Shown: positions 1-61,128 of the stretch, piece after piece
Layout of the letters: each line of letters begins with the position of its first letter
Position numbering within the stretch: the first letter of the stretch is position 1
Source: an uncultured Eubacteriales bacterium
GTDB lineage: Bacteria; Bacillota; Clostridia; Christensenellales; Aristaeellaceae
Assembly: GCA_902790525.1 (NCBI GenBank)
Contig: CADASI010000007.1
Coordinates: 1-61,128, forward strand
DNA: 61,128 nt
Direction: 5' to 3'
The notes under the pieces: generated by a model
What the model was told of the DNA's origin: nothing
The model's input: only the letters and a program-made list of their open reading frames with translations
Databases searched by the model: none
Translations under genes and position numbers: made by a program

Positions 1-170
1 ATCTTCATATACAAATACTTTTGTCGACGGATCGCATAACAGGTCATCCATCTGTCCTTTATAGTCCTTGTATGTCGGATGATACATACAGGAAGCATAT
101 GGTTGATCACCAGATTGTCGGAATGGCCCGCAGACTGAGTCCTGGGCAGTTCACTAATTTTTACTCCCAT
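1..170 (-). pseudogene. Start of a phage tail-region protein joined out of frame to another fragment
   Basis: A start codon at 168-170 on the minus strand has a good ribosome binding site (AAAGGAGGAAGATC). The protein begins MGVKISELPRTQSAG, a type of start seen in small proteins next to phage tail genes. After about 25 residues this frame stops looking like protein. A second frame, which has its own ATG near position 87, reads MYHPTYKDYKGQMDDLL and so on to the window edge; this resembles part of a GNAT-type acetyltransferase, but that is only an impression. The change of frame suggests a junction between unrelated sequences around 90-130. The entry is cut by the window edge. Confidence 0.4.
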
Positions 171-184
171 GATCTTCCTCCTTT

Positions 185-892
185 TTAATTGTCGGCAAGC
201 AGCTCTTCACCGCTTTCGGTGAGCAGGTTATTGCCGTCTTCTGTTTCAACATTGTCCCCATCATCGCCGGATGGTGTGATCACCTCGGAAGCGAGGATCT
301 TATAGATCGTGCCGCCTCTCTCGATGAAAAGGTAGTCCGTTTCCCGGATGGTGCGCACGGTCGGAACCTGCGTCAGGTCATCCTGCTTCTCCTGCAAAGC
401 AGAATAAATGCCTCCGGAATAGACCGGCTTTGTGCTGCGCTGAACCGGAACGGAGTCAAAGGTCAGCGTATCCTGCTTGTTAGAAAGTGCGGTATAGATG
501 CCGCCGCTTCTGACCGGGTTTCTGCTTCCGGAGACCGGAGCCTCATCGAAGGTCAGCGTATTCTGTTTTCCCTGCAATGCGCTGTGGATACCGCCGCTCC
601 TGACCGGATTCCTACTGCCGGAAATCGGAGCCTCATCGAAAGTCAGCGTGTTCTGCTTCCCTTGCAGGGCCGTATAAACACCTCCACTCCTGACCGGATT
701 CCTGCTTCCGGAAATCGGAGATTCATCAAAAGTCAATGTGTTCTGCTTCCCTTGCAGCGCAGTATAAATGCCTCCGCTCCTGACCGGATTCCTACTTCCA
801 GAGGTCGGTGTTTCATCGAAGGTCAGAGCGTCCTGCTTATTCCGCGCTGCGTCCGCATTGGTCTTAAGCTGGGAATCGATGATATCAAAGTT
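185..892 (-). pseudogene. Phage tail-fibre-like repeat protein, 5' end missing
   Basis: The frame encodes a tandem repeat of about 30 residues with the core TFDEAPISGSRNPVRSGG followed by IYTALQGKQNTL. There are six copies, the last more divergent. The frame then continues into a unique C-terminal region ending EDGNNLLTESGEELLADN. Such repeats are typical of phage tail fibres or baseplate appendages. An ATG at 734-736 would give 183 residues, but the repeat frame stays open upstream to about 892 (NFDIIDSQLKTNADAARNKQD), so the real N-terminus is missing. At about 885-892 the frame meets a different gene out of frame. I infer a truncated fragment rather than a complete gene. No reverse transcriptase or template repeat that would mark a diversity-generating retroelement is visible. 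Confidence 0.6.
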
Positions 893-1430
893 CCCATGCT
901 GTGGACACCGCCGTTTTGATGCCGGTGATGATCGGGTCCAGCGCAGACTTGATGGCCGTCCATACGGTTGTGATCACGGTTTTTACCGCTTCAAATACCG
1001 TGGAGGTCGTGGTCTTCACGGCCTCCCAAGCCGTAGAGATTCCGGTCTTGATGGCCTCAAGCGCACCGGTAACGATCCCCTTGATCGCCTCCCATGCCGC
1101 AAGGATGATCTCCTTGCAGTTCTCCCAGATATTCAGATATATCAGTAGAAGTGTCAACGACGTGAGGCGTTGCTGACCGTCTATGATTTTGTTCGGAGAT
1201 CCGCCTGTGCAGATGATACAGCCCATGTAATAATACCCGTAGTTCATGACCTCCAGAGGCGTATCATGATTGTCCGGATCATAGAACTCTTCAAAGGTAT
1301 CCTGAAAGTCCGAGATCATCTGTTCAATCTGCTTCCGGCCCCAGCGGTATTCGCGCTGAAAGACATCGACAGTAAAGCGCCGGTGCGACAGGATTTTTGT
1401 TAGGGTATCAGTTTTATCGATTTTATTCAT
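885..1430 (-). pseudogene. DUF262 (GmrSD-type) N-terminus fused to a phage tape-measure fragment
   Basis: Residues 1-101 are a typical DUF262 N-terminal domain, the ParB-like part of GmrSD and related restriction proteins, with VFQREYRWGRKQIEQMI and the IIDGQQRLTSLTLLL motif. From residue 102 (about position 1127) the sequence switches to amphipathic repeats of the AWEAIKGIVTGALEAIK kind, as found near the C-terminus of phage tail tape-measure proteins. The frame stops at 885 inside the junction with the tail-fibre fragment. DUF262 proteins are normally several hundred residues long, so this is only the first part. It starts 20 bp after the helicase gene in the same orientation, so an intact DUF262 gene was probably the last gene of the defence operon. 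The fusion may be a real recombination product or an assembly chimera. Confidence 0.65.
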
Positions 1431-1450
1431 AGTCCAACCATAGCCTCATC

Positions 1451-4423
1451 TTATTGTATGCTGAGGAAGCCTTTCAAGAACGCATCAGGGAAAATGAAGT
1501 TCTTTTCACCGACCGCAAACTTGACGCGGATATGCTTTTTAGCCTTATCAATATTGGCAACGGTCCCGTCTCCGAACGACTTGTGATGTACAGATACGCC
1601 TTCTTTTACAAGAGCGGTCAAACGATCAATCTCTTTCTGAGTATCAGCAACTGAAGGCTCTGGTGTCTTAGGCGTAGCTGGCGATGCGGCAGATGTTCCA
1701 TACTGCCCGAGAACGGATCGTTGCTGCGGCTTGGCAGCTGGAGAGCCGGATGTTGGTTTGATCACTGGCTGTACCGGCGAAGTGGTCTTGGTCTCTGATT
1801 TTGAACCATAGCTTACCGCAGGCTCCCTGACAACAGAAGGCTCGGAAACAGGCATGGTGTATTCCATCGTTGCCTGTTGATTATAGAAGAGCTGCTGGTA
1901 CTCCTCTCGTTTAATAACCGTATCCCAGCCACCGACGTCTTTGCCCTCATGCTTATCGATGCCTGTGTATGACAAGCTCGCATCTTCATAGCGTTTGAAC
2001 TTGAAGATGGCGTCGTTCATCAGACTGGCATTGAACACTCCTATGGTACAAAGAAGCTCGAAATCCTTCACGTCGAGGCCGGTCACTTTTTTGAAGAGCC
2101 CTGGCTCCAACTGCGTGATGACATCCTTCAGGGTCCGCTCGCGGTAATCCGTCAAATACATAAAGATCGGAACGCGAGTGGCGAATTTGATCAACTTTTC
2201 CTGAATCTGCTTCCGGAGGGACTTGTATTCTTTTTCCTCTTCGCTGAGCTCCTTCTTCTGTTTCTTTGTGAGGTTCTCTTCGTCTTTTTTGGCTTTCTTG
2301 ACCTTTTCAGATTTATTGATGATGGTCTCAATATCCTGATTCAGAGAACGGAAGCCCTCAATCTTCATCAGAGCATCCAGTGCGGCAGGGTTATTCATCA
2401 GCCTTGTCAGGGTATCGTTATCCACGTTGACAAGCAGAGCAGACTCCCAGCGCCGAGCGAGCAGTGTAGCAGAAGTTCCGGCAAGAGCAATATCCAGAAC
2501 ATCCTGTGCGCTGATCTGTTTCATGGTTGATCCATCATACGCCAGCACTGGCAGGAAACTGATAAATTCAGCGACCTTCTTTTCTGGGTTATCCTCATTC
2601 ACGTTCAGACGGCATGAGTAGTCGGAAATCTGCCGGAGAGCACGATCGAGCGCAAAATCAAATACATAGCATTCCTGCTTCATGATTTCCTGATTCCCAC
2701 GCTCGTCAGTAATTGTCCAAGGAGACTGCACGCGGAAGGCAGTCTGGAAATATGTCTCCGGGCTTTTCAGATTGCGCAGCATGAAAACACCCGTCCACGG
2801 CTTTACCGTCACCCCGGTGGTTAACTTTCCACAGGAGAGCGTGATGGTCCGAGTTGCCAGAGGGTTGCCCATAGCGTTCTGAACCGGCTGCAGCGCATCT
2901 AAGCCGATACCGGCTTTCGTACCTGCGCATACAACAACGTTGTAGCCTCTGAAAAAATTGTCTTCCATGAGAAGATTATACATAGCATAGCAGGCAGCTA
3001 CGTTTGGAAGGAACCACAGAGTGTGATTCAGCACGTTCAAAAGTCTGGTATCAGAATATGGCATGGGAGGACGACGATCCTGGCCGAGCTTCATATCGTC
3101 CACATTTGAAGGGAGATAGGAACCACGAATTAGCTGGACCCATTTGTTTACTTCATTTTCGTAAGTGAATCGAGACTCCTCAATTTTCTGGCCTTTTGCA
3201 ACTTTCGCTGAGAAAAACACGTTCAGATCAAACTCATTGAACTCACCCTGCATAGCAATCTGCCGGATGCTCTCTGGAATCTGATAGGTGAGCATAACCA
3301 TTCTGGGCAAAGACAAATACGGATTACCAGAACCAATCCATTCTGTTTTTGCACGTTGTTCATCTGAATATGTCCAGTTATAAATCTGATCCTCAATAAA
3401 CTCACCAGAATTAATAGCTCTGAAAGGAGTGCCTGAAAGGAACAGATAATAACCGGTTGTGATGGGGAGGAACGTTTCGTTGTAGGCGTTGTCGGCCTCG
3501 TCCATCTTATATTTTTCTTGGTCGAAATCTGCCTCGGCTTCTTCGTCAGGATTATCAAACAACTTCTTGGCGTTTTCGCGCCATGCGCCGAAGTGATACT
3601 CGTCGAAGATAACCAGATCCCAATTCGTCGTGTGGATGAACTCATTCTTTGCCTTAATTCCACCATTCTCATTAGTGCCAAGAAGGTCTTGAAAAGAACC
3701 GAAAACGACAATTGGGCGCTTTGGATCGGCTTGCATGAATGCCTGATCAATGTTTATCTTCTGGTTATGAGCATCCTTGTTAGAAACAAACTGCCATCCT
3801 TCGAAATCAACATGACTCATCAAGTCATCCATCCATGCAGATTCAACAGCAGGTTTGAACGTCAAGACCAGCACGCGGGTAAAACCCATCTTCTTAGCGA
3901 GCTCATAAGAAGCGAAGGTCTTTCCAAAACGCATCTTTGCATTCCACAGAAACTTAGGTGCGCGGTCCGGTTCATCCCGTTTTGCTTTTCGGAAATATGC
4001 GATGGTTCTCTGAACCGCCACGGTTTGTTCTGGACGCATTTTAAAGGACTGTGTTCTATTTTCAATATTGGCAAAGCCATCTCTTACAGCGATGATGGCA
4101 GCTCGTACAGCATCGACAGAACAGTTAAACCACTCATTCCGATCCTCGCCAGCGTTCAGCTGCTTGAAGCCCTTCTTTCTCAAAGCTGCATGTACATCAT
4201 GATCCGAGAAGCAGCTTCCATCTGGGCGCATGGCAGATTCGGTGAGGACGATTTTATACGGAACTGCACTGGTGTGCATTTGTTCCGCAATACGAGATTC
4301 AACATCACGCTCTGTATAGCCAACCTTAATAAATCCCTTATGGGAAGCAACCCCAGGAAGCATGTAAGCATAGATGGTTGGAGTTACTTCTGGCCTCTGT
4401 TGGAAGAAATCTTGTTCTGCCAT
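1451..4423 (-). CDS. GIY-YIG-like plus superfamily 2 helicase restriction protein
   Basis: The 990-residue protein begins with a GIY-YIG/T5orf172-like domain (about residues 15-110; YAYMLPG, then FIKVGYTERD with its arginine at 44). A DEAD-type helicase core follows: Walker A variant MRFGKT at 164-169, DEYH box at 274-277, SGTP at 330-333, and QTAFRVQSPW as a late motif. A lysine- and glutamate-rich stretch, a low-complexity linker and a small C-terminal domain of the HHKSFGDGTV type complete it. In restriction-modification loci such proteins are thought to translocate on and cleave unmodified DNA, but the cleavage target here is inferred. It lies 11 bp after the Eco57I-type methylase in the same operon and depends on it by context. 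Its start has an AGGAGGATTCAGA ribosome binding site. Confidence 0.75.
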   Translation of the reverse strand: MAEQDFFQQRPEVTPTIYAYMLPGVASHKGFIKVGYTERDVESRIAEQMHTSAVPYKIVLTESAMRPDGSCFSDHDVHAALRKKGFKQLNAGEDRNEWFNCSVDAVRAAIIAVRDGFANIENRTQSFKMRPEQTVAVQRTIAYFRKAKRDEPDRAPKFLWNAKMRFGKTFASYELAKKMGFTRVLVLTFKPAVESAWMDDLMSHVDFEGWQFVSNKDAHNQKINIDQAFMQADPKRPIVVFGSFQDLLGTNENGGIKAKNEFIHTTNWDLVIFDEYHFGAWRENAKKLFDNPDEEAEADFDQEKYKMDEADNAYNETFLPITTGYYLFLSGTPFRAINSGEFIEDQIYNWTYSDEQRAKTEWIGSGNPYLSLPRMVMLTYQIPESIRQIAMQGEFNEFDLNVFFSAKVAKGQKIEESRFTYENEVNKWVQLIRGSYLPSNVDDMKLGQDRRPPMPYSDTRLLNVLNHTLWFLPNVAACYAMYNLLMEDNFFRGYNVVVCAGTKAGIGLDALQPVQNAMGNPLATRTITLSCGKLTTGVTVKPWTGVFMLRNLKSPETYFQTAFRVQSPWTITDERGNQEIMKQECYVFDFALDRALRQISDYSCRLNVNEDNPEKKVAEFISFLPVLAYDGSTMKQISAQDVLDIALAGTSATLLARRWESALLVNVDNDTLTRLMNNPAALDALMKIEGFRSLNQDIETIINKSEKVKKAKKDEENLTKKQKKELSEEEKEYKSLRKQIQEKLIKFATRVPIFMYLTDYRERTLKDVITQLEPGLFKKVTGLDVKDFELLCTIGVFNASLMNDAIFKFKRYEDASLSYTGIDKHEGKDVGGWDTVIKREEYQQLFYNQQATMEYTMPVSEPSVVREPAVSYGSKSETKTTSPVQPVIKPTSGSPAAKPQQRSVLGQYGTSAASPATPKTPEPSVADTQKEIDRLTALVKEGVSVHHKSFGDGTVANIDKAKKHIRVKFAVGEKNFIFPDAFLKGFLSIQ

Positions 4424-4434
4424 TCTGAATCCTC

Positions 4435-6015
4435 CTATTCCATCTCAGGAATTGCTTCTTCTATTCCCGCGATTTCATGAGCACTTAGTTCGTACTTTTT
4501 ATACAGCTCCGCATCAGTCCAAACCTTCTCAAAATCCTGAACTGGTACAAATGCATAAGCCTTTGGTGGCATATCTTGGGTCGACGTTTTTGTTGATACT
4601 AAAAACCTAACAAATCTTGTCTTTAAATACGTTATGAGATTATTAGCTTGTGCCTCTGTTAGTCTTCCTGACGGAGGGATAGCTACAACATAAGTATTCG
4701 AACTACAGGAATTTGGCTCACTAATCTTGGGCTTTCCAATTATAGAACCTCCTGGATTTCCCGAACGAGGAATCAATACTTTATACTGTCCTACATATTC
4801 TTGATTCTTAGGAACATTTTGTAGCTTAACCCAGCATTCTCCACCGTGGATATATACTTTAACATTGTTACTGTTATCACGCGCAGCTTTCATTGGAATA
4901 AAAGATTTTCCGTCTGCAGTTTGAATGGTTCCTGCTTTCTTAGAACTATCCCAGTCAATTCTGGTATGAAATCCAAAAAATCTACCGGCATTAAGCCATT
5001 CAGAAAGTGATGAGGCGTCAACAGCTCTTACTTTTTGCAAAACTGAGATTTGCACATCGTTTCTTATGAATGTGTCCATATCCGGCTCCAGCAAAGCCCG
5101 CTTGGATGAAATCATTTCTTTTCCATTATGAGAAAAGACTTCGCATAGGCCCCGATCCTCACGGTCCCAAAGAAAATAACAGACACCACCCTTTATTTCA
5201 ACACCTGGAAAACAATCCGATGCATTCGGATAATCGTGGATAATCCGTATCCGATCATCATGAAGCATCTCATCTCTAAAAGAGTCCAAGCCTCGACCTC
5301 CCATAAACCATCTGGCCGGGATAACCATCGTCAAAAAGCGTGGCATTAGTTTTTTGGCCTGCTGTACAAATTTTTGATAAATCGGTAATGCACTTGCAGC
5401 GTTTCCACCATCGCTCAACTGGTAAGGCGGATTACTTATAATCACATCAAACTTCATTCCGTAAATATCCTCCGGAGAATCCACATGAATCCACTCGTAT
5501 GCATGTGTTTCTAATTCATCCCCACGTCCACTTTCTCCCAGGACAGTTCTATTTGATATCCCGCAATACTGGCATTTTCCATTTATGTCCCATTGATGCA
5601 AGACTCGTTTAAAACGAATGTTTCCTTGCGCATTATCAAACTTGGTGACAGAAAATTCACTGTTTGGATATTTAGAACAATACAGGCTTCTTCTTGATAG
5701 AAGGCTTGTTAGCTCAGTTATAGAAATACCATATAACTGTTCATGAAAAATATGATCGAGCCGATCTTGCAAATCCGGAAACTGTGGCTCCAATCCTACA
5801 ATGAGTCTTTTTGCAATCTCACGTAAAAAGATCCCAGATTTGCATGCAGGATCAAGGAACTTCGTATCCGGATTACGGAATAGTTCCTGCGGAAGCGTAT
5901 CGAGCATTGCGTTTGCTACTTCAGGAGGAGTGAACACTTCATCGTTGGACAGGTTCGCCAGACAGGAAAGCACGTCTGGATTGTAAACCTGATCGAATAA
6001 TCCTATTTCAGCCAT
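4435..6015 (-). CDS. Eco57I-type adenine-specific DNA methyltransferase
   Basis: The 526-residue protein carries the AdoMet-binding motif DPACKSG at residues 55-61 and the catalytic NPPY at 195-198 (VIISNPPYQLSDGG), so it should methylate adenine N6 in DNA. A CxxC pair (CQYCG) near 148 may bind zinc. The C-terminal half probably recognises the target. The order of motifs, I before IV, fits the Eco57I/type I group. Its first 8 bp overlap the end of the upstream short methyltransferase-like gene, and the helicase gene follows after 11 bp. The three genes therefore look translationally coupled, and the protein probably protects host DNA from the helicase-nuclease. No obvious nuclease motif is visible in this protein. 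Confidence 0.85.
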   Translation of the reverse strand: MAEIGLFDQVYNPDVLSCLANLSNDEVFTPPEVANAMLDTLPQELFRNPDTKFLDPACKSGIFLREIAKRLIVGLEPQFPDLQDRLDHIFHEQLYGISITELTSLLSRRSLYCSKYPNSEFSVTKFDNAQGNIRFKRVLHQWDINGKCQYCGISNRTVLGESGRGDELETHAYEWIHVDSPEDIYGMKFDVIISNPPYQLSDGGNAASALPIYQKFVQQAKKLMPRFLTMVIPARWFMGGRGLDSFRDEMLHDDRIRIIHDYPNASDCFPGVEIKGGVCYFLWDREDRGLCEVFSHNGKEMISSKRALLEPDMDTFIRNDVQISVLQKVRAVDASSLSEWLNAGRFFGFHTRIDWDSSKKAGTIQTADGKSFIPMKAARDNSNNVKVYIHGGECWVKLQNVPKNQEYVGQYKVLIPRSGNPGGSIIGKPKISEPNSCSSNTYVVAIPPSGRLTEAQANNLITYLKTRFVRFLVSTKTSTQDMPPKAYAFVPVQDFEKVWTDAELYKKYELSAHEIAGIEEAIPEME

Positions 6016-6703
6016 ATTCCTTTAACCTCCTGTAGTGAATTGGTGGATAGATTTTTATTAACGTTCCTTCGTCGTCTGGTTTTTCATCCTCGTAAACCAG
6101 ATCAAGGCTCATCTGTACAGGTTCTTCTTTGGCGGTTGTTGCTTCACCCTGATGAAGGAGCTCCTCAAAGGCGTAGTCTTCGCGCTTCATCATCGGCCCC
6201 GTTGCAAATGCCCATTGGCTGAAAATAATCGGAATGCCGGTGTCCTCACCATTCTCATCGACCTCGTGAAGAGTCAGCGCGTTTCCGCAGATGATGTTCT
6301 TCTCAAGAATATACCGAGCGGACTCTTTGACCTCTTCGTTTCGGTCCTTCTTTTTTATGGCCTTTTCATACCGTTCATTCCAAAGCGTAAACAATCGATC
6401 TCTGCAGGACACTGCGTTGTCTTGTAAAAGCTCGACACCATATAGGCTTCCCAGCGCAAGCAGGGCATTTCGCTCGAAATCATACGGGCTCTTTTTATAT
6501 CTTCGGGTAACCACATCCAACTTCCGGTTAAGTATCTCTGCTAAAAAATTCCCATCACCGCAGGCCGGTTCCAGAAAGCGTGAGTCAATCCGAAGGCACT
6601 CATCGGCCACAAGATCGCACATAGCTTTGACTTCACGCTCGGCTGTAAACACTTCGCCGTGGTCAGCTACTCGCTGCCTTGATTTCACTTGTTTTTCGGC
6701 CAT
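6008..6703 (-). CDS. Short DNA methyltransferase-like protein without an NPPY motif
   Basis: The 231-residue protein has a clear AdoMet-binding motif (FLEPACGDGNF, residues 43-53) preceded by HGEVFTAEREVKAMCDL, as in N6-adenine DNA methylases. I see no NPPY or NPPF catalytic motif. The protein ends soon after the region where it would be expected; a TGPMMKREDYAFEELL segment lies there instead. It may be a regulatory or structural partner that binds AdoMet and pairs with the full methylase encoded next, with which it overlaps by 8 bp. Another possibility is that both once formed one longer enzyme. The start has a GGAGTGATGG ribosome binding site. Confidence 0.7.
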   Translation of the reverse strand: MAEKQVKSRQRVADHGEVFTAEREVKAMCDLVADECLRIDSRFLEPACGDGNFLAEILNRKLDVVTRRYKKSPYDFERNALLALGSLYGVELLQDNAVSCRDRLFTLWNERYEKAIKKKDRNEEVKESARYILEKNIICGNALTLHEVDENGEDTGIPIIFSQWAFATGPMMKREDYAFEELLHQGEATTAKEEPVQMSLDLVYEDEKPDDEGTLIKIYPPIHYRRLKEYG

Positions 6704-6777
6704 TGACCATCACTCCTTTCCGGCTGCCACTACAGGTAGCACCCTCGTAATTTAAATCAGAATTCTGCACATTGCAA

Positions 6778-9366
6778 TTATATTATCGTTATAAGATTTG
6801 TGTACTTTTTGCTTGCAGAAGCCTGGAGTTTTTCCATCAATTGTCTTACTTCAACGTATTCCCTCATATAAGGGAAATCTTCCCGTTCCATAGTCTCAAT
6901 CAACTCTTTATAGTCTTCTGGGTTCGACCAAACCTCGCTAACGTCTACAGAAAGAGACCACCCGACAATATCAGGATCTGAACTTCTTATTCCAGATGAC
7001 AATGCATCAATATCAACAACTGTGGTTTCTCTGTTTCCCTCATCGTCTTCAATAGTAACTTCCGCAAATCGGTCGACAACAAACTCCTCATAGAAGGGCA
7101 TATTCCTTCTAAACCCGATCATTCTATGCTCGAGCTTAAAATGTGAGACGATAAAGCTATATAGGAAAGAGGATGAGGTAGTAATACTATACCCGTCTAC
7201 TTCACCGACCTCATATCTATACCAAGGGTAGATTTTTTGCATAAAAGTCCAAAAACCGTCATTAGTGTCACATTCGTGATAAAGGTCTGTAAGATAGGGA
7301 AGCAGAATAAACTTTTCAACACGATCAGAGATCATGTCGTAAAGCATATCAAACGTTTGATCTCCGCGTAATCTCAACAGGTCATACCGAGATCTATATT
7401 TCTTTCTACGGTCGTTGCTCTCAAAAAAATCTCCTATCGCAGGCAGGTTTTCATCCAGCTGCTTAGAAAAAGCCAGGGCGCAAAAATACTCCTGAAAAGA
7501 ACGGTGCATAAAGAAATATTTTTCTCCATCCTTATACATTAAGCACACCCCATTGGTGTAGTCTTCAATAAATGCAGAAGGCGGTATTTCTCGCTCATTC
7601 TCGTTTCTGGACATCATGAGGATTTCTCTAAACTCATCTTCCATTTCAGCTTCAGAGAATGAATAAGCCTGTTTCTGGTATGTACTGGCACAAAAGGCCG
7701 CGAATATTTCTTTTAACCTTTCCGGAGATAATCCGGTTTTCATTTTCCGGCTGTAGCCAACCTTGGTAGCGTCATGGCGTTTTGCCAACAAATCATAGAC
7801 GTCAGAATAAAAGGCATGCCTCTGAGTAGATACTGGCCCGAAACGCTCATAGGTCATGAGCATAAAAGTTAATAGCAGTGGGTTCTGAGCAAACTCTCTG
7901 TGGGAATCAAAGAGATAATTATCCAGATCGTTTCTAAAGTTCTGTTTTAACTCCGGCTCATCCTGACGGAATTCCAATTTATCGATTAGCTCCAGGGCTT
8001 TATCTTTTGTGAAAGGTCGGAGCATCATCACTGAAAATCTCTTTAAATTGAGGAAATCAGAAAAAGGACGTGATGAGATAATCATTAAGTTTTTGGAATT
8101 GGCATCCGCAAACAAGTCAAACCTCGTCTCAAATTGTCCTCTATATGAAGAATTAATCTCATCCATCCCATCGAACAACAAAACATATCTTCCGTTCGTG
8201 AGATCCCGATTAAAAATTTCTCTATCCAGTTGTGGGTATCTGCCTTTAAACTGGTCAAAGACAAATTCAGATATTTCCCTATTAGAACTCGTATAGTCCT
8301 TAAGATAAATATAGATGGGAATTCTGCCTATTTCATCACAACGGTCCATCGTGTCGAGCATAAGATGCTGCATCATCATCGATTTTCCTAAGCCGCCAGT
8401 TCCTACGATTACAATGAAATTAGAGTGTTCAGCAAGATTCTCAGCTGTTGGAACATCGATGTAACGACGTTTCATCTGCTCAAGGGTGGGATTGTCCTGT
8501 GCAGTCATACGTCGAGTTAAACCGTTGCATACGTAAAAACTACGAAACGGCTTTAACTCTTCATGCAAGATTGTTTTTATCTTTGTGTATTTTCCCCGTG
8601 CGCTTTCAAGATAATCTTTGTATTCGTGCGACAGAACGACTCCGTATGATATTCCAGTCTCGGGAATAGGTTCTTCTTTCTCAGCTTCAACTTTATACGT
8701 TACAGATATATGCTTTTCTGCGCTCGTTCCAATACTGCTAACAAATTCATGGGGGCTACCAGAACTAACCGTTTGAGCATCCGGGAACCATTCCAGGTAT
8801 GTCCGCTGACCGACAGTGTTGTCGCGTACCTTCATTAAGACATAATGCCATACGCCAAGGAGGAACGCTGGAAGCACAAACGCATCCACATAGTCAAGAT
8901 TCTCTTTCTTGACCTCTGTCGTATTGATATAAAAATAAGCATCCTCCGGAATGGTGCTGTCTTCCTCAATCAATTGAAGAAGAGCTTTCACCAGCCACGT
9001 CCCATACGTATCAACATCAATATATTTATCGACCAGCTCATTCATAGGAATGAGCATTTTTTTATACTCATTTTTAATGCTGTTATCGAACTTGCCAAGC
9101 GCGACAGAATCATCATTTGGAAATCCAGCACCAAGATTTTTACCTTGTTTATAACGTGTTGCATTCGACTTCTCTGTTGACTTTGCAAGATCAGGATATG
9201 AGGGATAGAAAACCCGGATTAGGTCTTTCAGTAGATTTGCCTCTGTGATTCCAGTCTGTGAACCGCCATGGCCATCCCGAGCGCGGCCATGTTTTTTCAT
9301 TGCCCGAGTCAGCAATATAAAGAATGTCCCACCACACAGACGAGGGTGTTCACTCGACATGCCCAT
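6778..9366 (-). CDS. NACHT-type STAND NTPase
   Basis: The 862-residue protein has a novel-looking N-terminal half (LCGGTFFILLTRAMK near the start), then a NACHT NTPase: Walker A GTGGLGKS at 322-329, Walker B LLFDGMDEI at 396-404, SSRP at 431-434, and the distal FFMHRSFQEYF motif at 618-628 typical of NACHT winged-helix regions. The C-terminal third has no repeat type I recognise and may be the sensor. Bacterial NACHT and other STAND proteins often sense phage proteins and trigger an effector. Here no nuclease or protease domain is visible in the protein, so the downstream restriction genes could be its partners. It is the first gene of the minus-strand operon, 74 bp before the short methyltransferase-like gene. 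ATG at 9366 or 9360 could be the start. Confidence 0.8.
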   Translation of the reverse strand: MGMSSEHPRLCGGTFFILLTRAMKKHGRARDGHGGSQTGITEANLLKDLIRVFYPSYPDLAKSTEKSNATRYKQGKNLGAGFPNDDSVALGKFDNSIKNEYKKMLIPMNELVDKYIDVDTYGTWLVKALLQLIEEDSTIPEDAYFYINTTEVKKENLDYVDAFVLPAFLLGVWHYVLMKVRDNTVGQRTYLEWFPDAQTVSSGSPHEFVSSIGTSAEKHISVTYKVEAEKEEPIPETGISYGVVLSHEYKDYLESARGKYTKIKTILHEELKPFRSFYVCNGLTRRMTAQDNPTLEQMKRRYIDVPTAENLAEHSNFIVIVGTGGLGKSMMMQHLMLDTMDRCDEIGRIPIYIYLKDYTSSNREISEFVFDQFKGRYPQLDREIFNRDLTNGRYVLLFDGMDEINSSYRGQFETRFDLFADANSKNLMIISSRPFSDFLNLKRFSVMMLRPFTKDKALELIDKLEFRQDEPELKQNFRNDLDNYLFDSHREFAQNPLLLTFMLMTYERFGPVSTQRHAFYSDVYDLLAKRHDATKVGYSRKMKTGLSPERLKEIFAAFCASTYQKQAYSFSEAEMEDEFREILMMSRNENEREIPPSAFIEDYTNGVCLMYKDGEKYFFMHRSFQEYFCALAFSKQLDENLPAIGDFFESNDRRKKYRSRYDLLRLRGDQTFDMLYDMISDRVEKFILLPYLTDLYHECDTNDGFWTFMQKIYPWYRYEVGEVDGYSITTSSSFLYSFIVSHFKLEHRMIGFRRNMPFYEEFVVDRFAEVTIEDDEGNRETTVVDIDALSSGIRSSDPDIVGWSLSVDVSEVWSNPEDYKELIETMEREDFPYMREYVEVRQLMEKLQASASKKYTNLITII

Positions 9367-9395
9367 TTTTACAGCATCCTTTCAAAAAAACCCTT

Positions 9396-9423
9396 AACAA
9401 CTCTAACAACTCATTAACAACTC
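9396..9423. repeat. Three AACAACTC repeats before the NACHT gene
   Basis: Three direct copies of AACAACTC begin at 9396, 9405 and 9416, about 30-60 bp upstream of the NACHT start. The spacing of 9 and 11 bp is near one helical turn. They could be a repressor operator for the defence operon, but no matching regulator can be assigned. Confidence 0.35.
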
Positions 9424-9831
9424 CTATGTCCGATTGACCTAAGCCTTATGTACTTTAGGATAGCAAATGTGAGGAGGTTAATGCCTCCAATCGCTACCAA
9501 TTGATGAAAGTTCGGTCTTTCAGCACAGACACAATAAGCCAAATTACATTGTATCACAGATTAAACAAGCAAACAAGAAAAATTGTGTTCAGATTCTGAG
9601 AAATTTGAGTGATTCGTCAATTGGGATTTGTCCACCGGCAGGACACGAAAGAGCCGGACCGGATCTGAGGTACCAATCAGTCAGTCGACGGGCTGTGAGG
9701 GAGTACTGCTGCCAAGGTGAAGGGAGAAGACAATAAACAAGGAAGCCAGCAACGCAGTCTGCTGGTCACCTTCGAGAAACGGGGACATCCCCACGAGGTG
9801 ACCAAATGAAAAAACTGGCGAGCCACATAGG

Positions 9832-9865
9832 TTGTCTCCGTTTCGCAATTCCGAACGGAGGACAA
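9832..9865 (+). promoter_or_regulatory. Hairpin covering the ribosome binding site of the sigma-like gene
   Basis: TTGTCTCCGTT at 9832-9842 can pair with AACGGAGGACAA at 9854-9865 with a single bulge. The right arm contains the GGAGG ribosome binding site of the gene that starts at 9871. Folding would hide the site, so translation may be controlled by a factor or condition that opens the stem. Confidence 0.5.
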
Positions 9866-9870
9866 TCTAA

Positions 9871-10515
9871 ATGGCAAAAATGCAGAAGGCTCAGCTTGAG
9901 GCCGAATTCAAGCACAACACCAGCATCGGTGCGAATGGAGAAATCCTGTATGACGCACCGATCGAGATTAAGGATCAGGCGGACCTTGACAACTATGGCA
10001 TCACTTGGGATGATTGCCGGACGCTCAACTTCTACGGCAGCGAAAAGGTGACGGTGTACTTTTTCAAAACAGAGAATCGTGCCTTTGCTGAGTTTCAGTG
10101 GAGCTATCTGGATACCCAGCATTCTCGCGGCTATGCCAGTGTCAGATGCATGATCCCTGGAAAAAGAAAGGCGTTCATCAAATGCCCGGACACCGTCTCC
10201 TGCGCTACATGCCCTTACAAGGACAAGAAGCAGGCCCCCATCATCAGTTGGGACGGACTCGTTGAAACTGGTTATGAGCCTGTCGGAAGCGCTCCTGTTG
10301 ATGAGCAGGTTACGGCAAAGCTGGAATACGAAAGCATCAAGGCAATGATGGATGCTGAAGACACCCGTATTGCAAGAGCGTTCGAGATGAAGATTCTGCA
10401 GGGTTATACCGTCAGGGAAATCGCTGCAGAGCTGAAAATCTCGGAACCTCGCGTCTACCAGCTGATCGCCAGAGCCAAGGCTATCGGCAAGGAATATCGT
10501 AAGAACAACGGCTAA
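9871..10515 (+). CDS. Small sigma-70-like regulator of a mobile element
   Basis: The 214-residue protein ends in a helix-turn-helix of the sigma region 4 type (about residues 170-205: YTVREIAAELKISEPRVYQLIARAK). A cysteine cluster (CPDTVSCATCPYK) sits in the middle, and the N-terminal part has no known domain. Small sigma-like proteins of this kind are frequent in clostridial integrative elements and prophages. It points away from the defence operon and is followed by its own terminator. It could regulate the island, but that is inference. The gene starts 6 bp after GGAGGACAATCTAA. Confidence 0.6.
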   Translation: MAKMQKAQLEAEFKHNTSIGANGEILYDAPIEIKDQADLDNYGITWDDCRTLNFYGSEKVTVYFFKTENRAFAEFQWSYLDTQHSRGYASVRCMIPGKRKAFIKCPDTVSCATCPYKDKKQAPIISWDGLVETGYEPVGSAPVDEQVTAKLEYESIKAMMDAEDTRIARAFEMKILQGYTVREIAAELKISEPRVYQLIARAKAIGKEYRKNNG

Positions 10516-10524
10516 GGCAAAAAA

Positions 10525-10556
10525 GGCGGCATCGGAACTGATCACTCCGGTGCCGC
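10525..10556 (+). terminator. Terminator of the sigma-like gene
   Basis: GGCGGCATCGGA pairs with TCCGGTGCCGCC, a 12-bp stem with one G-T wobble, 10 bp after the stop codon. A short pyrimidine run (GCTTTCT) follows. Confidence 0.65.
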
Positions 10557-10575
10557 CGCTTTCTGTCTGCCCGTC

Positions 10576-10680
10576 AGTAAAATCATAGCCACAACCTACC
10601 CAAAATAGTAAAATCGTTGACTCGTTTTCACCGAAAAAGTAAAATCATTGACTCGTTTCACGAAATAGTAAAATCGGAGC
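10576..10680. repeat. Four direct repeats with the core AGTAAAATC
   Basis: The motif AGTAAAATC starts at 10576, 10607, 10638 and 10667, with periods of 31, 31 and 29 bp. Copies two and three continue as a TTGACTCGTTT block. Copies one and four continue instead with AGCCACAACC, so the outer and inner pairs differ. Arrays like this occur at the ends of some transposons as transposase binding sites, for example in IS21-like elements. No transposase gene is present, so I read it as a remnant end. It sits at the edge between the low-GC island and the GC-rich chromosome. Confidence 0.55.
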
Positions 10681-10807
10681 CACAACCCTGCTCCTGCCGG
10701 GAGGTTGGATATGTTTCCAAAGAGAATAAAAGGAAGGCTCCCATCACCCGGAGCGCACCCGGCCCGGTGACGGAAAGCCCTTGATTTCAGGCGTTTCGCG
10801 GCGCTTT

Positions 10808-12118
10808 TCAGCCCTTATGTGTTAGTAAACAGACAGTCTCAACGTGTCCCGTCCAGGGGAACATGTCCACGGGTTGGGCCCGTTGGAAGGCGTAGCCCAT
10901 CTGGCACAGCGCCTTTACGTCGCGGGCGAGGGTGGCGGGGTTACAGGAGACGTAGCTGACCGTGGGGATGCGGGCGCGGGCGAGGGCCCGCAGCAGGTCG
11001 GCGTCCGCGCCCTTGCGGGGCGGGTCTAGTATAGCGGTGTCGAAGCGCTCGCCGCGCGAGAGCAGCGCCGGGATCTCCCGGGCCGCGTCGCCGCACAGGA
11101 AGCGCACGTTTTCGATATGATTGATCTCCGCGTTGCGCCGCGCGTTCTCGATGGCGGGCGGCACGATCTCGATGCCCACGGCGGAGGCGACATATCGCGC
11201 GGCGGACAGCGTGATGGTGCCCGCGCCGCAGTAGGCGTCCAGCAGCCTGAGCCCGCACCCCGGCCTGACGCCCGCGGCCTCCAGCGCCCGTTGATAGAGC
11301 GCCTCGGTCTGCCGCCGGTTGACCTGGAAGAAGGACTGTGGCGAGAGCTTGAAGTCGAGGTCGAACAGGCGCTCCGTCAGCGTGGCGTCGCCGGAGATCA
11401 ACGTGCACCGCCCGTCCAGCGCGTGGGTATAGCGTCGGTTCAGCTGGCAGTACCAGAGCGAGGCGACCCGGGGCAGGGCGGGGGAGAGCTTTCCGATCTC
11501 AGAAGCGACGGGCGCGTCCCCGCAGAGTATGGCCATGGTTTCGCTCCGGTGGTTGACGCGGGTGACGAGGTATTTCAGGTGCTGCGCGAAGGGCCAGCCG
11601 TTGAGCCGCGCGGCGACCTCGCGGAGCACCGCGACGCTCTCGGGGGCCTGGAGCAGGCAGTCGTCCAGCGGCACGATGCTGCCGCCGCCGCGCTCGAAGG
11701 CTCCGACGACCACGCGGCCGTCCTGAAAGGCCATGGGGTACTCGGCCTTGTTGCGGGTGCGGTCGGGATCGCCACAGCCCAGGGTCTCCATGACGTCGGG
11801 GTCCGTAAGATCGCCGATGCGCGTCAGGGCGTCGACCACCGTCTGCCGCTTGAGCGCGAGGGTCCGTGCATAGCGCATGTGCCGCCCCTGGCAGCCGCCG
11901 CACCGCCCGGCGAAGGGACAATCCGGGGCGACGCGGTCCGGGGACGGGCGGGTCACTCCGACAAGGGACGCTTCACAAAAGCGTCCCCTGTCGCGGATTA
12001 TTTCGATGTCAACCCTCTCGCCGGGAATCGCACCCGGCACAAAGACCGCCCTGCCGTCCGAAAGCCGGCCGACGCCCTGCAATTCCGAGCCGATGCCCGT
12101 GATCTCAATGTTCTCCAT
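10808..12118 (-). CDS. rlmD: 23S rRNA (uracil-5-)-methyltransferase, RlmD/RumA family
   Basis: The 436-residue protein has an N-terminal TRAM-like domain, the iron-sulfur cysteines of this family (CPFAGRCGGC near residues 67-76), an AdoMet domain with LLDAYCGAGTITL, the LDPPRKGAD motif, and the catalytic cysteine region YVSCNPATLARD followed by HVETVCLL at the end. It uses AdoMet to make 5-methyluridine in 23S rRNA or, in some Firmicutes relatives such as RlmCD, at two positions. Length and motifs are complete. It follows a small gene by 9 bp in the same direction. It is the first gene of the core chromosome to the right of the island. Confidence 0.9.
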   Translation of the reverse strand: MENIEITGIGSELQGVGRLSDGRAVFVPGAIPGERVDIEIIRDRGRFCEASLVGVTRPSPDRVAPDCPFAGRCGGCQGRHMRYARTLALKRQTVVDALTRIGDLTDPDVMETLGCGDPDRTRNKAEYPMAFQDGRVVVGAFERGGGSIVPLDDCLLQAPESVAVLREVAARLNGWPFAQHLKYLVTRVNHRSETMAILCGDAPVASEIGKLSPALPRVASLWYCQLNRRYTHALDGRCTLISGDATLTERLFDLDFKLSPQSFFQVNRRQTEALYQRALEAAGVRPGCGLRLLDAYCGAGTITLSAARYVASAVGIEIVPPAIENARRNAEINHIENVRFLCGDAAREIPALLSRGERFDTAILDPPRKGADADLLRALARARIPTVSYVSCNPATLARDVKALCQMGYAFQRAQPVDMFPWTGHVETVCLLTHKG

Positions 12119-12127
12119 CGCCCTGTG

Positions 12128-12343
12128 TCAGTAGCCCTTTTCCATCAGATAGAGCCGCGCCTCCTCCGCCTCGGCGGACAGCGCCTTGATCTCGATGTCG
12201 TCGATGCGCGCCTCGTCCGCTTCGGGACGCCTGCGATCCACCATGAAGTCGCCATCGCGCAACAGATCCTCGATGACCTGCGCCTGTCGCTCGTCCCGGG
12301 CGATGTATATGACGCGCCAATGGGCGTCTTCGCTGTGTCGCAT
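12128..12343 (-). CDS. Small DUF2007-like protein
   Basis: The 71-residue product begins MRHSEDAHWRVIYIARDERQAQ and continues IEDLLRDGDFMVDRR. The pattern of a strand, a helix and a basic turn resembles small DUF2007-type putative signalling proteins. I chose the ATG at 12341-12343 because GAAGGTGAAACC lies just upstream; an ATG 14 codons earlier lacks a site. The gene ends 9 bp before rlmD, so the two are probably cotranscribed. Its function is unknown. Confidence 0.6.
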   Translation of the reverse strand: MRHSEDAHWRVIYIARDERQAQVIEDLLRDGDFMVDRRRPEADEARIDDIEIKALSAEAEEARLYLMEKGY

Positions 12344-12406
12344 GGTTTCACCTTCGATCATTTTCGTTCTGTATTCATTATACAACGAGGGAAGATGTAA
12401 GTCAAC

Positions 12407-12451
12407 GCAAACAACAACGCCGGTTCAAAGCGAACCGGCGTTGTTGTTTGC
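12407..12451 (-). terminator. Strong terminator downstream of secG
   Basis: A perfect 20-bp stem (12407-12426 with 12432-12451) has a 5-base loop. It lies 13 bp after the secG stop on the minus strand and insulates secG from the rlmD operon. The T-rich 3' arm (GTTGTTGTTTG) replaces a separate U tract. Confidence 0.75.
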
Positions 12452-12464
12452 GATTATATCGGGC

Positions 12465-13148
12465 TCAGCCCTCGGTGGCCTCCTTGGTCTCCTCGACGGC
12501 TTCCCCGGCCTCGGCCTTGGTCTCCTCGACGGCCTCCTCGGCTTTTTCCTCGACCTTGGCTTCGGTCTCGGTGGCTTCCTCGGCCTTTTCCTCAACCTTG
12601 GCTTCGGTCTCGGCGACGGTCTCCTCGGCCTTCTCCTCGACAGCCGCGGCGGCCTCCTTGGTCTCCTCGGCGGCCTCTTCGACCTCGGCGGTGGCTTCCT
12701 CAGCGGTTTCCTTGACCTCGGCGGCGGCTTCCTCAGCGGTCTCCTCAACCTCGGCAGCGGCTTCCTCGGCGGTCTCCTCAACCTCGGCGGCGGTTTCCTC
12801 AGCGGTCTCCTCGACCTCGGCGGCGGCTTCCTCGGCGCCCTCGGTCACTTCAGCGGCGGCCTCCTCGGCGATCTCCTGCGCGGCGACCTTCTTGGCGTTG
12901 GACAGGTTGTGGGAGGTGATGATGGTGGCGACGATGGCCAGCACCACAAACACGACCACAGCGATGCGGGTGATGCGCTGCAGCTTGCCGTCCATACTCC
13001 TGGCCTTGTTCTTGCCAAAGAAGGTTTCGGCGCCGCCGCCGATCGCGCCCAGGCCCTGGCGCTGGCCCTGCTGCATCAGCACAACGACGATCAGCACGAT
13101 GGAAATCAGAATGAGAACAATATCAACAATAATGGACAGTGCGGTCAT
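12465..13148 (-). CDS. secG: SecG translocase subunit with a long acidic repeat tail
   Basis: Residues 1-80 are a normal SecG: a first membrane helix (IIVDIVLILISIVLIVVVLM), the conserved GGGAETFFGKNKAR cytoplasmic loop, and a second helix (IAVVVFVVLAIVATII). SecG assists SecYEG in protein export and is normally about 75-80 residues. Here about 145 more residues follow, made of an 11-residue repeat close to AEEAAAEVEET. The tail is very rich in Glu and Ala and should form a long charged helix outside the membrane. The DNA of the tail is a tandem GCC-rich repeat, which could expand or contract. The gene stands alone between its promoter region and a strong terminator. Confidence 0.85.
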   Translation of the reverse strand: MTALSIIVDIVLILISIVLIVVVLMQQGQRQGLGAIGGGAETFFGKNKARSMDGKLQRITRIAVVVFVVLAIVATIITSHNLSNAKKVAAQEIAEEAAAEVTEGAEEAAAEVEETAEETAAEVEETAEEAAAEVEETAEEAAAEVKETAEEATAEVEEAAEETKEAAAAVEEKAEETVAETEAKVEEKAEEATETEAKVEEKAEEAVEETKAEAGEAVEETKEATEG

Positions 13149-13318
13149 GAAACATCCTCCTCAAGCTCATGTGACCTGCGGCGCGTCCAATCGCCCCAGA
13201 TCAGTTGTAACTCACAATATGCTAAAGTATTATAGCACGGTTTCCCTCAAAACGCAACCGTGTTTTCACAGTTTTTTCCTGATTTAAGGTAAAGTGTGTG
13301 TTGTCCTCCGGGCAATAT

Positions 13319-15241
13319 TCACAGCGCCGACACGGCCTCGCTGAGCGCCTCCCATTCCTCATAGAGCTGCTCGAGGCGCTCCCCAGCGGCCCTGTGCTCC
13401 CGCGCCACGCGGGCGGATTCGGCGGGGTTGGAATACACCTCGGGAAGTCCCATCTGACCCTCCAGCTCGGCGATGAGGTCCTCGGTGGCGGCGATGTCGG
13501 CCTCGACCTTCGCGTGCCGCTGTTTGAGCGCCTTCGCCGACTCCTTTTGAAGGCGCAGCACGCGCTTCTCCCGGTCCATCTGCGTGCGGGTCATGCCGGT
13601 GCGGTCGGCCTCGTCCGCGCCGGTCTGCTCCTGCCGCTTTTTCTCCAAGTAGTCGTCGTAGTTGCCCAGGTATTCCTTAACGCCTTCGGGGGTCATCTCG
13701 ACGACGCGGTCGGCCACCTTGTTGATGAAGTAGCGGTCGTGACTGACGGTCAAAAGCGTGCCGTCAAAATCGTCGAGCGCCGCCTCCAGCACCTCGCGGC
13801 TGTCCATGTCCAGGTGATTGGTAGGCTCGTCCAAAAGGAGCAGGTTGTCCTGCCGGAGCATCAGCTTCGCCAGCGCCACGCGCCCGCGCTCGCCGCCGGA
13901 GAGGGTGCCGACCTTCTGGTAGACGTCGTCGCCGGTCAGCAGGAAGAGCGCCAGCACGCCGCGAATGCGGTCCATCTCCAGGCGGGGGAAGTCGTCCCAC
14001 AGCTCGCTCAGCACGTCCTTGTCCGGGTGGAGCTGGGCCTGCTGCTGGTCGTAGTAGCCGATGTCGACGTTGCTGCCGAAGATCACCTGGCCGCGGTCGG
14101 GATTGAGCCTGCCCGCGATGATGTTCAGAAGCGTGGACTTGCCCACGCCGTTGGGGCCGATGACAGCCACCCGGTCCCCGGCGCGGATGTGCAGCCCGAA
14201 GCCCTCAAACAGCGTGCGGCCCTCGAAGCCCTTGGAGAGGTCCTTCACCATCAGCACGTCGTCGCCGGTGCGCCGCCGGGCCTTGAAGTTGAAGCGCACC
14301 TTCTGCTCGTTGACGGGCTTCTCGACCCGCTCCAGCTTCTCCAGCCGCTTCTCCCGGCTCTCGGCCAGCTTGATGGACTTCTCCCGGTTGTACATGCGGT
14401 AGCGGGCGATGATGGCCTCCTGCCGGGCGATCTCGGCCTGCTGCAGCTTGTACTCCTTGAGCTGCCGCTCCAGGTTGGCCTGGCGCTGGACGGCGAAGCG
14501 GTCGTAGTTGCCCTCGTACTGGGTGAGGCGGCGCATGGAGAGCTCCGCCATGCAGTCGCACACGGCGTTTAAGAAGTAGCGGTCGTGGCTGATGACCATC
14601 ACCGTGCCGCGGTACTTTTTGAGGGTCTCCTCCAGCCACTGGGTGGAGGCCAGGTCCAGGTGGTTGGTGGGTTCGTCCAGCATCAGAAGCTCCGGCTGCG
14701 TGAGCAGCAGCCGGGCCAGGCAAAGCCGGGTCTTCTCGCCGCCGGAGAGCAGGTTCGCGGGCTGGGTCTCGCGCCCGCGGGCAAAGCCCAGGCCGGCCAG
14801 CACGCCCTGTATGCGGCTGGGCCACTCGTAGCCGCCCGCGGCCTCGAAGCGGTCCGTCAGGCGCTCATAGGCGTTGGAGAGCTGGCGGAAGGCGTCGGGA
14901 TCGCTGTGGGCGGCCTCCATCTCGCGCTCCATGGTCCGCAGCCGGCGCTCCATCTCGCGCACCGGCTCGAACACCCGCTCCAGCTCCTGCTGGATGGTGA
15001 GGTCGGACTGTATGTCCGCGTCCTGGGTCAGCACGCCCACGCGGGTGCCCTTCACCAGCGAGACCGTGCCGCTGTCCGGTGCCATGTCGCCCGAGATGAT
15101 GCGAAACAGCGTGGACTTGCCGCTACCGTTTACGCCCACCAGCCCCATGCGCGACCCGGCCTGGAGGGTGAGGCTCACGTCCCGGAGCACCTCGTTCATC
15201 ACGAAAGACTTGTTAATGCTTTGCAGGGTCAACAGTATCAT
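13319..15241 (-). CDS. ABC-F family ATPase
   Basis: The 640-residue soluble protein has two ATP-binding cassettes and no membrane segments. Walker A motifs are GVNGSGKST and GPNGVGKST, the signatures are LLSGGEKTRL and LSGGERGRV, and both halves have LDEPTNHLD. A charged linker separates the cassettes and a coiled-coil C-terminus follows (LQKESAKALKQRHAKVEADI), as in the Uup/YdiF group. ABC-F proteins act on the ribosome, in translation factor roles or antibiotic protection; which role applies here cannot be told. The start overlaps the stop of the upstream DUF3267 gene by 4 bp, indicating coupling. Confidence 0.9.
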   Translation of the reverse strand: MILLTLQSINKSFVMNEVLRDVSLTLQAGSRMGLVGVNGSGKSTLFRIISGDMAPDSGTVSLVKGTRVGVLTQDADIQSDLTIQQELERVFEPVREMERRLRTMEREMEAAHSDPDAFRQLSNAYERLTDRFEAAGGYEWPSRIQGVLAGLGFARGRETQPANLLSGGEKTRLCLARLLLTQPELLMLDEPTNHLDLASTQWLEETLKKYRGTVMVISHDRYFLNAVCDCMAELSMRRLTQYEGNYDRFAVQRQANLERQLKEYKLQQAEIARQEAIIARYRMYNREKSIKLAESREKRLEKLERVEKPVNEQKVRFNFKARRRTGDDVLMVKDLSKGFEGRTLFEGFGLHIRAGDRVAVIGPNGVGKSTLLNIIAGRLNPDRGQVIFGSNVDIGYYDQQQAQLHPDKDVLSELWDDFPRLEMDRIRGVLALFLLTGDDVYQKVGTLSGGERGRVALAKLMLRQDNLLLLDEPTNHLDMDSREVLEAALDDFDGTLLTVSHDRYFINKVADRVVEMTPEGVKEYLGNYDDYLEKKRQEQTGADEADRTGMTRTQMDREKRVLRLQKESAKALKQRHAKVEADIAATEDLIAELEGQMGLPEVYSNPAESARVAREHRAAGERLEQLYEEWEALSEAVSAL

Positions 15242-15810
15242 TTTTCAACGTACCTCATGACGCGCATGCGGGTGCCCGTGTCCTGGATCAGCAATTCGCC
15301 GTCCATCTTCATCAGCACCCACGCGCAGTAGATATCGCCCGCCGAGCCGGACAGGTTGGAGATCTGCACGATCCAGAGCGGCCAGAACCAGCGCGGCGAC
15401 AATGTGAATATCAGTATTTGCAGCGTTACGCCCCACACGACCAGCGGTGCGACGGCGGTGATCACGTGGGATGTGCGGTCAAACCACGCCGTGCTCCCGG
15501 CGTAGGCGTAGGGGAGCTTCAGCCCGAAGGTGGGCTTCACCCCCGACAGCGCGAGCATCGCCGCGCCGTGGGTCAGCTCGTGAAGCGGTATGTACGCCAC
15601 GAGCATCGCGAACATCGCCACCCATAGCCGCCAGTCCTTCACAAACCCGAGCACCTCCGGCCGCATGACCGTGACCGCCGCGCCAATGACCAGCGGCACA
15701 ACCGTCAGCGCGATGGCCAGCTTCAATACCGCCATGATCTGCCTGCGGTTGCGGGTGAAGTCGAGGGTAGTGAAGTAGCGGTAGTTGCTTGGAAGAGTTT
15801 TGTGGTTCAT
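15238..15810 (-). CDS. DUF3267 membrane metalloprotease-like protein
   Basis: The 190-residue protein has three to four hydrophobic segments and a zinc-binding HELTH motif at residues 77-81 (IPLHELTHGAAML), placed at the end of a membrane helix as in site-2-protease relatives and DUF3267 proteins. It could be an intramembrane peptidase, but no substrate is known. It overlaps the ABC-F gene by 4 bp and should be in the same transcript. The upstream side is bounded by a repeat element. Confidence 0.7.
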   Translation of the reverse strand: MNHKTLPSNYRYFTTLDFTRNRRQIMAVLKLAIALTVVPLVIGAAVTVMRPEVLGFVKDWRLWVAMFAMLVAYIPLHELTHGAAMLALSGVKPTFGLKLPYAYAGSTAWFDRTSHVITAVAPLVVWGVTLQILIFTLSPRWFWPLWIVQISNLSGSAGDIYCAWVLMKMDGELLIQDTGTRMRVMRYVEK

Positions 15811-15819
15811 AGCATTTAT

Positions 15820-16002
15820 AATTAGGAATTAGGAATTGGGAATTGGGAATTGGGAATTGGGAATTAGGAATTCAGGATGAAATCCTTCGGATTTCTTTTG
15901 ATAAAGGGTTACGGATAATGTGCATTCGATGATCTTATGTCTAATCAAACAAATCCGAAGGATTTGCACCGCCATTCCTAACTCCTAATTCCTAATTCCT
16001 AT
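15820..16002. repeat. Nested inverted-repeat element with GAATTAGGAATT-type ends
   Basis: The left end (15820-15872) is a short tandem repeat of AATTAGG and AATTGGG units. The right end (15974-16002) is the same kind of repeat in inverted orientation (TCCTAATTCCTAATTCC). Between them, inverted copies of an AAATCC(T/G) block around 15885 and 15950 (ATCCTTCGGATTT and AAATCCGAAGGATTT) form further palindromes. There is no coding capacity. It resembles the elements at 35.76-36.06 and 40.47-40.69 kb in design. Confidence 0.65.
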
Positions 16003-16025
16003 CTCTCCTCGTCTGTCCCGCACCC

Positions 16026-16886
16026 TCAGCGTTTCACCCACCGTCCCGCCGCTCCGCACGGCAGCACGCCGCCCTCGGTGACGGGGAGGACGATCTCGTC
16101 GGCTTCGACGTATCCGCCGCGGTGGCGCTCGGCGGTCATGGTCAGCATGTTGTTTAATACCGCGGGCTGGAGGCCGGTGGTGTAGCTGTTGATCAGCATG
16201 AACAGCGCGTCGTCCGCGAGCACCTTTTCGCAGGCGGACACCAGCCCGTACAGCTCGTTTTCCAGCTTCCACACCTCGCCGCCGGGGCCGCGGCCGTAGC
16301 TGGGCGGGTCCATCAGTATGCCCTGGTAGGTATTGCCCCGCCGGGCCTCGCGCTGCACGAACTTGAGCGCGTCGTCGACGATCCAGCGCACGGACGTCTC
16401 GTCGACGCCCGAGAGCCTGCGGTTCTCCCCGGCCCACTGCACCATGCCCTTGGCGGCGTCCACGTGGGTGACCTTCGCCCCGGCCAGCGCGCAGGCGCAC
16501 GTGGCCCCGCCGGTGTAGCCGAACAGGTTGAGCACCTTCACCGGGCGGTCGGCGGATTGGATCAGCCCCGCCATCCAGTCCCAGTTGACCGCCTGCTCCG
16601 GGAACAAGCCCGTGTGCTTGAAGCCCGTGGGCCGCACGTAGAAGGACAGCCCCTTGTAGCGCACCGTCCAGCGCTCCGGCAGCTTTTTGAAGAACTCCCA
16701 CTCGCCGCCGCCCTTCGTGGAGCGGTGGTACCAGGCGTCAGCCCCGTCCCACAGCGCGGGGCGCTGCTTCGGCCAGATGGCCTGCGGGTCGGGCCGCCGC
16801 AATATCACGTCGCGCCAGCGCTCCAGCTTCTCGCCGTCGCCGGTGTCGATCACCTCGTAATCCTTCCAATCAGACGCCACAAACAT
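16026..16886 (-). CDS. Class I AdoMet methyltransferase, probably acting on rRNA
   Basis: The 286-residue protein has the AdoMet-binding motif LNLFGYTGG at 119-127 and the catalytic-type motif DPPSYGRG at 193-200, both typical of the RlmI/RlmK-like rRNA methyltransferases. The N-terminal part has an LWDGADAWYHRSTKGGGEWEFF segment common in one clostridial subgroup. The usual PUA domain of RlmI is absent, so the exact target is uncertain. It is monocistronic, divergent from nadD. Confidence 0.75.
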   Translation of the reverse strand: MFVASDWKDYEVIDTGDGEKLERWRDVILRRPDPQAIWPKQRPALWDGADAWYHRSTKGGGEWEFFKKLPERWTVRYKGLSFYVRPTGFKHTGLFPEQAVNWDWMAGLIQSADRPVKVLNLFGYTGGATCACALAGAKVTHVDAAKGMVQWAGENRRLSGVDETSVRWIVDDALKFVQREARRGNTYQGILMDPPSYGRGPGGEVWKLENELYGLVSACEKVLADDALFMLINSYTTGLQPAVLNNMLTMTAERHRGGYVEADEIVLPVTEGGVLPCGAAGRWVKR

Positions 16887-17045
16887 GTCGATTCACACCT
16901 CGCTAACGTCTATTATAGCGGTTTTCCGATGGTCGATCAATCAACTTTTCATGAAAAGTCAAAAGGGGAGTAGATTAAATGGAAAAATTATGTTATACTG
17001 ATAACACAGTATGGATCGAAAGCGGATTCGGGAGGTGCGTGCGGC

Positions 17046-18179
17046 ATGAGGATCGGCATACTGGGAGGCGCGTTCGACCCGATCCACCTGGGGCACCTCG
17101 CCGCCGCGGAGGCGGCGCTCGAGCGCCTCGGGCTGGACCATGTGCTGATGCTGCCCTCGGGGGAGCCGCCCTACAAGCGCGTGCACGCGAGCCGCGAGGA
17201 CCGCATGCGGATGGTGGCGCTGGCCTGCGCGGACCGGCCCGGCCTTAAGCCCTGCGACGCGGAGATCAGCCGCCCCGGCGCGACCTACACCGTCGACACC
17301 CTTCGGGCGCTGAAAAGGGAGCATCCTGAGGATGAATACTGGTACATCCTCGGCAGGGACGCGGCGGAGACGCTGCCCAAGTGGCGTGACATCGGCGATA
17401 TCGCGGCGCTTGCGTCCTTCGTGGTGATCGACCGCCCCGGTTCCGGCGCGCTGCCGGAAGTCCCCGGGCTGAACATGGAATCCCTGAGCGCCGAGTGCCC
17501 GGACATCTCCTCCGGGCTGGTGCGTCGGAAGGCCGCCGCCGGGGAGGACATCGGCGGCCTCGTGCCCGAAAAGGTGGCCGCCTACATCCGTGAGAAGGGA
17601 CTGTATCTCTGCGAATACACCGAGGCGGAGATACTGGAGCGGCTTAAAAAGACCATCTCCCTGCACCGCTGGCACCACACCCTCGGCGTGGCGGACACGG
17701 CCCTTCGGCTGGCCGAACGGTTCGGCGTCAGCCCCGGAAAGGCGCGGCTGGCGGCGCTTTTGCACGACTGCGCCAAGTCGCTGCCCTACGGGGAGATGCG
17801 CCGGCTGGTCGAGGAAAACGTGCCGGACACCGACGATCAGGAGCTCGACGCCGAGCCGGTGCTGCACGCCCCCGCGGGCATGGTGCTGGCGCGGCGGGAC
17901 TACGGCGTCAGGGACCCGGAGGTATTGCAGGCCATCCGCCGCCACACCCTCGGCGGCGCGGACATGACCCCGCTGGACGCGCTGATCTACGTTTCTGACT
18001 TCATCGAGCCCGGGCGCAGGCGCTTTCCGGGGCTCGATCAGGTGCGGGCGCTGGCGGAGACGGACATCTTCGCGGCCATGCGCCTGAGTGCAAAACTCTC
18101 CAACGACTATCTCATCTCCCGCGGCCAACAGCCGCACCCCAAGACGATCGCATTGACAACAGGAGGCGAAGCGCAATGA
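17046..18179 (+). CDS. nadD: NadD-YqeK fusion: nicotinate-nucleotide adenylyltransferase plus HD hydrolase
   Basis: Residues 1-190 are NadD, which makes nicotinate adenine dinucleotide from nicotinate mononucleotide and ATP: GGAFDPIHLGHL at 7-18, the PPYK segment, and ISSGLVR near 155. Residues 195-377 are YqeK, an HD-domain hydrolase of symmetrical dinucleoside tetraphosphates: HRWHHTLGV near 207-215, LLHDCAK at 238-244, and DPLDALIYVSDFIEPGR-like residues. In most Firmicutes these are separate adjacent genes; here they are one reading frame without a gap. The gene overlaps rsfS by 4 bp, as in the usual nadD-yqeK-rsfS order. An AUG at 17046 follows GGGAGGTGCGTGCGGC. Confidence 0.9.
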   Translation: MRIGILGGAFDPIHLGHLAAAEAALERLGLDHVLMLPSGEPPYKRVHASREDRMRMVALACADRPGLKPCDAEISRPGATYTVDTLRALKREHPEDEYWYILGRDAAETLPKWRDIGDIAALASFVVIDRPGSGALPEVPGLNMESLSAECPDISSGLVRRKAAAGEDIGGLVPEKVAAYIREKGLYLCEYTEAEILERLKKTISLHRWHHTLGVADTALRLAERFGVSPGKARLAALLHDCAKSLPYGEMRRLVEENVPDTDDQELDAEPVLHAPAGMVLARRDYGVRDPEVLQAIRRHTLGGADMTPLDALIYVSDFIEPGRRRFPGLDQVRALAETDIFAAMRLSAKLSNDYLISRGQQPHPKTIALTTGGEAQ

Positions 18180-18538
18180 TGGAACCCAGGGAATTGGCAA
18201 ACAAAATCGCGGAAGTGCTGGACAACAAGGGCGCAATCGACATTCAGATCCTTGAGGTGGGCCACCTGACCTCCATCACCGATTTCTTCGTGGTGTGCAG
18301 CGGCCGAAACGTGCAGGCCGTGCATACGCTGGCGGAGGATCTGGAGGACCATCTGGCCGAGATGGACATACTGCCCCGGCGCAAGGAGGGCGGCAGCTCC
18401 GCAAAGTGGATCGTGCTGGACTACGCCCACGTGATCGTGCACATCTTCCACCCGGAGGAGCGGCAGTACTACAACATCGAGCGCCTGTGGCAGGACGGCT
18501 CCAACCAGCTTCCCTTCTCCCCGATCGAGGAAAAATAA
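18176..18538 (+). CDS. rsfS: Ribosome silencing factor RsfS
   Basis: The 120-residue protein matches RsfS in length and in the conserved core, with ITDFFVVCSGRNVQAVHTLA, SAKWIVLDYAHVIVHIF and HPEERQYYNIERLW. RsfS binds ribosomal protein L14 and blocks subunit joining under starvation. It starts inside the end of the nadD-yqeK gene (ATGA overlap), with AGGAGGCGAAGCGCA as the ribosome binding site, and is followed after 4 bp by rarA. Confidence 0.92.
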   Translation: MMEPRELANKIAEVLDNKGAIDIQILEVGHLTSITDFFVVCSGRNVQAVHTLAEDLEDHLAEMDILPRRKEGGSSAKWIVLDYAHVIVHIFHPEERQYYNIERLWQDGSNQLPFSPIEEK

Positions 18539-18542
18539 ACGG

Positions 18543-19880
18543 ATGGACGGACAGGTATCCTTTTTTGAGCGCGAGACGCCCCAGCCTCTCGCGGCGCGGC
18601 TCCGGCCCGCGACGCTGGACGACATCGTGGGCCAGCGCCACCTGATCGGGCCGGGAAAGATCCTCCGGCGCATCATCGAATCCGACGGCGTGTCGTCGAT
18701 GATCTTCTGGGGCCCGCCGGGGGTGGGGAAGACCACGCTGGCCCACGTCATCGCGCGCACCACAAAATCCAGCTTCATTGAATTTTCCGCCGTCACCAGC
18801 GGCATCCGGGAGATTCGCGCCGTGATGCAGAAGGCGGAGCAGAACCGGGCGCTGGGGGAGCGGACCATCGTGTTTGTCGACGAGATCCACCGCTTCAACA
18901 AGGCCCAGCAGGACGCCTTTCTGCCCTTCGTGGAGAAGGGCAGCATCGTGCTGATCGGCGCGACCACCGAGAACCCCTCCTTTGAGGTCAACAGCGCGCT
19001 TTTATCCCGCTGCCGGGTGTTCGTGCTGAAGGGGCTCACGGAGGAGGACATTCTCGAGCTCCTCAGGCGGGCGCTGAAGCGCCCCGAGGGGCTGGGCGGA
19101 CAGGACATCGACATCGGCGACGAGGCCCTCTTAATGATCGCGCGCTTTGCCAACGGCGACGCCCGCACGGCGCTGTCCATACTGGAGATGGCGGTCCTGA
19201 ACGGCGATTTCGACGGCGAGCGCACCTCGGTGACGCCCGAAACGGTGGAACAGTGCACCCAGCGCAAGTCGCTCATGTACGACCGGAACGGCGAGGAGCA
19301 CTACAACATCATCTCCGCGCTGCACAAGTCCATGCGCAATTCCGACCCCGATGCCGCCGTGTACTGGCTGGCACGGATGCTGGAGGCAGGGGAGGACCCG
19401 CTCTACGTCGCCCGGCGCGTGACCCGCTTCGCCAGCGAGGACGTGGGCCTGGCCGACCCGAGGGCGCTTCAAATTGCGGTGGCGGCCTACCAGGCGTGCC
19501 ACTACATCGGCATGCCGGAGTGCACCGTGCACCTGACCGAGGCCGTGGTGTACCTGTCGCTGGCCCCCAAGTCCAACGCCATGGAGACCGCCTATATGGC
19601 CGCGAAGCAGGATGCGCTCAAGCAGCTCAGCGAGCCCGTGCCGCTGAACATACGAAACGGCGTCACCCAGCTCATGCGCAACGAGGGCTACGGCAAGGGG
19701 TATCAGTACGCCCACGACACCGCCGAGAAGCTCACCGACATGCAGTGCCTGCCGGATTCGCTGGAGGGGCGGGAGTACTACGTGCCCACCGACCAGGGTG
19801 TCGAGGCGAAATTCGGCGAGCGCTTAAAGCAGATCAAGGCGTGGAAGGCAGCCCGGCGCGTTAATCACGATTTAACTTGA
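18543..19880 (+). CDS. rarA: Replication-associated recombination protein RarA
   Basis: The 445-residue AAA+ ATPase has Walker A GPPGVGKTTLAH near residue 57, Walker B FVDEIHRFNKAQQDAFLP, the sensor region GATTENPSFEVN, and the C-terminal MgsA/WHIP-type tetramerisation domain. RarA acts at stalled replication forks, probably removing or remodelling DNA ends. The first residues MDGQVSFFE resemble a clamp or SSB contact peptide. It follows rsfS by 4 bp, so all three genes form one transcript. Confidence 0.9.
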   Translation: MDGQVSFFERETPQPLAARLRPATLDDIVGQRHLIGPGKILRRIIESDGVSSMIFWGPPGVGKTTLAHVIARTTKSSFIEFSAVTSGIREIRAVMQKAEQNRALGERTIVFVDEIHRFNKAQQDAFLPFVEKGSIVLIGATTENPSFEVNSALLSRCRVFVLKGLTEEDILELLRRALKRPEGLGGQDIDIGDEALLMIARFANGDARTALSILEMAVLNGDFDGERTSVTPETVEQCTQRKSLMYDRNGEEHYNIISALHKSMRNSDPDAAVYWLARMLEAGEDPLYVARRVTRFASEDVGLADPRALQIAVAAYQACHYIGMPECTVHLTEAVVYLSLAPKSNAMETAYMAAKQDALKQLSEPVPLNIRNGVTQLMRNEGYGKGYQYAHDTAEKLTDMQCLPDSLEGREYYVPTDQGVEAKFGERLKQIKAWKAARRVNHDLT

Positions 19881-19905
19881 CCCGTGCTGTCGGGGATGCT
19901 ATCAT
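19877..19905 (+). promoter_or_regulatory. Promoter of the acyl-CoA synthetase gene
   Basis: TTGACC (19877-19882) and TATCAT (19900-19905) are separated by 17 bp. The -35 box overlaps the rarA stop codon. Transcription would start near 19912. Confidence 0.6.
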
Positions 19906-19952
19906 AAATAGGAGCCGGAAGGTGCAAGGCTGCCGGAGTTGGTTGATATGTA

Positions 19953-19983
19953 ACGTCCTCTGCATACAGCGGAGGATGTTTTT
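19953..19983 (+). terminator. Terminator-like hairpin in the acyl-CoA synthetase leader
   Basis: ACGTCCTCTGC pairs with GCGGAGGATGT across an ATACA loop (11 pairs, two of them G-T), followed by TTTTT. It lies about 40 nt after the predicted start of transcription and just before the ribosome binding site of the next gene. It could end rarA transcripts or act as an attenuator for the gene downstream. Confidence 0.55.
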
Positions 19984-20001
19984 ATATGGAGGAATGAGAT
20001 T

Positions 20002-21636
20002 ATGCCTATTACCGAGATACTGAAACAGAACGCCCGCAAATACGGCCCCGAGATCGCGCTGGTGGAGATCAACCCCGAGGTGCGGGAGGATCGCCGGGTC
20101 ACCTGGAAGGAGTACGAGCTGATCGAGCGCGGCGCCTCCGAGGAGTTCCGCCGGGAGATCACGTGGACCGTCTTCAATGAGAAGGCCAACCGCTGCGCCA
20201 ACCTGCTCACCCGCCGCGGCATCAAAAAGGGCGACAAGGTGGCCATACTGCTGATGAACTGCCTGGAGTGGCTGCCCATCTACTTCGGCATCCTCAAAAC
20301 CGGCGCGCTGGTGGTGCCCATGAACTACCGCTATTCCGCCGACGAGATACAGTACTGCGCCAACCTGGCCGACGTGGACGCGCTGTTCTTCGGGCCGGAG
20401 TTCATCGGCCGCGTGGAGGAGAGCATCGACAACATGCCCCGCGTGAAGCTGCTGTTCTACGTGGGCGACAACTGCCCGACCTTCGCCGAGAACTTCCTGC
20501 ACCTGGCCGCCAACGAGTCCAGCGTGTACAACGACGTGCCGCTGACCGACGAAGACGACGCGGCCATCTACTTCTCCTCCGGCACCACGGGCTTCCCCAA
20601 GGCCATACTGCACAACCACGAAAGCCTGATGCACGCCTGCCGCACCGAGCAGAAGCACCACGGCCAGACCCACAGGGACGTGTTTCTGTGCATCCCGCCG
20701 CTTTACCACACCGGCGCGAAGATGCACTGGTTCGGCTCCTTCCTGGTGGGCGGCAAGGGCGTGCTCTTAAAGGGCGTCAAGCCCCTGACCATCATCAAGA
20801 CCGCTGCCGAGGAGAAGTGCACCATCGTGTGGCTGCTGGTGCCGTGGGCGCAGGACATACTGGACGCCATCGACCGCGGCGAGATCAACCTGGACGACTA
20901 CGACCTGTCCGCCTGGCGGCTGATGCACATCGGCGCGCAGCCCGTACCCAGGAGCCTCATCCGCCGCTGGAAGGAGAAGTTCCCGAACCACCAGTACGAC
21001 ACCAACTACGGCCTGTCCGAGTCCATCGGCCCCGGCTGCGTGCACCTGGGCGTGGAGAACATCGACAAGGTCGGCGCCATCGGCATCCCCGGCTACGGCT
21101 GGCAGACCCGCATCGTCGACGAGCAGGGCAACGACGTGCCTCAGGGCCAGGTCGGCGAGCTGGCCGTGAAGGGCCCCGGCGTCATGACCTGCTACTACAA
21201 GGACCCCAAGGCCACCGCCGAGGTGCTCCACGGCGACTGGCTGTGGACCGGCGACATGGCCATGCGCGACGAGGACGGCTTCATCTACCTCGTGGACCGC
21301 AAGAAGGACGTCATCATCACCGGCGGCGAGAACCTGTATCCGGTGCAGATCGAGGACTTCCTGCGCGCCCATCCCGACATCAAGGACGTGGCCGTCATCG
21401 GCATACCGCACCCCCGCCTGGGCGAGATCGCCGCGGCCATCATCGAATTGAAGCCCGGCTCAAACACGACCGAGGCGGACATCGAGGAGTTCTGCAAGGG
21501 CATGCCCCGCTACAAGCGCCCGCGCAAGATCATATTCGCGGAAGTGCCCCGCAACCCCACCGGCAAGATCGAAAAGCCCAGGCTGCGCAGGATCTACGGC
21601 GCGGACCAGCTCGTGGCGGAGCAGGTGGAGTCGTGA
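20002..21636 (+). CDS. AMP-binding acyl-CoA synthetase
   Basis: The 544-residue protein is a member of the adenylate-forming ligase family. It has the phosphate-binding motif YFSSGTTGFPKA near residue 190, the TNYGLSE region, GDWLWTGDMA, DRKKDVIITGGENLYP and the C-terminal lysine in PTGKIEK. These enzymes activate a carboxylic acid with ATP and join it to CoA. The substrate cannot be told; a medium- or long-chain fatty acid is typical for this branch. It is followed by a paaK-type ligase and an ACT protein. The start has TATGGAGGAATGAGATT upstream. Confidence 0.8.
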   Translation: MPITEILKQNARKYGPEIALVEINPEVREDRRVTWKEYELIERGASEEFRREITWTVFNEKANRCANLLTRRGIKKGDKVAILLMNCLEWLPIYFGILKTGALVVPMNYRYSADEIQYCANLADVDALFFGPEFIGRVEESIDNMPRVKLLFYVGDNCPTFAENFLHLAANESSVYNDVPLTDEDDAAIYFSSGTTGFPKAILHNHESLMHACRTEQKHHGQTHRDVFLCIPPLYHTGAKMHWFGSFLVGGKGVLLKGVKPLTIIKTAAEEKCTIVWLLVPWAQDILDAIDRGEINLDDYDLSAWRLMHIGAQPVPRSLIRRWKEKFPNHQYDTNYGLSESIGPGCVHLGVENIDKVGAIGIPGYGWQTRIVDEQGNDVPQGQVGELAVKGPGVMTCYYKDPKATAEVLHGDWLWTGDMAMRDEDGFIYLVDRKKDVIITGGENLYPVQIEDFLRAHPDIKDVAVIGIPHPRLGEIAAAIIELKPGSNTTEADIEEFCKGMPRYKRPRKIIFAEVPRNPTGKIEKPRLRRIYGADQLVAEQVES

Positions 21637-21778
21637 TGATGAGGGAGTAGGGGTGACGACCTGAATAAACTAATCACCCAAATTCAATATATTTTAACGC
21701 TTTAACAAAGAAAAGCCATACAAAGCGGGCGTGGGATGTGCTATAATGATCCAAACGCTGCCGAAAGGGTATGATCAC

Positions 21779-23098
21779 ATGAGGAAGAGAGAGCACCGGA
21801 TCTACAATCCGGCGATGGAGTGCATGGACCGCGAGCAGCTTCGCGAATTGCAGGGCGAGCGGCTCAAAAAGACGGTCAAGCTGGAGTACGACAACGTGCC
21901 GGTGTACCGCGCGCGCATGGACGCGGCAGGGGTGAAGCCCGAGGACATCCGGAGCATCGACGATCTGAAATACCTGCCCTTCATGGAGAAGACCGACCTG
22001 CGGGACTACTATCCCTTCGACCTGCTGGCGAGCCCCAAGAAGGACATCGTGCGCATCCACGGCTCCTCCGGCACCACCGGCAAACCCATCGTGTCCGGCT
22101 ACACCCAGAACGACATCGAGGTGTGGTCCGAGATGATGGCCCGCACGCTGACCGCCGCGGGCTGCACGCAGGAGGACATCGTGCAGGTGGCCTACGGCCT
22201 GGGCCTGTTCACCGGCGGCTTCGGCGGCTATCAGGGCGCGAACCGCATCGGCGCAATGGTGGTGCCCATGTCCAGCGGCAACACCCAGCGGCAGATCATG
22301 ATGATGAAGGACCTGGGCGCGACCATACTGTGCTGCACCCCGTCTTACGCCACCTACCTGGGCGAGACCATCCGCGAGATGGGCATCGACCCGGAGAAGG
22401 ATTTGAAACTCAAGGCGGGCTGCTTCGGCGCGGAGCCCTGGACCGAGGAGATGCGCCAGCGCATCGAGCAGCTGCTGTGCATCGACGCCTGCGACATCTA
22501 CGGCCTCACGGAGATCTCCGGCCCCGGCGTGGCCTTCGAGTGCCTGGAGAAGCACGGCATGCACATCAACGAGGATCAGGTGATCGCGGAGATCATCAAC
22601 CCCACCACCGGCGAGCAGCTGCCCTACGGCATGCCCGGCGAATTGGTGTTCACCACCATCACCAAGACCGGCATGCCCATGATGCGCTACCGCACCCACG
22701 ACATCTGCACGCTCACCGACGACAAGTGCGCCTGCGGCCGCACGCTGGCCCGCATGGGCCGCATCACCGGCCGCACCGACGACATGCTGGTCATTCGCGG
22801 CGTGAACGTGTTCCCCAGCCAGATAGAATCCGTGCTGGTGGGCGCGGAGGGCGTCGCCCCGCACTACATGCTCATCGTGGACCGCGTGAACAACTCCGAT
22901 ACGCTGGAGGTGCGGGTGGAGCTCACGGAGGACATGTTCTCCGACACCGTCAGCCACATCGAGAGCGTGCGCAAGTACATCACCGGCCAGATCAAGTCCG
23001 TGGTGGGCATCGCCACCAACGTCAAGCTGGTCGCGCCGAAGTCCATCCCGCGCAGCGAAGGCAAGGCCAAGCGCGTGATCGACAACCGCAAGCTGTAA
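21779..23098 (+). CDS. paaK: Phenylacetate-CoA ligase family protein
   Basis: The product has about 439 residues: the PaaK-type motifs HGSSGTTGKPIV near residue 83, YGLTEISGPGVA, and the C-terminal GRTDDMLVIRGVNVFPSQIE, plus a CACGRT zinc-type pair. It should activate phenylacetate or a related aryl acid with ATP and CoA. I chose the ATG at 21779 because a TATAAT box at 21742-21747 lies inside the longer open frame and AAAGGG precedes the ATG. In many anaerobes such ligases sit with ACT proteins and indolepyruvate oxidoreductases and handle products of aromatic amino acid breakdown; no oxidoreductase gene is seen here. Confidence 0.85.
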   Translation: MRKREHRIYNPAMECMDREQLRELQGERLKKTVKLEYDNVPVYRARMDAAGVKPEDIRSIDDLKYLPFMEKTDLRDYYPFDLLASPKKDIVRIHGSSGTTGKPIVSGYTQNDIEVWSEMMARTLTAAGCTQEDIVQVAYGLGLFTGGFGGYQGANRIGAMVVPMSSGNTQRQIMMMKDLGATILCCTPSYATYLGETIREMGIDPEKDLKLKAGCFGAEPWTEEMRQRIEQLLCIDACDIYGLTEISGPGVAFECLEKHGMHINEDQVIAEIINPTTGEQLPYGMPGELVFTTITKTGMPMMRYRTHDICTLTDDKCACGRTLARMGRITGRTDDMLVIRGVNVFPSQIESVLVGAEGVAPHYMLIVDRVNNSDTLEVRVELTEDMFSDTVSHIESVRKYITGQIKSVVGIATNVKLVAPKSIPRSEGKAKRVIDNRKL

Positions 23099-23112
23099 GG
23101 GAGGAATTGAAT

Positions 23113-23553
23113 ATGTTCATCAAGCAGATTTCCGTATTCCTCGAAAACACCCCCGGCTCCCTGCGGGAGATGACGGAGCTGTTGGGCAAGGGGGGCGTCG
23201 ACTTGCTGGCGCTGTCCCTCGCCGACACCCAGAACTTCGGCATCGTCCGGCTGATCGTGCATTCGGAGCAGATCGACCCCGCCGTGGCGCTTCTGAAGCA
23301 GAACGGCTACATCGCCAGGGTCAACCACGTCATCTGCGCCGCCGTGCCGGACCGCCCGCTGGGGCTGTGCGAGCTGCTGTCCATCATCGAACAGGCCGGG
23401 CTGTCGGTGGAGTACATGTACTCCTTCCTGCGCAAGGCCGGCAACGGCAAGGCCCACATGATACTGCGCATGAACGACGGCGCGCGGGCCGCGCAGGTGT
23501 TCGGCATGAAGGACGTGACCATGCTCAGCCAGGAGGAAGTCGATAACCTGTAA
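23113..23553 (+). CDS. Tandem ACT-domain protein
   Basis: The 146-residue protein has two ACT domains, from about residue 3 (FIKQISVFLENTPGSLREMTELL) and about 72 (DRPLGLCELLSIIEQAGLSVEYMYSF). ACT domains bind amino acids as regulators. It follows paaK by 14 bp with a GGGAGGAATTGAAT ribosome binding site. The paaK-ACT pair is recurrent in anaerobes, where the ACT protein is thought to sense an aromatic amino acid; that role is inferred. Confidence 0.8.
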   Translation: MFIKQISVFLENTPGSLREMTELLGKGGVDLLALSLADTQNFGIVRLIVHSEQIDPAVALLKQNGYIARVNHVICAAVPDRPLGLCELLSIIEQAGLSVEYMYSFLRKAGNGKAHMILRMNDGARAAQVFGMKDVTMLSQEEVDNL

Positions 23554-23601
23554 TATGTATGAAGAGGCTGTCTCAAAATGCATATGGATTCATGAAACCT
23601 G

Positions 23602-23682
23602 CGTAGGGGCGCCGATGCGGCGCCCGCCCGGGTACGAAATGCAACGTACGTCATGGGCGGGCGGCGCATCGCCGCCCCTACG
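23602..23682. repeat. Intergenic palindrome of the GTAGGGGCG family
   Basis: Two arms of about 27 bp (23602-23628 and 23656-23682) are near-perfect inverted copies that begin and end with CGTAGGGGCG/CGCCCCTACG. The inner 27 bp are not conserved. No gene is present in the rest of 23554-23802. Confidence 0.75.
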
Positions 23683-23802
23683 ACATGCACACATCTGAAT
23701 GAATATGCGTTTTGATACTAATTTCAGTCTAAAAGTTAGACAGACTGCGAGGGGATTTTTTGTCATGGCAAGGCGGAGGTCCGCAGGCTTGCTGGCGGCA
23801 AG

Positions 23803-23979
23803 TCAAGGCTCAAGCTGCATGGGCACCCCGCGCTGCAGGCTGCATACGCCGAGCACCGATTTCGCGTCCACCAGATAGCGCCCCTGCCGGAGCAGTATCG
23901 TGAAGGGATACTGGTTCGTGATGTTGACCAGCTCGCTGATGTTCTCCTGATGGTGAAGGGCAATGTCCACCGCTTTCAT
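23803..23979 (-). CDS. Small HPr-like protein
   Basis: The 58-residue product begins MKAVDIALHHQENISELVNI and contains DAKSVLGVCSLQRG, which resembles the second half of an HPr phosphocarrier domain. The phospho-accepting histidine region and length (about 85 residues) of true HPr are not complete, so it may be an HPr-like regulator or a shortened relative. The start is fixed by AAGGAGGTGAGATC. It stands alone between repeat DNA and a divergent glycosyltransferase. Confidence 0.5.
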   Translation of the reverse strand: MKAVDIALHHQENISELVNITNQYPFTILLRQGRYLVDAKSVLGVCSLQRGVPMQLEP

Positions 23980-24269
23980 GATCTCACCTCCTTCGACGCC
24001 AACGCCCAAAGCGGGTTTGCGCATATGTTAATTACTTAATTTTATTATAACCGACATTTTCGAATAATGCAAGGAAATCAGGCTTTTTTACCCGTAAAAT
24101 AACAAACGTTAAATTAACATAAATGCGGTCAAGCGTTTGCCGGAGGCAAAACGGGCGTTGGGGATGTAATATGTCCGTGAATAACCGTGTAAGCCTTGCC
24201 ATCTGCGTCATGTCTGTGTTAGAATACACAAAATGCAGTATATGAAAGAAATATGGTGAAATACAGGCT

Positions 24270-25289
24270 ATGAAGCTATTGACTGTGACCATTCCCTGCT
24301 ACAATTCGGCGGCGTACATGTCGAAGGCCATCGAATCGGTGCTCAGCGGCGGCGAGGATGTGGAGATCCTGGTGGTGGACGACGGCTCCGCCAAGGACAA
24401 CACGCTGGAGATCGCCGAATCCTACGCGGCGCAGCATCCCACCATCGTGCGGGCGATCCACAAGGAAAACGGCGGCCACGGCGACGCGGTCATGACCGGC
24501 ATCCGCAACGCCACGGGCAAATACTTCAAGGTGGTGGATTCCGACGACTGGGTGGACCCCGAGTGCTTCAACCGGGTGCTGGAGCAGCTCAGGGCGGTGG
24601 AGGCCTCCGGCCGGGAGGTCGACCTGGTGCTGAGCAACTACGTCTACGACAAGGCGGGCGCGAAGCACAAGCACGTGGTGCGCTACGGCCACGTGCTGCC
24701 GGAGAACCGGATCATCGGCTGGCAAGACACCCACCACTTCCGCGTGGGGCAGTACATACAGATGCACTCCATCATCTACCGCACGCAGCTGCTGATCGAC
24801 TGCGGGCTGGCGCTTCCCAAGCACACCTTCTACGTGGACGAGCTCTACGCCTATGTGCCGCTGGTGAACGTGGAGACGCTGATGTACGTCAACGAGGACG
24901 TGTATCACTACTTCATCGGGCGGGAAGACCAGTCCGTGCAGGAGAGCATCATGATCGACAGGATCGACCAGGCCATACGGGTGCACGAGCTGATGCTCTC
25001 GAGCGTCCGTCTGATGGACATCCCCGACCCCCACAAGCGCCGGTACATGATGCAGTACCTCGAGATCATCACCACCGTGTGCTCGGTGCTGCTGATCAAG
25101 AGCGGCACGCCGGCGAACCGCCAGAAGAAGCGCAAGCTGTGGGCCAACATACACGCCCAGCAGCCCGAGGTCTACGTGCACCTCAAGCGCCGCTTCCTCG
25201 GCAGGCTCATCAACCTGCCCGGCAGGCTGGGCCGCAAGGCCACCATTGCCGGGTACCGGGTCAGCCGGAAGATCTACGGTTTCAACTGA
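24270..25289 (+). CDS. Family 2 glycosyltransferase
   Basis: The 339-residue protein has a GT-A fold: LTVTIPCYNSAAYM at the start, LVVDDGS near residue 35, and a DSDDWVDPECF metal-binding site near residue 92. The last 80 residues are basic and may lie on the membrane. It transfers a sugar from a nucleotide donor to an unknown acceptor, probably in cell-surface polymer synthesis. It is a single gene with repeat DNA on its 3' side. Confidence 0.85.
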   Translation: MKLLTVTIPCYNSAAYMSKAIESVLSGGEDVEILVVDDGSAKDNTLEIAESYAAQHPTIVRAIHKENGGHGDAVMTGIRNATGKYFKVVDSDDWVDPECFNRVLEQLRAVEASGREVDLVLSNYVYDKAGAKHKHVVRYGHVLPENRIIGWQDTHHFRVGQYIQMHSIIYRTQLLIDCGLALPKHTFYVDELYAYVPLVNVETLMYVNEDVYHYFIGREDQSVQESIMIDRIDQAIRVHELMLSSVRLMDIPDPHKRRYMMQYLEIITTVCSVLLIKSGTPANRQKKRKLWANIHAQQPEVYVHLKRRFLGRLINLPGRLGRKATIAGYRVSRKIYGFN

Positions 25290-25298
25290 TAATGGAAT

Positions 25299-25364
25299 GG
25301 GCGATGAGGGCATCGCCCCTACGCCGGATACGACATCCATGTAGGGGCGATGCCCTCATCGCCC
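25299..25364. repeat. Intergenic palindrome of the GTAGGGGCG family
   Basis: Perfect 24-bp inverted arms (25299-25322 and 25341-25364) run from GGGCGATGAGGG to the CCCCTAC end and back. They fill the 85-bp space between the convergent glycosyltransferase and trxB genes and may serve as a bidirectional terminator. Confidence 0.75.
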
Positions 25365-25374
25365 GTTGTTGGGA

Positions 25375-26289
25375 TTACCGCTCGTTGATGTACCGGCACG
25401 CGGCCAGGGCGGCGGTGGCGCCGTCGGCGATGGCGGTGGCCAGTTGGCGCACGCCCTTGTTGCGGCAGTCGCCGGCCACGTAGATGCCGGGCGTCCGCGT
25501 CTCGCAGCGCTCGTCGGAATCGAAGTAGCCGTAGGCGTTAAGCTCCGCCAGCGCCTTGAAGGGCTCGTTTTCCGGGATCAGGCCGATGGCGACGAACAAG
25601 CCCTCGCAGGAAACGGTCTGCCGCGCACCGGTGGTGCGGCTCTCGATCTCCACGCCCGTGAGCGCGCCGTTCTCGGTGAGCAGCCGGTTGATCTTCGTGT
25701 CCGCGATGAGGCGCACGTTGGACCGTGCAAACAGCACGTCCTGCAGGCGCTGCTCACCGGTGCACTTTGGCAGGTCCTGGAGCACGATGACCTCCCTGCA
25801 CTTCTCGGCCAGCAGTATGGCCTCCTGCAGCGCGGAGTTGCCGCCGCCCGCCACGCAGACGGTCTGCCCGGCGTAGAAGTCCCCGTCGCACACGGCGCAG
25901 AAGGAGATGCCCTCGCCGACCAGCGCGTCCTCGCCCTCGAGGCCGAGCATCCTGTGCCTGACGCCGGTGGCCAGTATCACGGCCGGCGCTTCGTAGCGCC
26001 CGCCCTCCTCGGTGACGACGACCTTGGTGTCGCCCAGGTCCTCCACGGAAACCACCCTCTCGAACTCGATCTCCGCGCCCTGGGCGAGGATCTGCTCGAG
26101 GGTTTTGTCGGCGAACTCGTTGCCGCTCATCTGCATGGTGCCGGGGTAGTTTTCCACCTTCGGGGAGTGGGTGATCTGGCCGCCGAAGCCGGTCTTTTCA
26201 ATCACCAGCGCCTTTTTGCCGTTGCGCTGGGCGTACAGCGCCGCGGTCATGCCCGCGGGGCCGCCGCCGACGACGATGATGTCATACAT
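25375..26289 (-). CDS. trxB: Thioredoxin reductase
   Basis: The 304-residue flavoprotein begins MYDIIVVGGGPAGMTAAL (FAD-binding GxGxxG) and has the redox-active CAVCDG motif near residue 130, followed by a VCVAGGGNSALQEA NAD(P)H-binding site. It reduces thioredoxin or a glutaredoxin-like partner. The ATG at 26289 is preferred to one five codons upstream because GGAGG lies inside that longer start. It is directly downstream of nrdD, whose C-terminal glutaredoxin-like domain is a plausible partner. A hairpin at 26310-26332 separates them. Confidence 0.9.
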   Translation of the reverse strand: MYDIIVVGGGPAGMTAALYAQRNGKKALVIEKTGFGGQITHSPKVENYPGTMQMSGNEFADKTLEQILAQGAEIEFERVVSVEDLGDTKVVVTEEGGRYEAPAVILATGVRHRMLGLEGEDALVGEGISFCAVCDGDFYAGQTVCVAGGGNSALQEAILLAEKCREVIVLQDLPKCTGEQRLQDVLFARSNVRLIADTKINRLLTENGALTGVEIESRTTGARQTVSCEGLFVAIGLIPENEPFKALAELNAYGYFDSDERCETRTPGIYVAGDCRNKGVRQLATAIADGATAALAACRYINER

Positions 26290-26309
26290 ATCGAAAACCT
26301 CCATAGAAT

Positions 26310-26332
26310 ACGGGCGATCAGAGATCGCCCGT
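26310..26332 (-). terminator. Short hairpin between nrdD and trxB
   Basis: ACGGGCGATC and GATCGCCCGT form a perfect 10-bp stem with a 3-base loop. There is no clear U run on the minus strand, so it may only reduce read-through from nrdD into trxB or protect the mRNA end. Confidence 0.5.
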
Positions 26333-26350
26333 TTGTTCGTGACGGATGCA

Positions 26351-28831
26351 TCACACCCGCTGCATCAGCCAGCCCTTGATGTCCGACACGCCGCGGTACT
26401 TCTCGAAGCTGTCGCCGTTGAGCAGCACCAGCGTGGGGGCCTGCTTGACGCCGTACTTCTCGACCAGCGTCTTTTCCTCGTTGGCGTTCACGGCGGCGTA
26501 GGCGATGCCCGCGCGGTCCAACAGCGCCATGGCGGCCTTGCAGTTGGGGCAGGTGGGGGTCTTGAACAGTATCGCGCTGACGTTGTCGGCGCTGGGGGCG
26601 TCCACCGTCACCTCGACGTGCACCTCGACCTGCGGGGCCTCGTCCACGGTCTCGGGCTTCATCAGCACCTGGGCGGGCTCGCAGCAGGGGCGCTCGTTGG
26701 CGGCCTCCAGCGCGGCGTCCATGTTGGTGGGCGCGGGCCTGGGGCCGGAGTGGGTCAGGTTGGAGCGGCCGATGTTGTACACCTTGCGGTCCTTGTACTC
26801 CTGGGCTTTGCCGTCGTTCCAGTTCTGCACCGGGCGGTAGTAGCCGGTGATGCGGCTGTACACCTCGGTCTTCTTGCCGCAGATGGGGCAGGTGAACTGC
26901 TCGCCGCTCAGGTAGCCGTGGTCGCGGCAGACGGAGTAGGTGGGGCTCATGGTGTAGTAGGGCAGCTTGTAGTTCTCGGCGATCTTGCGCACCAGGTTCG
27001 CGGCGGCCTTCCAGTCCGGCAGCTTCTCGCCCAGGAAGGCGTGGAACACGGTGCCGGAGGTGTAGAGGGTCTGCAGATCGTCCTGTATGTCCAGCGCGGA
27101 GAACACGTCCTCGGTGTAGCCCACGGGCAGGTGGGAGGAGTTGGTGTAGTAGGGCGTGCCGTTCATGTTGGCGGTGATGATGTCCGGGAACAGCTCGCGG
27201 TCGTGCTTGGCGAAGCGATAGGTGGTGGACTCCGCCGGGGTCGCCTCCAGGTTGTACAGATCGCCGTACTGCTCCTGATAGTCGGACAGGCGCTCGCGCA
27301 TGTGGTTGAGCACGTTGCGGGTGAAGCGCTGGGTCTCCGGGTGGGTGAGGTCGGCGCGCAGCCACTTGGCATTCAGGCCCACCTCGTTCATGCCGATCAG
27401 GCCGATGGTGGAGAAGTGGTTGTCGAAGTTGCCCAGGTAGCGCTTGGTGTAGGGGTACAGGCCCATCTCCAGCAGGCGGGTGATGACGGTGCGCTTGGTC
27501 TTTAAGCTTCGGGCGGCGATGTCCATCAGGTTGTCCAGACGGCGGTAGAAGTCCTTCTCGTCCCGGGCCAGGTAGGCGATGCGGGGCATGTTGATGGTCA
27601 CCACGCCCACGGAGCCGGTGGATTCGCCGGAGCCGAAGAAGCCGCCGGACTTCTTGCGAAGCTCGCGGAGGTCCAGCCGCAGGCGGCAGCACATCGAGCG
27701 CACGTCGCTGGGCTCCATGTCGGAGTTGATGTAGTTGGAGAAGTAGGGCGTGCCGTACTTCGCGGTCATCTCAAACAGCAGCTTGTTGTTCTCGGTCTCG
27801 GACCAGTCGAAGTCCCGGGTGATGGAGTAGGTGGGGATGGGGTACTGGAACCCGCGGCCGTTGGCGTCGCCCTCGATCATGATCTCGATGAACGCCTTGT
27901 TCACCATGTCCATTTCCTTCTGGCAGTCGCCGTAGGTGAAGTTCTGCTCCTTGCCGCCCACGATGACGGGCAGGTTGCGAAGGTCGGCGGGCACCACCCA
28001 GTCCAGCGTGACGTTGGAGAAGGGCGCCTGCGTGCCCCAGCGGGAGGGGGTGTTCACGCCGTAGATGAAGCTCTGCACGCACTGCTTGACTTCCTTCTGG
28101 CTCAGGTTATCCACGCGCACGAAGGGGGCGAGGTAGGTGTCGAAGGAGCTGAACGCCTGCGCGCCGGCCCACTCGTTCTGCATGATGCCCAGGAAGTTGA
28201 CCATCTGGTTGCACAGCGTGGAAAGATGGCTGGCGGGGGAGGAGGTGATCTTCCCGGGCACGCCGCCCAGGCCCTCCTGGATGAGCTGCTTGAGGCTCCA
28301 GCCCGCGCAGTAGCCGGTGAGCATCGACAGATCGTGCAGGTGGATGGCCGCGCTGCGGTGGGCCTCGGCGATCTCCTCGTCGTAGACCTCGCTCAGCCAG
28401 TAGTTGGCCGTGATCGCGCCGGAGTTGGACAGTATCAGGCCGCCCACGGAATAGGACACCGTGGCGTTTTCCTTGACGCGCCAGGAGTTGATCTGCAGGT
28501 AGTTGTCCACCAGGTCCTTGTAGTTCAGCAGGGTGGAGTTGATGTTGCGCACCTTCTCGCGCTGCTTGCGGTAGAGGATGTAGGCCTTGGACACATCGGC
28601 ATAGCCGGACTCGGACAGCACCTTCTCGACGCTGTCCTGGATCTCCTCGACGGTGATCTTGCCGTCGTGGATCTTGCTGCCGAAGTCCGCCGTCACGTGC
28701 AGCGCCAGAAGCTCAATGACGCTGGGATGGTACTGCTTGCCGATCGCATCGAACGCCTTGGTGATGGCCGCGGTAATCTTGCCGATTGAAAAATCCACCA
28801 GTGCGCCGTCGCGCTTCACGACCTGATACAT
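26351..28831 (-). CDS. nrdD: Anaerobic (class III) ribonucleotide reductase with C-terminal glutaredoxin-like domain
   Basis: The 826-residue protein has an N-terminal ATP-cone (YQVVKRDGALVDFSIGKI), the class III catalytic barrel, a zinc site ending in CPICG, and the glycyl-radical loop RITGYYRPVQNW near residue 685. It reduces ribonucleoside triphosphates without oxygen. Residues 750-826 add a thioredoxin-fold domain with the active site TPTCPNC and APTLVLLNG. This fits the class III branch that uses a redoxin and thioredoxin reductase rather than formate. The upstream nrdG activates it and the downstream trxB could recycle the redoxin. Two NrdR boxes lie in the leader. Confidence 0.93.
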   Translation of the reverse strand: MYQVVKRDGALVDFSIGKITAAITKAFDAIGKQYHPSVIELLALHVTADFGSKIHDGKITVEEIQDSVEKVLSESGYADVSKAYILYRKQREKVRNINSTLLNYKDLVDNYLQINSWRVKENATVSYSVGGLILSNSGAITANYWLSEVYDEEIAEAHRSAAIHLHDLSMLTGYCAGWSLKQLIQEGLGGVPGKITSSPASHLSTLCNQMVNFLGIMQNEWAGAQAFSSFDTYLAPFVRVDNLSQKEVKQCVQSFIYGVNTPSRWGTQAPFSNVTLDWVVPADLRNLPVIVGGKEQNFTYGDCQKEMDMVNKAFIEIMIEGDANGRGFQYPIPTYSITRDFDWSETENNKLLFEMTAKYGTPYFSNYINSDMEPSDVRSMCCRLRLDLRELRKKSGGFFGSGESTGSVGVVTINMPRIAYLARDEKDFYRRLDNLMDIAARSLKTKRTVITRLLEMGLYPYTKRYLGNFDNHFSTIGLIGMNEVGLNAKWLRADLTHPETQRFTRNVLNHMRERLSDYQEQYGDLYNLEATPAESTTYRFAKHDRELFPDIITANMNGTPYYTNSSHLPVGYTEDVFSALDIQDDLQTLYTSGTVFHAFLGEKLPDWKAAANLVRKIAENYKLPYYTMSPTYSVCRDHGYLSGEQFTCPICGKKTEVYSRITGYYRPVQNWNDGKAQEYKDRKVYNIGRSNLTHSGPRPAPTNMDAALEAANERPCCEPAQVLMKPETVDEAPQVEVHVEVTVDAPSADNVSAILFKTPTCPNCKAAMALLDRAGIAYAAVNANEEKTLVEKYGVKQAPTLVLLNGDSFEKYRGVSDIKGWLMQRV

Positions 28832-28939
28832 AAGAAATGATCCCCCTCATATGGTGATAAAATAAATGATATTCACGCGCCGTTTCGGGGATGACCCGAA
28901 CGAAGCATGAATACCATAACACATTATGTAGGGAATGTC

Positions 28940-28987
28940 AATCTATATATTGTGTTTAAGTTTTGAAGAAAACGTCATATATTGTGT
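28940..28987 (-). promoter_or_regulatory. Tandem NrdR boxes before nrdD
   Basis: Read on the minus strand, ACACAATATATAGATT (28955-28940) and ACACAATATATGACGT (28987-28972) both match the first 11 positions of the NrdR consensus ACACWATATATWGTGT. Their starts are 32 bp apart, close to three helical turns, as in known NrdR operators. They lie between nrdG and nrdD. The nrdR gene itself is about 3.7 kb away in this window. Confidence 0.8.
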
Positions 28988-29015
28988 TTCCGTGAAAATA
29001 CGCCCTAATTTTGAC

Positions 29016-29708
29016 TTAATCTATCCCTCGAAGTCTTATTTCTGTCACAAAGGGTTTGGCGATTTCGGCGCACCGTTCGAGCTTTTCCCTTGTGGGCGCG
29101 TGCAGGTTGCCGTAGGGCACCGATTCGCGGTCCGTGAACGCCTGGAGGAAGTAGCGGCGCGCCCCGGCGATCCACGGGCCGATGGCTTCAAAATCCTTTT
29201 CCTCATGAAGCTCATCCACCACGGTGGTGCGGAACTCGTAATCCACGACGCCGGAGAGGAGCAGCGCGACGCTCTCGTTCACGGGGTCGAGGTCGACCCG
29301 CTCAAGCCCGACCGTGCGGGCGTACTTCTCGGGGCTATTCTTGATGTCCATGGCCACGTAGTCCACCAGTTTTCGGTCGATCAGCGCCTTGAGCCGCGCG
29401 GGATGGGCGCCGTTGGTGTCCAGTTTGACGGCGTACCCCAGCGCCTTGATCTTTGAGAGCAACTCCGGCAGGTCTGGACGCAGGCAGGGCTCGCCGCCGG
29501 TGACGGCCACGCCGTCCAGCAGGCAGCGGCGCTTTTCGAGGAACTTAAACAGCTCGCCGTCCTCCATCACAGCGGGGGCGGAGCCGTCCACCAGCTCGAA
29601 GTTGTGGCAGAAGGGGCAGCGGAAGTCGCAGCCGCCCAGGAACACCGTGCAGGCCACCCGGCCCGGGTAGTCCAGAAGCGTCATCTTTTGAAGGCCGTGT
29701 ATCTTCAT
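29016..29708 (-). CDS. nrdG: Anaerobic ribonucleotide reductase activating protein
   Basis: The 230-residue radical-SAM enzyme has the cluster-binding motif CDFRCPFC near residue 27 after GLQKMTLLDYPGRVACTVFLGG, and the GGEPCLRPDL glycine-rich motif. It splits AdoMet to generate the glycyl radical on NrdD. This is the longer activase form common in Clostridia and Thermotogae. It precedes nrdD by 184 bp in the same direction; the NrdR boxes in that space suggest nrdD also has its own promoter. Confidence 0.88.
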   Translation of the reverse strand: MKIHGLQKMTLLDYPGRVACTVFLGGCDFRCPFCHNFELVDGSAPAVMEDGELFKFLEKRRCLLDGVAVTGGEPCLRPDLPELLSKIKALGYAVKLDTNGAHPARLKALIDRKLVDYVAMDIKNSPEKYARTVGLERVDLDPVNESVALLLSGVVDYEFRTTVVDELHEEKDFEAIGPWIAGARRYFLQAFTDRESVPYGNLHAPTREKLERCAEIAKPFVTEIRLRGID

Positions 29709-29720
29709 GGTTCATCCCTC

Positions 29721-30662
29721 TCATACCGCGGCCAGCACGTGCAGGTTGCGGAGCTGGCCGTCCGAAATCGAATCGTTGACGGAATAGGCGTGCTTCTCCA
29801 GGTCGCCGCAGTCGGCCGCGGTCAGGCCCTGTGCGCGAAGCTCCCGTATGACGTCCCCGGCGACACCCTCCATGACCGCCTGCTTTTCCCCGGCGAGGTT
29901 ATCGTCGTTGCCGGTGGTGATCAGGTACTCCAGCACCTCCGCCAGCAGGGACAGCCTTTCGAGCCCCCGCATGGCGCGGAACTGCCACTTGTAGTAGGGC
30001 ATGTAGACGTCGTTGAGCAAAAACACCGCGTGCATGGCGCTCTGCGCAAATTCCACCGCCGCGAGCTGGGCCGCGCCGGTCTCCCCGTGGCGCAGGCAGC
30101 GGGCGTAGTTGTACTGGCCGGACTGGCCCATCAGCAAAAGCCGCCCGGCCAGCTTCTTTTTGCGGACATCCCCGGGATAATGGGACAGGCCCGCGCGGAT
30201 GCGGGTGACCTCGCCGCAGCCGTCGTAGAAGATTTCCCCATTGACGGCCTCCGACAGCGCGTGCTCCGGCAGGCTCAGCCACTGGCCCAGCGTGAGCACG
30301 CCGTCCGGCGCGCCGACCTTGTCCCGATAGTATTCGCCGATACGCACGACGCCGCGGCGCGGCCCGCCGACGGGAGCCATCAGGCCGCGCCGCAGGCCCA
30401 TGAACTCCCGGGGCAGCTTGTCATAGGCGCGCTCCAGCAGGAAGGCGCGGCGGCGGTCCACCACGTCCTCGCCGGGCAGGAAGAGCGTGAAGCCCGGCTC
30501 GAAATCGTGATCGGCGGAGACGTCGTCGTCGTAGCCGTAGCACTCCGAGCCGCCGCCGGTCAGCCCCGCGGCGACCAGCGGCAGAAGGTCCGGAAACTGC
30601 TTCTCAAGCATGGGCCGTCCGTACTGCGCCCAGTAGGCCCTGGCGATCTCAATGCCCTTCAT
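29721..30662 (-). CDS. DUF4037 nucleotidyltransferase-like protein
   Basis: The 313-residue protein begins with a domain that looks like a nucleotidyltransferase: LTGGGSECYGYDDDVSADHD is a GS-type motif with following acidic residues. A DUF4037 region (LGQWLSLPEHALSEAVNGEIFYD) and a helical C-terminus of antitoxin or HEPN character follow. Its substrate is unknown. It overlaps the end of the upstream TPR gene by 14 bp and sits 12 bp before nrdG. Confidence 0.65.
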   Translation of the reverse strand: MKGIEIARAYWAQYGRPMLEKQFPDLLPLVAAGLTGGGSECYGYDDDVSADHDFEPGFTLFLPGEDVVDRRRAFLLERAYDKLPREFMGLRRGLMAPVGGPRRGVVRIGEYYRDKVGAPDGVLTLGQWLSLPEHALSEAVNGEIFYDGCGEVTRIRAGLSHYPGDVRKKKLAGRLLLMGQSGQYNYARCLRHGETGAAQLAAVEFAQSAMHAVFLLNDVYMPYYKWQFRAMRGLERLSLLAEVLEYLITTGNDDNLAGEKQAVMEGVAGDVIRELRAQGLTAADCGDLEKHAYSVNDSISDGQLRNLHVLAAV

Positions 30663-31425
30663 AGATGCGCGTCGACTCCCGTCTCAGGCGTTCCGCGTCG
30701 GCGAAAAAGCCGTAGTATTCAAAGGTGGGGGCGCACTTTTCGCATACGAAGGCGTAGTAGCCGTCGTGGGGGATGCCGTCTGCATCCAGAAGCGCCGACG
30801 CCCGGTCCAGCAGGTCGTAGATGGACGCCTCCCCGGACTCCATGCCGTCCCGGTCCTCGATCAGGTTGGCCATGTTCAGGCAGGTGATGGCCTGCTCCAG
30901 CGCCCCGTGGGGCGCGCGACCCATCTGCTCCATGGCCTTTTCGTACAGCTTTAGCGCCTCGTCCCAGCGCTTCAGCGCCGCGCAGGTCAGCGCCATGTTG
31001 TTGTAAAGCCCGCCCAGCAGACCGGGCTCCGTGGCGGGGCTGGCCTCGTAGGCCGCCCGCGCGCGCTCAAACAGCGCCAGGGCTTCATCGTTGTCTCCGA
31101 AGGCGTTCATGGCCGTGGCGATGTTGACGCAGGTGGTGCCCTCGCTGATGCTGCCGCCCATCTCCAGCGCGTTCAGCAGTTTGAGCGCCGCGTCCGCGCA
31201 GGACATGGCGTTGTCGCGCTCGCCGGTCTTGCGGTAGTGGCCCACCAGCTCGTTCAGCACCATCAGCTCGCCCCGGCGGTCCCGGCCCGCGCGGGCTTCC
31301 TCCAGCCAGTAGCGCAGGTGGCGCTCCGCCCCGGCGTAGTCCCGGCGGGACATGTAATCGTCCATTTTGTCCCGGATGCGCTGCTGCGGCACGGGCCGGA
31401 TCGGGTTCAGCATCTCCATGGACAT
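30649..31425 (-). CDS. Tetratricopeptide-repeat protein
   Basis: The 258-residue soluble protein is built from four to five TPR units (for example NAMSCADAALKLLNALE, NDEALALFERARAAYEA, WDEALKLYEKAMEQ). TPR proteins mediate protein-protein contact. Its overlap with the DUF4037 gene suggests the two act together, but no function can be assigned. The start is preceded by AGGAGGTC. Confidence 0.7.
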   Translation of the reverse strand: MSMEMLNPIRPVPQQRIRDKMDDYMSRRDYAGAERHLRYWLEEARAGRDRRGELMVLNELVGHYRKTGERDNAMSCADAALKLLNALEMGGSISEGTTCVNIATAMNAFGDNDEALALFERARAAYEASPATEPGLLGGLYNNMALTCAALKRWDEALKLYEKAMEQMGRAPHGALEQAITCLNMANLIEDRDGMESGEASIYDLLDRASALLDADGIPHDGYYAFVCEKCAPTFEYYGFFADAERLRRESTRIYEGH

Positions 31426-31524
31426 GACCTCCTGTGCTTTTCAATGGATTATACCATACCTTCCGCCGGATGGAAAGGGGCGGATTGTAAAACCCTCGCC
31501 CGGGATGGGGGACGGGGGAGGGCT

Positions 31525-32520
31525 TCACCTTTCGACGATCTCGATGTCGCCGCTGACGGAATTTGCCTGGATCGTGCACCGCGCGTCGGGCACGTCGGCG
31601 AAGGGCGCTTCGACGTCGCCGCTTCGGGAGGCCGCCCGCACCGCCACGCGGCCGCAATCCTTCGTCAGCGCGACGTTGATGTCGCCGCTGGCAGTGGACA
31701 GCCGTATCTCCGGGGCAATGGCGCGCTTAAGCTCCACGTCGCCGGAGGTGGTCTCGCAGGTCAGCACGGTCTCGACCGCGAGGTCCTTGAGCTCCAGGTC
31801 GCCGGACACGGCGGCGAAGGCCGCGGCGCCGGCCCGCAGGCCGTGGCACTCCGCGTCGCCGGAGGTGGTGCGCACCCGCACGCCGGGCGCGTCCAGCTGC
31901 TTGAGCTGTATGTCGCCGCTGCTGGCCGTGGCTTCAAGACGCCCGCCGCATTTGACGCGCTGAAGCTTAATGTCGCCGGAGGAGGCCGTCAGCACCGCGG
32001 TGTCGGAAACTTCAACGCCGTTCACGCTCAAATCGCCGCCGTAGCTGTCCACGATCAGCTTCTCCGGCACGCAGTCGGACAATATCAGCGACAGCTTCGC
32101 GTCCCGGTGGAAGAGCGCCCGGCGCACCCGGTCCGTCTCGGAGACGGTCAGCACGCCGTCGGCGAGGCTCCAGGTGAAGCGGTCCGTCTCGGAGGCGCGA
32201 AGCTGGGCGCTCATGCCGCCGGTCAGGGGCTGCCGGAAAACCTGCACGTCGGCGTTTTTCATGTGGATGCGCACCTCGCGGATCTCGCCCACGCAGGCGT
32301 GTTCGTCGCCCGCGGCGGGGGCCTGCCCGGCGGGCGCGACGTCCCGAATAAGGTCCTCCGGCGCGCCCAGCGCCTGCACCGCCGTTTCCTCGTCCATGCC
32401 CATGCCGATCCGGTCGTCGATCATCTCCGCAAAATAGGTCCGGAGCCGTTCGCGCTCCGATTCGCTCAGCGCCGTCGTCAGCGCGTCGATCCGCTCCATA
32501 AAATCATGCTTCGCCGTCAT
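31525..32520 (-). CDS. DUF4097-type beta-helix protein with DUF1700-like N-terminus
   Basis: The 331-residue protein starts with a helical DUF1700-like segment (ERIDALTTALSESERERLRTYFAEMI and MDEETAVQALG) and then has a DUF4097 region with repeats of the SGDIxLK type (TSSGDIQLKQLDAP, TTSGDAECHGL, SGDLELKDL), which fold into a right-handed beta-solenoid. Such proteins are common in Firmicutes as envelope-stress or bactofilin-like factors; the role is not established. No membrane segment is evident, which is odd because many relatives have one between the two parts. Confidence 0.65.
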   Translation of the reverse strand: MTAKHDFMERIDALTTALSESERERLRTYFAEMIDDRIGMGMDEETAVQALGAPEDLIRDVAPAGQAPAAGDEHACVGEIREVRIHMKNADVQVFRQPLTGGMSAQLRASETDRFTWSLADGVLTVSETDRVRRALFHRDAKLSLILSDCVPEKLIVDSYGGDLSVNGVEVSDTAVLTASSGDIKLQRVKCGGRLEATASSGDIQLKQLDAPGVRVRTTSGDAECHGLRAGAAAFAAVSGDLELKDLAVETVLTCETTSGDVELKRAIAPEIRLSTASGDINVALTKDCGRVAVRAASRSGDVEAPFADVPDARCTIQANSVSGDIEIVER

Positions 32521-32642
32521 GGGGCATGACCTCCTTTTGGAATATTATAATACAATTATATAGAAAATTGTATCCCGTGTTAAGTATTTTGTCCCCGTTT
32601 CCCAATAAATTAAAGGAATTGTCGAGGAAATTAAAAAAATAC

Positions 32643-32671
32643 TGGACTTTACCGGTGGAATTGTGTATAAT
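32643..32671 (+). promoter_or_regulatory. Promoter of nrdR
   Basis: TGGACT (32643-32648) and TATAAT (32666-32671) are separated by 17 bp, 24 bp before the nrdR start codon. Confidence 0.6.
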
Positions 32672-32694
32672 AGAATAAGCAAGAGGTGGTAAAG

Positions 32695-33183
32695 ATGAAA
32701 TGCGCCTATTGTGGATGCACGCAGAGCCGCGTCGTGGATTCCCGGCAGAGCGAGGACGCCACGACGATCCGCCGCCGCAGAGAGTGCGAGAACTGCGGGC
32801 GTCGGTTTACGACCTACGAGCGCATCGATCTGGTGCCGTTGATGGTTGTCAAGAAGGACCAGACGCGGGAGGCCTTCGATGTTGGCAAGCTGCGCTCCGG
32901 CATCGTGAAGTCCTGCGAAAAGCGCCCGGTCCCGCTTGAGCGGATCGAGGAGATGGTCCGGCAGATTGAGCAGCGGCTCAACAGCCAGGCCGAGAACGAG
33001 GTCACCAGCAAGATGATCGGTGAATTGGTGATGGAGGAGCTCAAAAAGGTGGACGAGGTCGCCTATGTGCGCTTCGCCTCGGTCTATCGCCAGTTCAGGG
33101 ACATCCAATCCTTCCGGGACGAGCTGAACAAGCTGCTGGCCGATTTTGACCCGGGTACAACTGATGGCGACACCGTCAGATAA
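32695..33183 (+). CDS. nrdR: Transcriptional repressor NrdR
   Basis: The 162-residue protein has an N-terminal zinc ribbon ([17 protein letters not shown], then [14 protein letters not shown]) and an ATP-cone ([21 protein letters not shown]), the full NrdR layout. It represses ribonucleotide reductase genes when dATP is high by binding paired NrdR boxes; a pair is present before nrdD in this window. The ATG at 32695 follows AAGAGGTGG. The next genes are a response regulator and kinase in the same direction. Confidence 0.95.
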
Positions 33184-33215
33184 CCAAATACTAAATAAGG
33201 AAAGAGGAAACGCAC

Positions 33216-33917
33216 ATGGCAAATGAACTGATTCTGGCCGTCGATGACGAAGCTCATATCCTCGAATTGCTTTCATTCAATCTTGAGGCTTCCGGCTACC
33301 GGGTTGTCACTGCCGCCACGGGCGAAGACGCGCTGGTGGTTTGTGCGCATGAGCGTCCCGCAATGGTTCTGCTGGACATTATGCTGCCCGGCATAGACGG
33401 CATGGAGGTCTGCCGCAGGCTCAAGAGCGCCCCCACGACCGCCGATATCCCGATCATCATGCTGACCGCGAAGGGCGACGAGGTGGACAAGATACTTGGC
33501 CTGGAGCTGGGCGCGGACGACTACATCACCAAGCCCTTCTCCGTGCGCGAGCTGATCGCCCGCGTGAAGGCCCTGCTGCGCCGCGCCGCGCCCCAAAACG
33601 AGGAAGAGGGCATACTGCACGTGGGCGGCCTGACCATCGACGTGGGCAACTACGAGGCCTTCCGCAACGGCGAAAAGCTGAGCCTGACCCTCAAGGAGTT
33701 CGAGCTTCTCAAGCTGCTGGTTCTGAGCCGCGGCAAGGTGCTGACCCGCGACTTCCTGCTGGACCGCATCTGGGGCTATGAGTTCTACGGCGAGACCCGC
33801 ACCGTGGACGTGCACATCCGCCACATCCGCCAGAAGCTGGGGGACGACGCCCACTACATCGAGACCATCCGCGGCGTCGGCTATAAATTCAACGACCGTC
33901 AGGAGAATCGCTTATGA
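33216..33917 (+). CDS. OmpR/PhoP-family response regulator
   Basis: The 233-residue protein has a receiver domain (AVDDEAHILELL, the phosphorylated aspartate in VLLDIMLPG near residue 52, and the lysine in ITKPFSVREL) and a C-terminal winged helix with LTLKEFELLKLL and TRTVDVHIRHIRQKLG. It is followed with a 4-bp overlap by its kinase. It most resembles PhoP/WalR proteins of Firmicutes, which control phosphate or cell-wall genes; the regulon is not visible here. Confidence 0.9.
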   Translation: MANELILAVDDEAHILELLSFNLEASGYRVVTAATGEDALVVCAHERPAMVLLDIMLPGIDGMEVCRRLKSAPTTADIPIIMLTAKGDEVDKILGLELGADDYITKPFSVRELIARVKALLRRAAPQNEEEGILHVGGLTIDVGNYEAFRNGEKLSLTLKEFELLKLLVLSRGKVLTRDFLLDRIWGYEFYGETRTVDVHIRHIRQKLGDDAHYIETIRGVGYKFNDRQENRL

Positions 33918-35674
33918 GATCAAGGGTTGCAGTTATTGTAACCCTGATTGCACTGGCAGCGCTTGCGTTGCTGTTCGGCTACAGCTGTTCGAGGCTCGCG
34001 GACGAGGAGAACCAGGAAAACCGCGCGCGGCTGCGGAATTACTGCACCAGTATCATCAATATCAGCAGCGCGCTCGATATGGACGACCGCGTCGATATCC
34101 TGGAGGACCTGTCCGCGGGTCATCGGATGGTGTTCGGCCTCTTCAATGGCGAAGGCCGGCCGATCTACCTGTCCGAAGGCATGCACGAGCAGATCTATGA
34201 CGACGAATTATCCATCGCGGAGGTCGGCAGGCTGAACCTAGGCCGGCATGCCGTTTCGCATGGAGACGCCCTGCAATTCGCCATCTATCGCTATGAAGAT
34301 GGCGCATTTTTGGTCTATGAGGTGCGCGAGGCGACGGTGGTCACCATACTGGGCAACAACCCCGCCCTGCTGGGCTTCGGGGTGGTGTTCGGCTTCTGCA
34401 TGGTGTGCTTCCTCGTCGTGCTGTTCTACATGCGTCAGCGCGAGAAGTACCTCAACGCCGTCATGCGCGCGCTGGATCGCTTCTCCGAGGGCAATTTCGA
34501 CGCGCGCATCGAGGATTACTCCGGCAGCGATTCGGAAACAGGGGCCTACAACGCAATCATTGCCCGCATTCAGGACCGGGTATTCAAACAGAGAAACCGC
34601 AACAACGTCATCAGCACCGTGATGTCCCAAATGCAAAACGGCATCATCGCGGTGGACGACGATCTGCGGGTGATTTTCGTGACCTCCGTGGCCAAGAAGC
34701 TGCTGGGCATCGTGGGCAACGCGGAGGGACTGCTGATCCACGAGGCGTCCAAGGACGTGCGGCTGGACGAGCTGTTCAAGGAGGCCATGCGGCAGGACGG
34801 CGTGTACACCAACGAGGTCGCCGCCCGCACCGCCGTGGGCCGGGGCCACCGGCCGCTGAGGCTGTACGTGTCCTGCATGCGGCAGGACGGGCGCATCGTC
34901 GGCGCGCTGGCCATCGTGGAGGACATCACGGAGCTTCGCCGCCTGGAGCAGGTGCGCACGGACTTCGCCGCCAACGTCTCCCACGAGTTGAAGACCCCGC
35001 TGACCAGCATCCAGGGCTTTGTGGAGACGCTGGACGCCGGGGCCATCGACAACCCGGAGATGGCGCACAAGTTCTTGCGCATCATCATGATGGAGACCGA
35101 GCGGCTCACAAGGCTCATCAACGACATACTCTCCATCAGCAAGCTGGAGTCCGGCGACACCGAGGTGGCCACCGAGCGCATCCGCCTGGACAAGAAAGCC
35201 CACGACGTGTGCGAGATGCTGTCCATACACGCCGCCGACAAGCAGGTGACCATCAACAACCGCTTGAACGACGAGCCGGTCTACATCATCGGCAATCCCG
35301 ACCGGGTGGAGCAGCTGCTCATCAACCTGACGGAGAACGCCATCAAGTACAACAAGCCCGGCGGATCGGTGACGGTGCAGGTGTTCTCCAACGAAAACGA
35401 GGCCAACGTGACCATCTCCGACACCGGCATCGGCATCGCGGAGGAGCACCTGCCCCGGCTGTTCGAGCGCTTCTACCGCGTGGACAAGGGCCGCTCCCGC
35501 CAGATGGGCGGCACCGGCCTGGGCCTGGCCATCGTGAAGCACATCGTGCGCTCCATGAACGGCGAGATCGAGGTGCAGTCCAAGCTGGGCGAGGGCACCG
35601 AGTTCCTCATCACGCTGCCGCTGGCCCCCAAGGAGCAGCCCGGCAAGGAGACCATATTCAACGGCGAAGCCTGA
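33914..35674 (+). CDS. PhoR-type sensor histidine kinase
   Basis: The 586-residue protein has a first membrane helix at about 5-25, an extracytoplasmic sensor region to about 145, a second helix (LLGFGVVFGFCMVCFLVVLFY), a HAMP-like linker, a PAS domain at about 240-340, the phospho-accepting histidine in NVSHELKTPLTS near residue 359, and an ATPase domain with LTENAIKYNKPGG, ISDTGIGI and GGTGLGLAIV. It phosphorylates the regulator encoded just before it. The PAS-bearing layout matches PhoR/WalK of clostridia. Confidence 0.9.
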   Translation: MRSRVAVIVTLIALAALALLFGYSCSRLADEENQENRARLRNYCTSIINISSALDMDDRVDILEDLSAGHRMVFGLFNGEGRPIYLSEGMHEQIYDDELSIAEVGRLNLGRHAVSHGDALQFAIYRYEDGAFLVYEVREATVVTILGNNPALLGFGVVFGFCMVCFLVVLFYMRQREKYLNAVMRALDRFSEGNFDARIEDYSGSDSETGAYNAIIARIQDRVFKQRNRNNVISTVMSQMQNGIIAVDDDLRVIFVTSVAKKLLGIVGNAEGLLIHEASKDVRLDELFKEAMRQDGVYTNEVAARTAVGRGHRPLRLYVSCMRQDGRIVGALAIVEDITELRRLEQVRTDFAANVSHELKTPLTSIQGFVETLDAGAIDNPEMAHKFLRIIMMETERLTRLINDILSISKLESGDTEVATERIRLDKKAHDVCEMLSIHAADKQVTINNRLNDEPVYIIGNPDRVEQLLINLTENAIKYNKPGGSVTVQVFSNENEANVTISDTGIGIAEEHLPRLFERFYRVDKGRSRQMGGTGLGLAIVKHIVRSMNGEIEVQSKLGEGTEFLITLPLAPKEQPGKETIFNGEA

Positions 35675-35760
35675 AACCAAAGGGACGACCGAGGGGCGGC
35701 ATGCGATGTCCGCCCCCGTTGTTTGGAATGATGCAATGCCCCGCGGGATGACGGGGGATA

Positions 35761-36061
35761 GAGTACAGAGTGCAGAGTACAGAGTGCAGAGTACAGAGTA
35801 CAGAGTGCAGAGTACAGAGTGCAGAGTACAGAGTGGATTTTGCTGCGATGGTTGCAGTTTGCAGAGTATAGAAACGCTCTCGTATTGAGAAAAGACGACC
35901 GTTCAGTCAACGCAAGGGCGATGGGGGCATCGTCCCTACAAATCCTCGACAACCGTAGGGGCGATCCCCTGATCGCCCGGCGGATTGTCCAAAAGGGACA
36001 TACGCTGCTCCGTTCCCGGACACTCCAAATCTGCACTCTGCACTCTGTACTCTCCACTCTG
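35761..36061. repeat. Nested inverted-repeat element with GTACAGAGTGCAGA ends
   Basis: The left end (35761-35834) is a tandem array of GTACAGA and GTGCAGA heptamers. The right end (36030-36061) is the same repeat inverted (TCTGCACTCTGCACTCTGTA). Inside is a palindrome of the GTAGGGGCG family with arms 35916-35939 and 35955-35978. The 405-bp space 35675-36079 has no credible gene; a frame open through it begins within repeats. Confidence 0.75.
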
Positions 36062-36079
36062 AAACATGGAGGTTCACGA

Positions 36080-36868
36080 ATGGCCGCGAGTAAAAAGGGC
36101 GCGAAATGGCCGCTCAAGTACAGTCAGGTGGGGCTGAACACCGATACCAACCTGCTCAAGCTGATCGCGATGGCCGCCATGCTCATCGACCACACGGGCA
36201 AGATGCTGTTTCAGTCCAACGCCATGCGCTGCGTGGGCCGGCTGGCCTTTCCGATCTACGCCTATTGCATCGCCGTGGGCTGCGTTTACTCCAAAAACCA
36301 TCTGAAATACCTGACACGCCTGGTGAGCATTGGGCTGGTGTCCCAGCCGTTCTACGCGCTGGCGATGGGGCACACGCACCCGTCGATGTACGCCATCGCG
36401 TTTCGTGACAATCCCGTGGGCGCGGTGTTCAAATTCTACGTGGAGAGCTGGCATCACCCCAGCATCATGCTGACGCTGGTTGTCGGCCTGCTGCTCATAT
36501 GGTCGATACGCGAAAAGCGGCTCGCGCTGGCCCTGGCGCTCATGGTGTTTACCTGGCGGGCGCAGGGGAGCCTCGACTACGGCTGGAAGGGCGTGGCGCT
36601 GATTTCGCTGTTCTACCTGTTCGGCGCGCGGTGGTGGACAGCGCTGCCGGTGGTGGCCGCGTTCATGCTGTGGTGGGCCCTGCTGGGCACCGGGTACCGA
36701 CTGTTCGGGCTGTCCTTCGGCATGCAGGTGTTCGCGCTGCTGGCGCTCATACCGATCACCCTGCACACCCACAGCGGGTTGAAGATCAACAAGTGGGTGT
36801 TCTACCTGTTCTATCCCGGCCACCTGATCGGCATACTGCTGATCGAGATGGCCATGAAGACCATGTGA
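36080..36868 (+). CDS. TraX-family membrane protein
   Basis: The 262-residue protein has about eight membrane helices and the TraX pattern, starting LLKLIAMAAMLIDHTGKMLF with RCVGRLAFPIYAYCIAVGC and ending near FYLFYPGHLIGILLI. TraX is the F-pilin N-acetyltransferase; chromosomal Firmicutes homologues probably acetylate other amines or surface polymers. The ATG at 36080 follows GGAGGTTCACGA and lies right after the repeat element. A glycosyltransferase gene follows 15 bp later, which suggests a surface-polymer role. Confidence 0.75.
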   Translation: MAASKKGAKWPLKYSQVGLNTDTNLLKLIAMAAMLIDHTGKMLFQSNAMRCVGRLAFPIYAYCIAVGCVYSKNHLKYLTRLVSIGLVSQPFYALAMGHTHPSMYAIAFRDNPVGAVFKFYVESWHHPSIMLTLVVGLLLIWSIREKRLALALALMVFTWRAQGSLDYGWKGVALISLFYLFGARWWTALPVVAAFMLWWALLGTGYRLFGLSFGMQVFALLALIPITLHTHSGLKINKWVFYLFYPGHLIGILLIEMAMKTM

Positions 36869-36883
36869 TGCGAGGTAATACGA

Positions 36884-37909
36884 ATGAAGATTGCGCTGAT
36901 TGTACCGGCCTACCATCCCACGCAGGACATGATCCCCATGCTGGAGCGCTTCCTTGAGGACCCGGAGTTCGTGCCGGTGGTGGTCAACGACGGCAGCGGC
37001 AGCGAGTACGACCCCATATTCGCGCAGGTGCCCAAGGGCTGCGTGCTCCTGAACCACGAGGTCAACCGCGGAAAGGGCGCGGCCCTCAAGACGGCCATGA
37101 CCTACGTCATGGAGAAGCTGCCGGAGTGCGACATGGCGGTCACCGCCGACGCCGACGGCCAGCACCGCTACGAGGACATCCGCCGGGTGGTGGAATCCGC
37201 CCGGCAGCGCCCCGGCACGCTGGTGCTGGGCAGTCGGGCCTTCGACGGCAACGTGCCCTTACGCAGCCGCTTCGGCAACGGCATCACCCGGCAGGTGTTC
37301 GCCATCGCCAGCGGCGTGAAGGTGCGCGACACCCAGACCGGCCTGCGGGCCTTCGACCGCGCCTGCATGGAGAAGTTCCGCGAGATCCCCGGGGAGCGCT
37401 ACGAGTACGAGATCAACATGCTGCTCTACGCCGCGCGGGAGGGCATTGAGATCCACGAGGAGACCATCGAGACGATCTACATCGACGACAACTCCGCCTC
37501 CAGCTTCCATCCCTTCCGGGACTCCTTCAAGATCTACGCCTGCATACTGAAGTTTGCGGCATCGTCGATGCTGGCGTTCGTCGTCGACGCGGTGATGGTG
37601 CTGATCATGATGGCCGTCACCGGGGGGAAGGTGCGGCTGAGCCAGACGGTGGCGAGGGTGGTGTCCTCCACGGTGAACTTCATCGTCAATAAAAAAGTGG
37701 TCTACGAGAGCAAGCAGGACTGGCTGCCGGAGCTCATCAAGTACGCGCTGCTGGCCCTCGCCAATCTGGCGGTCAACCTGCTGGTGGTCAAGCCGCTGTC
37801 CGACCTGATGGCGGGCCGCTTCTTCCTGGCGTACCTGATCGTGCAGGTCATCATGTACGCGCTGAACTTCGTACTCCAGGGGAGGTTCGTGTACAATCGC
37901 AAAAAATGA
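36884..37909 (+). CDS. Glycosyltransferase fused to a GtrA-like membrane domain
   Basis: Residues 1-215 are a family 2 glycosyltransferase like dolichyl- or polyprenyl-phosphate sugar synthases (LIVPAYHPTQDMIPML, TADADGQHRYEDI, DTQTGLRAFDRACMEKF). Residues 220-341 form a GtrA domain with four membrane helices (KFAASSMLAFVVDAVMVLIM, NFIVNKKVVYESK, QGRFVYNR). Such fusions charge a lipid carrier with a sugar and help it across the membrane. It follows the TraX-like gene and is the last gene before the T-box leader. Confidence 0.85.
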   Translation: MKIALIVPAYHPTQDMIPMLERFLEDPEFVPVVVNDGSGSEYDPIFAQVPKGCVLLNHEVNRGKGAALKTAMTYVMEKLPECDMAVTADADGQHRYEDIRRVVESARQRPGTLVLGSRAFDGNVPLRSRFGNGITRQVFAIASGVKVRDTQTGLRAFDRACMEKFREIPGERYEYEINMLLYAAREGIEIHEETIETIYIDDNSASSFHPFRDSFKIYACILKFAASSMLAFVVDAVMVLIMMAVTGGKVRLSQTVARVVSSTVNFIVNKKVVYESKQDWLPELIKYALLALANLAVNLLVVKPLSDLMAGRFFLAYLIVQVIMYALNFVLQGRFVYNRKK

Positions 37910-37922
37910 ACGCAAAATTAGC

Positions 37923-37951
37923 TTGACAGAATCGCTTTAACGTGGTAAACT
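37923..37951 (+). promoter_or_regulatory. Promoter of the T-box-controlled symporter
   Basis: TTGACA (37923-37928) and TAAACT (37946-37951) are separated by 17 bp, a near-consensus promoter placed just before the T-box leader. Confidence 0.75.
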
Positions 37952-37957
37952 ACACCC

Positions 37958-38234
37958 CAGAAAGCCACGACCGGGAACAAGTAGGCCCGACGCTTCCCTT
38001 CCAGAGAGCCGCCGGAGGCTGCGAGGCGGCAGGGGACGACGGGGCGAATACATCCCGCGAGCTGCGCACCGAAAGGCATCGAGTAGGCTGCGACGGATTT
38101 CGTCCGTTATCACGATAGGGTATAAGCCCCCATGGGCCGTACCCGATGAGGACGTCTTTCGCGAGAAAGCGTCGAATAGAGGTGGTACCGCGGATCATCC
38201 GCCCTCTGTGTCACAGGCACGGAGGGCGTTTTTT
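37958..38234 (+). promoter_or_regulatory. T-box leader with a probable tyrosine specifier (UAC)
   Basis: The T-box sequence AATAGAGGTGGTACCGCGG is at 38175-38193, followed by a terminator stem (38200-38228, CGCCCTC/GAGGGCG) and six T. Upstream is a Stem I with the AGTA loop-E segment, an AGAGAG bulge region, and on its 3' side GAATACATCCC; the specifier TAC at 38049-38051, preceded by GAA and followed by A, reads tyrosine. The bulge UGGU pairs with an ACCA 3' end, which fits tRNA-Tyr. Uncharged tRNA should stabilise the antiterminator and switch on the symporter gene. Confidence 0.9.
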
Positions 38235-38275
38235 ACGGCCTTCCGCGACCACAACAAAGGAAGGGGAGTTTACCC

Positions 38276-39832
38276 ATGTTCATCAAACTCGTCATGTTGA
38301 TCGTATTCTTCGCGGTCATGATCGGCGTCGGCTTTTACAGCCGCAAGCACGCCACCGACGTCAACGGCTTCGTGCTGGGCGGCAGGCAGGTCGGCCCGTG
38401 GCTGACGGCCTTCGCCTACGGCACCTCCTATTTCTCGGCGGTCATATTCGTGGGCTACGCCGGCCAGTTCGGCTGGAAGTACGGCATCGCCTCCACCTGG
38501 GTGGGCCTGGGCAACGCCTTCATCGGCTCGCTGCTGGCCTGGACGGTGCTGGGCCGCCGCACCCGCATCATGACCCAGCAGCTCAACTCCGCCACCATGC
38601 CGGAGTTCCTGGGCAAGCGCTACGACAGCCGCGCGCTCAAGATCGGCGCCTCCGCGGTGATCTTCATCTTCCTGATCCCCTACACCGCGTCGCTGTACAA
38701 CGGCCTGTCCCGCCTGTTCGGCATGGCGTTCAACATCGACTACACGGTGTGCATCATCATCATGGCCATACTGACCGGCATCTACGTCATCGCGGGCGGC
38801 TACATGGCCACGGCCATCAACGACTTCATACAGGGCATCATCATGCTGGTGGGCATCGTGGCCGTGATCGCGGCGGTGCTGAAGGCCAACGGCGGCTTTA
38901 TGGCGGCCTATCAGGGCCTGACCGAGGTGCCCTACGAGGGCATGAAGGGCCAGTTCGCGTCCTTCTTCGGTCCTGACCCCTTCAACCTGCTGGGCGTGGT
39001 GCTGCTGACCTCGCTGGGCACCTGGGGCCTGCCCCAGATGGTGCAGAAGTTCTACGCCATACGCTCCGAGAAGGCCATCGCCAAGGGCACCATCATCTCC
39101 ACCTTCTTCGCCATCGTGGTGGCCGGCGGCTGCTACTTCCTGGGCGGCTTCGGCAGGCTGTTCTACGAGCGCATCGACCCCACGCTGTCCGGCACCCCAG
39201 TGGGCGGCTTCGACGCCGTCGTGCCCGCCATGCTGGAGGGTTTAAGCCCCGCGCTGCTGGGCGTGATCGTGATACTGGTGCTGTCCGCCTCCATGTCCAC
39301 GCTGTCCTCGCTGGTGCTGGCCTCCAGCTCCACGCTGACCCTCGATTTCCTGAAGGACAACATCGTGCGCGACATGGACGAGAAGAAGCAGGTGTTCATC
39401 ATGCGGCTGCTGATCGTGGTGTTCATACTGATCTCCGTGATCATCGCCATCATACAGTACAGCACCACCGTCAACTTTATCGCGCAGCTCATGGGCATCT
39501 CCTGGGGCGCGCTGGCGGGCGCGTTCCTGGCGCCGTTCATGTACGGGCTTTACATGCGCAAGGCCACCAAGGCGGCGGCCTGGTGCAGCATGATCTTCGG
39601 CGCGGGCATCATGGTATTGAACATGCTAATGAAGCCGATGTTCCCGGCGTGGCTCCAGTCCCCGATCAACTGCGGCGCGTTTGCCATGATCGCCGGATTG
39701 GTGATCGTGCCCGTCGTCAGCCTGGTGACGCCCAAGCCCGAAAAGGGCCTGGTGGACTTCGCCTTCGCGGGCTACGACCAGAAGGTGGTCGTCTCCGCGA
39801 GGGATTCCCTGGGCGACAGCGAGCAGGCGTAA
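38276..39832 (+). CDS. Sodium:solute symporter, possible tyrosine transporter
   Basis: The 518-residue membrane protein has about 13 helices and SSS-family features: GFYSRKHATDVNGFVLGGRQVGPW at the start, FSAVIFVGYAGQFGWKYG, and LSASMSTLSSLVLASSST in the helix 8 region that holds sodium-site residues. The family moves amino acids, sugars or organic acids with sodium. Because a T-box with a tyrosine specifier controls the gene, I infer tyrosine or another aromatic amino acid as substrate. It is monocistronic, with a strong terminator 12 bp after the stop. Confidence 0.8.
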   Translation: MFIKLVMLIVFFAVMIGVGFYSRKHATDVNGFVLGGRQVGPWLTAFAYGTSYFSAVIFVGYAGQFGWKYGIASTWVGLGNAFIGSLLAWTVLGRRTRIMTQQLNSATMPEFLGKRYDSRALKIGASAVIFIFLIPYTASLYNGLSRLFGMAFNIDYTVCIIIMAILTGIYVIAGGYMATAINDFIQGIIMLVGIVAVIAAVLKANGGFMAAYQGLTEVPYEGMKGQFASFFGPDPFNLLGVVLLTSLGTWGLPQMVQKFYAIRSEKAIAKGTIISTFFAIVVAGGCYFLGGFGRLFYERIDPTLSGTPVGGFDAVVPAMLEGLSPALLGVIVILVLSASMSTLSSLVLASSSTLTLDFLKDNIVRDMDEKKQVFIMRLLIVVFILISVIIAIIQYSTTVNFIAQLMGISWGALAGAFLAPFMYGLYMRKATKAAAWCSMIFGAGIMVLNMLMKPMFPAWLQSPINCGAFAMIAGLVIVPVVSLVTPKPEKGLVDFAFAGYDQKVVVSARDSLGDSEQA

Positions 39833-39844
39833 GCGAACCATGCG

Positions 39845-39880
39845 ACGCCCCCGGACCGCTACGCGCGGTCCGGGGGCGTT
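39845..39880 (+). terminator. Terminator of the symporter gene
   Basis: A perfect 15-bp stem (39845-39859 with 39865-39879) with a TACGC loop is followed by TTATT. Confidence 0.8.
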
Positions 39881-39907
39881 ATTACACGGATTAAAGGAGG
39901 TTTTGGC

Positions 39908-40486
39908 ATGGCGCAGGATTTTCGCTCGGCGCGCTACTGGGCGTCGGAGCTGATCGGCCCAGCGCTGTACCCGGGGGCCGTGGCGGTGGACGCCACCATG
40001 GGCAACGGCCGGGACACGCTCTGGCTGTGCGAACAGGTGGGGGAGGCCGGCAGGGTGTACGCCTTCGACGTGCAGCCGGAGGCGGTGGCGCGCACCCGTG
40101 AAAGGCTTGAGGACGCCGGGGTGGCCGACCGGGCGACGCTTTTCTGCACGGGCCATGAAAACATGGCCGGGACCGTGTCCGAAGGCGTCGACGCCGTGAT
40201 GTTCAACCTGGGCTGGCTGCCCGGCGCGGCGCACGCCGTGACCACCCGAACGGAGACCACGCTGAAGGCGGTTGACGCGTCGCTGCAACTGCTCAAGCCC
40301 GACGGGCTCGTGACGATCTGCGTCTATCCCGGCCACGACGAGGGCAAGCGGGAGCTCGAGACGCTGCTTCATTGGGCCGCAAGCCTCGATCCCAAGCGCT
40401 ATGACGCGCTCGTCAAATGCTACCTCAACCAGCCCAACGACCCGCCCAGAATGATCGCGGTAAAAAGGAAAAGAGTTAGGAATTAG
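39908..40486 (+). CDS. mnmM: MnmM-type tRNA methyltransferase (YtqB family)
   Basis: The 192-residue AdoMet enzyme has AVDATMGNGRDTLWLCE (motif I) near residue 26, VYAFDVQPEAV, and VMFNLGWLPG near residue 98, with VYPGHDEGKRELETL at the C-terminal side, matching MnmM/YtqB. In Bacillus this enzyme methylates nm5s2U34 of tRNA in the absence of bifunctional MnmC. The last four residues and the stop codon lie within the GAATTAGG repeat of the adjoining element, so the repeat insertion seems to have supplied the gene's end. Confidence 0.8.
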   Translation: MAQDFRSARYWASELIGPALYPGAVAVDATMGNGRDTLWLCEQVGEAGRVYAFDVQPEAVARTRERLEDAGVADRATLFCTGHENMAGTVSEGVDAVMFNLGWLPGAAHAVTTRTETTLKAVDASLQLLKPDGLVTICVYPGHDEGKRELETLLHWAASLDPKRYDALVKCYLNQPNDPPRMIAVKRKRVRN

Positions 40487-40687
40487 GAGATAGGAATTAG
40501 GAATTGCTGCGCAAATTACCCGTAGGGGCGGCGATGCGCCGCCCGCCCGAACGGAACCATGGATTCGCAATGGGCGGGCGCCGCATCGGCGCCCCTACGA
40601 GGGTATCCGCGGACGCCATGAATGGCGTCCCTACGACGGCACTCTATAATTCCTAATTCCTCATTCCTAATTCCTAATTAATTCCTC
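40475..40687. repeat. Nested inverted-repeat element with GAATTAGG ends
   Basis: The left end (40475-40505) is a run of TTAGGAAT units; the right end (40646-40687) is the same in inverted orientation (TCCTAATTCC). Inside are two palindromes: arms 40521-40548 and 40572-40599 of the GTAGGGGCG family, and a 9-bp stem GGACGCCAT/ATGGCGTCC at 40611-40630. It fills the space between convergent mnmM and ABC exporter genes and touches both stop codons. Confidence 0.75.
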
Positions 40688-42461
40688 ACTCTTCCTCCCG
40701 ATACATGCTATACAACCCATAATACACCCCACGCTTCGCCATCAGCTCCGCATGATTGCCCTGCTCGACGATGCCCTCGTCGGTCAGCACCAGTATGGTA
40801 TCGGCGTTTCTGATGGTGGTCAGACGGTGGGCGATGGTGAAGGTGGTGCGCCCCTGCATCAGGGCCCGGAGGGAGCGCTGCACCAGGTACTCGGACTCGT
40901 TGTCCAAGGCGCTGGTGGCCTCGTCCAGTATCAGAAGCGGCGGGTTTTTCAAAAACACCCGGGCGATGGAGATGCGCTGCTTCTGTCCGCCGGAGAGCCG
41001 CACGCCGTGCTCGCCGCAGTAGGTGTCGTACCCGTCGGGCAGCGCGTCGATGAAGTCGTGGGCCCCCGCCAGCTTCGCGGCGCGGATGATCTCGTCCCGT
41101 GAGGCCCCGGGTTTGCCGTACTCGATGTTCTTGAGCACCGTGCCGGAGAACAGGTACACGTCCTGCTGCACCATGCCGACCTGACGCCTCAGCGAATCCA
41201 GCGTGTAGTCCCGTATGTCCACGCCGTCCAGCAGTATGCGCCCGCCGGTGGTCTCGTAGAACCGCGGGATCAGACTGCACAGCGTGGTCTTGCCGCTGCC
41301 GGAGGGCCCGACCAGCGCCACGTTTTCGCCGGGCTTTACGTGCAGGTTGATGTGGCTTAAAACCTCGCCGGCGCTGCTCTCGTAGGCGAAGGACACGTCC
41401 TCGAACCGCAGGTCGCCCTCGACCTTCTCGAGCACCCGCGCGCCGGGCCGGTCGGCGATGGTCACCGGCTCCTCCATCACCTCGGCGAAGCGCTCGATGC
41501 CGGTGATGCCGCGCTGGTACTGCTCGGTGAACTCCACCAGCCGCCGTATGGAGGCCAACAGCGTCGTGACGTAGAGCAGGTACGCCACCAGGTCCGCGGC
41601 GGTGATCCTGCGGCGGATCATAAACAGCGCGCCGACCATCACCACCAGTATGTACATCAGCCCGTCAAACAGCCGCGTGACGGAGTGAAACCCCGCCATG
41701 TTCCGGTACATGATGCGCTTGACGAACAGGAAGCGCCGGTTGCCCTGCTCGAACTTTTCCTTTTCCACGTTCTCGTTGGCAAACGACTTCACCACGCGGA
41801 TGCCGGACAGGCTGTCCTCCACCTGGGCGTTGATCTCGCCCAGCTGGTGGCGCTGTTCCTTGAAGGAGCGCTGCATGGGCCGGGCGAAGCGCGTGGAAAA
41901 GTACACCATCAGCGGCAACATGGCGAATATAATCAGCGTCAGCGGCACGTTCATGCCGCAGAGGATCACGAAGGCCACGATCACCTTGATTGAGGTGATG
42001 AACAGCTCCTCCGGGCAGTGGTGGGCAAATTCGGTGATGTCGAAAAGGTCGGTGGTGATGCGGGACATCAGCTGGCCGATCTTGGTTTTGCTGTAATAGC
42101 TGTGGGACAGCGCCTGCATGTGGGCGAACATGTCGCGGCGCATGTCGGTCTCGATGTGGGTGCCCATCACGTGGCCCACGGACTGCATGAAGTAGTTGGC
42201 TGCGGTATCGACGACGCGCAGCAGTATGTAGAGCGCGGACAGCTTCAGCACCGTGCTGACCGTCAGCGCCTCCAGGTTCGTGGCCCCCAGGTTGGTGATG
42301 TAGCGCACGATCAGCGGCAGCACCAGGTCGCAGACCGTGGTCATGGCCGCACAGAACAGATCCAGCAGCATCACCGGCAGCCGGGGTTTGAAATAGGGAA
42401 CGAAGTGCCTGAGCAGCCGTATCGTGTCAGCCGTGGAATGATTTTTACGCGTAGCGTCCAT
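40686..42461 (-). CDS. ABC exporter, fused membrane and ATPase domains
   Basis: The 591-residue half-transporter has six membrane helices in residues 25-310 and an ATPase with GPSGSGKTTLC, the VQQDVYLFSGTV Q-loop, LSGGQKQRISIARV signature and LLILDEATSALD. It belongs to the MsbA/multidrug type (TIGR-like homodimer). The exported compound is unknown. It is monocistronic and convergent with mnmM. Confidence 0.88.
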   Translation of the reverse strand: MDATRKNHSTADTIRLLRHFVPYFKPRLPVMLLDLFCAAMTTVCDLVLPLIVRYITNLGATNLEALTVSTVLKLSALYILLRVVDTAANYFMQSVGHVMGTHIETDMRRDMFAHMQALSHSYYSKTKIGQLMSRITTDLFDITEFAHHCPEELFITSIKVIVAFVILCGMNVPLTLIIFAMLPLMVYFSTRFARPMQRSFKEQRHQLGEINAQVEDSLSGIRVVKSFANENVEKEKFEQGNRRFLFVKRIMYRNMAGFHSVTRLFDGLMYILVVMVGALFMIRRRITAADLVAYLLYVTTLLASIRRLVEFTEQYQRGITGIERFAEVMEEPVTIADRPGARVLEKVEGDLRFEDVSFAYESSAGEVLSHINLHVKPGENVALVGPSGSGKTTLCSLIPRFYETTGGRILLDGVDIRDYTLDSLRRQVGMVQQDVYLFSGTVLKNIEYGKPGASRDEIIRAAKLAGAHDFIDALPDGYDTYCGEHGVRLSGGQKQRISIARVFLKNPPLLILDEATSALDNESEYLVQRSLRALMQGRTTFTIAHRLTTIRNADTILVLTDEGIVEQGNHAELMAKRGVYYGLYSMYREEE

Positions 42462-42604
42462 GAACGCGCCTCCCGTAAACTGTATTGTTATTACCTATGA
42501 TGATACCGGGGATGCGGGCAAAGTCAAGTTAAGTCTGTGCACAGAGGAAATAACATAGCTGTGCTACAATGGACGCGATGAAGCGCGAAGGAGGGCGTGG
42601 CAAC

Positions 42605-43162
42605 ATGCGCAGGAGAATCGTCGAGCTGTTCGCAACATTCTTCAGGATCGGGCTGTTCACCTTCGGGGGCGGCTACGCCATGATCTCGCTGATCGAGGAC
42701 GAGGTCGGGCGCAGGCGCGGCTGGATCGGCGCGGACGAGCTGACGGAGGTGTTCGCCATCGCGGAATCCACGCCCGGGCCCATCGCCATCAACTGCGCCA
42801 CCTACGTGGGCTACAGGCAGGCCGGGCTGGCGGGCGGCGTGGCGGCCACGCTGGGCGTGGTGCTACCCTCCTTCATCATCATCTATGTGATCTCCCTGTG
42901 CCTCGAACGCTTCATGGCGCTCACGGTCGTCGCCAACGCCTTCCGCGGCATACAGGTGGCGGTGGCGTTCCTGGTGCTGCGCGCGGGCGTCCGGCTGATC
43001 AAAAGGCTTCCCCGGCGCGCGGTAAACGTCGTCGCCTGCGCGCTGTCGGCGGCGGCGGTGATGGCGGTCAACCTGTTTGACTGGCGGTTCTCCACCGTGT
43101 GGCTGATCGTGTGCGGCGCCCTGCTGGGCCTCGCGCTGTACGGGGGAGGTGACCGGGCGTGA
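42605..43162 (+). CDS. Chromate-transporter family protein, first of a pair
   Basis: The 185-residue membrane protein has the CHR motif FRIGLFTFGGGYAMISLIEDEV and STPGPIAINCATYVGY. Short CHR proteins act as pairs that together make a ChrA-like transporter for chromate or, more likely in such anaerobes, another anion. I chose the ATG at 42605 after GAAGGAGGGCGTGGCAAC; an earlier ATG has no site. It overlaps the second gene by 4 bp. Confidence 0.85.
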   Translation: MRRRIVELFATFFRIGLFTFGGGYAMISLIEDEVGRRRGWIGADELTEVFAIAESTPGPIAINCATYVGYRQAGLAGGVAATLGVVLPSFIIIYVISLCLERFMALTVVANAFRGIQVAVAFLVLRAGVRLIKRLPRRAVNVVACALSAAAVMAVNLFDWRFSTVWLIVCGALLGLALYGGGDRA

Positions 43163-43731
43163 CGCTGCTTAAACTGTTCCTTTCGTTCTTCAAGATCGGG
43201 CTTTTCACCTTCGGCGGCGGCTACGGCATGATCCCGCTGATCCAGCAGGAGGCGCTCGCCCAGGGCTGGCTCGACGCCGAGACGCTCTACCGCTACATCG
43301 GCATCAGCGAGTCCACGCCCGGGCCCATCGCCGTGAACATGGCCACCTTCGTCGGGGCCAGCCGGGCGGGCTTGGCGGGCAGCCTGTGCGCCACGGTGGG
43401 GGTGGTGCTGCCCTCCTTTGTGATCATACTGCTGATCGCCGCCGTGATGAAGTCCTTCCGCGAAAACCGCTTCGTAAAGGCGGCGCTTCTGGGTATCAAG
43501 CCCGTCGTGGCGGGCATGATCGCCGCCACGGGGCTCTGCATCGCATTGAGGTGCACAATCGTCAACTTGGGCGCGCTGAAGGGGATGTCCGTCGATTTTC
43601 GGCAGCTCGGCATCGCCGCCGCGCTGGGGCTGTTCGCGCTGGTGTGGACCAAGACCTTAAAGCGACCCTTTTCGCCGATACTGACGATACTGGTCTCCGC
43701 CGCGCTGGGCGCGCTGATCTACGGGGTTTGA
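43159..43731 (+). CDS. Chromate-transporter family protein, second of a pair
   Basis: The 190-residue partner has the same motifs (FFKIGLFTFGGGYGMIPLIQQEA, STPGPIAVNMATFVG) and about five membrane helices. It begins with GTG in an overlap with the first gene, after GGGGGAGGTGACC. The two gene products probably insert in opposite topologies and form one transporter. Confidence 0.85.
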   Translation: MTLLKLFLSFFKIGLFTFGGGYGMIPLIQQEALAQGWLDAETLYRYIGISESTPGPIAVNMATFVGASRAGLAGSLCATVGVVLPSFVIILLIAAVMKSFRENRFVKAALLGIKPVVAGMIAATGLCIALRCTIVNLGALKGMSVDFRQLGIAAALGLFALVWTKTLKRPFSPILTILVSAALGALIYGV

Positions 43732-43794
43732 CAAAAATTACCGCTTTTGCCACAGCTTCGACATTAAATAACGGTTTCTGATTGTTTCGCGTCG

Positions 43795-43824
43795 TTGACA
43801 ATATTATATCAAAAGTATTATAAT
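43795..43824 (+). promoter_or_regulatory. Consensus promoter of the secreted caspase-like gene
   Basis: TTGACA (43795-43800) and TATAAT (43819-43824) are separated by 18 bp, 48 bp before the start codon. Confidence 0.8.
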
Positions 43825-43872
43825 ACAACCAGTATTGTATAAAAAGTTCAACAACGGTTGGGAGTTTTTTGC

Positions 43873-46803
43873 ATGAAGAAATGGTTCAGCCTCGCGCTGA
43901 CGATGGCGCTGTGCCTCACGATGCTGTCGGGCGGCGTCCCGGCGGTATTCGCGGAGGAGGAGACGGTGATCAGCGAGCCGGTCGATCCCCAGTACGCCGA
44001 CACCGAGACCGATCTCGTCGAGCTGCCCGACGACGGCGGCGAGGACGGCGGCCTGCAGATCGAAGCGGAGGAGGTCGAAGCGCTGGAGATCGACGCCAGC
44101 GAGGCGGTCGAGGCGTCCCTCGAAGACATCTCGACGGGTGACGACGCCCCCGCCGACCAGGATTCCTTCGTGCCGTGGTACGCCGCCGCGCTGGCCTCGC
44201 TGACGCTGGAGATGGACGAGGTTGTGAGCTGCAACATCCCCGAGGGGAGCGTCCTCCTGGTGACCGGACAGCCGGGCGAGGGCCTGCTGAACGTGGCCTG
44301 CGGCGCGCTCACCGGCGTGGTGGACGCCACCGCGCTGACCGCGCTGACCGAGGATGAGGTCCTGGCCTTTATGGATCAGGTCGCCCTAATGGAGGAGATC
44401 GCGCTCTATCAGGACATGCCGGAATACCCGCTACCGCCCGTGCCCGCCCAGCAGGCGGACGCGCCTGAGGTCGGGGAGGCCGTGCCCGGGGACGCAAATC
44501 CCGAGGACGCCGCGGCAGGGGATGAGGATCCCGATTTCACCGAACCCACCGACGACAATGCCGACGACGCGGACGACGAAGAAGTCCCCGAAGATCAGCA
44601 GGGCACGGAGGAGCCCGCGGACGCCGAAAACAAAGAGGAGGCCGAGGAGCCCGCGGACGCTGAAAAGAAAGAGGATGCCGGGGAATCCGAGGACGGCGAA
44701 AAGAAAGAGGACGCCGGGGAATCCGAGGACGGCGAAAAGAAAGAGGACGCCGAGGAATCCGAGGACGGCGAAAAGAAAGAGGACGTGGAGGAACCCGCGG
44801 AAGGCCAGGCGGCGCAGAGCGCGGAGGAATCCGCCGCCGCCGTGGAGAAGGCCAGCGCGGAGGCCGACGGGAAAACTGAGAACAAGGAGAGCGCGGAAGC
44901 GACCGGGAGCGCGAATGCGGTGGCTGCGACGGATGCCGCGGCAGGCGCGGCCGCTCCGGCCTCCGAGGCCGGCGTGCCCGCCTCCATCGCTGTGAACCTG
45001 TCCGCCGTCAACCTCGGCCTCAAGGAGAAGTTTCCCGGCCTCACCGCCGCCGTGGTGGACGCGGCCGGCACGCCCGTGGAGGGCGCCGCGGTCAACTGGG
45101 CGTCGTCCAATGTCCGGGTGGTCCGGGTGGACGCCGCGGGCAAGCTGACCGCCGTCAGAAAGGGCAAGGCCACCGTCGTGATCCGCGCGGAGGGCCTGCC
45201 GGAGGCGCTGGTGACGGTCATCGTCAAGAGCGCGCCCTCCAAGGTGACCCTCAAGCCCAAGAAGGTGCACGTCAGCGTCGGCACGCCGTACCAGCTCACG
45301 CCGAAGTTCAACAAGGGCGCGGCATCCGCCGGGCTCACGTTCACCAGCAGCAACCCCGCCGTGGCGGAGGTGAGCGCGAGCGGCGTGGTGACCGGCGTCG
45401 CCCCGGGCAAGGCGTTCATCACGGTGCGCACCTTCAACAAAAAGAAGGCCCGCGTCCGCTTCAACGTGACGCAGTACGATTACCCCGCGGACATGGTCCT
45501 GAGCGCCCAGAGCATCACCGTCGGCGTGAAGGAAAAGTACCAGCGCGTGGGCTACACGCTGGTGCCCCCGGAGGGCAAGGAGAACTGCGAGGCCACCGTG
45601 ACGTGGAAGTCCAAGAACAAGCGGATCGCCAAGGTCAACGCCAAGACCGGCGTGATCACCGGCGTGAAGGCGGGCTCCACCACCATACTCGCCACCACCA
45701 ACAACAAGATCACGCGCAAGGTCAAGGTCGTGGTCATCAAGAAGCCCAAGAGCGTGGTGATATCGCCCAAGACGCTCTCTCTGACCGTCGGCGCGACCGG
45801 CGCGCTGAGCGCCAGCTACAACGGCAAGCGGCCCACCGACAACGTCACCTATGTGTCGTCCGATCCCAACGTCGCCACGGTGGACGCCGCCGGCGTCGTC
45901 ACCGCGGTGGCCGACGGCACCGCTGTCATCACGGTGTCGACCTACAACAACAAGAAGGACTACTGCACCGTCACCGTCGGGGACCCCCAGGTCGCGACGG
46001 CAAATGTGCGCTACCGGATGTTCGCCGCCTACAGCTTCTACAACGTGCTGGAAAAGGGCTCGCTGAGCTTCCCGATGAACAACGCCACCAGCTTCCAGAA
46101 GGTGCTCGCCGGCACCACCGTCAACGGCGCGCGCTACGAGAACGTGGGCATACTGGAGAACGAATCCAAGGACGCCATACTCTCCGGCCTCTCCAAGGCC
46201 TTCTCCGACAGCCGGGACACGGACGTGAACGTGGTGTACCTGTGCTCCCACGGCAGCAACTACGTGGACAAGGCCAGCTCCGGCAGCACCCACTACGGCC
46301 TGCAGCTGCCGGGATACTCCAATTATAAGAGCAGCAGCGAGTACTACATCACCTCGGAGGAGCTGTTCTCCGCCATCTCCGCCATCAAGGGGAAGGTTAT
46401 ACTGGTGCTGGATTCCTGTTACAGCGGCGTGTTCATCACCAACAACAAGAGCGCGCTGGAGGCCCAGGGCGGCAGGATCTCCGTGATGACCGCGGCCAAC
46501 AACACCCGGGCGTGCTACTACAACGTCACCGACGTCAACCGGGCCTGCGATTTCTTCACCTACTACATGCTGGAGGGCGCCGGCTATGACATGCAGAACC
46601 ACGCCTCCACGGGCGCCTATCCCGCCGACGGCGACAACGACGGCAAGATCACTTTAGACGAGATGTTTGCCTACGCCAAGAAGCAGGTCAAGGCGAACAT
46701 GTCGAACTTCAAGAGCAAGAGCTGGTTCCACGGCGACGCCAGCCAGACCCCCTGCGTCTACGCCGGCTACAACGGCGGCCTGGTGCTGTTCCAGTACAGC
46801 TGA
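43873..46803 (+). CDS. Secreted caspase-like protein with Ig-like (Big2) domains
   Basis: The 976-residue protein has a signal peptide (KKWFSLALTMALCLTMLSGG, cleaved near AVFA), an acidic low-complexity region with four ESEDGEKKED-type repeats (about residues 265-310), three to four Big2-like domains with VTWKSKNKRIAKVNAKTGVI patterns (about 375-710), and a C-terminal caspase-like peptidase: the histidine of LCSHGSN at 793 and the cysteine of DSCYSG at 849. A calcium-loop-like DGDNDGKITLDEM follows. No sortase or S-layer anchor is visible. It should act outside the cell, perhaps in defence or adhesion. The ATG at 43873 follows GGGAG. Confidence 0.8.
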   Translation: MKKWFSLALTMALCLTMLSGGVPAVFAEEETVISEPVDPQYADTETDLVELPDDGGEDGGLQIEAEEVEALEIDASEAVEASLEDISTGDDAPADQDSFVPWYAAALASLTLEMDEVVSCNIPEGSVLLVTGQPGEGLLNVACGALTGVVDATALTALTEDEVLAFMDQVALMEEIALYQDMPEYPLPPVPAQQADAPEVGEAVPGDANPEDAAAGDEDPDFTEPTDDNADDADDEEVPEDQQGTEEPADAENKEEAEEPADAEKKEDAGESEDGEKKEDAGESEDGEKKEDAEESEDGEKKEDVEEPAEGQAAQSAEESAAAVEKASAEADGKTENKESAEATGSANAVAATDAAAGAAAPASEAGVPASIAVNLSAVNLGLKEKFPGLTAAVVDAAGTPVEGAAVNWASSNVRVVRVDAAGKLTAVRKGKATVVIRAEGLPEALVTVIVKSAPSKVTLKPKKVHVSVGTPYQLTPKFNKGAASAGLTFTSSNPAVAEVSASGVVTGVAPGKAFITVRTFNKKKARVRFNVTQYDYPADMVLSAQSITVGVKEKYQRVGYTLVPPEGKENCEATVTWKSKNKRIAKVNAKTGVITGVKAGSTTILATTNNKITRKVKVVVIKKPKSVVISPKTLSLTVGATGALSASYNGKRPTDNVTYVSSDPNVATVDAAGVVTAVADGTAVITVSTYNNKKDYCTVTVGDPQVATANVRYRMFAAYSFYNVLEKGSLSFPMNNATSFQKVLAGTTVNGARYENVGILENESKDAILSGLSKAFSDSRDTDVNVVYLCSHGSNYVDKASSGSTHYGLQLPGYSNYKSSSEYYITSEELFSAISAIKGKVILVLDSCYSGVFITNNKSALEAQGGRISVMTAANNTRACYYNVTDVNRACDFFTYYMLEGAGYDMQNHASTGAYPADGDNDGKITLDEMFAYAKKQVKANMSNFKSKSWFHGDASQTPCVYAGYNGGLVLFQYS

Positions 46804-46811
46804 CGCATATA

Positions 46812-46846
46812 GACGGCCCGCCGCACTCCCGCGGCGGGCCGTCTTT
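46812..46846 (+). terminator. Terminator of the caspase-like gene
   Basis: GACGGCCCGCCGC (46812-46824) pairs with GCGGCGGGCCGTC (46831-46843), followed by TTT. Confidence 0.75.
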
Positions 46847-46898
46847 GCATGATATCGCGCTTTCATATAAGTTAACGTGCATTTTTCACGTTATACGA

Positions 46899-46927
46899 TT
46901 GACAATCCCGCCCAACGGAAGTATAAT
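46899..46927 (+). promoter_or_regulatory. Consensus promoter of tRNA-Lys
   Basis: TTGACA (46899-46904) and TATAAT (46922-46927) are separated by exactly 17 bp, 19 bp before the tRNA. Confidence 0.85.
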
Positions 46928-46946
46928 GAATAAGTCGTTTGGACGA

Positions 46947-47022
46947 GCACCATTAGCTCAGTTGGTAGAGCACCTGACTCTTAATCAGGGTGTCCAGGGT
47001 TCGAGCCCCTGATGGTGTACCA
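46947..47022 (+). tRNA. tRNA-Lys (anticodon CTT)
   Basis: The 76-base gene folds into a standard cloverleaf: acceptor GCACCAT/ATGGTGT, D arm AGCTCAGTTGGTAGAGC, anticodon arm CCTGACTCTTAATCAGG with anticodon CTT, T arm CAGGGTTCGAGCCCCTG, and an encoded CCA end. It sits at the junction of core chromosome and the phage-like region, as expected for an integrase target. Confidence 0.95.
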
Positions 47023-47112
47023 AACGCTCCGAAATCCGAACCCCGATACGTGTTCATAAATGGCATTTTCGGGTGTCTGTTCTACAGAAACAGGGAGGCG
47101 GAGTAAATGAAG

Positions 47113-47145
47113 AAGCGTCGGAGAATTTCATCCGGCGCTTTTTCT
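47113..47145 (+). terminator. Terminator after tRNA-Lys
   Basis: AAGCGTCGGA (47113-47122) pairs with TCCGGCGCTT (47131-47140), followed by TTT. Confidence 0.65.
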
Positions 47146-47186
47146 ATGCCGTGAAATGGCATTACCCCGATTTTTCATCACATCAC

Positions 47187-47227
47187 GCGGCGACAGGTAG
47201 CAAGAAGCCTGCCGCCGCTATTTTTTT
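47187..47227 (+). terminator. Second terminator after tRNA-Lys
   Basis: GCGGCGACAGG pairs with CCTGCCGCCGC around a 10-base loop with a small mismatch, followed by TATTTTTTT. Confidence 0.7.
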
Positions 47228-47321
47228 GTTTCCGATAACTCCGCGCGCGTGCGCGTGAGGGTCGATCCCGCCCCTATGGGGGTGAATGAAATCCATAAAA
47301 AAATCCAAAAAACTAACGAAT

Positions 47322-47356
47322 CCATGCGTCCCAAGCGCCCGCATGGAATTTTTTCC
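47322..47356 (+). terminator. Third terminator-like hairpin
   Basis: CCATGCG (47322-47328) pairs with CGCATGG (47340-47346), followed by AATTTTTT. Three such stems in 240 bp would isolate the downstream array from tRNA transcription. Confidence 0.5.
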
Positions 47357-47479
47357 CTGTTGCAGTACCTTGTACTGCAACAGGGAACCCCGAACGGATG
47401 GCAAACCGGGAGCAGCACAAATCCCTCCGGGATTTGTGCTGGGTTGACAGTGACCAGCGTCCCCCTCCGGGGGACGCTG
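47353..47479. repeat. Three perfect hairpins before the main hairpin array
   Basis: Perfect stems of 16 bp (47353-47387, loop CTT), 12 bp (47414-47440, loop TCC) and 11 bp (47455-47479, loop TCC) follow one another. The TCC loops are the complement of the GGA loop in the next hairpin. There is no coding sequence. Confidence 0.8.
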
Positions 47480-47523
47480 CCCCAGCCTCGCGTCACATCG
47501 CGGCGCTACGTTGCGCGATAAGA

Positions 47524-48596
47524 GCAACCCCGGAGGGGTTGCTTCCAGGACGCGCCCGCGACGTGAGGCCAGGCAACGCCAGCCCCGTTAGGGGCTGCTG
47601 GTGGCGGAGCGACGCCGAACGCCAACCCCGAAGGGGTTGAGCGCCGTGGATGCCGAGCGAGGCCAGCCCCGAAGGGGCTGCGGATCGCGCCCAGGAGGCG
47701 AGGCCAACCCCGAAGGGGTTGAGCGTCGAGAGCCGCCGAGCCAGGCAATCCCGAAGGGATTGAGGGGCCGCGCTTGCGATGCACCGCCAATCCCGAAGGG
47801 ATTGAGGCCCTGGGGAGCTGCTGCACCGCCAATCCCGAAGGGATTGAGGCCCAGGAGAGACGCCGCACCGCCAGCCCCGTAGGGGCTGCCAGCGAGGAGC
47901 GCATGGGGAGGCCAGCCCCGAAGGGGCTGCGGATCGCGCCCAGGAGGCCGCCGCCAGCCCCATAGGGGCTGATCGTTCGGGCCGTTCCATTTCGCCGTTC
48001 GGCCCCAGCCCTTTAGGGCTGCGATGATCCGGCCTGGCCGCCGGGATTCTTCCACGAAGCGCCTGCGCGTTGCGAGGGCTACGCAACGTCAGCCCCTATG
48101 GGGCTGGGGTCAGCCTGGTCGGCAGGCCGGTCCCCTCCACGAAGCGCCTGCGCGTTGCGATGCCCAGCGCAACGTCAGCCCCTATGGGGCTGGGTCATTC
48201 TGGCTGGCCGGGCCGAAGCCCTCCACGAAGCGCCTGCGCGTTGCGATGCCTGGCGCAACGTCAGCCCCTATGGGGCTGGGCCGATCTGGCCGAGCTGCTG
48301 GCCGCCGGACCGTCAGCCCCTATGGGGCTGGGTCATTCTGGCTGGCCGGGCCGAAGCCCTCCACGAAGCGCCTGCGCGTTGCGAGGGCGGAGCGATGGCG
48401 GCCCCTATGGGGCCGGGGCCGGTCTGCCGAGCTGGGCCGATGCCCTCCACGAAGCGCCTGCGCGTTGCAATGCCCGGCGCAACGTCAGCCCCTATGGGGC
48501 TGGGTCGATCTGGCCGACCTGGTGGCAGCCGGACCGTCAGCCCCTATGGGGCTGGGGTTCGCGCCCAGGAAGCGCGGGGCAGCCCCTTTGGGGCTG
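47524..48596. repeat. Array of about 20 covarying hairpins with three- or four-base loops
   Basis: Hairpins start at 47524, 47580, 47623, 47664, 47705, 47746, 47788, 47830, 47872, 47913, 47955, 48006, 48090, 48176, 48262, 48314, 48399, 48486, 48538 and 48580. Most have the form CARYCCC, a loop of 3-4 bases, then GGGRYTG. Stems switch together between AGCCCC/GGGGCT, AACCCC/GGGGTT and AATCCC/GGGATT. Loops are mainly GAA on the left (41-42 bp period) and TAT on the right. In the right part a second 24-bp repeat (CCACGAAGCGCCTGCGCGTT plus GCGA) alternates with the hairpins. Open frames run through the array in several phases, but they only reflect repeats. I see no gene in 47023-48971. Confidence 0.85.
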
Positions 48597-48668
48597 GGCT
48601 GGAAGGTCGGAGCCGATGGCCGCCGAGCCGGTTTCCTCCACGAAGCGCCTGCGCAACGCGCAAAGGGC

Positions 48669-48905
48669 GGCTGGTTCCCTGGCTTGGGCTGGTCTCTCTG
48701 CCCTTTCAAGGCCCCAGTATAGCACCCTCTCTCTCTAAGTCAAGGTGCTATATCTTAACACTGTAAGTGTTAAGATATAGCAAAGTCTCTTTCCCTACGG
48801 GAAAGAGACTTGAACCTTGACTTTGAAGAGAGAGAGGGTGCTTTAATACTGGGGCCGAAGAAAGGGCTAAGAGAGAGACCAGCCCTTTCAGCCAGGGAAC
48901 CAGCC
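48669..48905. ncRNA. Large inverted-repeat structure resembling a three-way junction
   Basis: An outer left arm (48669-48746) pairs with a right arm (48814-48905) over about 75 positions with small bulges. Shared blocks include GGCTGGTTCCCTGGCT, GGTCTCTC, GGCCCCAGTAT, GCACCCTCTCTCTCT and AGTCAAGGT. Enclosed are two perfect hairpins: a 16-bp stem at 48746-48782 (loop TGTAA) and a 13-bp stem at 48783-48811 (loop TAC). The structure ends about 65 bp before the first gene of the operon. Candidate roles are a structured RNA, a transcription or translation control element, or a replication origin. Confidence 0.7.
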
Positions 48906-48971
48906 GAGCCGGAAAAATCCGGCCGGCCGCCAAGCCGACAGCGGCCCGAGCGCCGCAGGAAGGAGCACACC

Positions 48972-49868
48972 ATGAAGCGCAACGCCAACACCGCCACCGT
49001 CGCCGCCACCGCGGCCACCGCCACCGCCAGCACGCAGAACACGACCGAGCGCAAGAGCGCAGAGAGGAGCACGCACATGAAGCGCAACACCGTCACCGTC
49101 GCCGCCATCGACACGGCCTGGAAGTTCACCCCCGCGACCGTCGCCCTCAACGGGCACGAGTTCGCCGCCCGCAAGTACGACATCGCCAAGAATGGCGATG
49201 TGTACGTGCTCACGATCATCGAGGGCGTGGGCATCCGCCTCCACGTCGGCAAAGCCTCGCCCGTGTATCACGAGGCCCTGGAAGTCGCCGCGGCGATCAA
49301 GGCCCAGCCGCAGCCGACGGCTAAAGCCGTCCAGGCTGAGAAGCCCGCCGAACCCGCCGCCGAACCGGCGAAGCCGGTTGAGACCAAGGCCGCCGAGCCT
49401 GCGAAGCAGGCCAAGCCCGCCACCAAGCGCAAGGCCCCCGCGAAGGCTGCGAAGCAGCCCGAAGCCGCTGCCGAACCGGCGAAGCCGGTTGAGACCAAGC
49501 CCGCCAAGGCTGCGAAGCAGCCCAAGGCCGCCAAGCCTGCGAAGCAGGCCAAGCCTGCCGCTGAACCGGCGAAGCCGGTTGCCAAGGCCGCCGCGAAACC
49601 CGCCGAACCGGCGAAGCCGGTTGTCCCCGCCGACAATGCCTGGATCGGCACGGCCATCGAGGGCAAGGGCTGGCGCATCGCGTTCGACGAGGCCACCCAG
49701 CGCACGAGGGTGATCTTCGCCGCCGATCCTTCTGCGAAGCAGAAGGCCGCCATCGACGCCGCCGGGTTCTTCTGGAGCAACACGACGAAGTCGTGGAACA
49801 AGAAGCTCACCCGCAAGGCGTACCGCGCCGCCGTCGCCCTGTCCGAAACCCTGAACGCCATCGCCTGA
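48972..49868 (+). CDS. Phage-element protein with Ala/Lys/Pro repeats and a GFxWS-type C-terminus
   Basis: The 298-residue product has a Thr/Ala-rich start, a domain at about 40-110 (WKFTPATVALNGHEFAARKYD), a repeat region at 115-220 built from EPAKPVETK, AAKQPKAA and similar units, and a C-terminal domain (IDAAGFFWSNTTKSWNKKLT) of a kind also seen at the ends of DUF3560-type plasmid and phage proteins. Nine AK codon pairs are flanked by complementary codons, so the repeat region encodes DNA/RNA hairpins with GAA loops. A second in-frame start at 49077, with its own GAGAGGAGC site and the same MKRN beginning, would remove 35 residues. No enzymatic motif is visible. Confidence 0.7.
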   Translation: MKRNANTATVAATAATATASTQNTTERKSAERSTHMKRNTVTVAAIDTAWKFTPATVALNGHEFAARKYDIAKNGDVYVLTIIEGVGIRLHVGKASPVYHEALEVAAAIKAQPQPTAKAVQAEKPAEPAAEPAKPVETKAAEPAKQAKPATKRKAPAKAAKQPEAAAEPAKPVETKPAKAAKQPKAAKPAKQAKPAAEPAKPVAKAAAKPAEPAKPVVPADNAWIGTAIEGKGWRIAFDEATQRTRVIFAADPSAKQKAAIDAAGFFWSNTTKSWNKKLTRKAYRAAVALSETLNAIA

Positions 49869-49872
49869 TGGC

Positions 49873-49911
49873 GTTCACGGTTTCACCGTGAACCCTGCGG
49901 GCAACGCCCGC
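49873..49911 (+). promoter_or_regulatory. Two hairpins in the leader of the next small gene
   Basis: GTTCACGGT/ACCGTGAAC with a TTC loop (49873-49893) and GCGGGC/GCCCGC with an AAC loop (49897-49911) are followed by GAATCATTC and GAAAGGAGC. This is a divergent form of the hairpin leader found before other genes of the element. Confidence 0.6.
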
Positions 49912-49941
49912 GAATCATTCCGCCTGACGAAAGGAGCAGCG

Positions 49942-50115
49942 ATGACGAAGCAGGAATTTGTCGCCAAATATGCGCGGCTTGACGCGAAGCAGCGGGCCGA
50001 GCTGATGGCGTATTACGTGGACATGTACAAGGGCGCGATCTTTGCCGATACCATGGCCGAAGCCGAGCGCCGTATTGCCTGGATGCGCGAAACGAACGCG
50101 AAACATTCCGCCTGA
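49942..50115 (+). CDS. Small helical protein of the phage-like element
   Basis: The 57-residue product (MTKQEFVAKYARLDAKQRAE and following) is mostly helical and charged. GAAAGGAGCAGCG precedes the start. I do not recognise the family. Good ribosome binding site, codon use and position in the series of small genes support it as real. Confidence 0.65.
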   Translation: MTKQEFVAKYARLDAKQRAELMAYYVDMYKGAIFADTMAEAERRIAWMRETNAKHSA

Positions 50116-50117
50116 CG

Positions 50118-50225
50118 ATGGCCCGCCGGTTACGGGCCGAAACGCTGGCCCAATTCATGGGCCGCGTAGCGGAAAACCAAGGCCGCGAAATCATTTCGGA
50201 CGCCCGCCATGCGGGCAGGAAGGAG
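50118..50225 (+). promoter_or_regulatory. Multi-hairpin leader with shortened core hairpin
   Basis: The space between two genes can fold as GGCCCG/CGGGCC near 50119-50137, GGCCCA/TGGGCC near 50143-50162, CGAAAT/ATTTCG around 50186-50198, and finally GCCCGC-CAT-GCGGGC at 50202-50216 directly before AGGAAGGAG. The last one is a compact version of the core leader hairpin. Confidence 0.6.
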
Positions 50226-50233
50226 CCAACACC

Positions 50234-51160
50234 ATGAATACCCAGGACATTCTCACCCGCGTCAACGCCGCCATGGCATTGATACCGAAGGACGATGCCT
50301 ATGCCATTCCGGGGACGGTATTCGGCGAGCTTTCGACACTCGCCAGCGATCTGGAAGCGAAGCTGCGCCTGGAGTACGCCAGCAGCAAGGGCGCTACGGA
50401 CGCCACCCGAACGATTACGAAGATGCTGAATTACATGAAAAAGCATGACTGCCGCGAATCGCTGCATTACGCCTGGCTGGACAGCGATGGCCGCCAGTGC
50501 GCTTGTGACGGTTATCGGGCGTATCGCCTGAAGGAGCCGCTGCCATTAGAGCCTCGACCGGAAAACGCCGGTGAAGCATTTGACCTGAACGGCGTCATCC
50601 CGAAAGACCTGCGCGGTTACGCCGCCGTGCCATTGCCGAGCCTCCAGGAAGTCAAGGCGCATATCGCCGTAGAGCGTGCGAAGTATACCGGCAAGCGCGG
50701 CGGGTTTGTCGCCCTATGGGACTTCGGCGAGGGCAAGCCGGTTGTCAATGCCGAGTATCTGCGCGATCTGCTCCAGGTGTTCCCGGACGCCGCCGAAATA
50801 TTCTGTGGCGTAGGCACAAAGCTGTATAGCCCGCTCTACGTCCGCTGCGACGCCGGTGAAGCGGTTCTGCTGCCGGTTCGGACAGATCGCACCAAGGCCG
50901 AAATTGACGCCGCTCGTAAGGCGAAAGAGGACGCCGAACAGGCGATTCAAGCCCAGGCCGAAGCCGAAGGACGCGACCCCGAATACATCCGGGAGCGCGA
51001 GGAGCGCAGGGCGAAGCGCAAGGCGCAGGCGAAGAAAGCCCTGGACGAGCAGCTGAACCATATCCGCATGGAGATGGCGTTGAGCGAGGATTACGCGCTG
51101 GAATTGGACGAGTTCGAGTACCTGGTCAACCTGATGGACGAGATCGGCATGGTCGCATGA
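50234..51160 (+). CDS. Phage-element protein, possibly clamp-like
   Basis: The 308-residue protein has an N-terminal helical part, then CACDGYRAYRL at about residue 95 and later VNAEYLRDLLQVFPDAAEIFC and LYSPLYVRCDAGEAVLLPVR. These two patterns, an internal DGYR and a C-terminal LPVR, recall sliding-clamp-like proteins of phages, but the match is weak. A charged coiled coil (KAEIDAARKAKEDAEQAIQA and on) and an acidic tail follow. The start has AGGAAGGAGCCAACACC. Confidence 0.55.
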   Translation: MNTQDILTRVNAAMALIPKDDAYAIPGTVFGELSTLASDLEAKLRLEYASSKGATDATRTITKMLNYMKKHDCRESLHYAWLDSDGRQCACDGYRAYRLKEPLPLEPRPENAGEAFDLNGVIPKDLRGYAAVPLPSLQEVKAHIAVERAKYTGKRGGFVALWDFGEGKPVVNAEYLRDLLQVFPDAAEIFCGVGTKLYSPLYVRCDAGEAVLLPVRTDRTKAEIDAARKAKEDAEQAIQAQAEAEGRDPEYIREREERRAKRKAQAKKALDEQLNHIRMEMALSEDYALELDEFEYLVNLMDEIGMVA

Positions 51161-51180
51161 CAACGCCGCTCAATCATTCT

Positions 51181-51219
51181 GACGCCCGCCGGTCGGCATT
51201 GTAGGCCGGCAGAAAGGAG
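51181..51219 (+). promoter_or_regulatory. Core leader hairpin, type 2
   Basis: GCCGGTC pairs with GGCCGGC around the loop GGCATTGTA, followed at once by AGAAAGGAG, the ribosome binding site of the gene at 51226. Type 2 differs from type 1 by two base-pair flips (C-G to G-C and G-C to C-G) that keep the stem. Confidence 0.8.
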
Positions 51220-51225
51220 CGCACG

Positions 51226-51972
51226 ATGCGTTATCTGCTTTATCTGCCCGGAATTATTCTGATCCTGGTTCCCATTCTGGCAATGCGCCACGCCGCCAAG
51301 CGGGCGGAGCAGGCAAGGCGCGAGCAGGAAGCCGAGCGGGCTGCTGCCGCCGAGCAGCGCCGCATTGAGGCCGAACGCAAGCAGGCCATTCAGCAGCGCA
51401 AGGCAGCCGAGCGCGAGGCGGCCAAGGTCGCCAAGGAAGCCGAGCAGCAGTGCAAGCAGGCCGCCAGGCTGGAAGCCGCCAGGCAACGCGCCGAGTATGC
51501 GGAGCGCGAGTTGGCCGCCAAGCGGGAAGCCAAGGCATTGGAACGCGGCGAGATCATTCCGGCGGAGCCAGAGCGGCCGGAAGCGCCCGCCGATCCCGTG
51601 GAGCAGGCACAGCCTGCGGCGGACGATCAGCCGACGCCGGAACCGGCCAAGGCCCCGGCAATGAACGTGCCCAAGATCAAGGGCAACAATGCTTTCAAGG
51701 GCCACATGGTCGCCTTTACGGGCAAGCTGCCCGGCATGACACGGCGCGAGGCCATTCAGGCCGTCCAGGACAACGGCGGCAGGGCCTACGAGAAAATGCC
51801 TGTGGGCACGACGCTTCTGGTGGTGGGTGACAAGCCCGGTATGTGCAAGATGGACAAGGCCGATGAATGGATTGGACAGGTCCGCAAGATCACCGCCGCG
51901 CAATTCTTCGCCATGCTGGAGCAGCCGTTGACCCTGGAGCTGGACGAGTTCGCCGCGCTTTACGCGGCGTAA
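51226..51972 (+). CDS. Membrane-anchored coiled-coil protein with a C-terminal BRCT-like domain
   Basis: The 248-residue protein has an N-terminal membrane helix (YLLYLPGIILILVPILAM, residues 3-20), a long charged coiled coil (about 22-110), a Pro/Ala linker, and a C-terminal BRCT-like domain at about 155-230: GHMVAFTGKLPGMTRREAIQ, NGGRAYEKMPVGTTLLVVG, KADEWIGQVRKITAAQFF. BRCT domains as in NAD-dependent DNA ligase bind DNA ends or phosphopeptides. Tethering one to the membrane is unusual in bacteria and might hold phage DNA or a replication complex at the membrane; that is inference. Confidence 0.75.
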   Translation: MRYLLYLPGIILILVPILAMRHAAKRAEQARREQEAERAAAAEQRRIEAERKQAIQQRKAAEREAAKVAKEAEQQCKQAARLEAARQRAEYAERELAAKREAKALERGEIIPAEPERPEAPADPVEQAQPAADDQPTPEPAKAPAMNVPKIKGNNAFKGHMVAFTGKLPGMTRREAIQAVQDNGGRAYEKMPVGTTLLVVGDKPGMCKMDKADEWIGQVRKITAAQFFAMLEQPLTLELDEFAALYAA

Positions 51973-52007
51973 CCATACACACGATCATGAAAGCGAGGTA
52001 TCACATC

Positions 52008-53249
52008 ATGGAGAACATCACGCAGGATTATTTCATCGTCAACAAGGAGACCGGCAAGCTGGAATTGCACTTCGACAAGGCGACCTACCAGGCGCTGGAC
52101 GATGACGTCAAGGCCGAGATCCAGAGCAATTTCCTCTGGGGCCGCCGCTCCGGCTGCTGGATCAGCCGTTGCAAGGAGCCGAACCTGTACCACGCCAAGC
52201 GCGTTGCGCAGAAGCATGGATTGATCGACGCCGGGAAAACGGGCGAACGGTTGTCCTTCGCAGAGCAGATGGAGCGCAAGGCCGAGCGCGCCGAGCGCCG
52301 GGCCGAGCGATACGACGCCAGGAGCGAGGCCGCCGAGAAGCGCGGTGAGGCATTGCAGAAGCCGATCAACGACATGCACGGCGACATTGCGTTCTTCACG
52401 CAGCCGAACATCAACACCAGCGGCGGCCGAGCATTCACCCGGCGGCGCGAAAAGATGTTCGCTGCATTCGACAGGGGCTTCGAGGAGTTCCGCAAGTCGG
52501 CCTACTGGCAGGGGCGCGCCGATACGGCCCGCGCCACGGCGAGCCAGAAGGAATTACAGAACCGTGGGTTCGTGCAGCGCAGGATCGCGGAACGCGAGAG
52601 CAGCATTCGCAAGGTGAAGAAGGGTATTGAAGAATACGAGGGTTTCCTGGACGCACTGGAACGTGGCGAGACGCCGCGGGATCATTACGGCTGGGAGATC
52701 AAGCTGACGCAGGAGCAGTTGCAGGAGCAGATCGAGACCTGGCTGGACCGGCTGGAGGCGCTGCTGGACGAGCTGGGATTCTACCAGGGCTGCATGGACA
52801 GCCTGGGCGGCGTCAAGTTCTCCCGCAACAACATCCAGGTCGGGTATCACGTCCGCTACCGCGGCAAGAGCATCGGCGAAGTGATCTCCAGGGGCCTGAA
52901 GAATTGCACGCTGCGGGACATCAACAGCCGGTTCAACTACACGCCGGTGGTGTCCTACGCGGAGATTGACGAGATCGTCCGGAAGGCCGAAGCCCAGGAG
53001 GACGCGCAACCCTTCCAAGTCGGCGAGGAGTTCACCTGCTCCCGCTGGGTCAACGGGCATTCCACGGACATCGTGTACCGCATTATCAAAGCCACGGACA
53101 AGACCGTGACATTGCAGGTCGGCGACGAGAAACCCATCATTCGCAAGCCCACCAGGGTGCCGTTCAACGGCGGGACCAGATGGTGGTTGCGCATCAATGA
53201 CGGCTACAAGGGAACCATCACCCGGGAAGTCGGGTGCAGCGCCAAGTGA
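52008..53249 (+). CDS. DUF3560-domain protein
   Basis: The 413-residue protein has an N-terminal domain (KLELHFDKATYQALDDDVKA with FLWGRRSGCWISR), then the DUF3560 core (EQMERKAERAERRAERYDAR, KPINDMHGDIAFFTQPNINT, RGFEEFRKSAYWQGRADTAR) and a C-terminal part with VGYHVRYRGKSIGEVISRG and VGEEFTCSRW. DUF3560 proteins are frequent on plasmids and phages and their function is unknown; a role in DNA transfer or anti-restriction has been proposed by context only. The start at 52008 has a weak AAGCGAGG site, without the core leader hairpin. Confidence 0.75.
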   Translation: MENITQDYFIVNKETGKLELHFDKATYQALDDDVKAEIQSNFLWGRRSGCWISRCKEPNLYHAKRVAQKHGLIDAGKTGERLSFAEQMERKAERAERRAERYDARSEAAEKRGEALQKPINDMHGDIAFFTQPNINTSGGRAFTRRREKMFAAFDRGFEEFRKSAYWQGRADTARATASQKELQNRGFVQRRIAERESSIRKVKKGIEEYEGFLDALERGETPRDHYGWEIKLTQEQLQEQIETWLDRLEALLDELGFYQGCMDSLGGVKFSRNNIQVGYHVRYRGKSIGEVISRGLKNCTLRDINSRFNYTPVVSYAEIDEIVRKAEAQEDAQPFQVGEEFTCSRWVNGHSTDIVYRIIKATDKTVTLQVGDEKPIIRKPTRVPFNGGTRWWLRINDGYKGTITREVGCSAK

Positions 53250-53364
53250 CGCTGCGGAATCATTTGCCCCAGGGAGCGCGGCGGTGAGAGCCCAGGCAGA
53301 ATACAGCGAGCCGGGGCGCCGTGCAGACGGGCGAGCGCACTAGGATCACGAAAGGAGCACAACG

Positions 53365-54117
53365 ATGAGCAGCACCGAAATCACGGCCTTTGTCGCCAAC
53401 CTGACGCTCCACGGGGAGCATGAACCGATGACCTACGACGATGCGTTTATCACGCTCAATGAGTGGGTGAAGGATGGCATGGAATTGCCCGAAGGACTGA
53501 CGGCCCGGATATTGGCCGACGAATGGAACAGCATGATCGCAGATGAAAGGAGCATGAACATGAACAAGAGCATCAACCCCGAATCCGTATTGAGCACCAC
53601 CCGCGCCGAGTGCCTGCGGGGCATGGAGAGCGCGAACATGGACGCCCGCATGGCCTGGTATTACACCCATTGCGGGGAGATCGAAATGGCCTCCTTCCTG
53701 GGGACGATCACCAATGAGCGCATGAACGCGCTGGAGCGCGAGTGGCGGGAGCACAAGCCCATCGCCGGGAATTATCCCGACCGGCAGCGCGACCCGGACT
53801 GGACGCGGGACGAGGCCAGGGCATTTGAGATGCAGCGCGTCGCCGACAGCGCGTTGAAGCTGCTGAAGACGGCGAGGCCGGAGCGCAGCCTGGGCATTGC
53901 CTACGTGAAGCCGAACGCCGAGACGATTGAGCAGTTCACCGACTGGCAGCGTCAGCGCAATCACATCCACACGGGCAGCGAGTATTTCTTGGTGTGGGAT
54001 TTCGCGCCGGACTGGGAGACCGACGAGCCCGATCTGCTCTACGCGGTGGATGTGAGCGCCGACAGCCTCCTCACCGCCGCCTATGAGCTGATGGAGTTGC
54101 TGCATCGCAAGTTCTGA
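53365..54117 (+). CDS. Unknown protein with a second internal translation start
   Basis: The 250-residue frame begins MSSTEITAFVANLTLHGEHE after GAAAGGAGCACAACG. At 53554, in frame, AGATGAAAGGAGC precedes a second ATG (MNMNKSINPESVLS), which would make a 187-residue protein. This suggests two small genes that have fused, or one gene with two products. The second part has WYYTHCGEIEMASFLGTITN and YFLVWDFAPDW, with no family that I recognise. The 115-bp space before it has imperfect hairpins but not the core leader. Confidence 0.55.
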   Translation: MSSTEITAFVANLTLHGEHEPMTYDDAFITLNEWVKDGMELPEGLTARILADEWNSMIADERSMNMNKSINPESVLSTTRAECLRGMESANMDARMAWYYTHCGEIEMASFLGTITNERMNALEREWREHKPIAGNYPDRQRDPDWTRDEARAFEMQRVADSALKLLKTARPERSLGIAYVKPNAETIEQFTDWQRQRNHIHTGSEYFLVWDFAPDWETDEPDLLYAVDVSADSLLTAAYELMELLHRKF

Positions 54118-54120
54118 CAC

Positions 54121-54158
54121 GACGCCCGCCCGTGGGCATGGTACGCGGGCAGAAAGGA
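54121..54158 (+). promoter_or_regulatory. Core leader hairpin, type 1
   Basis: GCCCGTG pairs with CGCGGGC (one T-G pair) around GGCATGGTA, followed by AGAAAGGA. The gene starts 8 bp later at 54166. The hairpin begins a few bases after the stop of the previous gene. Confidence 0.8.
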
Positions 54159-54165
54159 TTACGCT

Positions 54166-54555
54166 ATGACTACTACGCAGATTTTGACCGCCGCTTACGC
54201 GGAAATCTTCGGCATCGAGCCGAAAGAGAACGGCAGCTACTACGGCCAGAAAGCCGGGGAGTGCGAGATTGAGTACGCGCACTTCGACGATTACTACGTG
54301 AAGGACTATGACATGGACACGGATTACTTCGATGCCATGACGGAGGACGGCAGCGAGGGCTGCTGGATTGGAGTGTTTCGCAACAGGTTCGTCCGTGGCG
54401 AAGGCCGGTATGAACATGATCGTGTCGGTACGATCAAGACGCTGTGTGAAGGTCGCACGGCCTGGAAGGACATGGGCGCCCTGGCCGGTGAATTGGCATA
54501 CCTCGCCAATAACGACATTGCCTGGAAGCTGCGCAAGGAGAGCAAGCAGGACTGA
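54166..54555 (+). CDS. Small acidic protein of the phage-like element
   Basis: The 129-residue product (MTTTQILTAAYAEIFGIEPK) is acidic, with YYGQKAGECEIEYAHFDDYY and an aspartate-rich centre. I do not recognise it. Acidic small phage proteins are often DNA mimics that block host enzymes, but nothing in the sequence proves that here. Confidence 0.6.
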   Translation: MTTTQILTAAYAEIFGIEPKENGSYYGQKAGECEIEYAHFDDYYVKDYDMDTDYFDAMTEDGSEGCWIGVFRNRFVRGEGRYEHDRVGTIKTLCEGRTAWKDMGALAGELAYLANNDIAWKLRKESKQD

Positions 54556-54571
54556 CGCTCAAAAATCATTC

Positions 54572-54610
54572 GACGCCCGCCCGTGGGCATGGTACGCGGG
54601 CAGAAAGGAG
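54572..54610 (+). promoter_or_regulatory. Core leader hairpin, type 1
   Basis: The sequence is the same as the hairpin at 54121 and is followed by AGAAAGGAGCGCACG and a start at 54617. AAATCATTC precedes it, a motif found before several other copies. Confidence 0.8.
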
Positions 54611-54616
54611 CGCACG

Positions 54617-55048
54617 ATGACATTCACCAAAGCGGACGAAGTAAAGGCGCATCTGTGGGAGGCGCTTCACCTGGACGATCACGCGATCACGTTCCATGTG
54701 ATTGACGTGGGGGACGATATTATGTACTTCCGGCCTGGGATTATTGATTGTTCCGGCGACCTGTGGGAGAGCGACGGGTGGTTCGACATCGGCACAGCGC
54801 ACTATGACGAGAAGGAAATCCGCGTGTTCGCCGTGGAATCGTACATGATCGGTGACGGCGAATCCGATCACGCGGATTACAGCGATTGTGAACAGCTTGA
54901 AAACATCAACGAGGAATCGCCTGACGCGATGGACGCATTTTTGAGGGAATATGCTGACGTGCTGTGTTCGTTTGGAGATTTTGAACTCGATAATCCCGCG
55001 TATGAAGAACCTGACGAGGAGGAGGATGACGATGACGCCGAGATTTGA
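54617..55048 (+). CDS. Acidic protein of the phage-like element
   Basis: The 143-residue product (MTFTKADEVKAHLWEALHLD) has a mixed N-terminal half (VIDVGDDIMYFRPGIIDCSG) and a strongly acidic C-terminus with a run of Asp and Glu. The calculated charge must be very negative, as in DNA-mimic inhibitors; function unknown. Its last 17 bp overlap the next gene. Confidence 0.65.
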   Translation: MTFTKADEVKAHLWEALHLDDHAITFHVIDVGDDIMYFRPGIIDCSGDLWESDGWFDIGTAHYDEKEIRVFAVESYMIGDGESDHADYSDCEQLENINEESPDAMDAFLREYADVLCSFGDFELDNPAYEEPDEEEDDDDAEI

Positions 55049-55283
55049 CACCTATGTTGCCGTGTTCTTCGAGGATGACCACGGCATGACGATCACTAAG
55101 TTTGTAACCAGCGCCGAGCGTAACACCGCGCATTGGGAGGCGGGCAAGGAAGCTCACCCGTTCGCTGAATCCTACGCGAAGGACATCGTGTTCGGGCTGA
55201 CGCTCAACGGATACGCCGCCGCTGTAATCAAGGTGCTTCATGGTGTGGAATTACGGAACAGACCAGCCGAAATGCCCCAATAG
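55032..55283 (+). CDS. Small protein overlapping its upstream neighbour
   Basis: The 83-residue product begins MTPRFDTYVAVFFEDDHGMT. It starts inside the end of the acidic gene, using GAGGAGGATGACG as its ribosome binding site, so the two are translationally coupled. No family recognised. Confidence 0.65.
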   Translation: MTPRFDTYVAVFFEDDHGMTITKFVTSAERNTAHWEAGKEAHPFAESYAKDIVFGLTLNGYAAAVIKVLHGVELRNRPAEMPQ

Positions 55284-55391
55284 GGGCATTGCCGCGAGTT
55301 GCCCTACGCGGCCTGACGATGGCAGGGCAGGAAGGAGGACAGCACGCAACCCGTCACTATCACGACTGAACACGAGACCAACACCACGCGG

Positions 55392-55417
55392 GCCGGGCGC
55401 GTAATCCCGGCAGGAGG
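55392..55417 (+). promoter_or_regulatory. Variant hairpin leader
   Basis: GCCGGG (55392-55397) pairs with CCCGGC (55406-55411) and is followed by AGGAGG before the small gene at 55423. Another hairpin plus GGAAGGAGG at about 55318-55340 (GCAGGGCAGGAAGGAGG) has no ATG after it and may be the relic of a lost gene. Confidence 0.5.
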
Positions 55418-55422
55418 TAACA

Positions 55423-55551
55423 ATGTCCGTTATCTGTATCGTCCTGGTCGCCTCGATACTGAGCGATGCCTGGGAGGCCATCGAGAGGCGCATCAATGAA
55501 CGCTTTGCGCGTGTCAAGTTCTATCGTCCCCGTCAGTACAAGTTTAACTGA
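55423..55551 (+). CDS. Very small membrane-type protein
   Basis: The 42-residue product starts MSVICIVLVASILSDAWEAI and ends in a basic stretch. The first half is hydrophobic. AGGAGGTAACA precedes the start. Position in the series and the leader hairpin support it, but the length makes it tentative. Confidence 0.5.
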   Translation: MSVICIVLVASILSDAWEAIERRINERFARVKFYRPRQYKFN

Positions 55552-55581
55552 CAACGCCGCAGGATTATTCACACCATGACC

Positions 55582-55619
55582 GACGCCCGCCCGTGGGCAT
55601 GGTACGCGGGCAGAGAGGA
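55582..55619 (+). promoter_or_regulatory. Core leader hairpin, type 1
   Basis: Same hairpin as at 54121, followed by AGAGAGGATAACCC and the start at 55626. Confidence 0.8.
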
Positions 55620-55625
55620 TAACCC

Positions 55626-55796
55626 ATGAGGAAGATCAAGCTCGCCAATGACATGTTCATCCCAGGATGGGGGAGGATTGCGAAGGACACCGCTTTCAAG
55701 GTCCAGAAGTTCAACAAGCGTTATGTGTACGTCGAGGTTGCGGATCGTGTGATCCTGCGCCTGGCGCGGAAGCGCGATTGCGTCACCGTCTACTGA
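55626..55796 (+). CDS. Small basic protein of the phage-like element
   Basis: The 56-residue product (MRKIKLANDMFIPGWGRIAK) is basic, with alternating strands (KRYVYVEVADRVILRLARK), and could be a small SH3-like nucleic acid-binding protein. This is a guess from pattern only. It is too short to be listed by most ORF tools but has a clear leader and ribosome binding site. Confidence 0.6.
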   Translation: MRKIKLANDMFIPGWGRIAKDTAFKVQKFNKRYVYVEVADRVILRLARKRDCVTVY

Positions 55797-55810
55797 TCGA
55801 GCAACAACAC

Positions 55811-55849
55811 GACGCCCGCCGGTCGGCATTGTAGGCCGGCAGAAAGGAT
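55811..55849 (+). promoter_or_regulatory. Core leader hairpin, type 2
   Basis: Same as the hairpin at 51181, followed by AGAAAGGATGACACC and the start at 55856. Confidence 0.8.
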
Positions 55850-55855
55850 GACACC

Positions 55856-57001
55856 ATGATTAAGCACCTGTTCCATGAAGTGATCGGCGGCGGCTACGGT
55901 ATGCGCCGCAAGACCATCATCGACACCACGGAGATCGAGCCTGGCAAGTATGAGACCATGGCGATTGTCGAGGCAACCGGCGAGGAGCTGGAGAGCACCA
56001 CGACGGACAACGCCCAGGACGCGGAGCGCGACTTCCGGGCAATGATCCAGCGCCACGCGGAGCCTTTGCAGGCGGCCTTCTACCGGGCCGCGATGGTTCC
56101 CGGGGAGCGGTACACGCTGGTATTCCTGGGCGAGTTTGGTTTTCCCGTCGATCTGCGCATCACCTTCCGCGAAGCGGAGCTGACAACCTATGCGCAGTAT
56201 GACGATGCCGTGTCTTTGAAATTCATGCTCCAGAAGAAGCGCAATCCGCGTAAGATGTTCCTGTACAATCGCTCGTTCCTGATCTATTCCGGGTGGCGCA
56301 ACCTGGATAAAACGGCCACCTATAACGTGCATAAGTGCGATGGATGCACGGTGATGTCCTCGAAGTACGGCAGCTTCGACGAGCGTTTCATGGACGATAT
56401 TAAGGCGATGTGGCCGGATTATATCGTGGCCTATGACCATGACCGCGTTCACCGGCGCGACGACGAAACCGCCGCCGAGATCGAGACGAACGAGCAGGCG
56501 AGCGAACCGAGACAGCCCTACCCGCTGCTGCCCGGTCTGAATGTGGTGTTTGACGCGGAGGGCGCTGACGGGCCGTGCGTTGACATCGACGCGGACGAGT
56601 TCGCCAAACTCTACGCCGTCGATGGTGAGGAGATTGAGGACCCGGAGGAGCGCCTGACGCGGGCACTGAAACGCGCCGCTATCGCTTCCGTGTCGCACAT
56701 AGACGAGCCTGACGGCGGCACCTGCAATTTCGATTCCCCGGCGCTGGACATTTCCGCCTGCGGTATGAAAAAGGAGGATGTGGAGCGCATCATCAACGCC
56801 GTCGGCCTCCATTGCCACGACTGGCAGCCCTTCAAAAACCATCGCGGGGATGATGGGAAGGTCATCAAGGCCCCGACCTTCCTGGTGATCTCCGGCTTCC
56901 AGTGCGGACAGGGCAACCGTCACACCCACATGGCGGAGGCGTTTTGTCAGAGCATGAACATGGACGGATTCGAGACGCAGATGTATTACCAGATGGACTG
57001 A
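55856..57001 (+). CDS. Unknown 381-residue protein of the phage-like element
   Basis: The protein begins MIKHLFHEVIGGGYGMRRKT and is a mixture of alpha and beta segments. Noted parts are TTDNAQDAERDFRAMIQRHA, LFLYNRS-type strands, EFAKLYAVDGEEIEDPEERL and a C-terminal ISGFQCGQGNRHTHMAEAF segment with two histidines. I do not recognise a family. It is the longest unknown gene in the series. Confidence 0.65.
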   Translation: MIKHLFHEVIGGGYGMRRKTIIDTTEIEPGKYETMAIVEATGEELESTTTDNAQDAERDFRAMIQRHAEPLQAAFYRAAMVPGERYTLVFLGEFGFPVDLRITFREAELTTYAQYDDAVSLKFMLQKKRNPRKMFLYNRSFLIYSGWRNLDKTATYNVHKCDGCTVMSSKYGSFDERFMDDIKAMWPDYIVAYDHDRVHRRDDETAAEIETNEQASEPRQPYPLLPGLNVVFDAEGADGPCVDIDADEFAKLYAVDGEEIEDPEERLTRALKRAAIASVSHIDEPDGGTCNFDSPALDISACGMKKEDVERIINAVGLHCHDWQPFKNHRGDDGKVIKAPTFLVISGFQCGQGNRHTHMAEAFCQSMNMDGFETQMYYQMD

Positions 57002-57020
57002 CGCCGCAGGATCATTTCAA

Positions 57021-57058
57021 GCGCCCGCCCGTGGGCATGGTACGCGGGCAGAGAGGAG
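57021..57058 (+). promoter_or_regulatory. Core leader hairpin, type 1
   Basis: Same stem and loop as at 54121, with GCGCCC instead of GACGCCC at the left edge. AGAGAGGAGG follows and the gene starts at 57065. GGATCATTTC precedes it. Confidence 0.8.
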
Positions 57059-57064
57059 GCTATC

Positions 57065-57274
57065 ATGAAGCTGGCTGAATTGCTGACGGTGCTTAATTCC
57101 TACACGGTGATCCTCGTGAATGACAAACGCTCGATAGGCGTTTTCCATGGCGAAGTGAGCATCGCGGAAAGCGAGATCAACGAAAGGTACATGAACGCCA
57201 AGGTATGCACGATGTACACGGAGTATTACAAGGGCTTCGGCAAGACCGGCATCACCATCATCGTGCAGCCGTGA
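57065..57274 (+). CDS. Small protein of the phage-like element
   Basis: The 69-residue product begins MKLAELLTVLNSYTVILVND and looks like an alternating alpha-beta fold. Some phage DNA-binding regulators start in a similar way, but no match can be claimed. Confidence 0.6.
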   Translation: MKLAELLTVLNSYTVILVNDKRSIGVFHGEVSIAESEINERYMNAKVCTMYTEYYKGFGKTGITIIVQP

Positions 57275-57294
57275 CGGCAGCGAAGGAGGACGCA

Positions 57295-57585
57295 ATGAAC
57301 AAATACGTTATCGCCTACATCAACAGGCGCGGTCACGCGGATTGGCCCAGGTCAAAGACTATCGAGGCGAAAAACGCGAAGGAGGCGCGGAAGGTTTTCG
57401 ACGATTGGTATTGGTCTCGCGGGGGCGATCTGCCGCACCCGTTCCACATCAAGGTCAAGCGGTATGACGATCTGACCAAATGCCCGCTTTGCGGTGATCC
57501 CCTCGAAGCGAAGGATGGCCCGGATGCTGGTTATGTATGCTCGCGCATCCGCTGTGGATTGAAGATCAAGCGCGAATGTGAATGA
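57295..57585 (+). CDS. Zinc-ribbon protein of the phage-like element
   Basis: The 96-residue product has an N-terminal domain (MNKYVIAYINRRGHADWPRS) followed by EAKNAKEARKVFDDWY, which resembles small DpnD/PcfM-like domains. The C-terminal ribbon has CPLCG at about residues 63-67 and CSRIRC at 82-87, four zinc-ligand cysteines. It may bind nucleic acid. GAAGGAGGACGCA precedes the start. Confidence 0.65.
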   Translation: MNKYVIAYINRRGHADWPRSKTIEAKNAKEARKVFDDWYWSRGGDLPHPFHIKVKRYDDLTKCPLCGDPLEAKDGPDAGYVCSRIRCGLKIKRECE

Positions 57586-57588
57586 CAC

Positions 57589-57626
57589 GACGCCCGCCCG
57601 TGGGCATGGTACGCGGGCAGAAAGGA
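57589..57626 (+). promoter_or_regulatory. Core leader hairpin, type 1
   Basis: Same hairpin as at 54121, followed by AGAAAGGACGCATC and the start at 57633. Confidence 0.8.
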
Positions 57627-57632
57627 CGCATC

Positions 57633-57866
57633 ATGAATAAGGCACGCAGGAATCGCATTGCAGATGTGCAATCGCAGTTGGAGGAATTGAAGCAGGAGAT
57701 CGACTCGATCCTGGCCGAAGAACAGGAGGCATACGACAACATGCCGGAGAGCTTGCAGAACGGCGAGCGTGGCGAGGCAATGCAGGAGGCGATTGACGCC
57801 CTGGAGAGCGCCGTTTCCTCCTGCGAGGAGCTGGACGAGTACCTGACGAACGCGACAGAGCAGTAA
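57633..57866 (+). CDS. Small coiled-coil protein
   Basis: The 77-residue product (MNKARRNRIADVQSQLEELK) is predicted to be one or two long helices with heptad spacing of Leu and Ile. It could be a dimerising regulator or scaffold. Function unknown. Confidence 0.65.
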   Translation: MNKARRNRIADVQSQLEELKQEIDSILAEEQEAYDNMPESLQNGERGEAMQEAIDALESAVSSCEELDEYLTNATEQ

Positions 57867-57876
57867 GGAGGCACGC

Positions 57877-58428
57877 ATGACAGATTACGAGTATCAATCC
57901 GCAGAGATTACGCTGCGCTTTGAAGTGCGGCGCAATCGTCCCAGCGTCACGCAAGGCAGCGCGTCGGTTTACATCAACAGTGAGAAGGTCATCACCTTCG
58001 GTGACGAAATCGAGATCATCAAACCGGGCGAGAGATATTACGGCGAGAGGATAGGGGATTGGGCCAGTAAAAAGCCGGATGCCAATTTCATTCGCGGCCT
58101 GCTGTTCCATCCGTATGACGAGGTATATCACTACTCAGACAGCGTGAAGAAGATCATCGACGCGCTATGTGAAGCGGAGTGCCCTGGTACGATCCGAGCG
58201 CAAAGCCAGGAAGGAGGACACATGAAGCTGCATTACATCGGCATGGATAGCTGGGATCGTCCGGTATACAGGGATGATAACGGTACATTGGTCAAGGATG
58301 TGAACCCTCGTAGGTGTTGGCAGCCGAAATTATGCACGGCACTGAATAACGCATTTGATGGGGAGCCTGATGTGCCATATCACGGGGAGCCTGAATTTGT
58401 TCCTGAACGTGTTACCTGGTCATGGTGA
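57877..58428 (+). CDS. Unknown protein with an internal second start (probable gene fusion)
   Basis: The 183-residue frame begins MTDYEYQSAEITLRFEVRRN after AAGGAGGCACGC. At 58222, in frame, CAGGAAGGAGGACAC precedes MKLHYIGMDSWDRPVYRDDN, a complete-looking start of a 68-residue protein. A stretch before it (GCCCTGGTACGATCCGAGC) resembles a decayed leader. Thus two small genes have probably merged by loss of a stop codon, or two products are made. No family recognised. Confidence 0.6.
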   Translation: MTDYEYQSAEITLRFEVRRNRPSVTQGSASVYINSEKVITFGDEIEIIKPGERYYGERIGDWASKKPDANFIRGLLFHPYDEVYHYSDSVKKIIDALCEAECPGTIRAQSQEGGHMKLHYIGMDSWDRPVYRDDNGTLVKDVNPRRCWQPKLCTALNNAFDGEPDVPYHGEPEFVPERVTWSW

Positions 58429-58441
58429 TAGCAACTTGTAC

Positions 58442-58481
58442 GGCGTGCAACATTACACACATGATGTTGCACGCCTTTCTT
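58442..58481 (+). terminator. Terminator of the long plus-strand operon
   Basis: A perfect 12-bp stem GGCGTGCAACAT (58442-58453) with ATGTTGCACGCC (58464-58475) is followed by TTTCTT, 13 bp after the last gene. Confidence 0.8.
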
Positions 58482-58777
58482 ATGCTCATTTTTGGGCGCT
58501 CGCCCTGCCCGCCAGTTTGTCATAATGGGTAGTTGTGTTAAACGCAACCGGCGCGGGACGCTTCCTATTTTATATCGCGTGGCGTGGCGCGTTTTGGGGC
58601 CGTCTGTTTAACGTGCCCTCGATATGACAAGTAAAGCCCGCCCCGGCGCTGGAATAATCAATATAAATCAATAATCATCTATATTATTCTATATGATACG
58701 CTCGTAATTGCATTTTCTGACGATTTTTATACAACTGTACTTGTACAATTCCCCGGTTGTTGTACAAATTGTGGCAC
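58482..58777. other. Convergent intergenic region with paired TTGTACAA palindromes
   Basis: No gene is visible. It contains an AT-rich stretch (about 58651-58700) and two copies of the palindrome TTGTACAA at 58741-58748 and 58760-58767, 19 bp apart. The pair could be an operator or a recombination core; neither can be shown here. Confidence 0.5.
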
Positions 58778-58803
58778 AAAAAAGAAGCCCGGAACCTTCC
58801 GGG
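58778..58803 (-). terminator. Terminator of the minus-strand block
   Basis: On the minus strand CCCGGAA pairs with TTCCGGG around GG, followed by CTTCTTTTTT, 27 bp after the stop of the gene at 58830. Confidence 0.75.
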
Positions 58804-58829
58804 ATGGCCGGATGGTTCCAGGCTGATTA

Positions 58830-59126
58830 TCAAGGCGTTCGCTTCCCTTCCAGGAGAATCTTTTGGACTTCCGTTGGGGTATACCTTATTGTTTCTCCGA
58901 GTTTGAATTTCCTGTCGTGATGACCGGCGTCTATGAGCGTGAGCATCACATCATCAGGCGTAAAGAGCGATTCCATTACAGAGACAGCTTCATCTATCCA
59001 TTGGACAATATCATCGCAGCACTCCGGGCCGATCCCGCCGTATTGCTTATCCGTAAACGCCCATGTGCGGATGATCTTTAAGTGTGACAGCGCCTTGTTG
59101 CGTGTCATTTTGTCTGGCGTTCCCAT
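58830..59126 (-). CDS. Small unknown protein beside the integrase block
   Basis: The 98-residue product (MGTPDKMTRNKALSHLKIIR) is helical; DDIVQWIDEAVSVMESLF suggests a helix bundle of the type common in phage proteins of gut Firmicutes. The ribosome binding site (GAGGGCTGCGAT) is weak. It is the last gene of the minus block, 10 bp after the HD gene. Confidence 0.6.
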   Translation of the reverse strand: MGTPDKMTRNKALSHLKIIRTWAFTDKQYGGIGPECCDDIVQWIDEAVSVMESLFTPDDVMLTLIDAGHHDRKFKLGETIRYTPTEVQKILLEGKRTP

Positions 59127-59136
59127 ATCGCAGCCC

Positions 59137-59685
59137 TCACTTATCGTAGATATGCGACGCGATCATGTCCGCTGTGTGCGTCCACAGCACATTGGGATAG
59201 TAATGCACCGCCCGCGTGTAGTCGCTCCACAGCTCCTTGTCCACGAAAGCGCCCATGTGGTAGCGGATGCACGCCACTTCCTCCTCGGTCAGCGACGCGC
59301 CAACGGAGGCCAGCAGGATCACGCTCTTGTCGCCGTGGCCCTTGAAAAGCGTGTCGCCGCGCCAGGCGTAGACCGGCTTGCCGTCCTCCTCCCGGACCTT
59401 GACGTAGGAATCCAGCTTGCAGATGTCATGGAAGAAGCCCACGATGTACGGACTCTCCGGGCGCTTCCATTCCAGGCCGTTGCGCTCCGTCAGAAGGACG
59501 AGCTGCTGCATCACGCACAGCGAATGATCGAACCATCCGCCGGGATATGACCCGTGAAACTTCGTGCTTGCGGGCGCGTCCAGCATCATGCTCCGCTGCA
59601 AAAAAGCGCTCAACGCCTCGCCGGTAAAGGGTATGTGAGGCTCCACCTGGGCCTTATACGCTTGAATCCTGTCCTCGGCTGTCAT
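59137..59685 (-). CDS. HD-domain phosphohydrolase of phage type
   Basis: The 182-residue protein has the HD metal site: GGWFDHSLCVMQQL, then VGFFHDICKLDSYV, GHGDKSVILLA, and a final aspartate in HTADMIASHI. Phage-borne HD proteins hydrolyse nucleotides or cyclic nucleotides, sometimes to counter host signalling; the substrate is unknown. I chose the ATG at 59685 after GAGAGGAAAGCAAT. It overlaps the end of the integrase gene by 32 bp. Confidence 0.75.
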   Translation of the reverse strand: MTAEDRIQAYKAQVEPHIPFTGEALSAFLQRSMMLDAPASTKFHGSYPGGWFDHSLCVMQQLVLLTERNGLEWKRPESPYIVGFFHDICKLDSYVKVREEDGKPVYAWRGDTLFKGHGDKSVILLASVGASLTEEEVACIRYHMGAFVDKELWSDYTRAVHYYPNVLWTHTADMIASHIYDK

Positions 59686-60223
59686 ATTGCTTTCCTCTCT
59701 TTCTGCCCGACAACACATTGAATTTCATCAGGCTCTCGTCGATGTTCTCCTGGATCACGCCAATGTAGATCAGTGTTTCCCGCTGGTAGCTGTGGCACAA
59801 TATCCTTTGCAGGCTCACCACGTCGCCGGTCATCTTGTAATAGTGATACCCGAACGTCTTGCGCAGCGTATGGCATCCGATCCGCTCCTCGATCCCGGCC
59901 CGCTTTGCGATGGTGTTCATGATCTGATACACCCGCTGCCGCGATATGGGCCTCGGCTTATGCGTCGCGTAGTCCTTCTGCTTACTCTGCAATATGTATT
60001 CCTTGCCGGTCTTTTTCGCCTGGATTTGGGCGTAGTCCTTCCCTCGGATGTCCTGCACCTTGAAGCGCCGGAAGTCGCTCACGCGCAGGCTGGTATTGAA
60101 GCCGACGAGCAAGATCAATTCCCAGCTCACTTCGCCGGTCTTTTTCTGCCTGTCATGCTCCCGCGCTATGTCGTAGCACTTATCCAGCACGTCAAGGTCG
60201 CGTATCGGCTGTACGACCTTCAC
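59654..60223 (-). CDS. Tyrosine recombinase (integrase)
   Basis: The 189-residue protein has the catalytic pattern of tyrosine recombinases: the arginine in NTSLRVSDF, HTLRKTFGYHYY with the second arginine, a histidine in LCHSYQRET, and the tyrosine in LIYIGVIQE. It lacks the long N-terminal arm-binding domain of many phage integrases. The start is a GTG at 60223 after GGGAGGCGATGGCC; it overlaps the upstream stop by 4 bp. It probably integrates the element, perhaps at the tRNA-Lys at 46947. Confidence 0.85.
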   Translation of the reverse strand: MKVVQPIRDLDVLDKCYDIAREHDRQKKTGEVSWELILLVGFNTSLRVSDFRRFKVQDIRGKDYAQIQAKKTGKEYILQSKQKDYATHKPRPISRQRVYQIMNTIAKRAGIEERIGCHTLRKTFGYHYYKMTGDVVSLQRILCHSYQRETLIYIGVIQENIDESLMKFNVLSGRKRGKQYDSRGQDSSV

Positions 60224-60468
60224 CGGCCATCGCCTCCCGTTTTCAGTCTGACTTCCTGGCCGCTGCGGATGTTCAGGCGATAGACTGACGCGATATTGAC
60301 GCCGATTTCCAGAAGCGCCTTTCGCGCCTCTACGGGGCCGTCGAACGTCATCATGTCGCCCCGGCGCTCGCTCCATACGCACGTCGGCACTGGAGCGCCC
60401 AGCTTCATGCGCCCGATCAGGTACATCCCTGTTATATCGTCGCGGATGCAGTATACATACATAATCAT
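60220..60468 (-). CDS. Small unknown protein upstream of the integrase
   Basis: The 82-residue product (MIMYVYCIRDDITGMYLIGR) has beta-type strands and a conserved-looking FDGPVEARKALLEIG segment. Its stop overlaps the GTG start of the integrase (GTGA), so the two are coupled. Function unknown. Confidence 0.6.
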   Translation of the reverse strand: MIMYVYCIRDDITGMYLIGRMKLGAPVPTCVWSERRGDMMTFDGPVEARKALLEIGVNIASVYRLNIRSGQEVRLKTGGDGR

Positions 60469-60560
60469 ACCCTCCGTTTTACATGATCTGTATTATGTCA
60501 AATAATAGTGCCCGAAAAAACACGGCGGCGCGGAGTGTTGCCGCCTCCGCGCCGCCTGTA

Positions 60561-61037
60561 TCACATCTTCTCTCCACTGTCAGTATTCCCGCCAGCATCG
60601 AACGCTTCACCGATCACCAGGCCGGTCCTGTCTTTCATTCGTTTCACGGCGGCTTCTATCAAGTCATCGTCAATACTGATACCGCGTTCAATCAAGGCAG
60701 CTTCCACGTATGCGAGGCGCTTTGCGCCCTGGCCGGGGCCTTTGATTGTCTGTTCAGCCGCGTCAACCAGCTTGCAAATCGCGTCCCATATCAGATTGCG
60801 CTGTTTCTCTGTCGTATGGATTTTCAGCCATTCCTTGATGGGAGGGATCATCACGCGAGCGATCCAGCCCAGCAGGAAGTCGAACACGACGAGCACGACG
60901 GCCACAAATGCGCCGGTGAGATCGACCAGCGGCGCGGCACGGGGCGCGGGATCGGCGGATTCGGCCAGGGTGTAGATGAAAAACGCGCCACAAAGGAAGA
61001 TGGCGACGACCAGAACCAAAGCCAGCAGCTTCTTCAT
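60561..61037 (-). CDS. Holin of the LL-H type (superfamily 6)
   Basis: The 158-residue protein has an N-terminal hydrophobic helix (LLALVLVVAIFLCGAFFIYT), a second one (AFVAVVLVVFDFLLGWIARV) and a C-terminal part with LVDAAEQTIKGPGQGAKRLAY and an ERGISIDDDLIEAAVK segment, the hallmark of LL-H family holins. Holins make membrane holes for host lysis. The ATG at 61037 follows GAAAGGAGTACAAC. It indicates that this is a phage-derived element; no tail or capsid genes fall inside the window. Confidence 0.75.
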   Translation of the reverse strand: MKKLLALVLVVAIFLCGAFFIYTLAESADPAPRAAPLVDLTGAFVAVVLVVFDFLLGWIARVMIPPIKEWLKIHTTEKQRNLIWDAICKLVDAAEQTIKGPGQGAKRLAYVEAALIERGISIDDDLIEAAVKRMKDRTGLVIGEAFDAGGNTDSGEKM

Positions 61038-61054
61038 GTTGTACTCCTTTCGGT

Positions 61055-61128
61055 TCACAGGAATGAGTTCTCCCGAACGCATTTCTCATAGACATCACGG
61101 ATGATGCCTATGCTGATCCGCGCCCGGT
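61055..61128 (-). CDS. C-terminal end of a gene cut by the window edge
   Basis: On the minus strand the last codons read RARISIGIIRDVYEKCVREN and end SFL with TGA at 61055-61057, 17 bp before the holin start. Only about 24 residues are visible, so no function can be given. Confidence 0.5.
   Translation of the reverse strand, partial: RARISIGIIRDVYEKCVRENSFL

Follow-up and report, generated by a model that had tools for sequence, protein, structure and literature searches.

Predicted compact pseudoknots of several sequence classes abut the ribosome binding sites of unrelated phage genes

Results

A pseudoknot family between stop codon and SD

The window (61,128 nt, positions 1 to 61,128 of contig CADASI010000007.1 in the uncultured Eubacteriales assembly GCA_902790525.1) carries a series of short RNA elements that are predicted to fold as compact H-type pseudoknots, each pressed against the ribosome binding site of a phage gene. 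The slot they occupy, in prophages and in phages, is the gap that separates a gene's stop codon from the SD of the following gene: it typically starts 6–9 nt past the stop, and the second helix (S2) ends 0–5 nt before the SD. The knots share the orientation of the gene that follows, and precede unrelated, mostly small genes. Across the family, S1 has 3–5 bp, L1 1–2 nt, S2 6–8 bp, and L3 3–6 nt, and S2 runs into the loop half of S1 with zero intervening nucleotides; judged from these sequences, much of what stays constant appears to be the knot topology against the SD.

Class A, the most frequent type in the window, has the consensus GCC-C-GCCnGyn-GGC-nUnRUA-nrCnGGC-A. Seven exact + strand copies of its 31-nt core (starts 51183, 54123, 54574, 55584, 55813, 57022, and 57591) stand directly 5′ of AGA(A/G)AGGA and then ATG in 7/7 cases; 100 dinucleotide shuffles of the window held zero copies, and the rest of the assembly (3.75 Mb, 94.66% complete) gave no extra copy at ≤3 mismatches. 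The repeated leader, with five copies of type 1 and two of type 2, is as the initial annotation described it. The shortened copy listed there at 50199, by contrast, is a plain 6-bp hairpin only, lacking the 7-bp stem, the 9-nt loop, and the knot, and it still stands before an SD (Table 1).

Table 1. Predicted knots and the plain hairpin in the window, with what follows each of them
Element	Position	Strand	Pairing	Downstream
Plain hairpin	50202..50216	+	GCCCGC-CAU-GCGGGC; model E 0.63	before AGGAAGGAG; gene 50234-51160
Class A pseudoknot, type 2	51184..51210	+	S1 51184-51186 with 51195-51197; S2 51188-51194 with 51204-51210	SD AGAAAGGAG, then gene 51226-51972 (BRCT domain)
Class A pseudoknot, type 1	54124..54150	+		gene 54166-54555 (129 aa, unknown)
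Class A pseudoknot, type 1	54575..54601	+		gene 54617-55048 (143 aa, unknown)
Class B pseudoknot	55386..55411	+	S1 ACGCG:CGCGU, L1 G, S2 GCCGGG:CCCGGC, L3 AAU	flush on AGGAGG; gene 55423-55551 (42 aa)
Class A pseudoknot, type 1	55585..55611	+		gene 55626-55796 (56 aa)
Class A pseudoknot, type 2	55814..55840	+		gene 55856-57001 (381 aa)
Class A pseudoknot, type 1	57023..57049	+		gene 57065-57274 (69 aa)
Class A pseudoknot, type 1	57592..57618	+		gene 57633-57866 (77 aa)

Covariation of both class A helices

In class A the upstream GCC pairs with the loop GGC to form S1. A functional, covarying RNA had been proposed for these repeats and is upheld, while the proposed hairpin with a free loop gives way to the H-type pseudoknot; the GCC-loop GGC pairing and the second knot, of different sequence, at 55386-55411 had been missed. 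The two compensatory pair flips between types 1 and 2 were correctly seen, and fall at pairs 4 and 7 of S2. Where these two stem positions were left free, in the IMG/VR scan, they were paired in 32/33 and 33/33 copies, in the combinations CG, GC, UA, AU, and UG; the A1 rows had been selected beforehand for a complete S2 and cannot serve as evidence that S2 pairs. Among 115 copies picked without regard to S1, S1 was paired in 111, while 5000 exchanges averaged 104.4 and never exceeded 109; the paired count takes in the chance-like L311, and the chance-like L097 is one of the four unpaired. The departures are rows L081, L028, L246, and L097, the last two of which look like chance, and, beyond the 115 copies, row L137. 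The S1 variants are CCC:GGG, GCG:CGC, and GCU:GGC; a second CCC:GGG copy has no SD. As to the rows themselves, 17/141 were dropped by eye as chance stems without GCC or SD, and further filters left 122, the doubtful L246, L100, and L049 (5046) being kept; the pattern scans required parts of S2 and of the loop, and the 45 carrier records were picked by such scans.

For type 1, ViennaRNA ranks a nested alternative best, with an outer GCCCGC:GCGGGC and a z near 0. This plain nested hairpin is not predicted for type 2 and is lost in the CCC:GGG and GCG:CGC variants, so we prefer covariation to single-sequence energy as the guide. With its 5′ flank paired to the loop and both helices covarying, the element is, as far as sequence can tell, an H-type pseudoknot. 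Rfam returned no match over the elements, neither for the whole window at the gathering threshold nor, with STAXI and the riboswitches included, for 54100-54700 at E 10; in 11 carrier loci at E 1 the elements were likewise unmatched, and four weak matches were located elsewhere. No description of these knots was found in the literature searched.

Position at the SD and distribution

Four pattern-scan sets, which required neither an SD nor a start codon, had an SD-like site and start codon after the copy in 31/33, 17/18, 48/54, and 8/12 cases, against 9–11% of random positions under the same lenient test (a 4-5-mer resembling an SD, together with one of three start codons; two of the copy sets overlap each other). 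The remaining 2/33, 1/18, 6/54, and 4/12 copies have no SD plus start within about 24 nt. Placement at the ribosome binding sites of many small phage genes, as initially proposed, is likewise supported, and the two outcomes that would have told against the proposal did not arise: covariation strengthens in the larger sets, and the position preference is strong.

The class A model detects the element in 20/300 genomes of the host family, the window's own genome included; weak class A matches beyond that family (G618 and G1049) look like chance. When 50,697 phage and 72,556 plasmid records were searched with a 39-nt class A query, at the low sensitivity that so short a query allows, none matched convincingly.

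Knots of other sequence in the same slot

The class B copy of the window scores E 0.0013 with the R2 model, of whose 12 seeds it is itself one, and the class B model at the family-search threshold misses it. In class B, S1 is GCCG:CGGC, ACCG:CGGU, or CGCG:CGCG, and L3 is A-rich. All four S1 pairs are present in 13 of the 16 distinct non-seed finds of the model, with an outer S1 pair of GC in 12, AU in 2, and unpaired in 2; counted with the seeds, which come from A3 rows pre-filtered for S1 and make up 12/28 of the distinct A4 rows, the outer pair is GC in 19, AU in 6, CG in 1, and other in 2. Some class B matches, such as L327, have no SD. A class B query matched 13 phage records, of which two were inspected. 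Dulem virus 34 is the good case of these, with the element inside the 50-nt gap between two annotated genes. Its E-value is 7, so the case rests on anatomy.

More generally, among 2332 SD genes, H-type knots other than class A were found 0–5 nt from the SD in 37 rows (24 genes, of which L237 and L302 are chance-like and five are class A variants, namely L254 plus four whose L3 has 5 nt), while the next 6-nt bins upstream hold 3, 1, 5, 0, 4, 1, 0, 0, 0, and 0. Non-A hairpins at the SD have S1 in 26/58, against a null that is itself high (mean 8.4, maximum 14), and those further upstream in 2/63, 2/31, and 0/14; at unrelated phage loci a knot was found at 0/519 SD genes. A rule by which any hairpin abuts the SD was tried and rejected: stems of ≥6 bp end 0–3 nt before the SD in 29/799 genes (those without class A) and are similarly frequent upstream; the excess lies with the knots.

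Some letters do recur: the S2 ends GC(C):(G)GC and the A that follows are common to classes A and B, and L3 of class A conserves UNRUA, although most of these letters were demanded by the scans themselves. Their recurrence leaves room for a sequence-specific partner.

Genes and genomes that carry the knots

The genes 3′ of the knots fall into 90 clusters among 115, a scatter that speaks against a gene-specific riboswitch. Orthologous genes are preceded by class A of type 1 or 2, by the GCCCGGA type, by class B, by another leader, or by none. When protein families were compared over 15 carrier sets (the window set being a truncated prophage, and two contigs lacking their last 0.5–2.9 kb), none was common to all; the best, named SSB-like by eye, reached 9/15. 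No universal carrier protein was found, and with downstream genes so varied an autogenous placement of the gp32 type is not seen.

Knot genes differ from the others on the same contigs (58 v 787, all from contigs picked for class A): their SDs pair more strongly, and their initiation regions are less folded (p 0.0009 and 0.002). The anti-SD used for this comparison is the one we take to apply, since a search of the assembly did not recover the 3′ end of the host 16S. The stronger SDs of knot genes do not demonstrate any contribution by the knot.

Discussion

What the knots may do

We tentatively favour, at a little short of an even chance, a general cis-acting leader that would need no phage-encoded partner; its role, we infer, is most likely that of an initiation enhancer or insulator. 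That knots of different sequence but the same topology stand at the SD favours such a leader over a single sequence-specific trans factor. The knot would fold autonomously, withstand invasion by upstream sequence, and hold the adjacent SD single-stranded. By the geometry of the 30S subunit, an AUG in the P site would place the 3′ end of the knot near the mRNA exit, where S2 may stack on or abut the SD:anti-SD helix. In this way an autonomous, efficient initiation site would be available to every cistron regardless of the gene upstream, and this would suit genes shuffled between phages. A more specific form of the proposal, plausible but on balance doubtful, is that the leader is read by its shape: topologically equal knots of different sequence, set before many genes, would dock at the exit side of the initiating 30S subunit or bar a host 5′ exonuclease, with no dedicated factor, within one gut/rumen phage lineage in which selection would act on topology and SD distance, not on sequence.

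A translational operator, in which the binding of some phage or host protein to the knot would turn many phage genes on or off jointly, much as T4 gp32 acts on its own mRNA, is unlikely, though it has a real chance of being right. Several copies within a single gene series, near-identical loops, and conserved L3 and S2 ends would suit it, as would the nucleation of gp32 repression at a pseudoknot 5′ of the SD, as the source has it (PMC535899). Knots with a differing S1 and L3, however, fill the same slot in one genome (55386 vs the seven of class A) and stand before orthologs, and 26/45 records, many of them fragments, hold a single match. The SSB-like family, as the most shared, would suit the operator too, but blast did not find it in 6/15 sets (the window set, again, coming from a truncated prophage), and many phages of all kinds carry an SSB. 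The trans-acting protein or RNA first invoked to coordinate translation loses ground on the same evidence of different knots in one slot, together with the lack of a family in all 15 sets. We consider it rather improbable that the knot marks an mRNA boundary, by halting a 5′-3′ exonuclease (RNase J) or by marking a processing site so as to leave ribosome-ready 5′ ends. The knot does lie directly 5′ of the SD, the host genome has an RNase J-family protein above the curated cut-off (628.5 bits), and exonuclease-blocking viral RNAs use pseudoknots according to the accounts cited (PMC5760640, PMC8571300); a simple H-type knot, on the other hand, gives no evident sign of the ring-like fold of the known xrRNAs, and the RNase J search is little informative, as it also matches 13/14 control genomes (9 above the cut-off). 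Protection of each cistron by the structure, as the initial annotation suggested, is possible.

It is very improbable that the leader is a recombination border, a short repeat for homology-driven gene swaps whose RNA structure is secondary: near-identical leaders before unrelated genes, and the same gene with or without a leader, are what it would produce, but the compensatory changes keep pairing yet lower DNA identity, and the slot is shared by classes that differ in sequence; neither would be required of a DNA homology element. To recoding, by which the knot would promote readthrough of the upstream gene's stop codon or a frameshift in that gene, we give next to no credence: the spacer from stop to S1 fits (6–9 nt in 44/100), but downstream starts fall at random into the three frames relative to the upstream stop (33/36/31 of 100), and the stop codons are of mixed identity.

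Nearest known systems

In the sources consulted in part, the nearest systems are the T4 gene 32 operator and the SAS/ESAS repeats of mycobacteriophages. In the T4 gene 32 knot, a 1-nt L1 spans the roughly 7-bp S2. The repZ knot of IncI-type plasmids also lies just 5′ of the SD, as here, and is thought to favour translation; unlike the present knots it serves one gene, through long-range pairing under antisense RNA control. The T4/RB69 gene 32 operator, as far as the cited account describes it, is like our elements a phage mRNA pseudoknot 5′ of the SD, but a little-structured stretch of >40 nt that includes the SD follows the knot, where ours are flush, and it governs one autogenous gene, where ours precede many unrelated genes in several sequence classes (PMC535899).

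The SAS/ESAS repeats of Cluster K mycobacteriophages resemble our elements in being short repeats at the starts of unrelated non-structural genes; their function is given as unknown, SAS is a linear 13-mer whereas RNA pairing covaries here, and for ESAS the authors, in the part of the account drawn on, see little support for mRNA hairpins (PMC3203893). The SAS 13-nt sequence GGGATAGGAGCCC at ≤2 mismatches has 2 matches in the window vs 1.86 expected, and none in the 49-58.4 kb series. STAXI, one of 104 candidate RNAs, is likewise a repeated pseudoknot, and is described as adjoining genes of DNA handling and integration; it differs in its two or three tandem knots, often with UUCG loops (PMC2864571), and our elements gave no Rfam match at E 10. 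The PeSLs of T4-type phages share the habit of a small mobile stem-loop cassette between shuffled genes, but are presented as an early promoter plus stem-loop (PMC4503421), where the elements here lie 0–5 nt from the SD and often 6–9 nt past the stop.

Significance

Pseudoknots beside a ribosome binding site have so far been known as single-gene switches; in the present case interchangeable knots, of several sequence classes, are reused before dozens of unrelated phage genes. The pattern points to the control or boosting of phage protein synthesis as a general strategy. If the knots act without a partner, by enhancing initiation or shielding mRNA ends, they would offer small, transferable expression parts, as well as a natural experiment on how the ribosome responds to structure immediately upstream of the SD; should they instead be read by a factor, a phage-wide translational regulon would come to light in these uncultured phages of the gut.

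Genomic setting

The assembly holding the contig spans 3.75 Mb, and the part of the window to the right of tRNA-Lys looks like one prophage arm, the contig ending beyond the integrase and Holin_LLH genes. Small genes, mostly lacking known domains, occupy the stretch from 49 to 58.4 kb in a rightward series. All seven exact copies of the class A core (31 nt, types 1 and 2) lie inside this series, none being expected by chance, and no further copy with up to three mismatches was found in the assembly. Each of the seven is directly 5′ of AGA(A/G)AGGA, followed by ATG. The two types differ as described in the initial annotation: stem pairs 4 and 7 carry compensatory changes. The shortened eighth copy described there is a plain 6-bp hairpin whose inner part is missing.

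Features of the window
Feature	Position	Strand	Remarks
T-box leader	37958–38209		chromosomal side
Large secreted-looking protein	43858–46803		acidic repeats, caspase-like C-terminal stretch (reading of sequence only)
tRNA-Lys	46947–47022		left of the phage-like part
17 perfect 17-nt palindromes	47623–48596		soon after tRNA-Lys, clear genes absent; arm changes matched; e.g., CAGCCCCGAAGGGGCTG, CAATCCCGAAGGGATTG, CAACCCCGAAGGGGTTG, CAGCCCCTATGGGGCTG
Protein with PAKPV-type repeats	48972–49868		parts weakly like phage primase and SSB families; its DNA repeats palindromes AACCGGCGAAGCCGGTT and CCTGCGAAGCAGG
CGCC(GC)NNRATCATTTC motif	51164, 55555, 57002		by eye also near 49905 and 54557
Class B pseudoknot	55386–55411		shares the gene series of the seven class A copies
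Phage integrase, PF00589	59654–60382	minus	right end
Holin_LLH protein	60561–61082	minus	right end

The class A fold

Judged from its pairing pattern, the class A element is a pseudoknot: a GCC triplet 1–2 nt 5′ of the hairpin stem (helix S2) is complementary to the loop triplet GGC, and this second helix (S1) can pair in 111 of 115 copies selected blind to it, against a mean of 104.4 and a maximum of 109 in 5000 trials with exchanged upstream stretches. S1 varies as CCC:GGG, GCG:CGC, and GCU:GGC (carrier loci L082, L254, and L053, respectively), and a second CCC:GGG pair occurs in L067, which has no Shine–Dalgarno (SD) site and is outside the 115. The departures are L081 (loop UGC), L028 (upstream ACC), and L097 and L246, both probably chance matches; L137, also outside the 115, departs with loop GCG. 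The L246 match lies inside a gene named rbfA-like by eye. In 20 of the 115 copies GCC is 2 nt rather than 1 nt from the stem, so the pairing of the triplet is kept while its distance shifts. With loop L1 crossing 6–8 bp in 1–2 nt and L3 crossing 3–5 bp in 3–6 nt, the geometry is that of classical H-type knots.

Distribution of class A

An IMG/VR scan that left stem positions 4 and 7 free, and demanded neither their pairing nor an SD, gave 35 stretches, equal to 33 distinct copies. Pair 4 is formed in 32 (CG 26, GC 2, UA 2, AU 1, UG 1) and pair 7 in all 33 (GC 28, CG 3, AU 1, UG 1), with an SD-like site and start codon in 31. Under the same terms 84,980 species genomes yielded 14 stretches, in MAGs of Clostridia and in a few further taxa: Verrucomicrobia, Bacteroidales and Gammaproteobacteria (the latter two on short, perhaps mis-binned contigs), and one chance-like match in Chloroflexaceae, the sole exception to SD plus start among 18 copies on genome contigs. 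Freeing the loop gave 54 copies, partly overlapping the earlier ones (48 with SD and start), and a third stem type, GCCCGGA:UCCGGGC, is represented by 12 (8 with both). This test is lenient, random positions in the same DNA passing at 9–11%; a stricter one, requiring an SD, an ATG, and an ORF of 30 or more codons (10 or more if it runs off the end), was passed by 102 of 122 curated copies, 17 rows having been removed by eye beforehand, versus 4.3% of random same-strand positions. A descriptor scan of DNA fetched by class A patterns found 112 knots versus 1 in reversed sequences.

A covariance model recovered class A in 44 of 45 IMG/VR records, themselves pattern-picked; 26 of these have one match only. 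Positive genomes, the own genome included each time, numbered 20/300 in the host family, 6/396 in the order (3 of them in the host family), and 2/391 in the class; the class-level match and one order-level match look like chance. Host-family carriers have 1–7 matches each, always confined to one contig, as expected for prophages or other mobile elements.

Class B and other leaders in the same slot

All 2332 SD genes of the fetched DNA were screened for any non-class-A H-type knot. Those ending 0–5 nt 5′ of the SD make up 37 rows (24 genes, five being class A variants), and the ten next 6-nt bins upstream hold 3, 1, 5, 0, 4, 1, 0, 0, 0, and 0. Next to the SD, S1 accompanies 26/58 non-A hairpins, where the null gives a mean of 8.4 and at most 14; further upstream the figures are 2/63, 2/31, and 0/14. 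No SD-adjacent H-type knot was found at 519 SD genes of 85 unrelated phage loci.

Class B has an S1 of 4–5 nt (GCCG:CGGC, ACCG:CGGU, ACGCG:CGCGU) and an A-rich L3; other non-A S1 pairs are GGGC:GCCC, ACGGC:GCCGU, and CGC:GCG. In the public genome of Dulem virus 34 a class B knot sits exactly between two annotated genes. A model without S1 pairs, built from 12 seed copies selected for having S1, matched 10/300 host-family genomes at E up to 0.01 (the own genome not among them) and 13/50 phage records at E up to 0.05. The alignment comprises 28 distinct copies: GC forms the outer S1 pair in 19, AU in 6, CG in 1, and 2 have something else there; all five whole-structure measures of the alignment lie above 500 shuffles. 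Among the 16 non-seed copies, 13 form all four S1 pairs, the outer one being GC 12, AU 2, and unpaired 2.

Orthologous genes can be preceded by class A (either type), the GCCCGGA type, class B, or one more leader, and some have none. That additional leader, CCGCCCCGGAGGUYACGAGGGCAGAA, has 23 listed copies beside SD-like sites (loci including L053, L055, L075, L076, L081, L086, L184, L216, L219, L228, L264, L315, and L321–L323) and shows one compensatory change, A..U in L264.

Placement and possible function

The upstream stop codon precedes S1 by 6–9 nt in 44 of 100 cases, by less in 3, and by 20–24 nt in 19, the last spacing being attributed to a stop-adjacent motif, CGCC..ATCATTT. This second leader motif, approximately CGCC(GC)NNRATCATTTC, starts at or beside the stop, whether or not a pseudoknot follows, and also occurs in L267, L270, L251, L253, and other loci. 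The carrier phage L267 also has a sub-threshold twister-P1 ribozyme match (18582–18634, minus strand; 39.7 bits, gathering 67.2). On the other side, the SD core follows S2 by 0 nt (34) or 3 nt (42) among about 100 cases, and ATG lies 11–17 nt 3′ of S2 in 94/110. Knot genes have a stronger SD and a less folded initiation region than others on the same contigs, scored with an assumed anti-SD because the host 16S end, looked for in the assembly, was not found. The frame of the downstream ORF relative to the upstream stop is random, and a recoding device was thus rejected.

Rfam 15 has no match over the elements, and STAXI, a tandem pseudoknot motif (PMC2864571), does not match them. The SAS/ESAS repeats lie at the starts of many phage genes, and their authors see scant support for RNA hairpins in them (PMC3203893); the SAS sequence is not enriched in the window. 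Full-text searches, in a collection short of most subscription journals, turned up no account of pseudoknots set against an SD and used again and again ahead of different phage genes.

For all three readings that follow, we infer the step from structure to function. An operator for a trans factor ranks second and appears unlikely. In the T4 gene 32 operator, too, a pseudoknot lies 5′ of an SD, yet that operator is autogenous and single (PMC535899). Close behind, and slightly less probable again, comes an exonuclease or processing boundary; the host encodes an RNase J-family protein.

The genes downstream of class A are unrelated (90 clusters in 115), and no protein is common to all 15 carrier sets, the best family, which by eye we take to be SSB-like, reaching 9. 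Together with the interchangeable knot sequences, this leads us to favor a cis-acting leader that would work through its shape; its likeliest role, put forward tentatively, may be that of an initiation enhancer or insulator.
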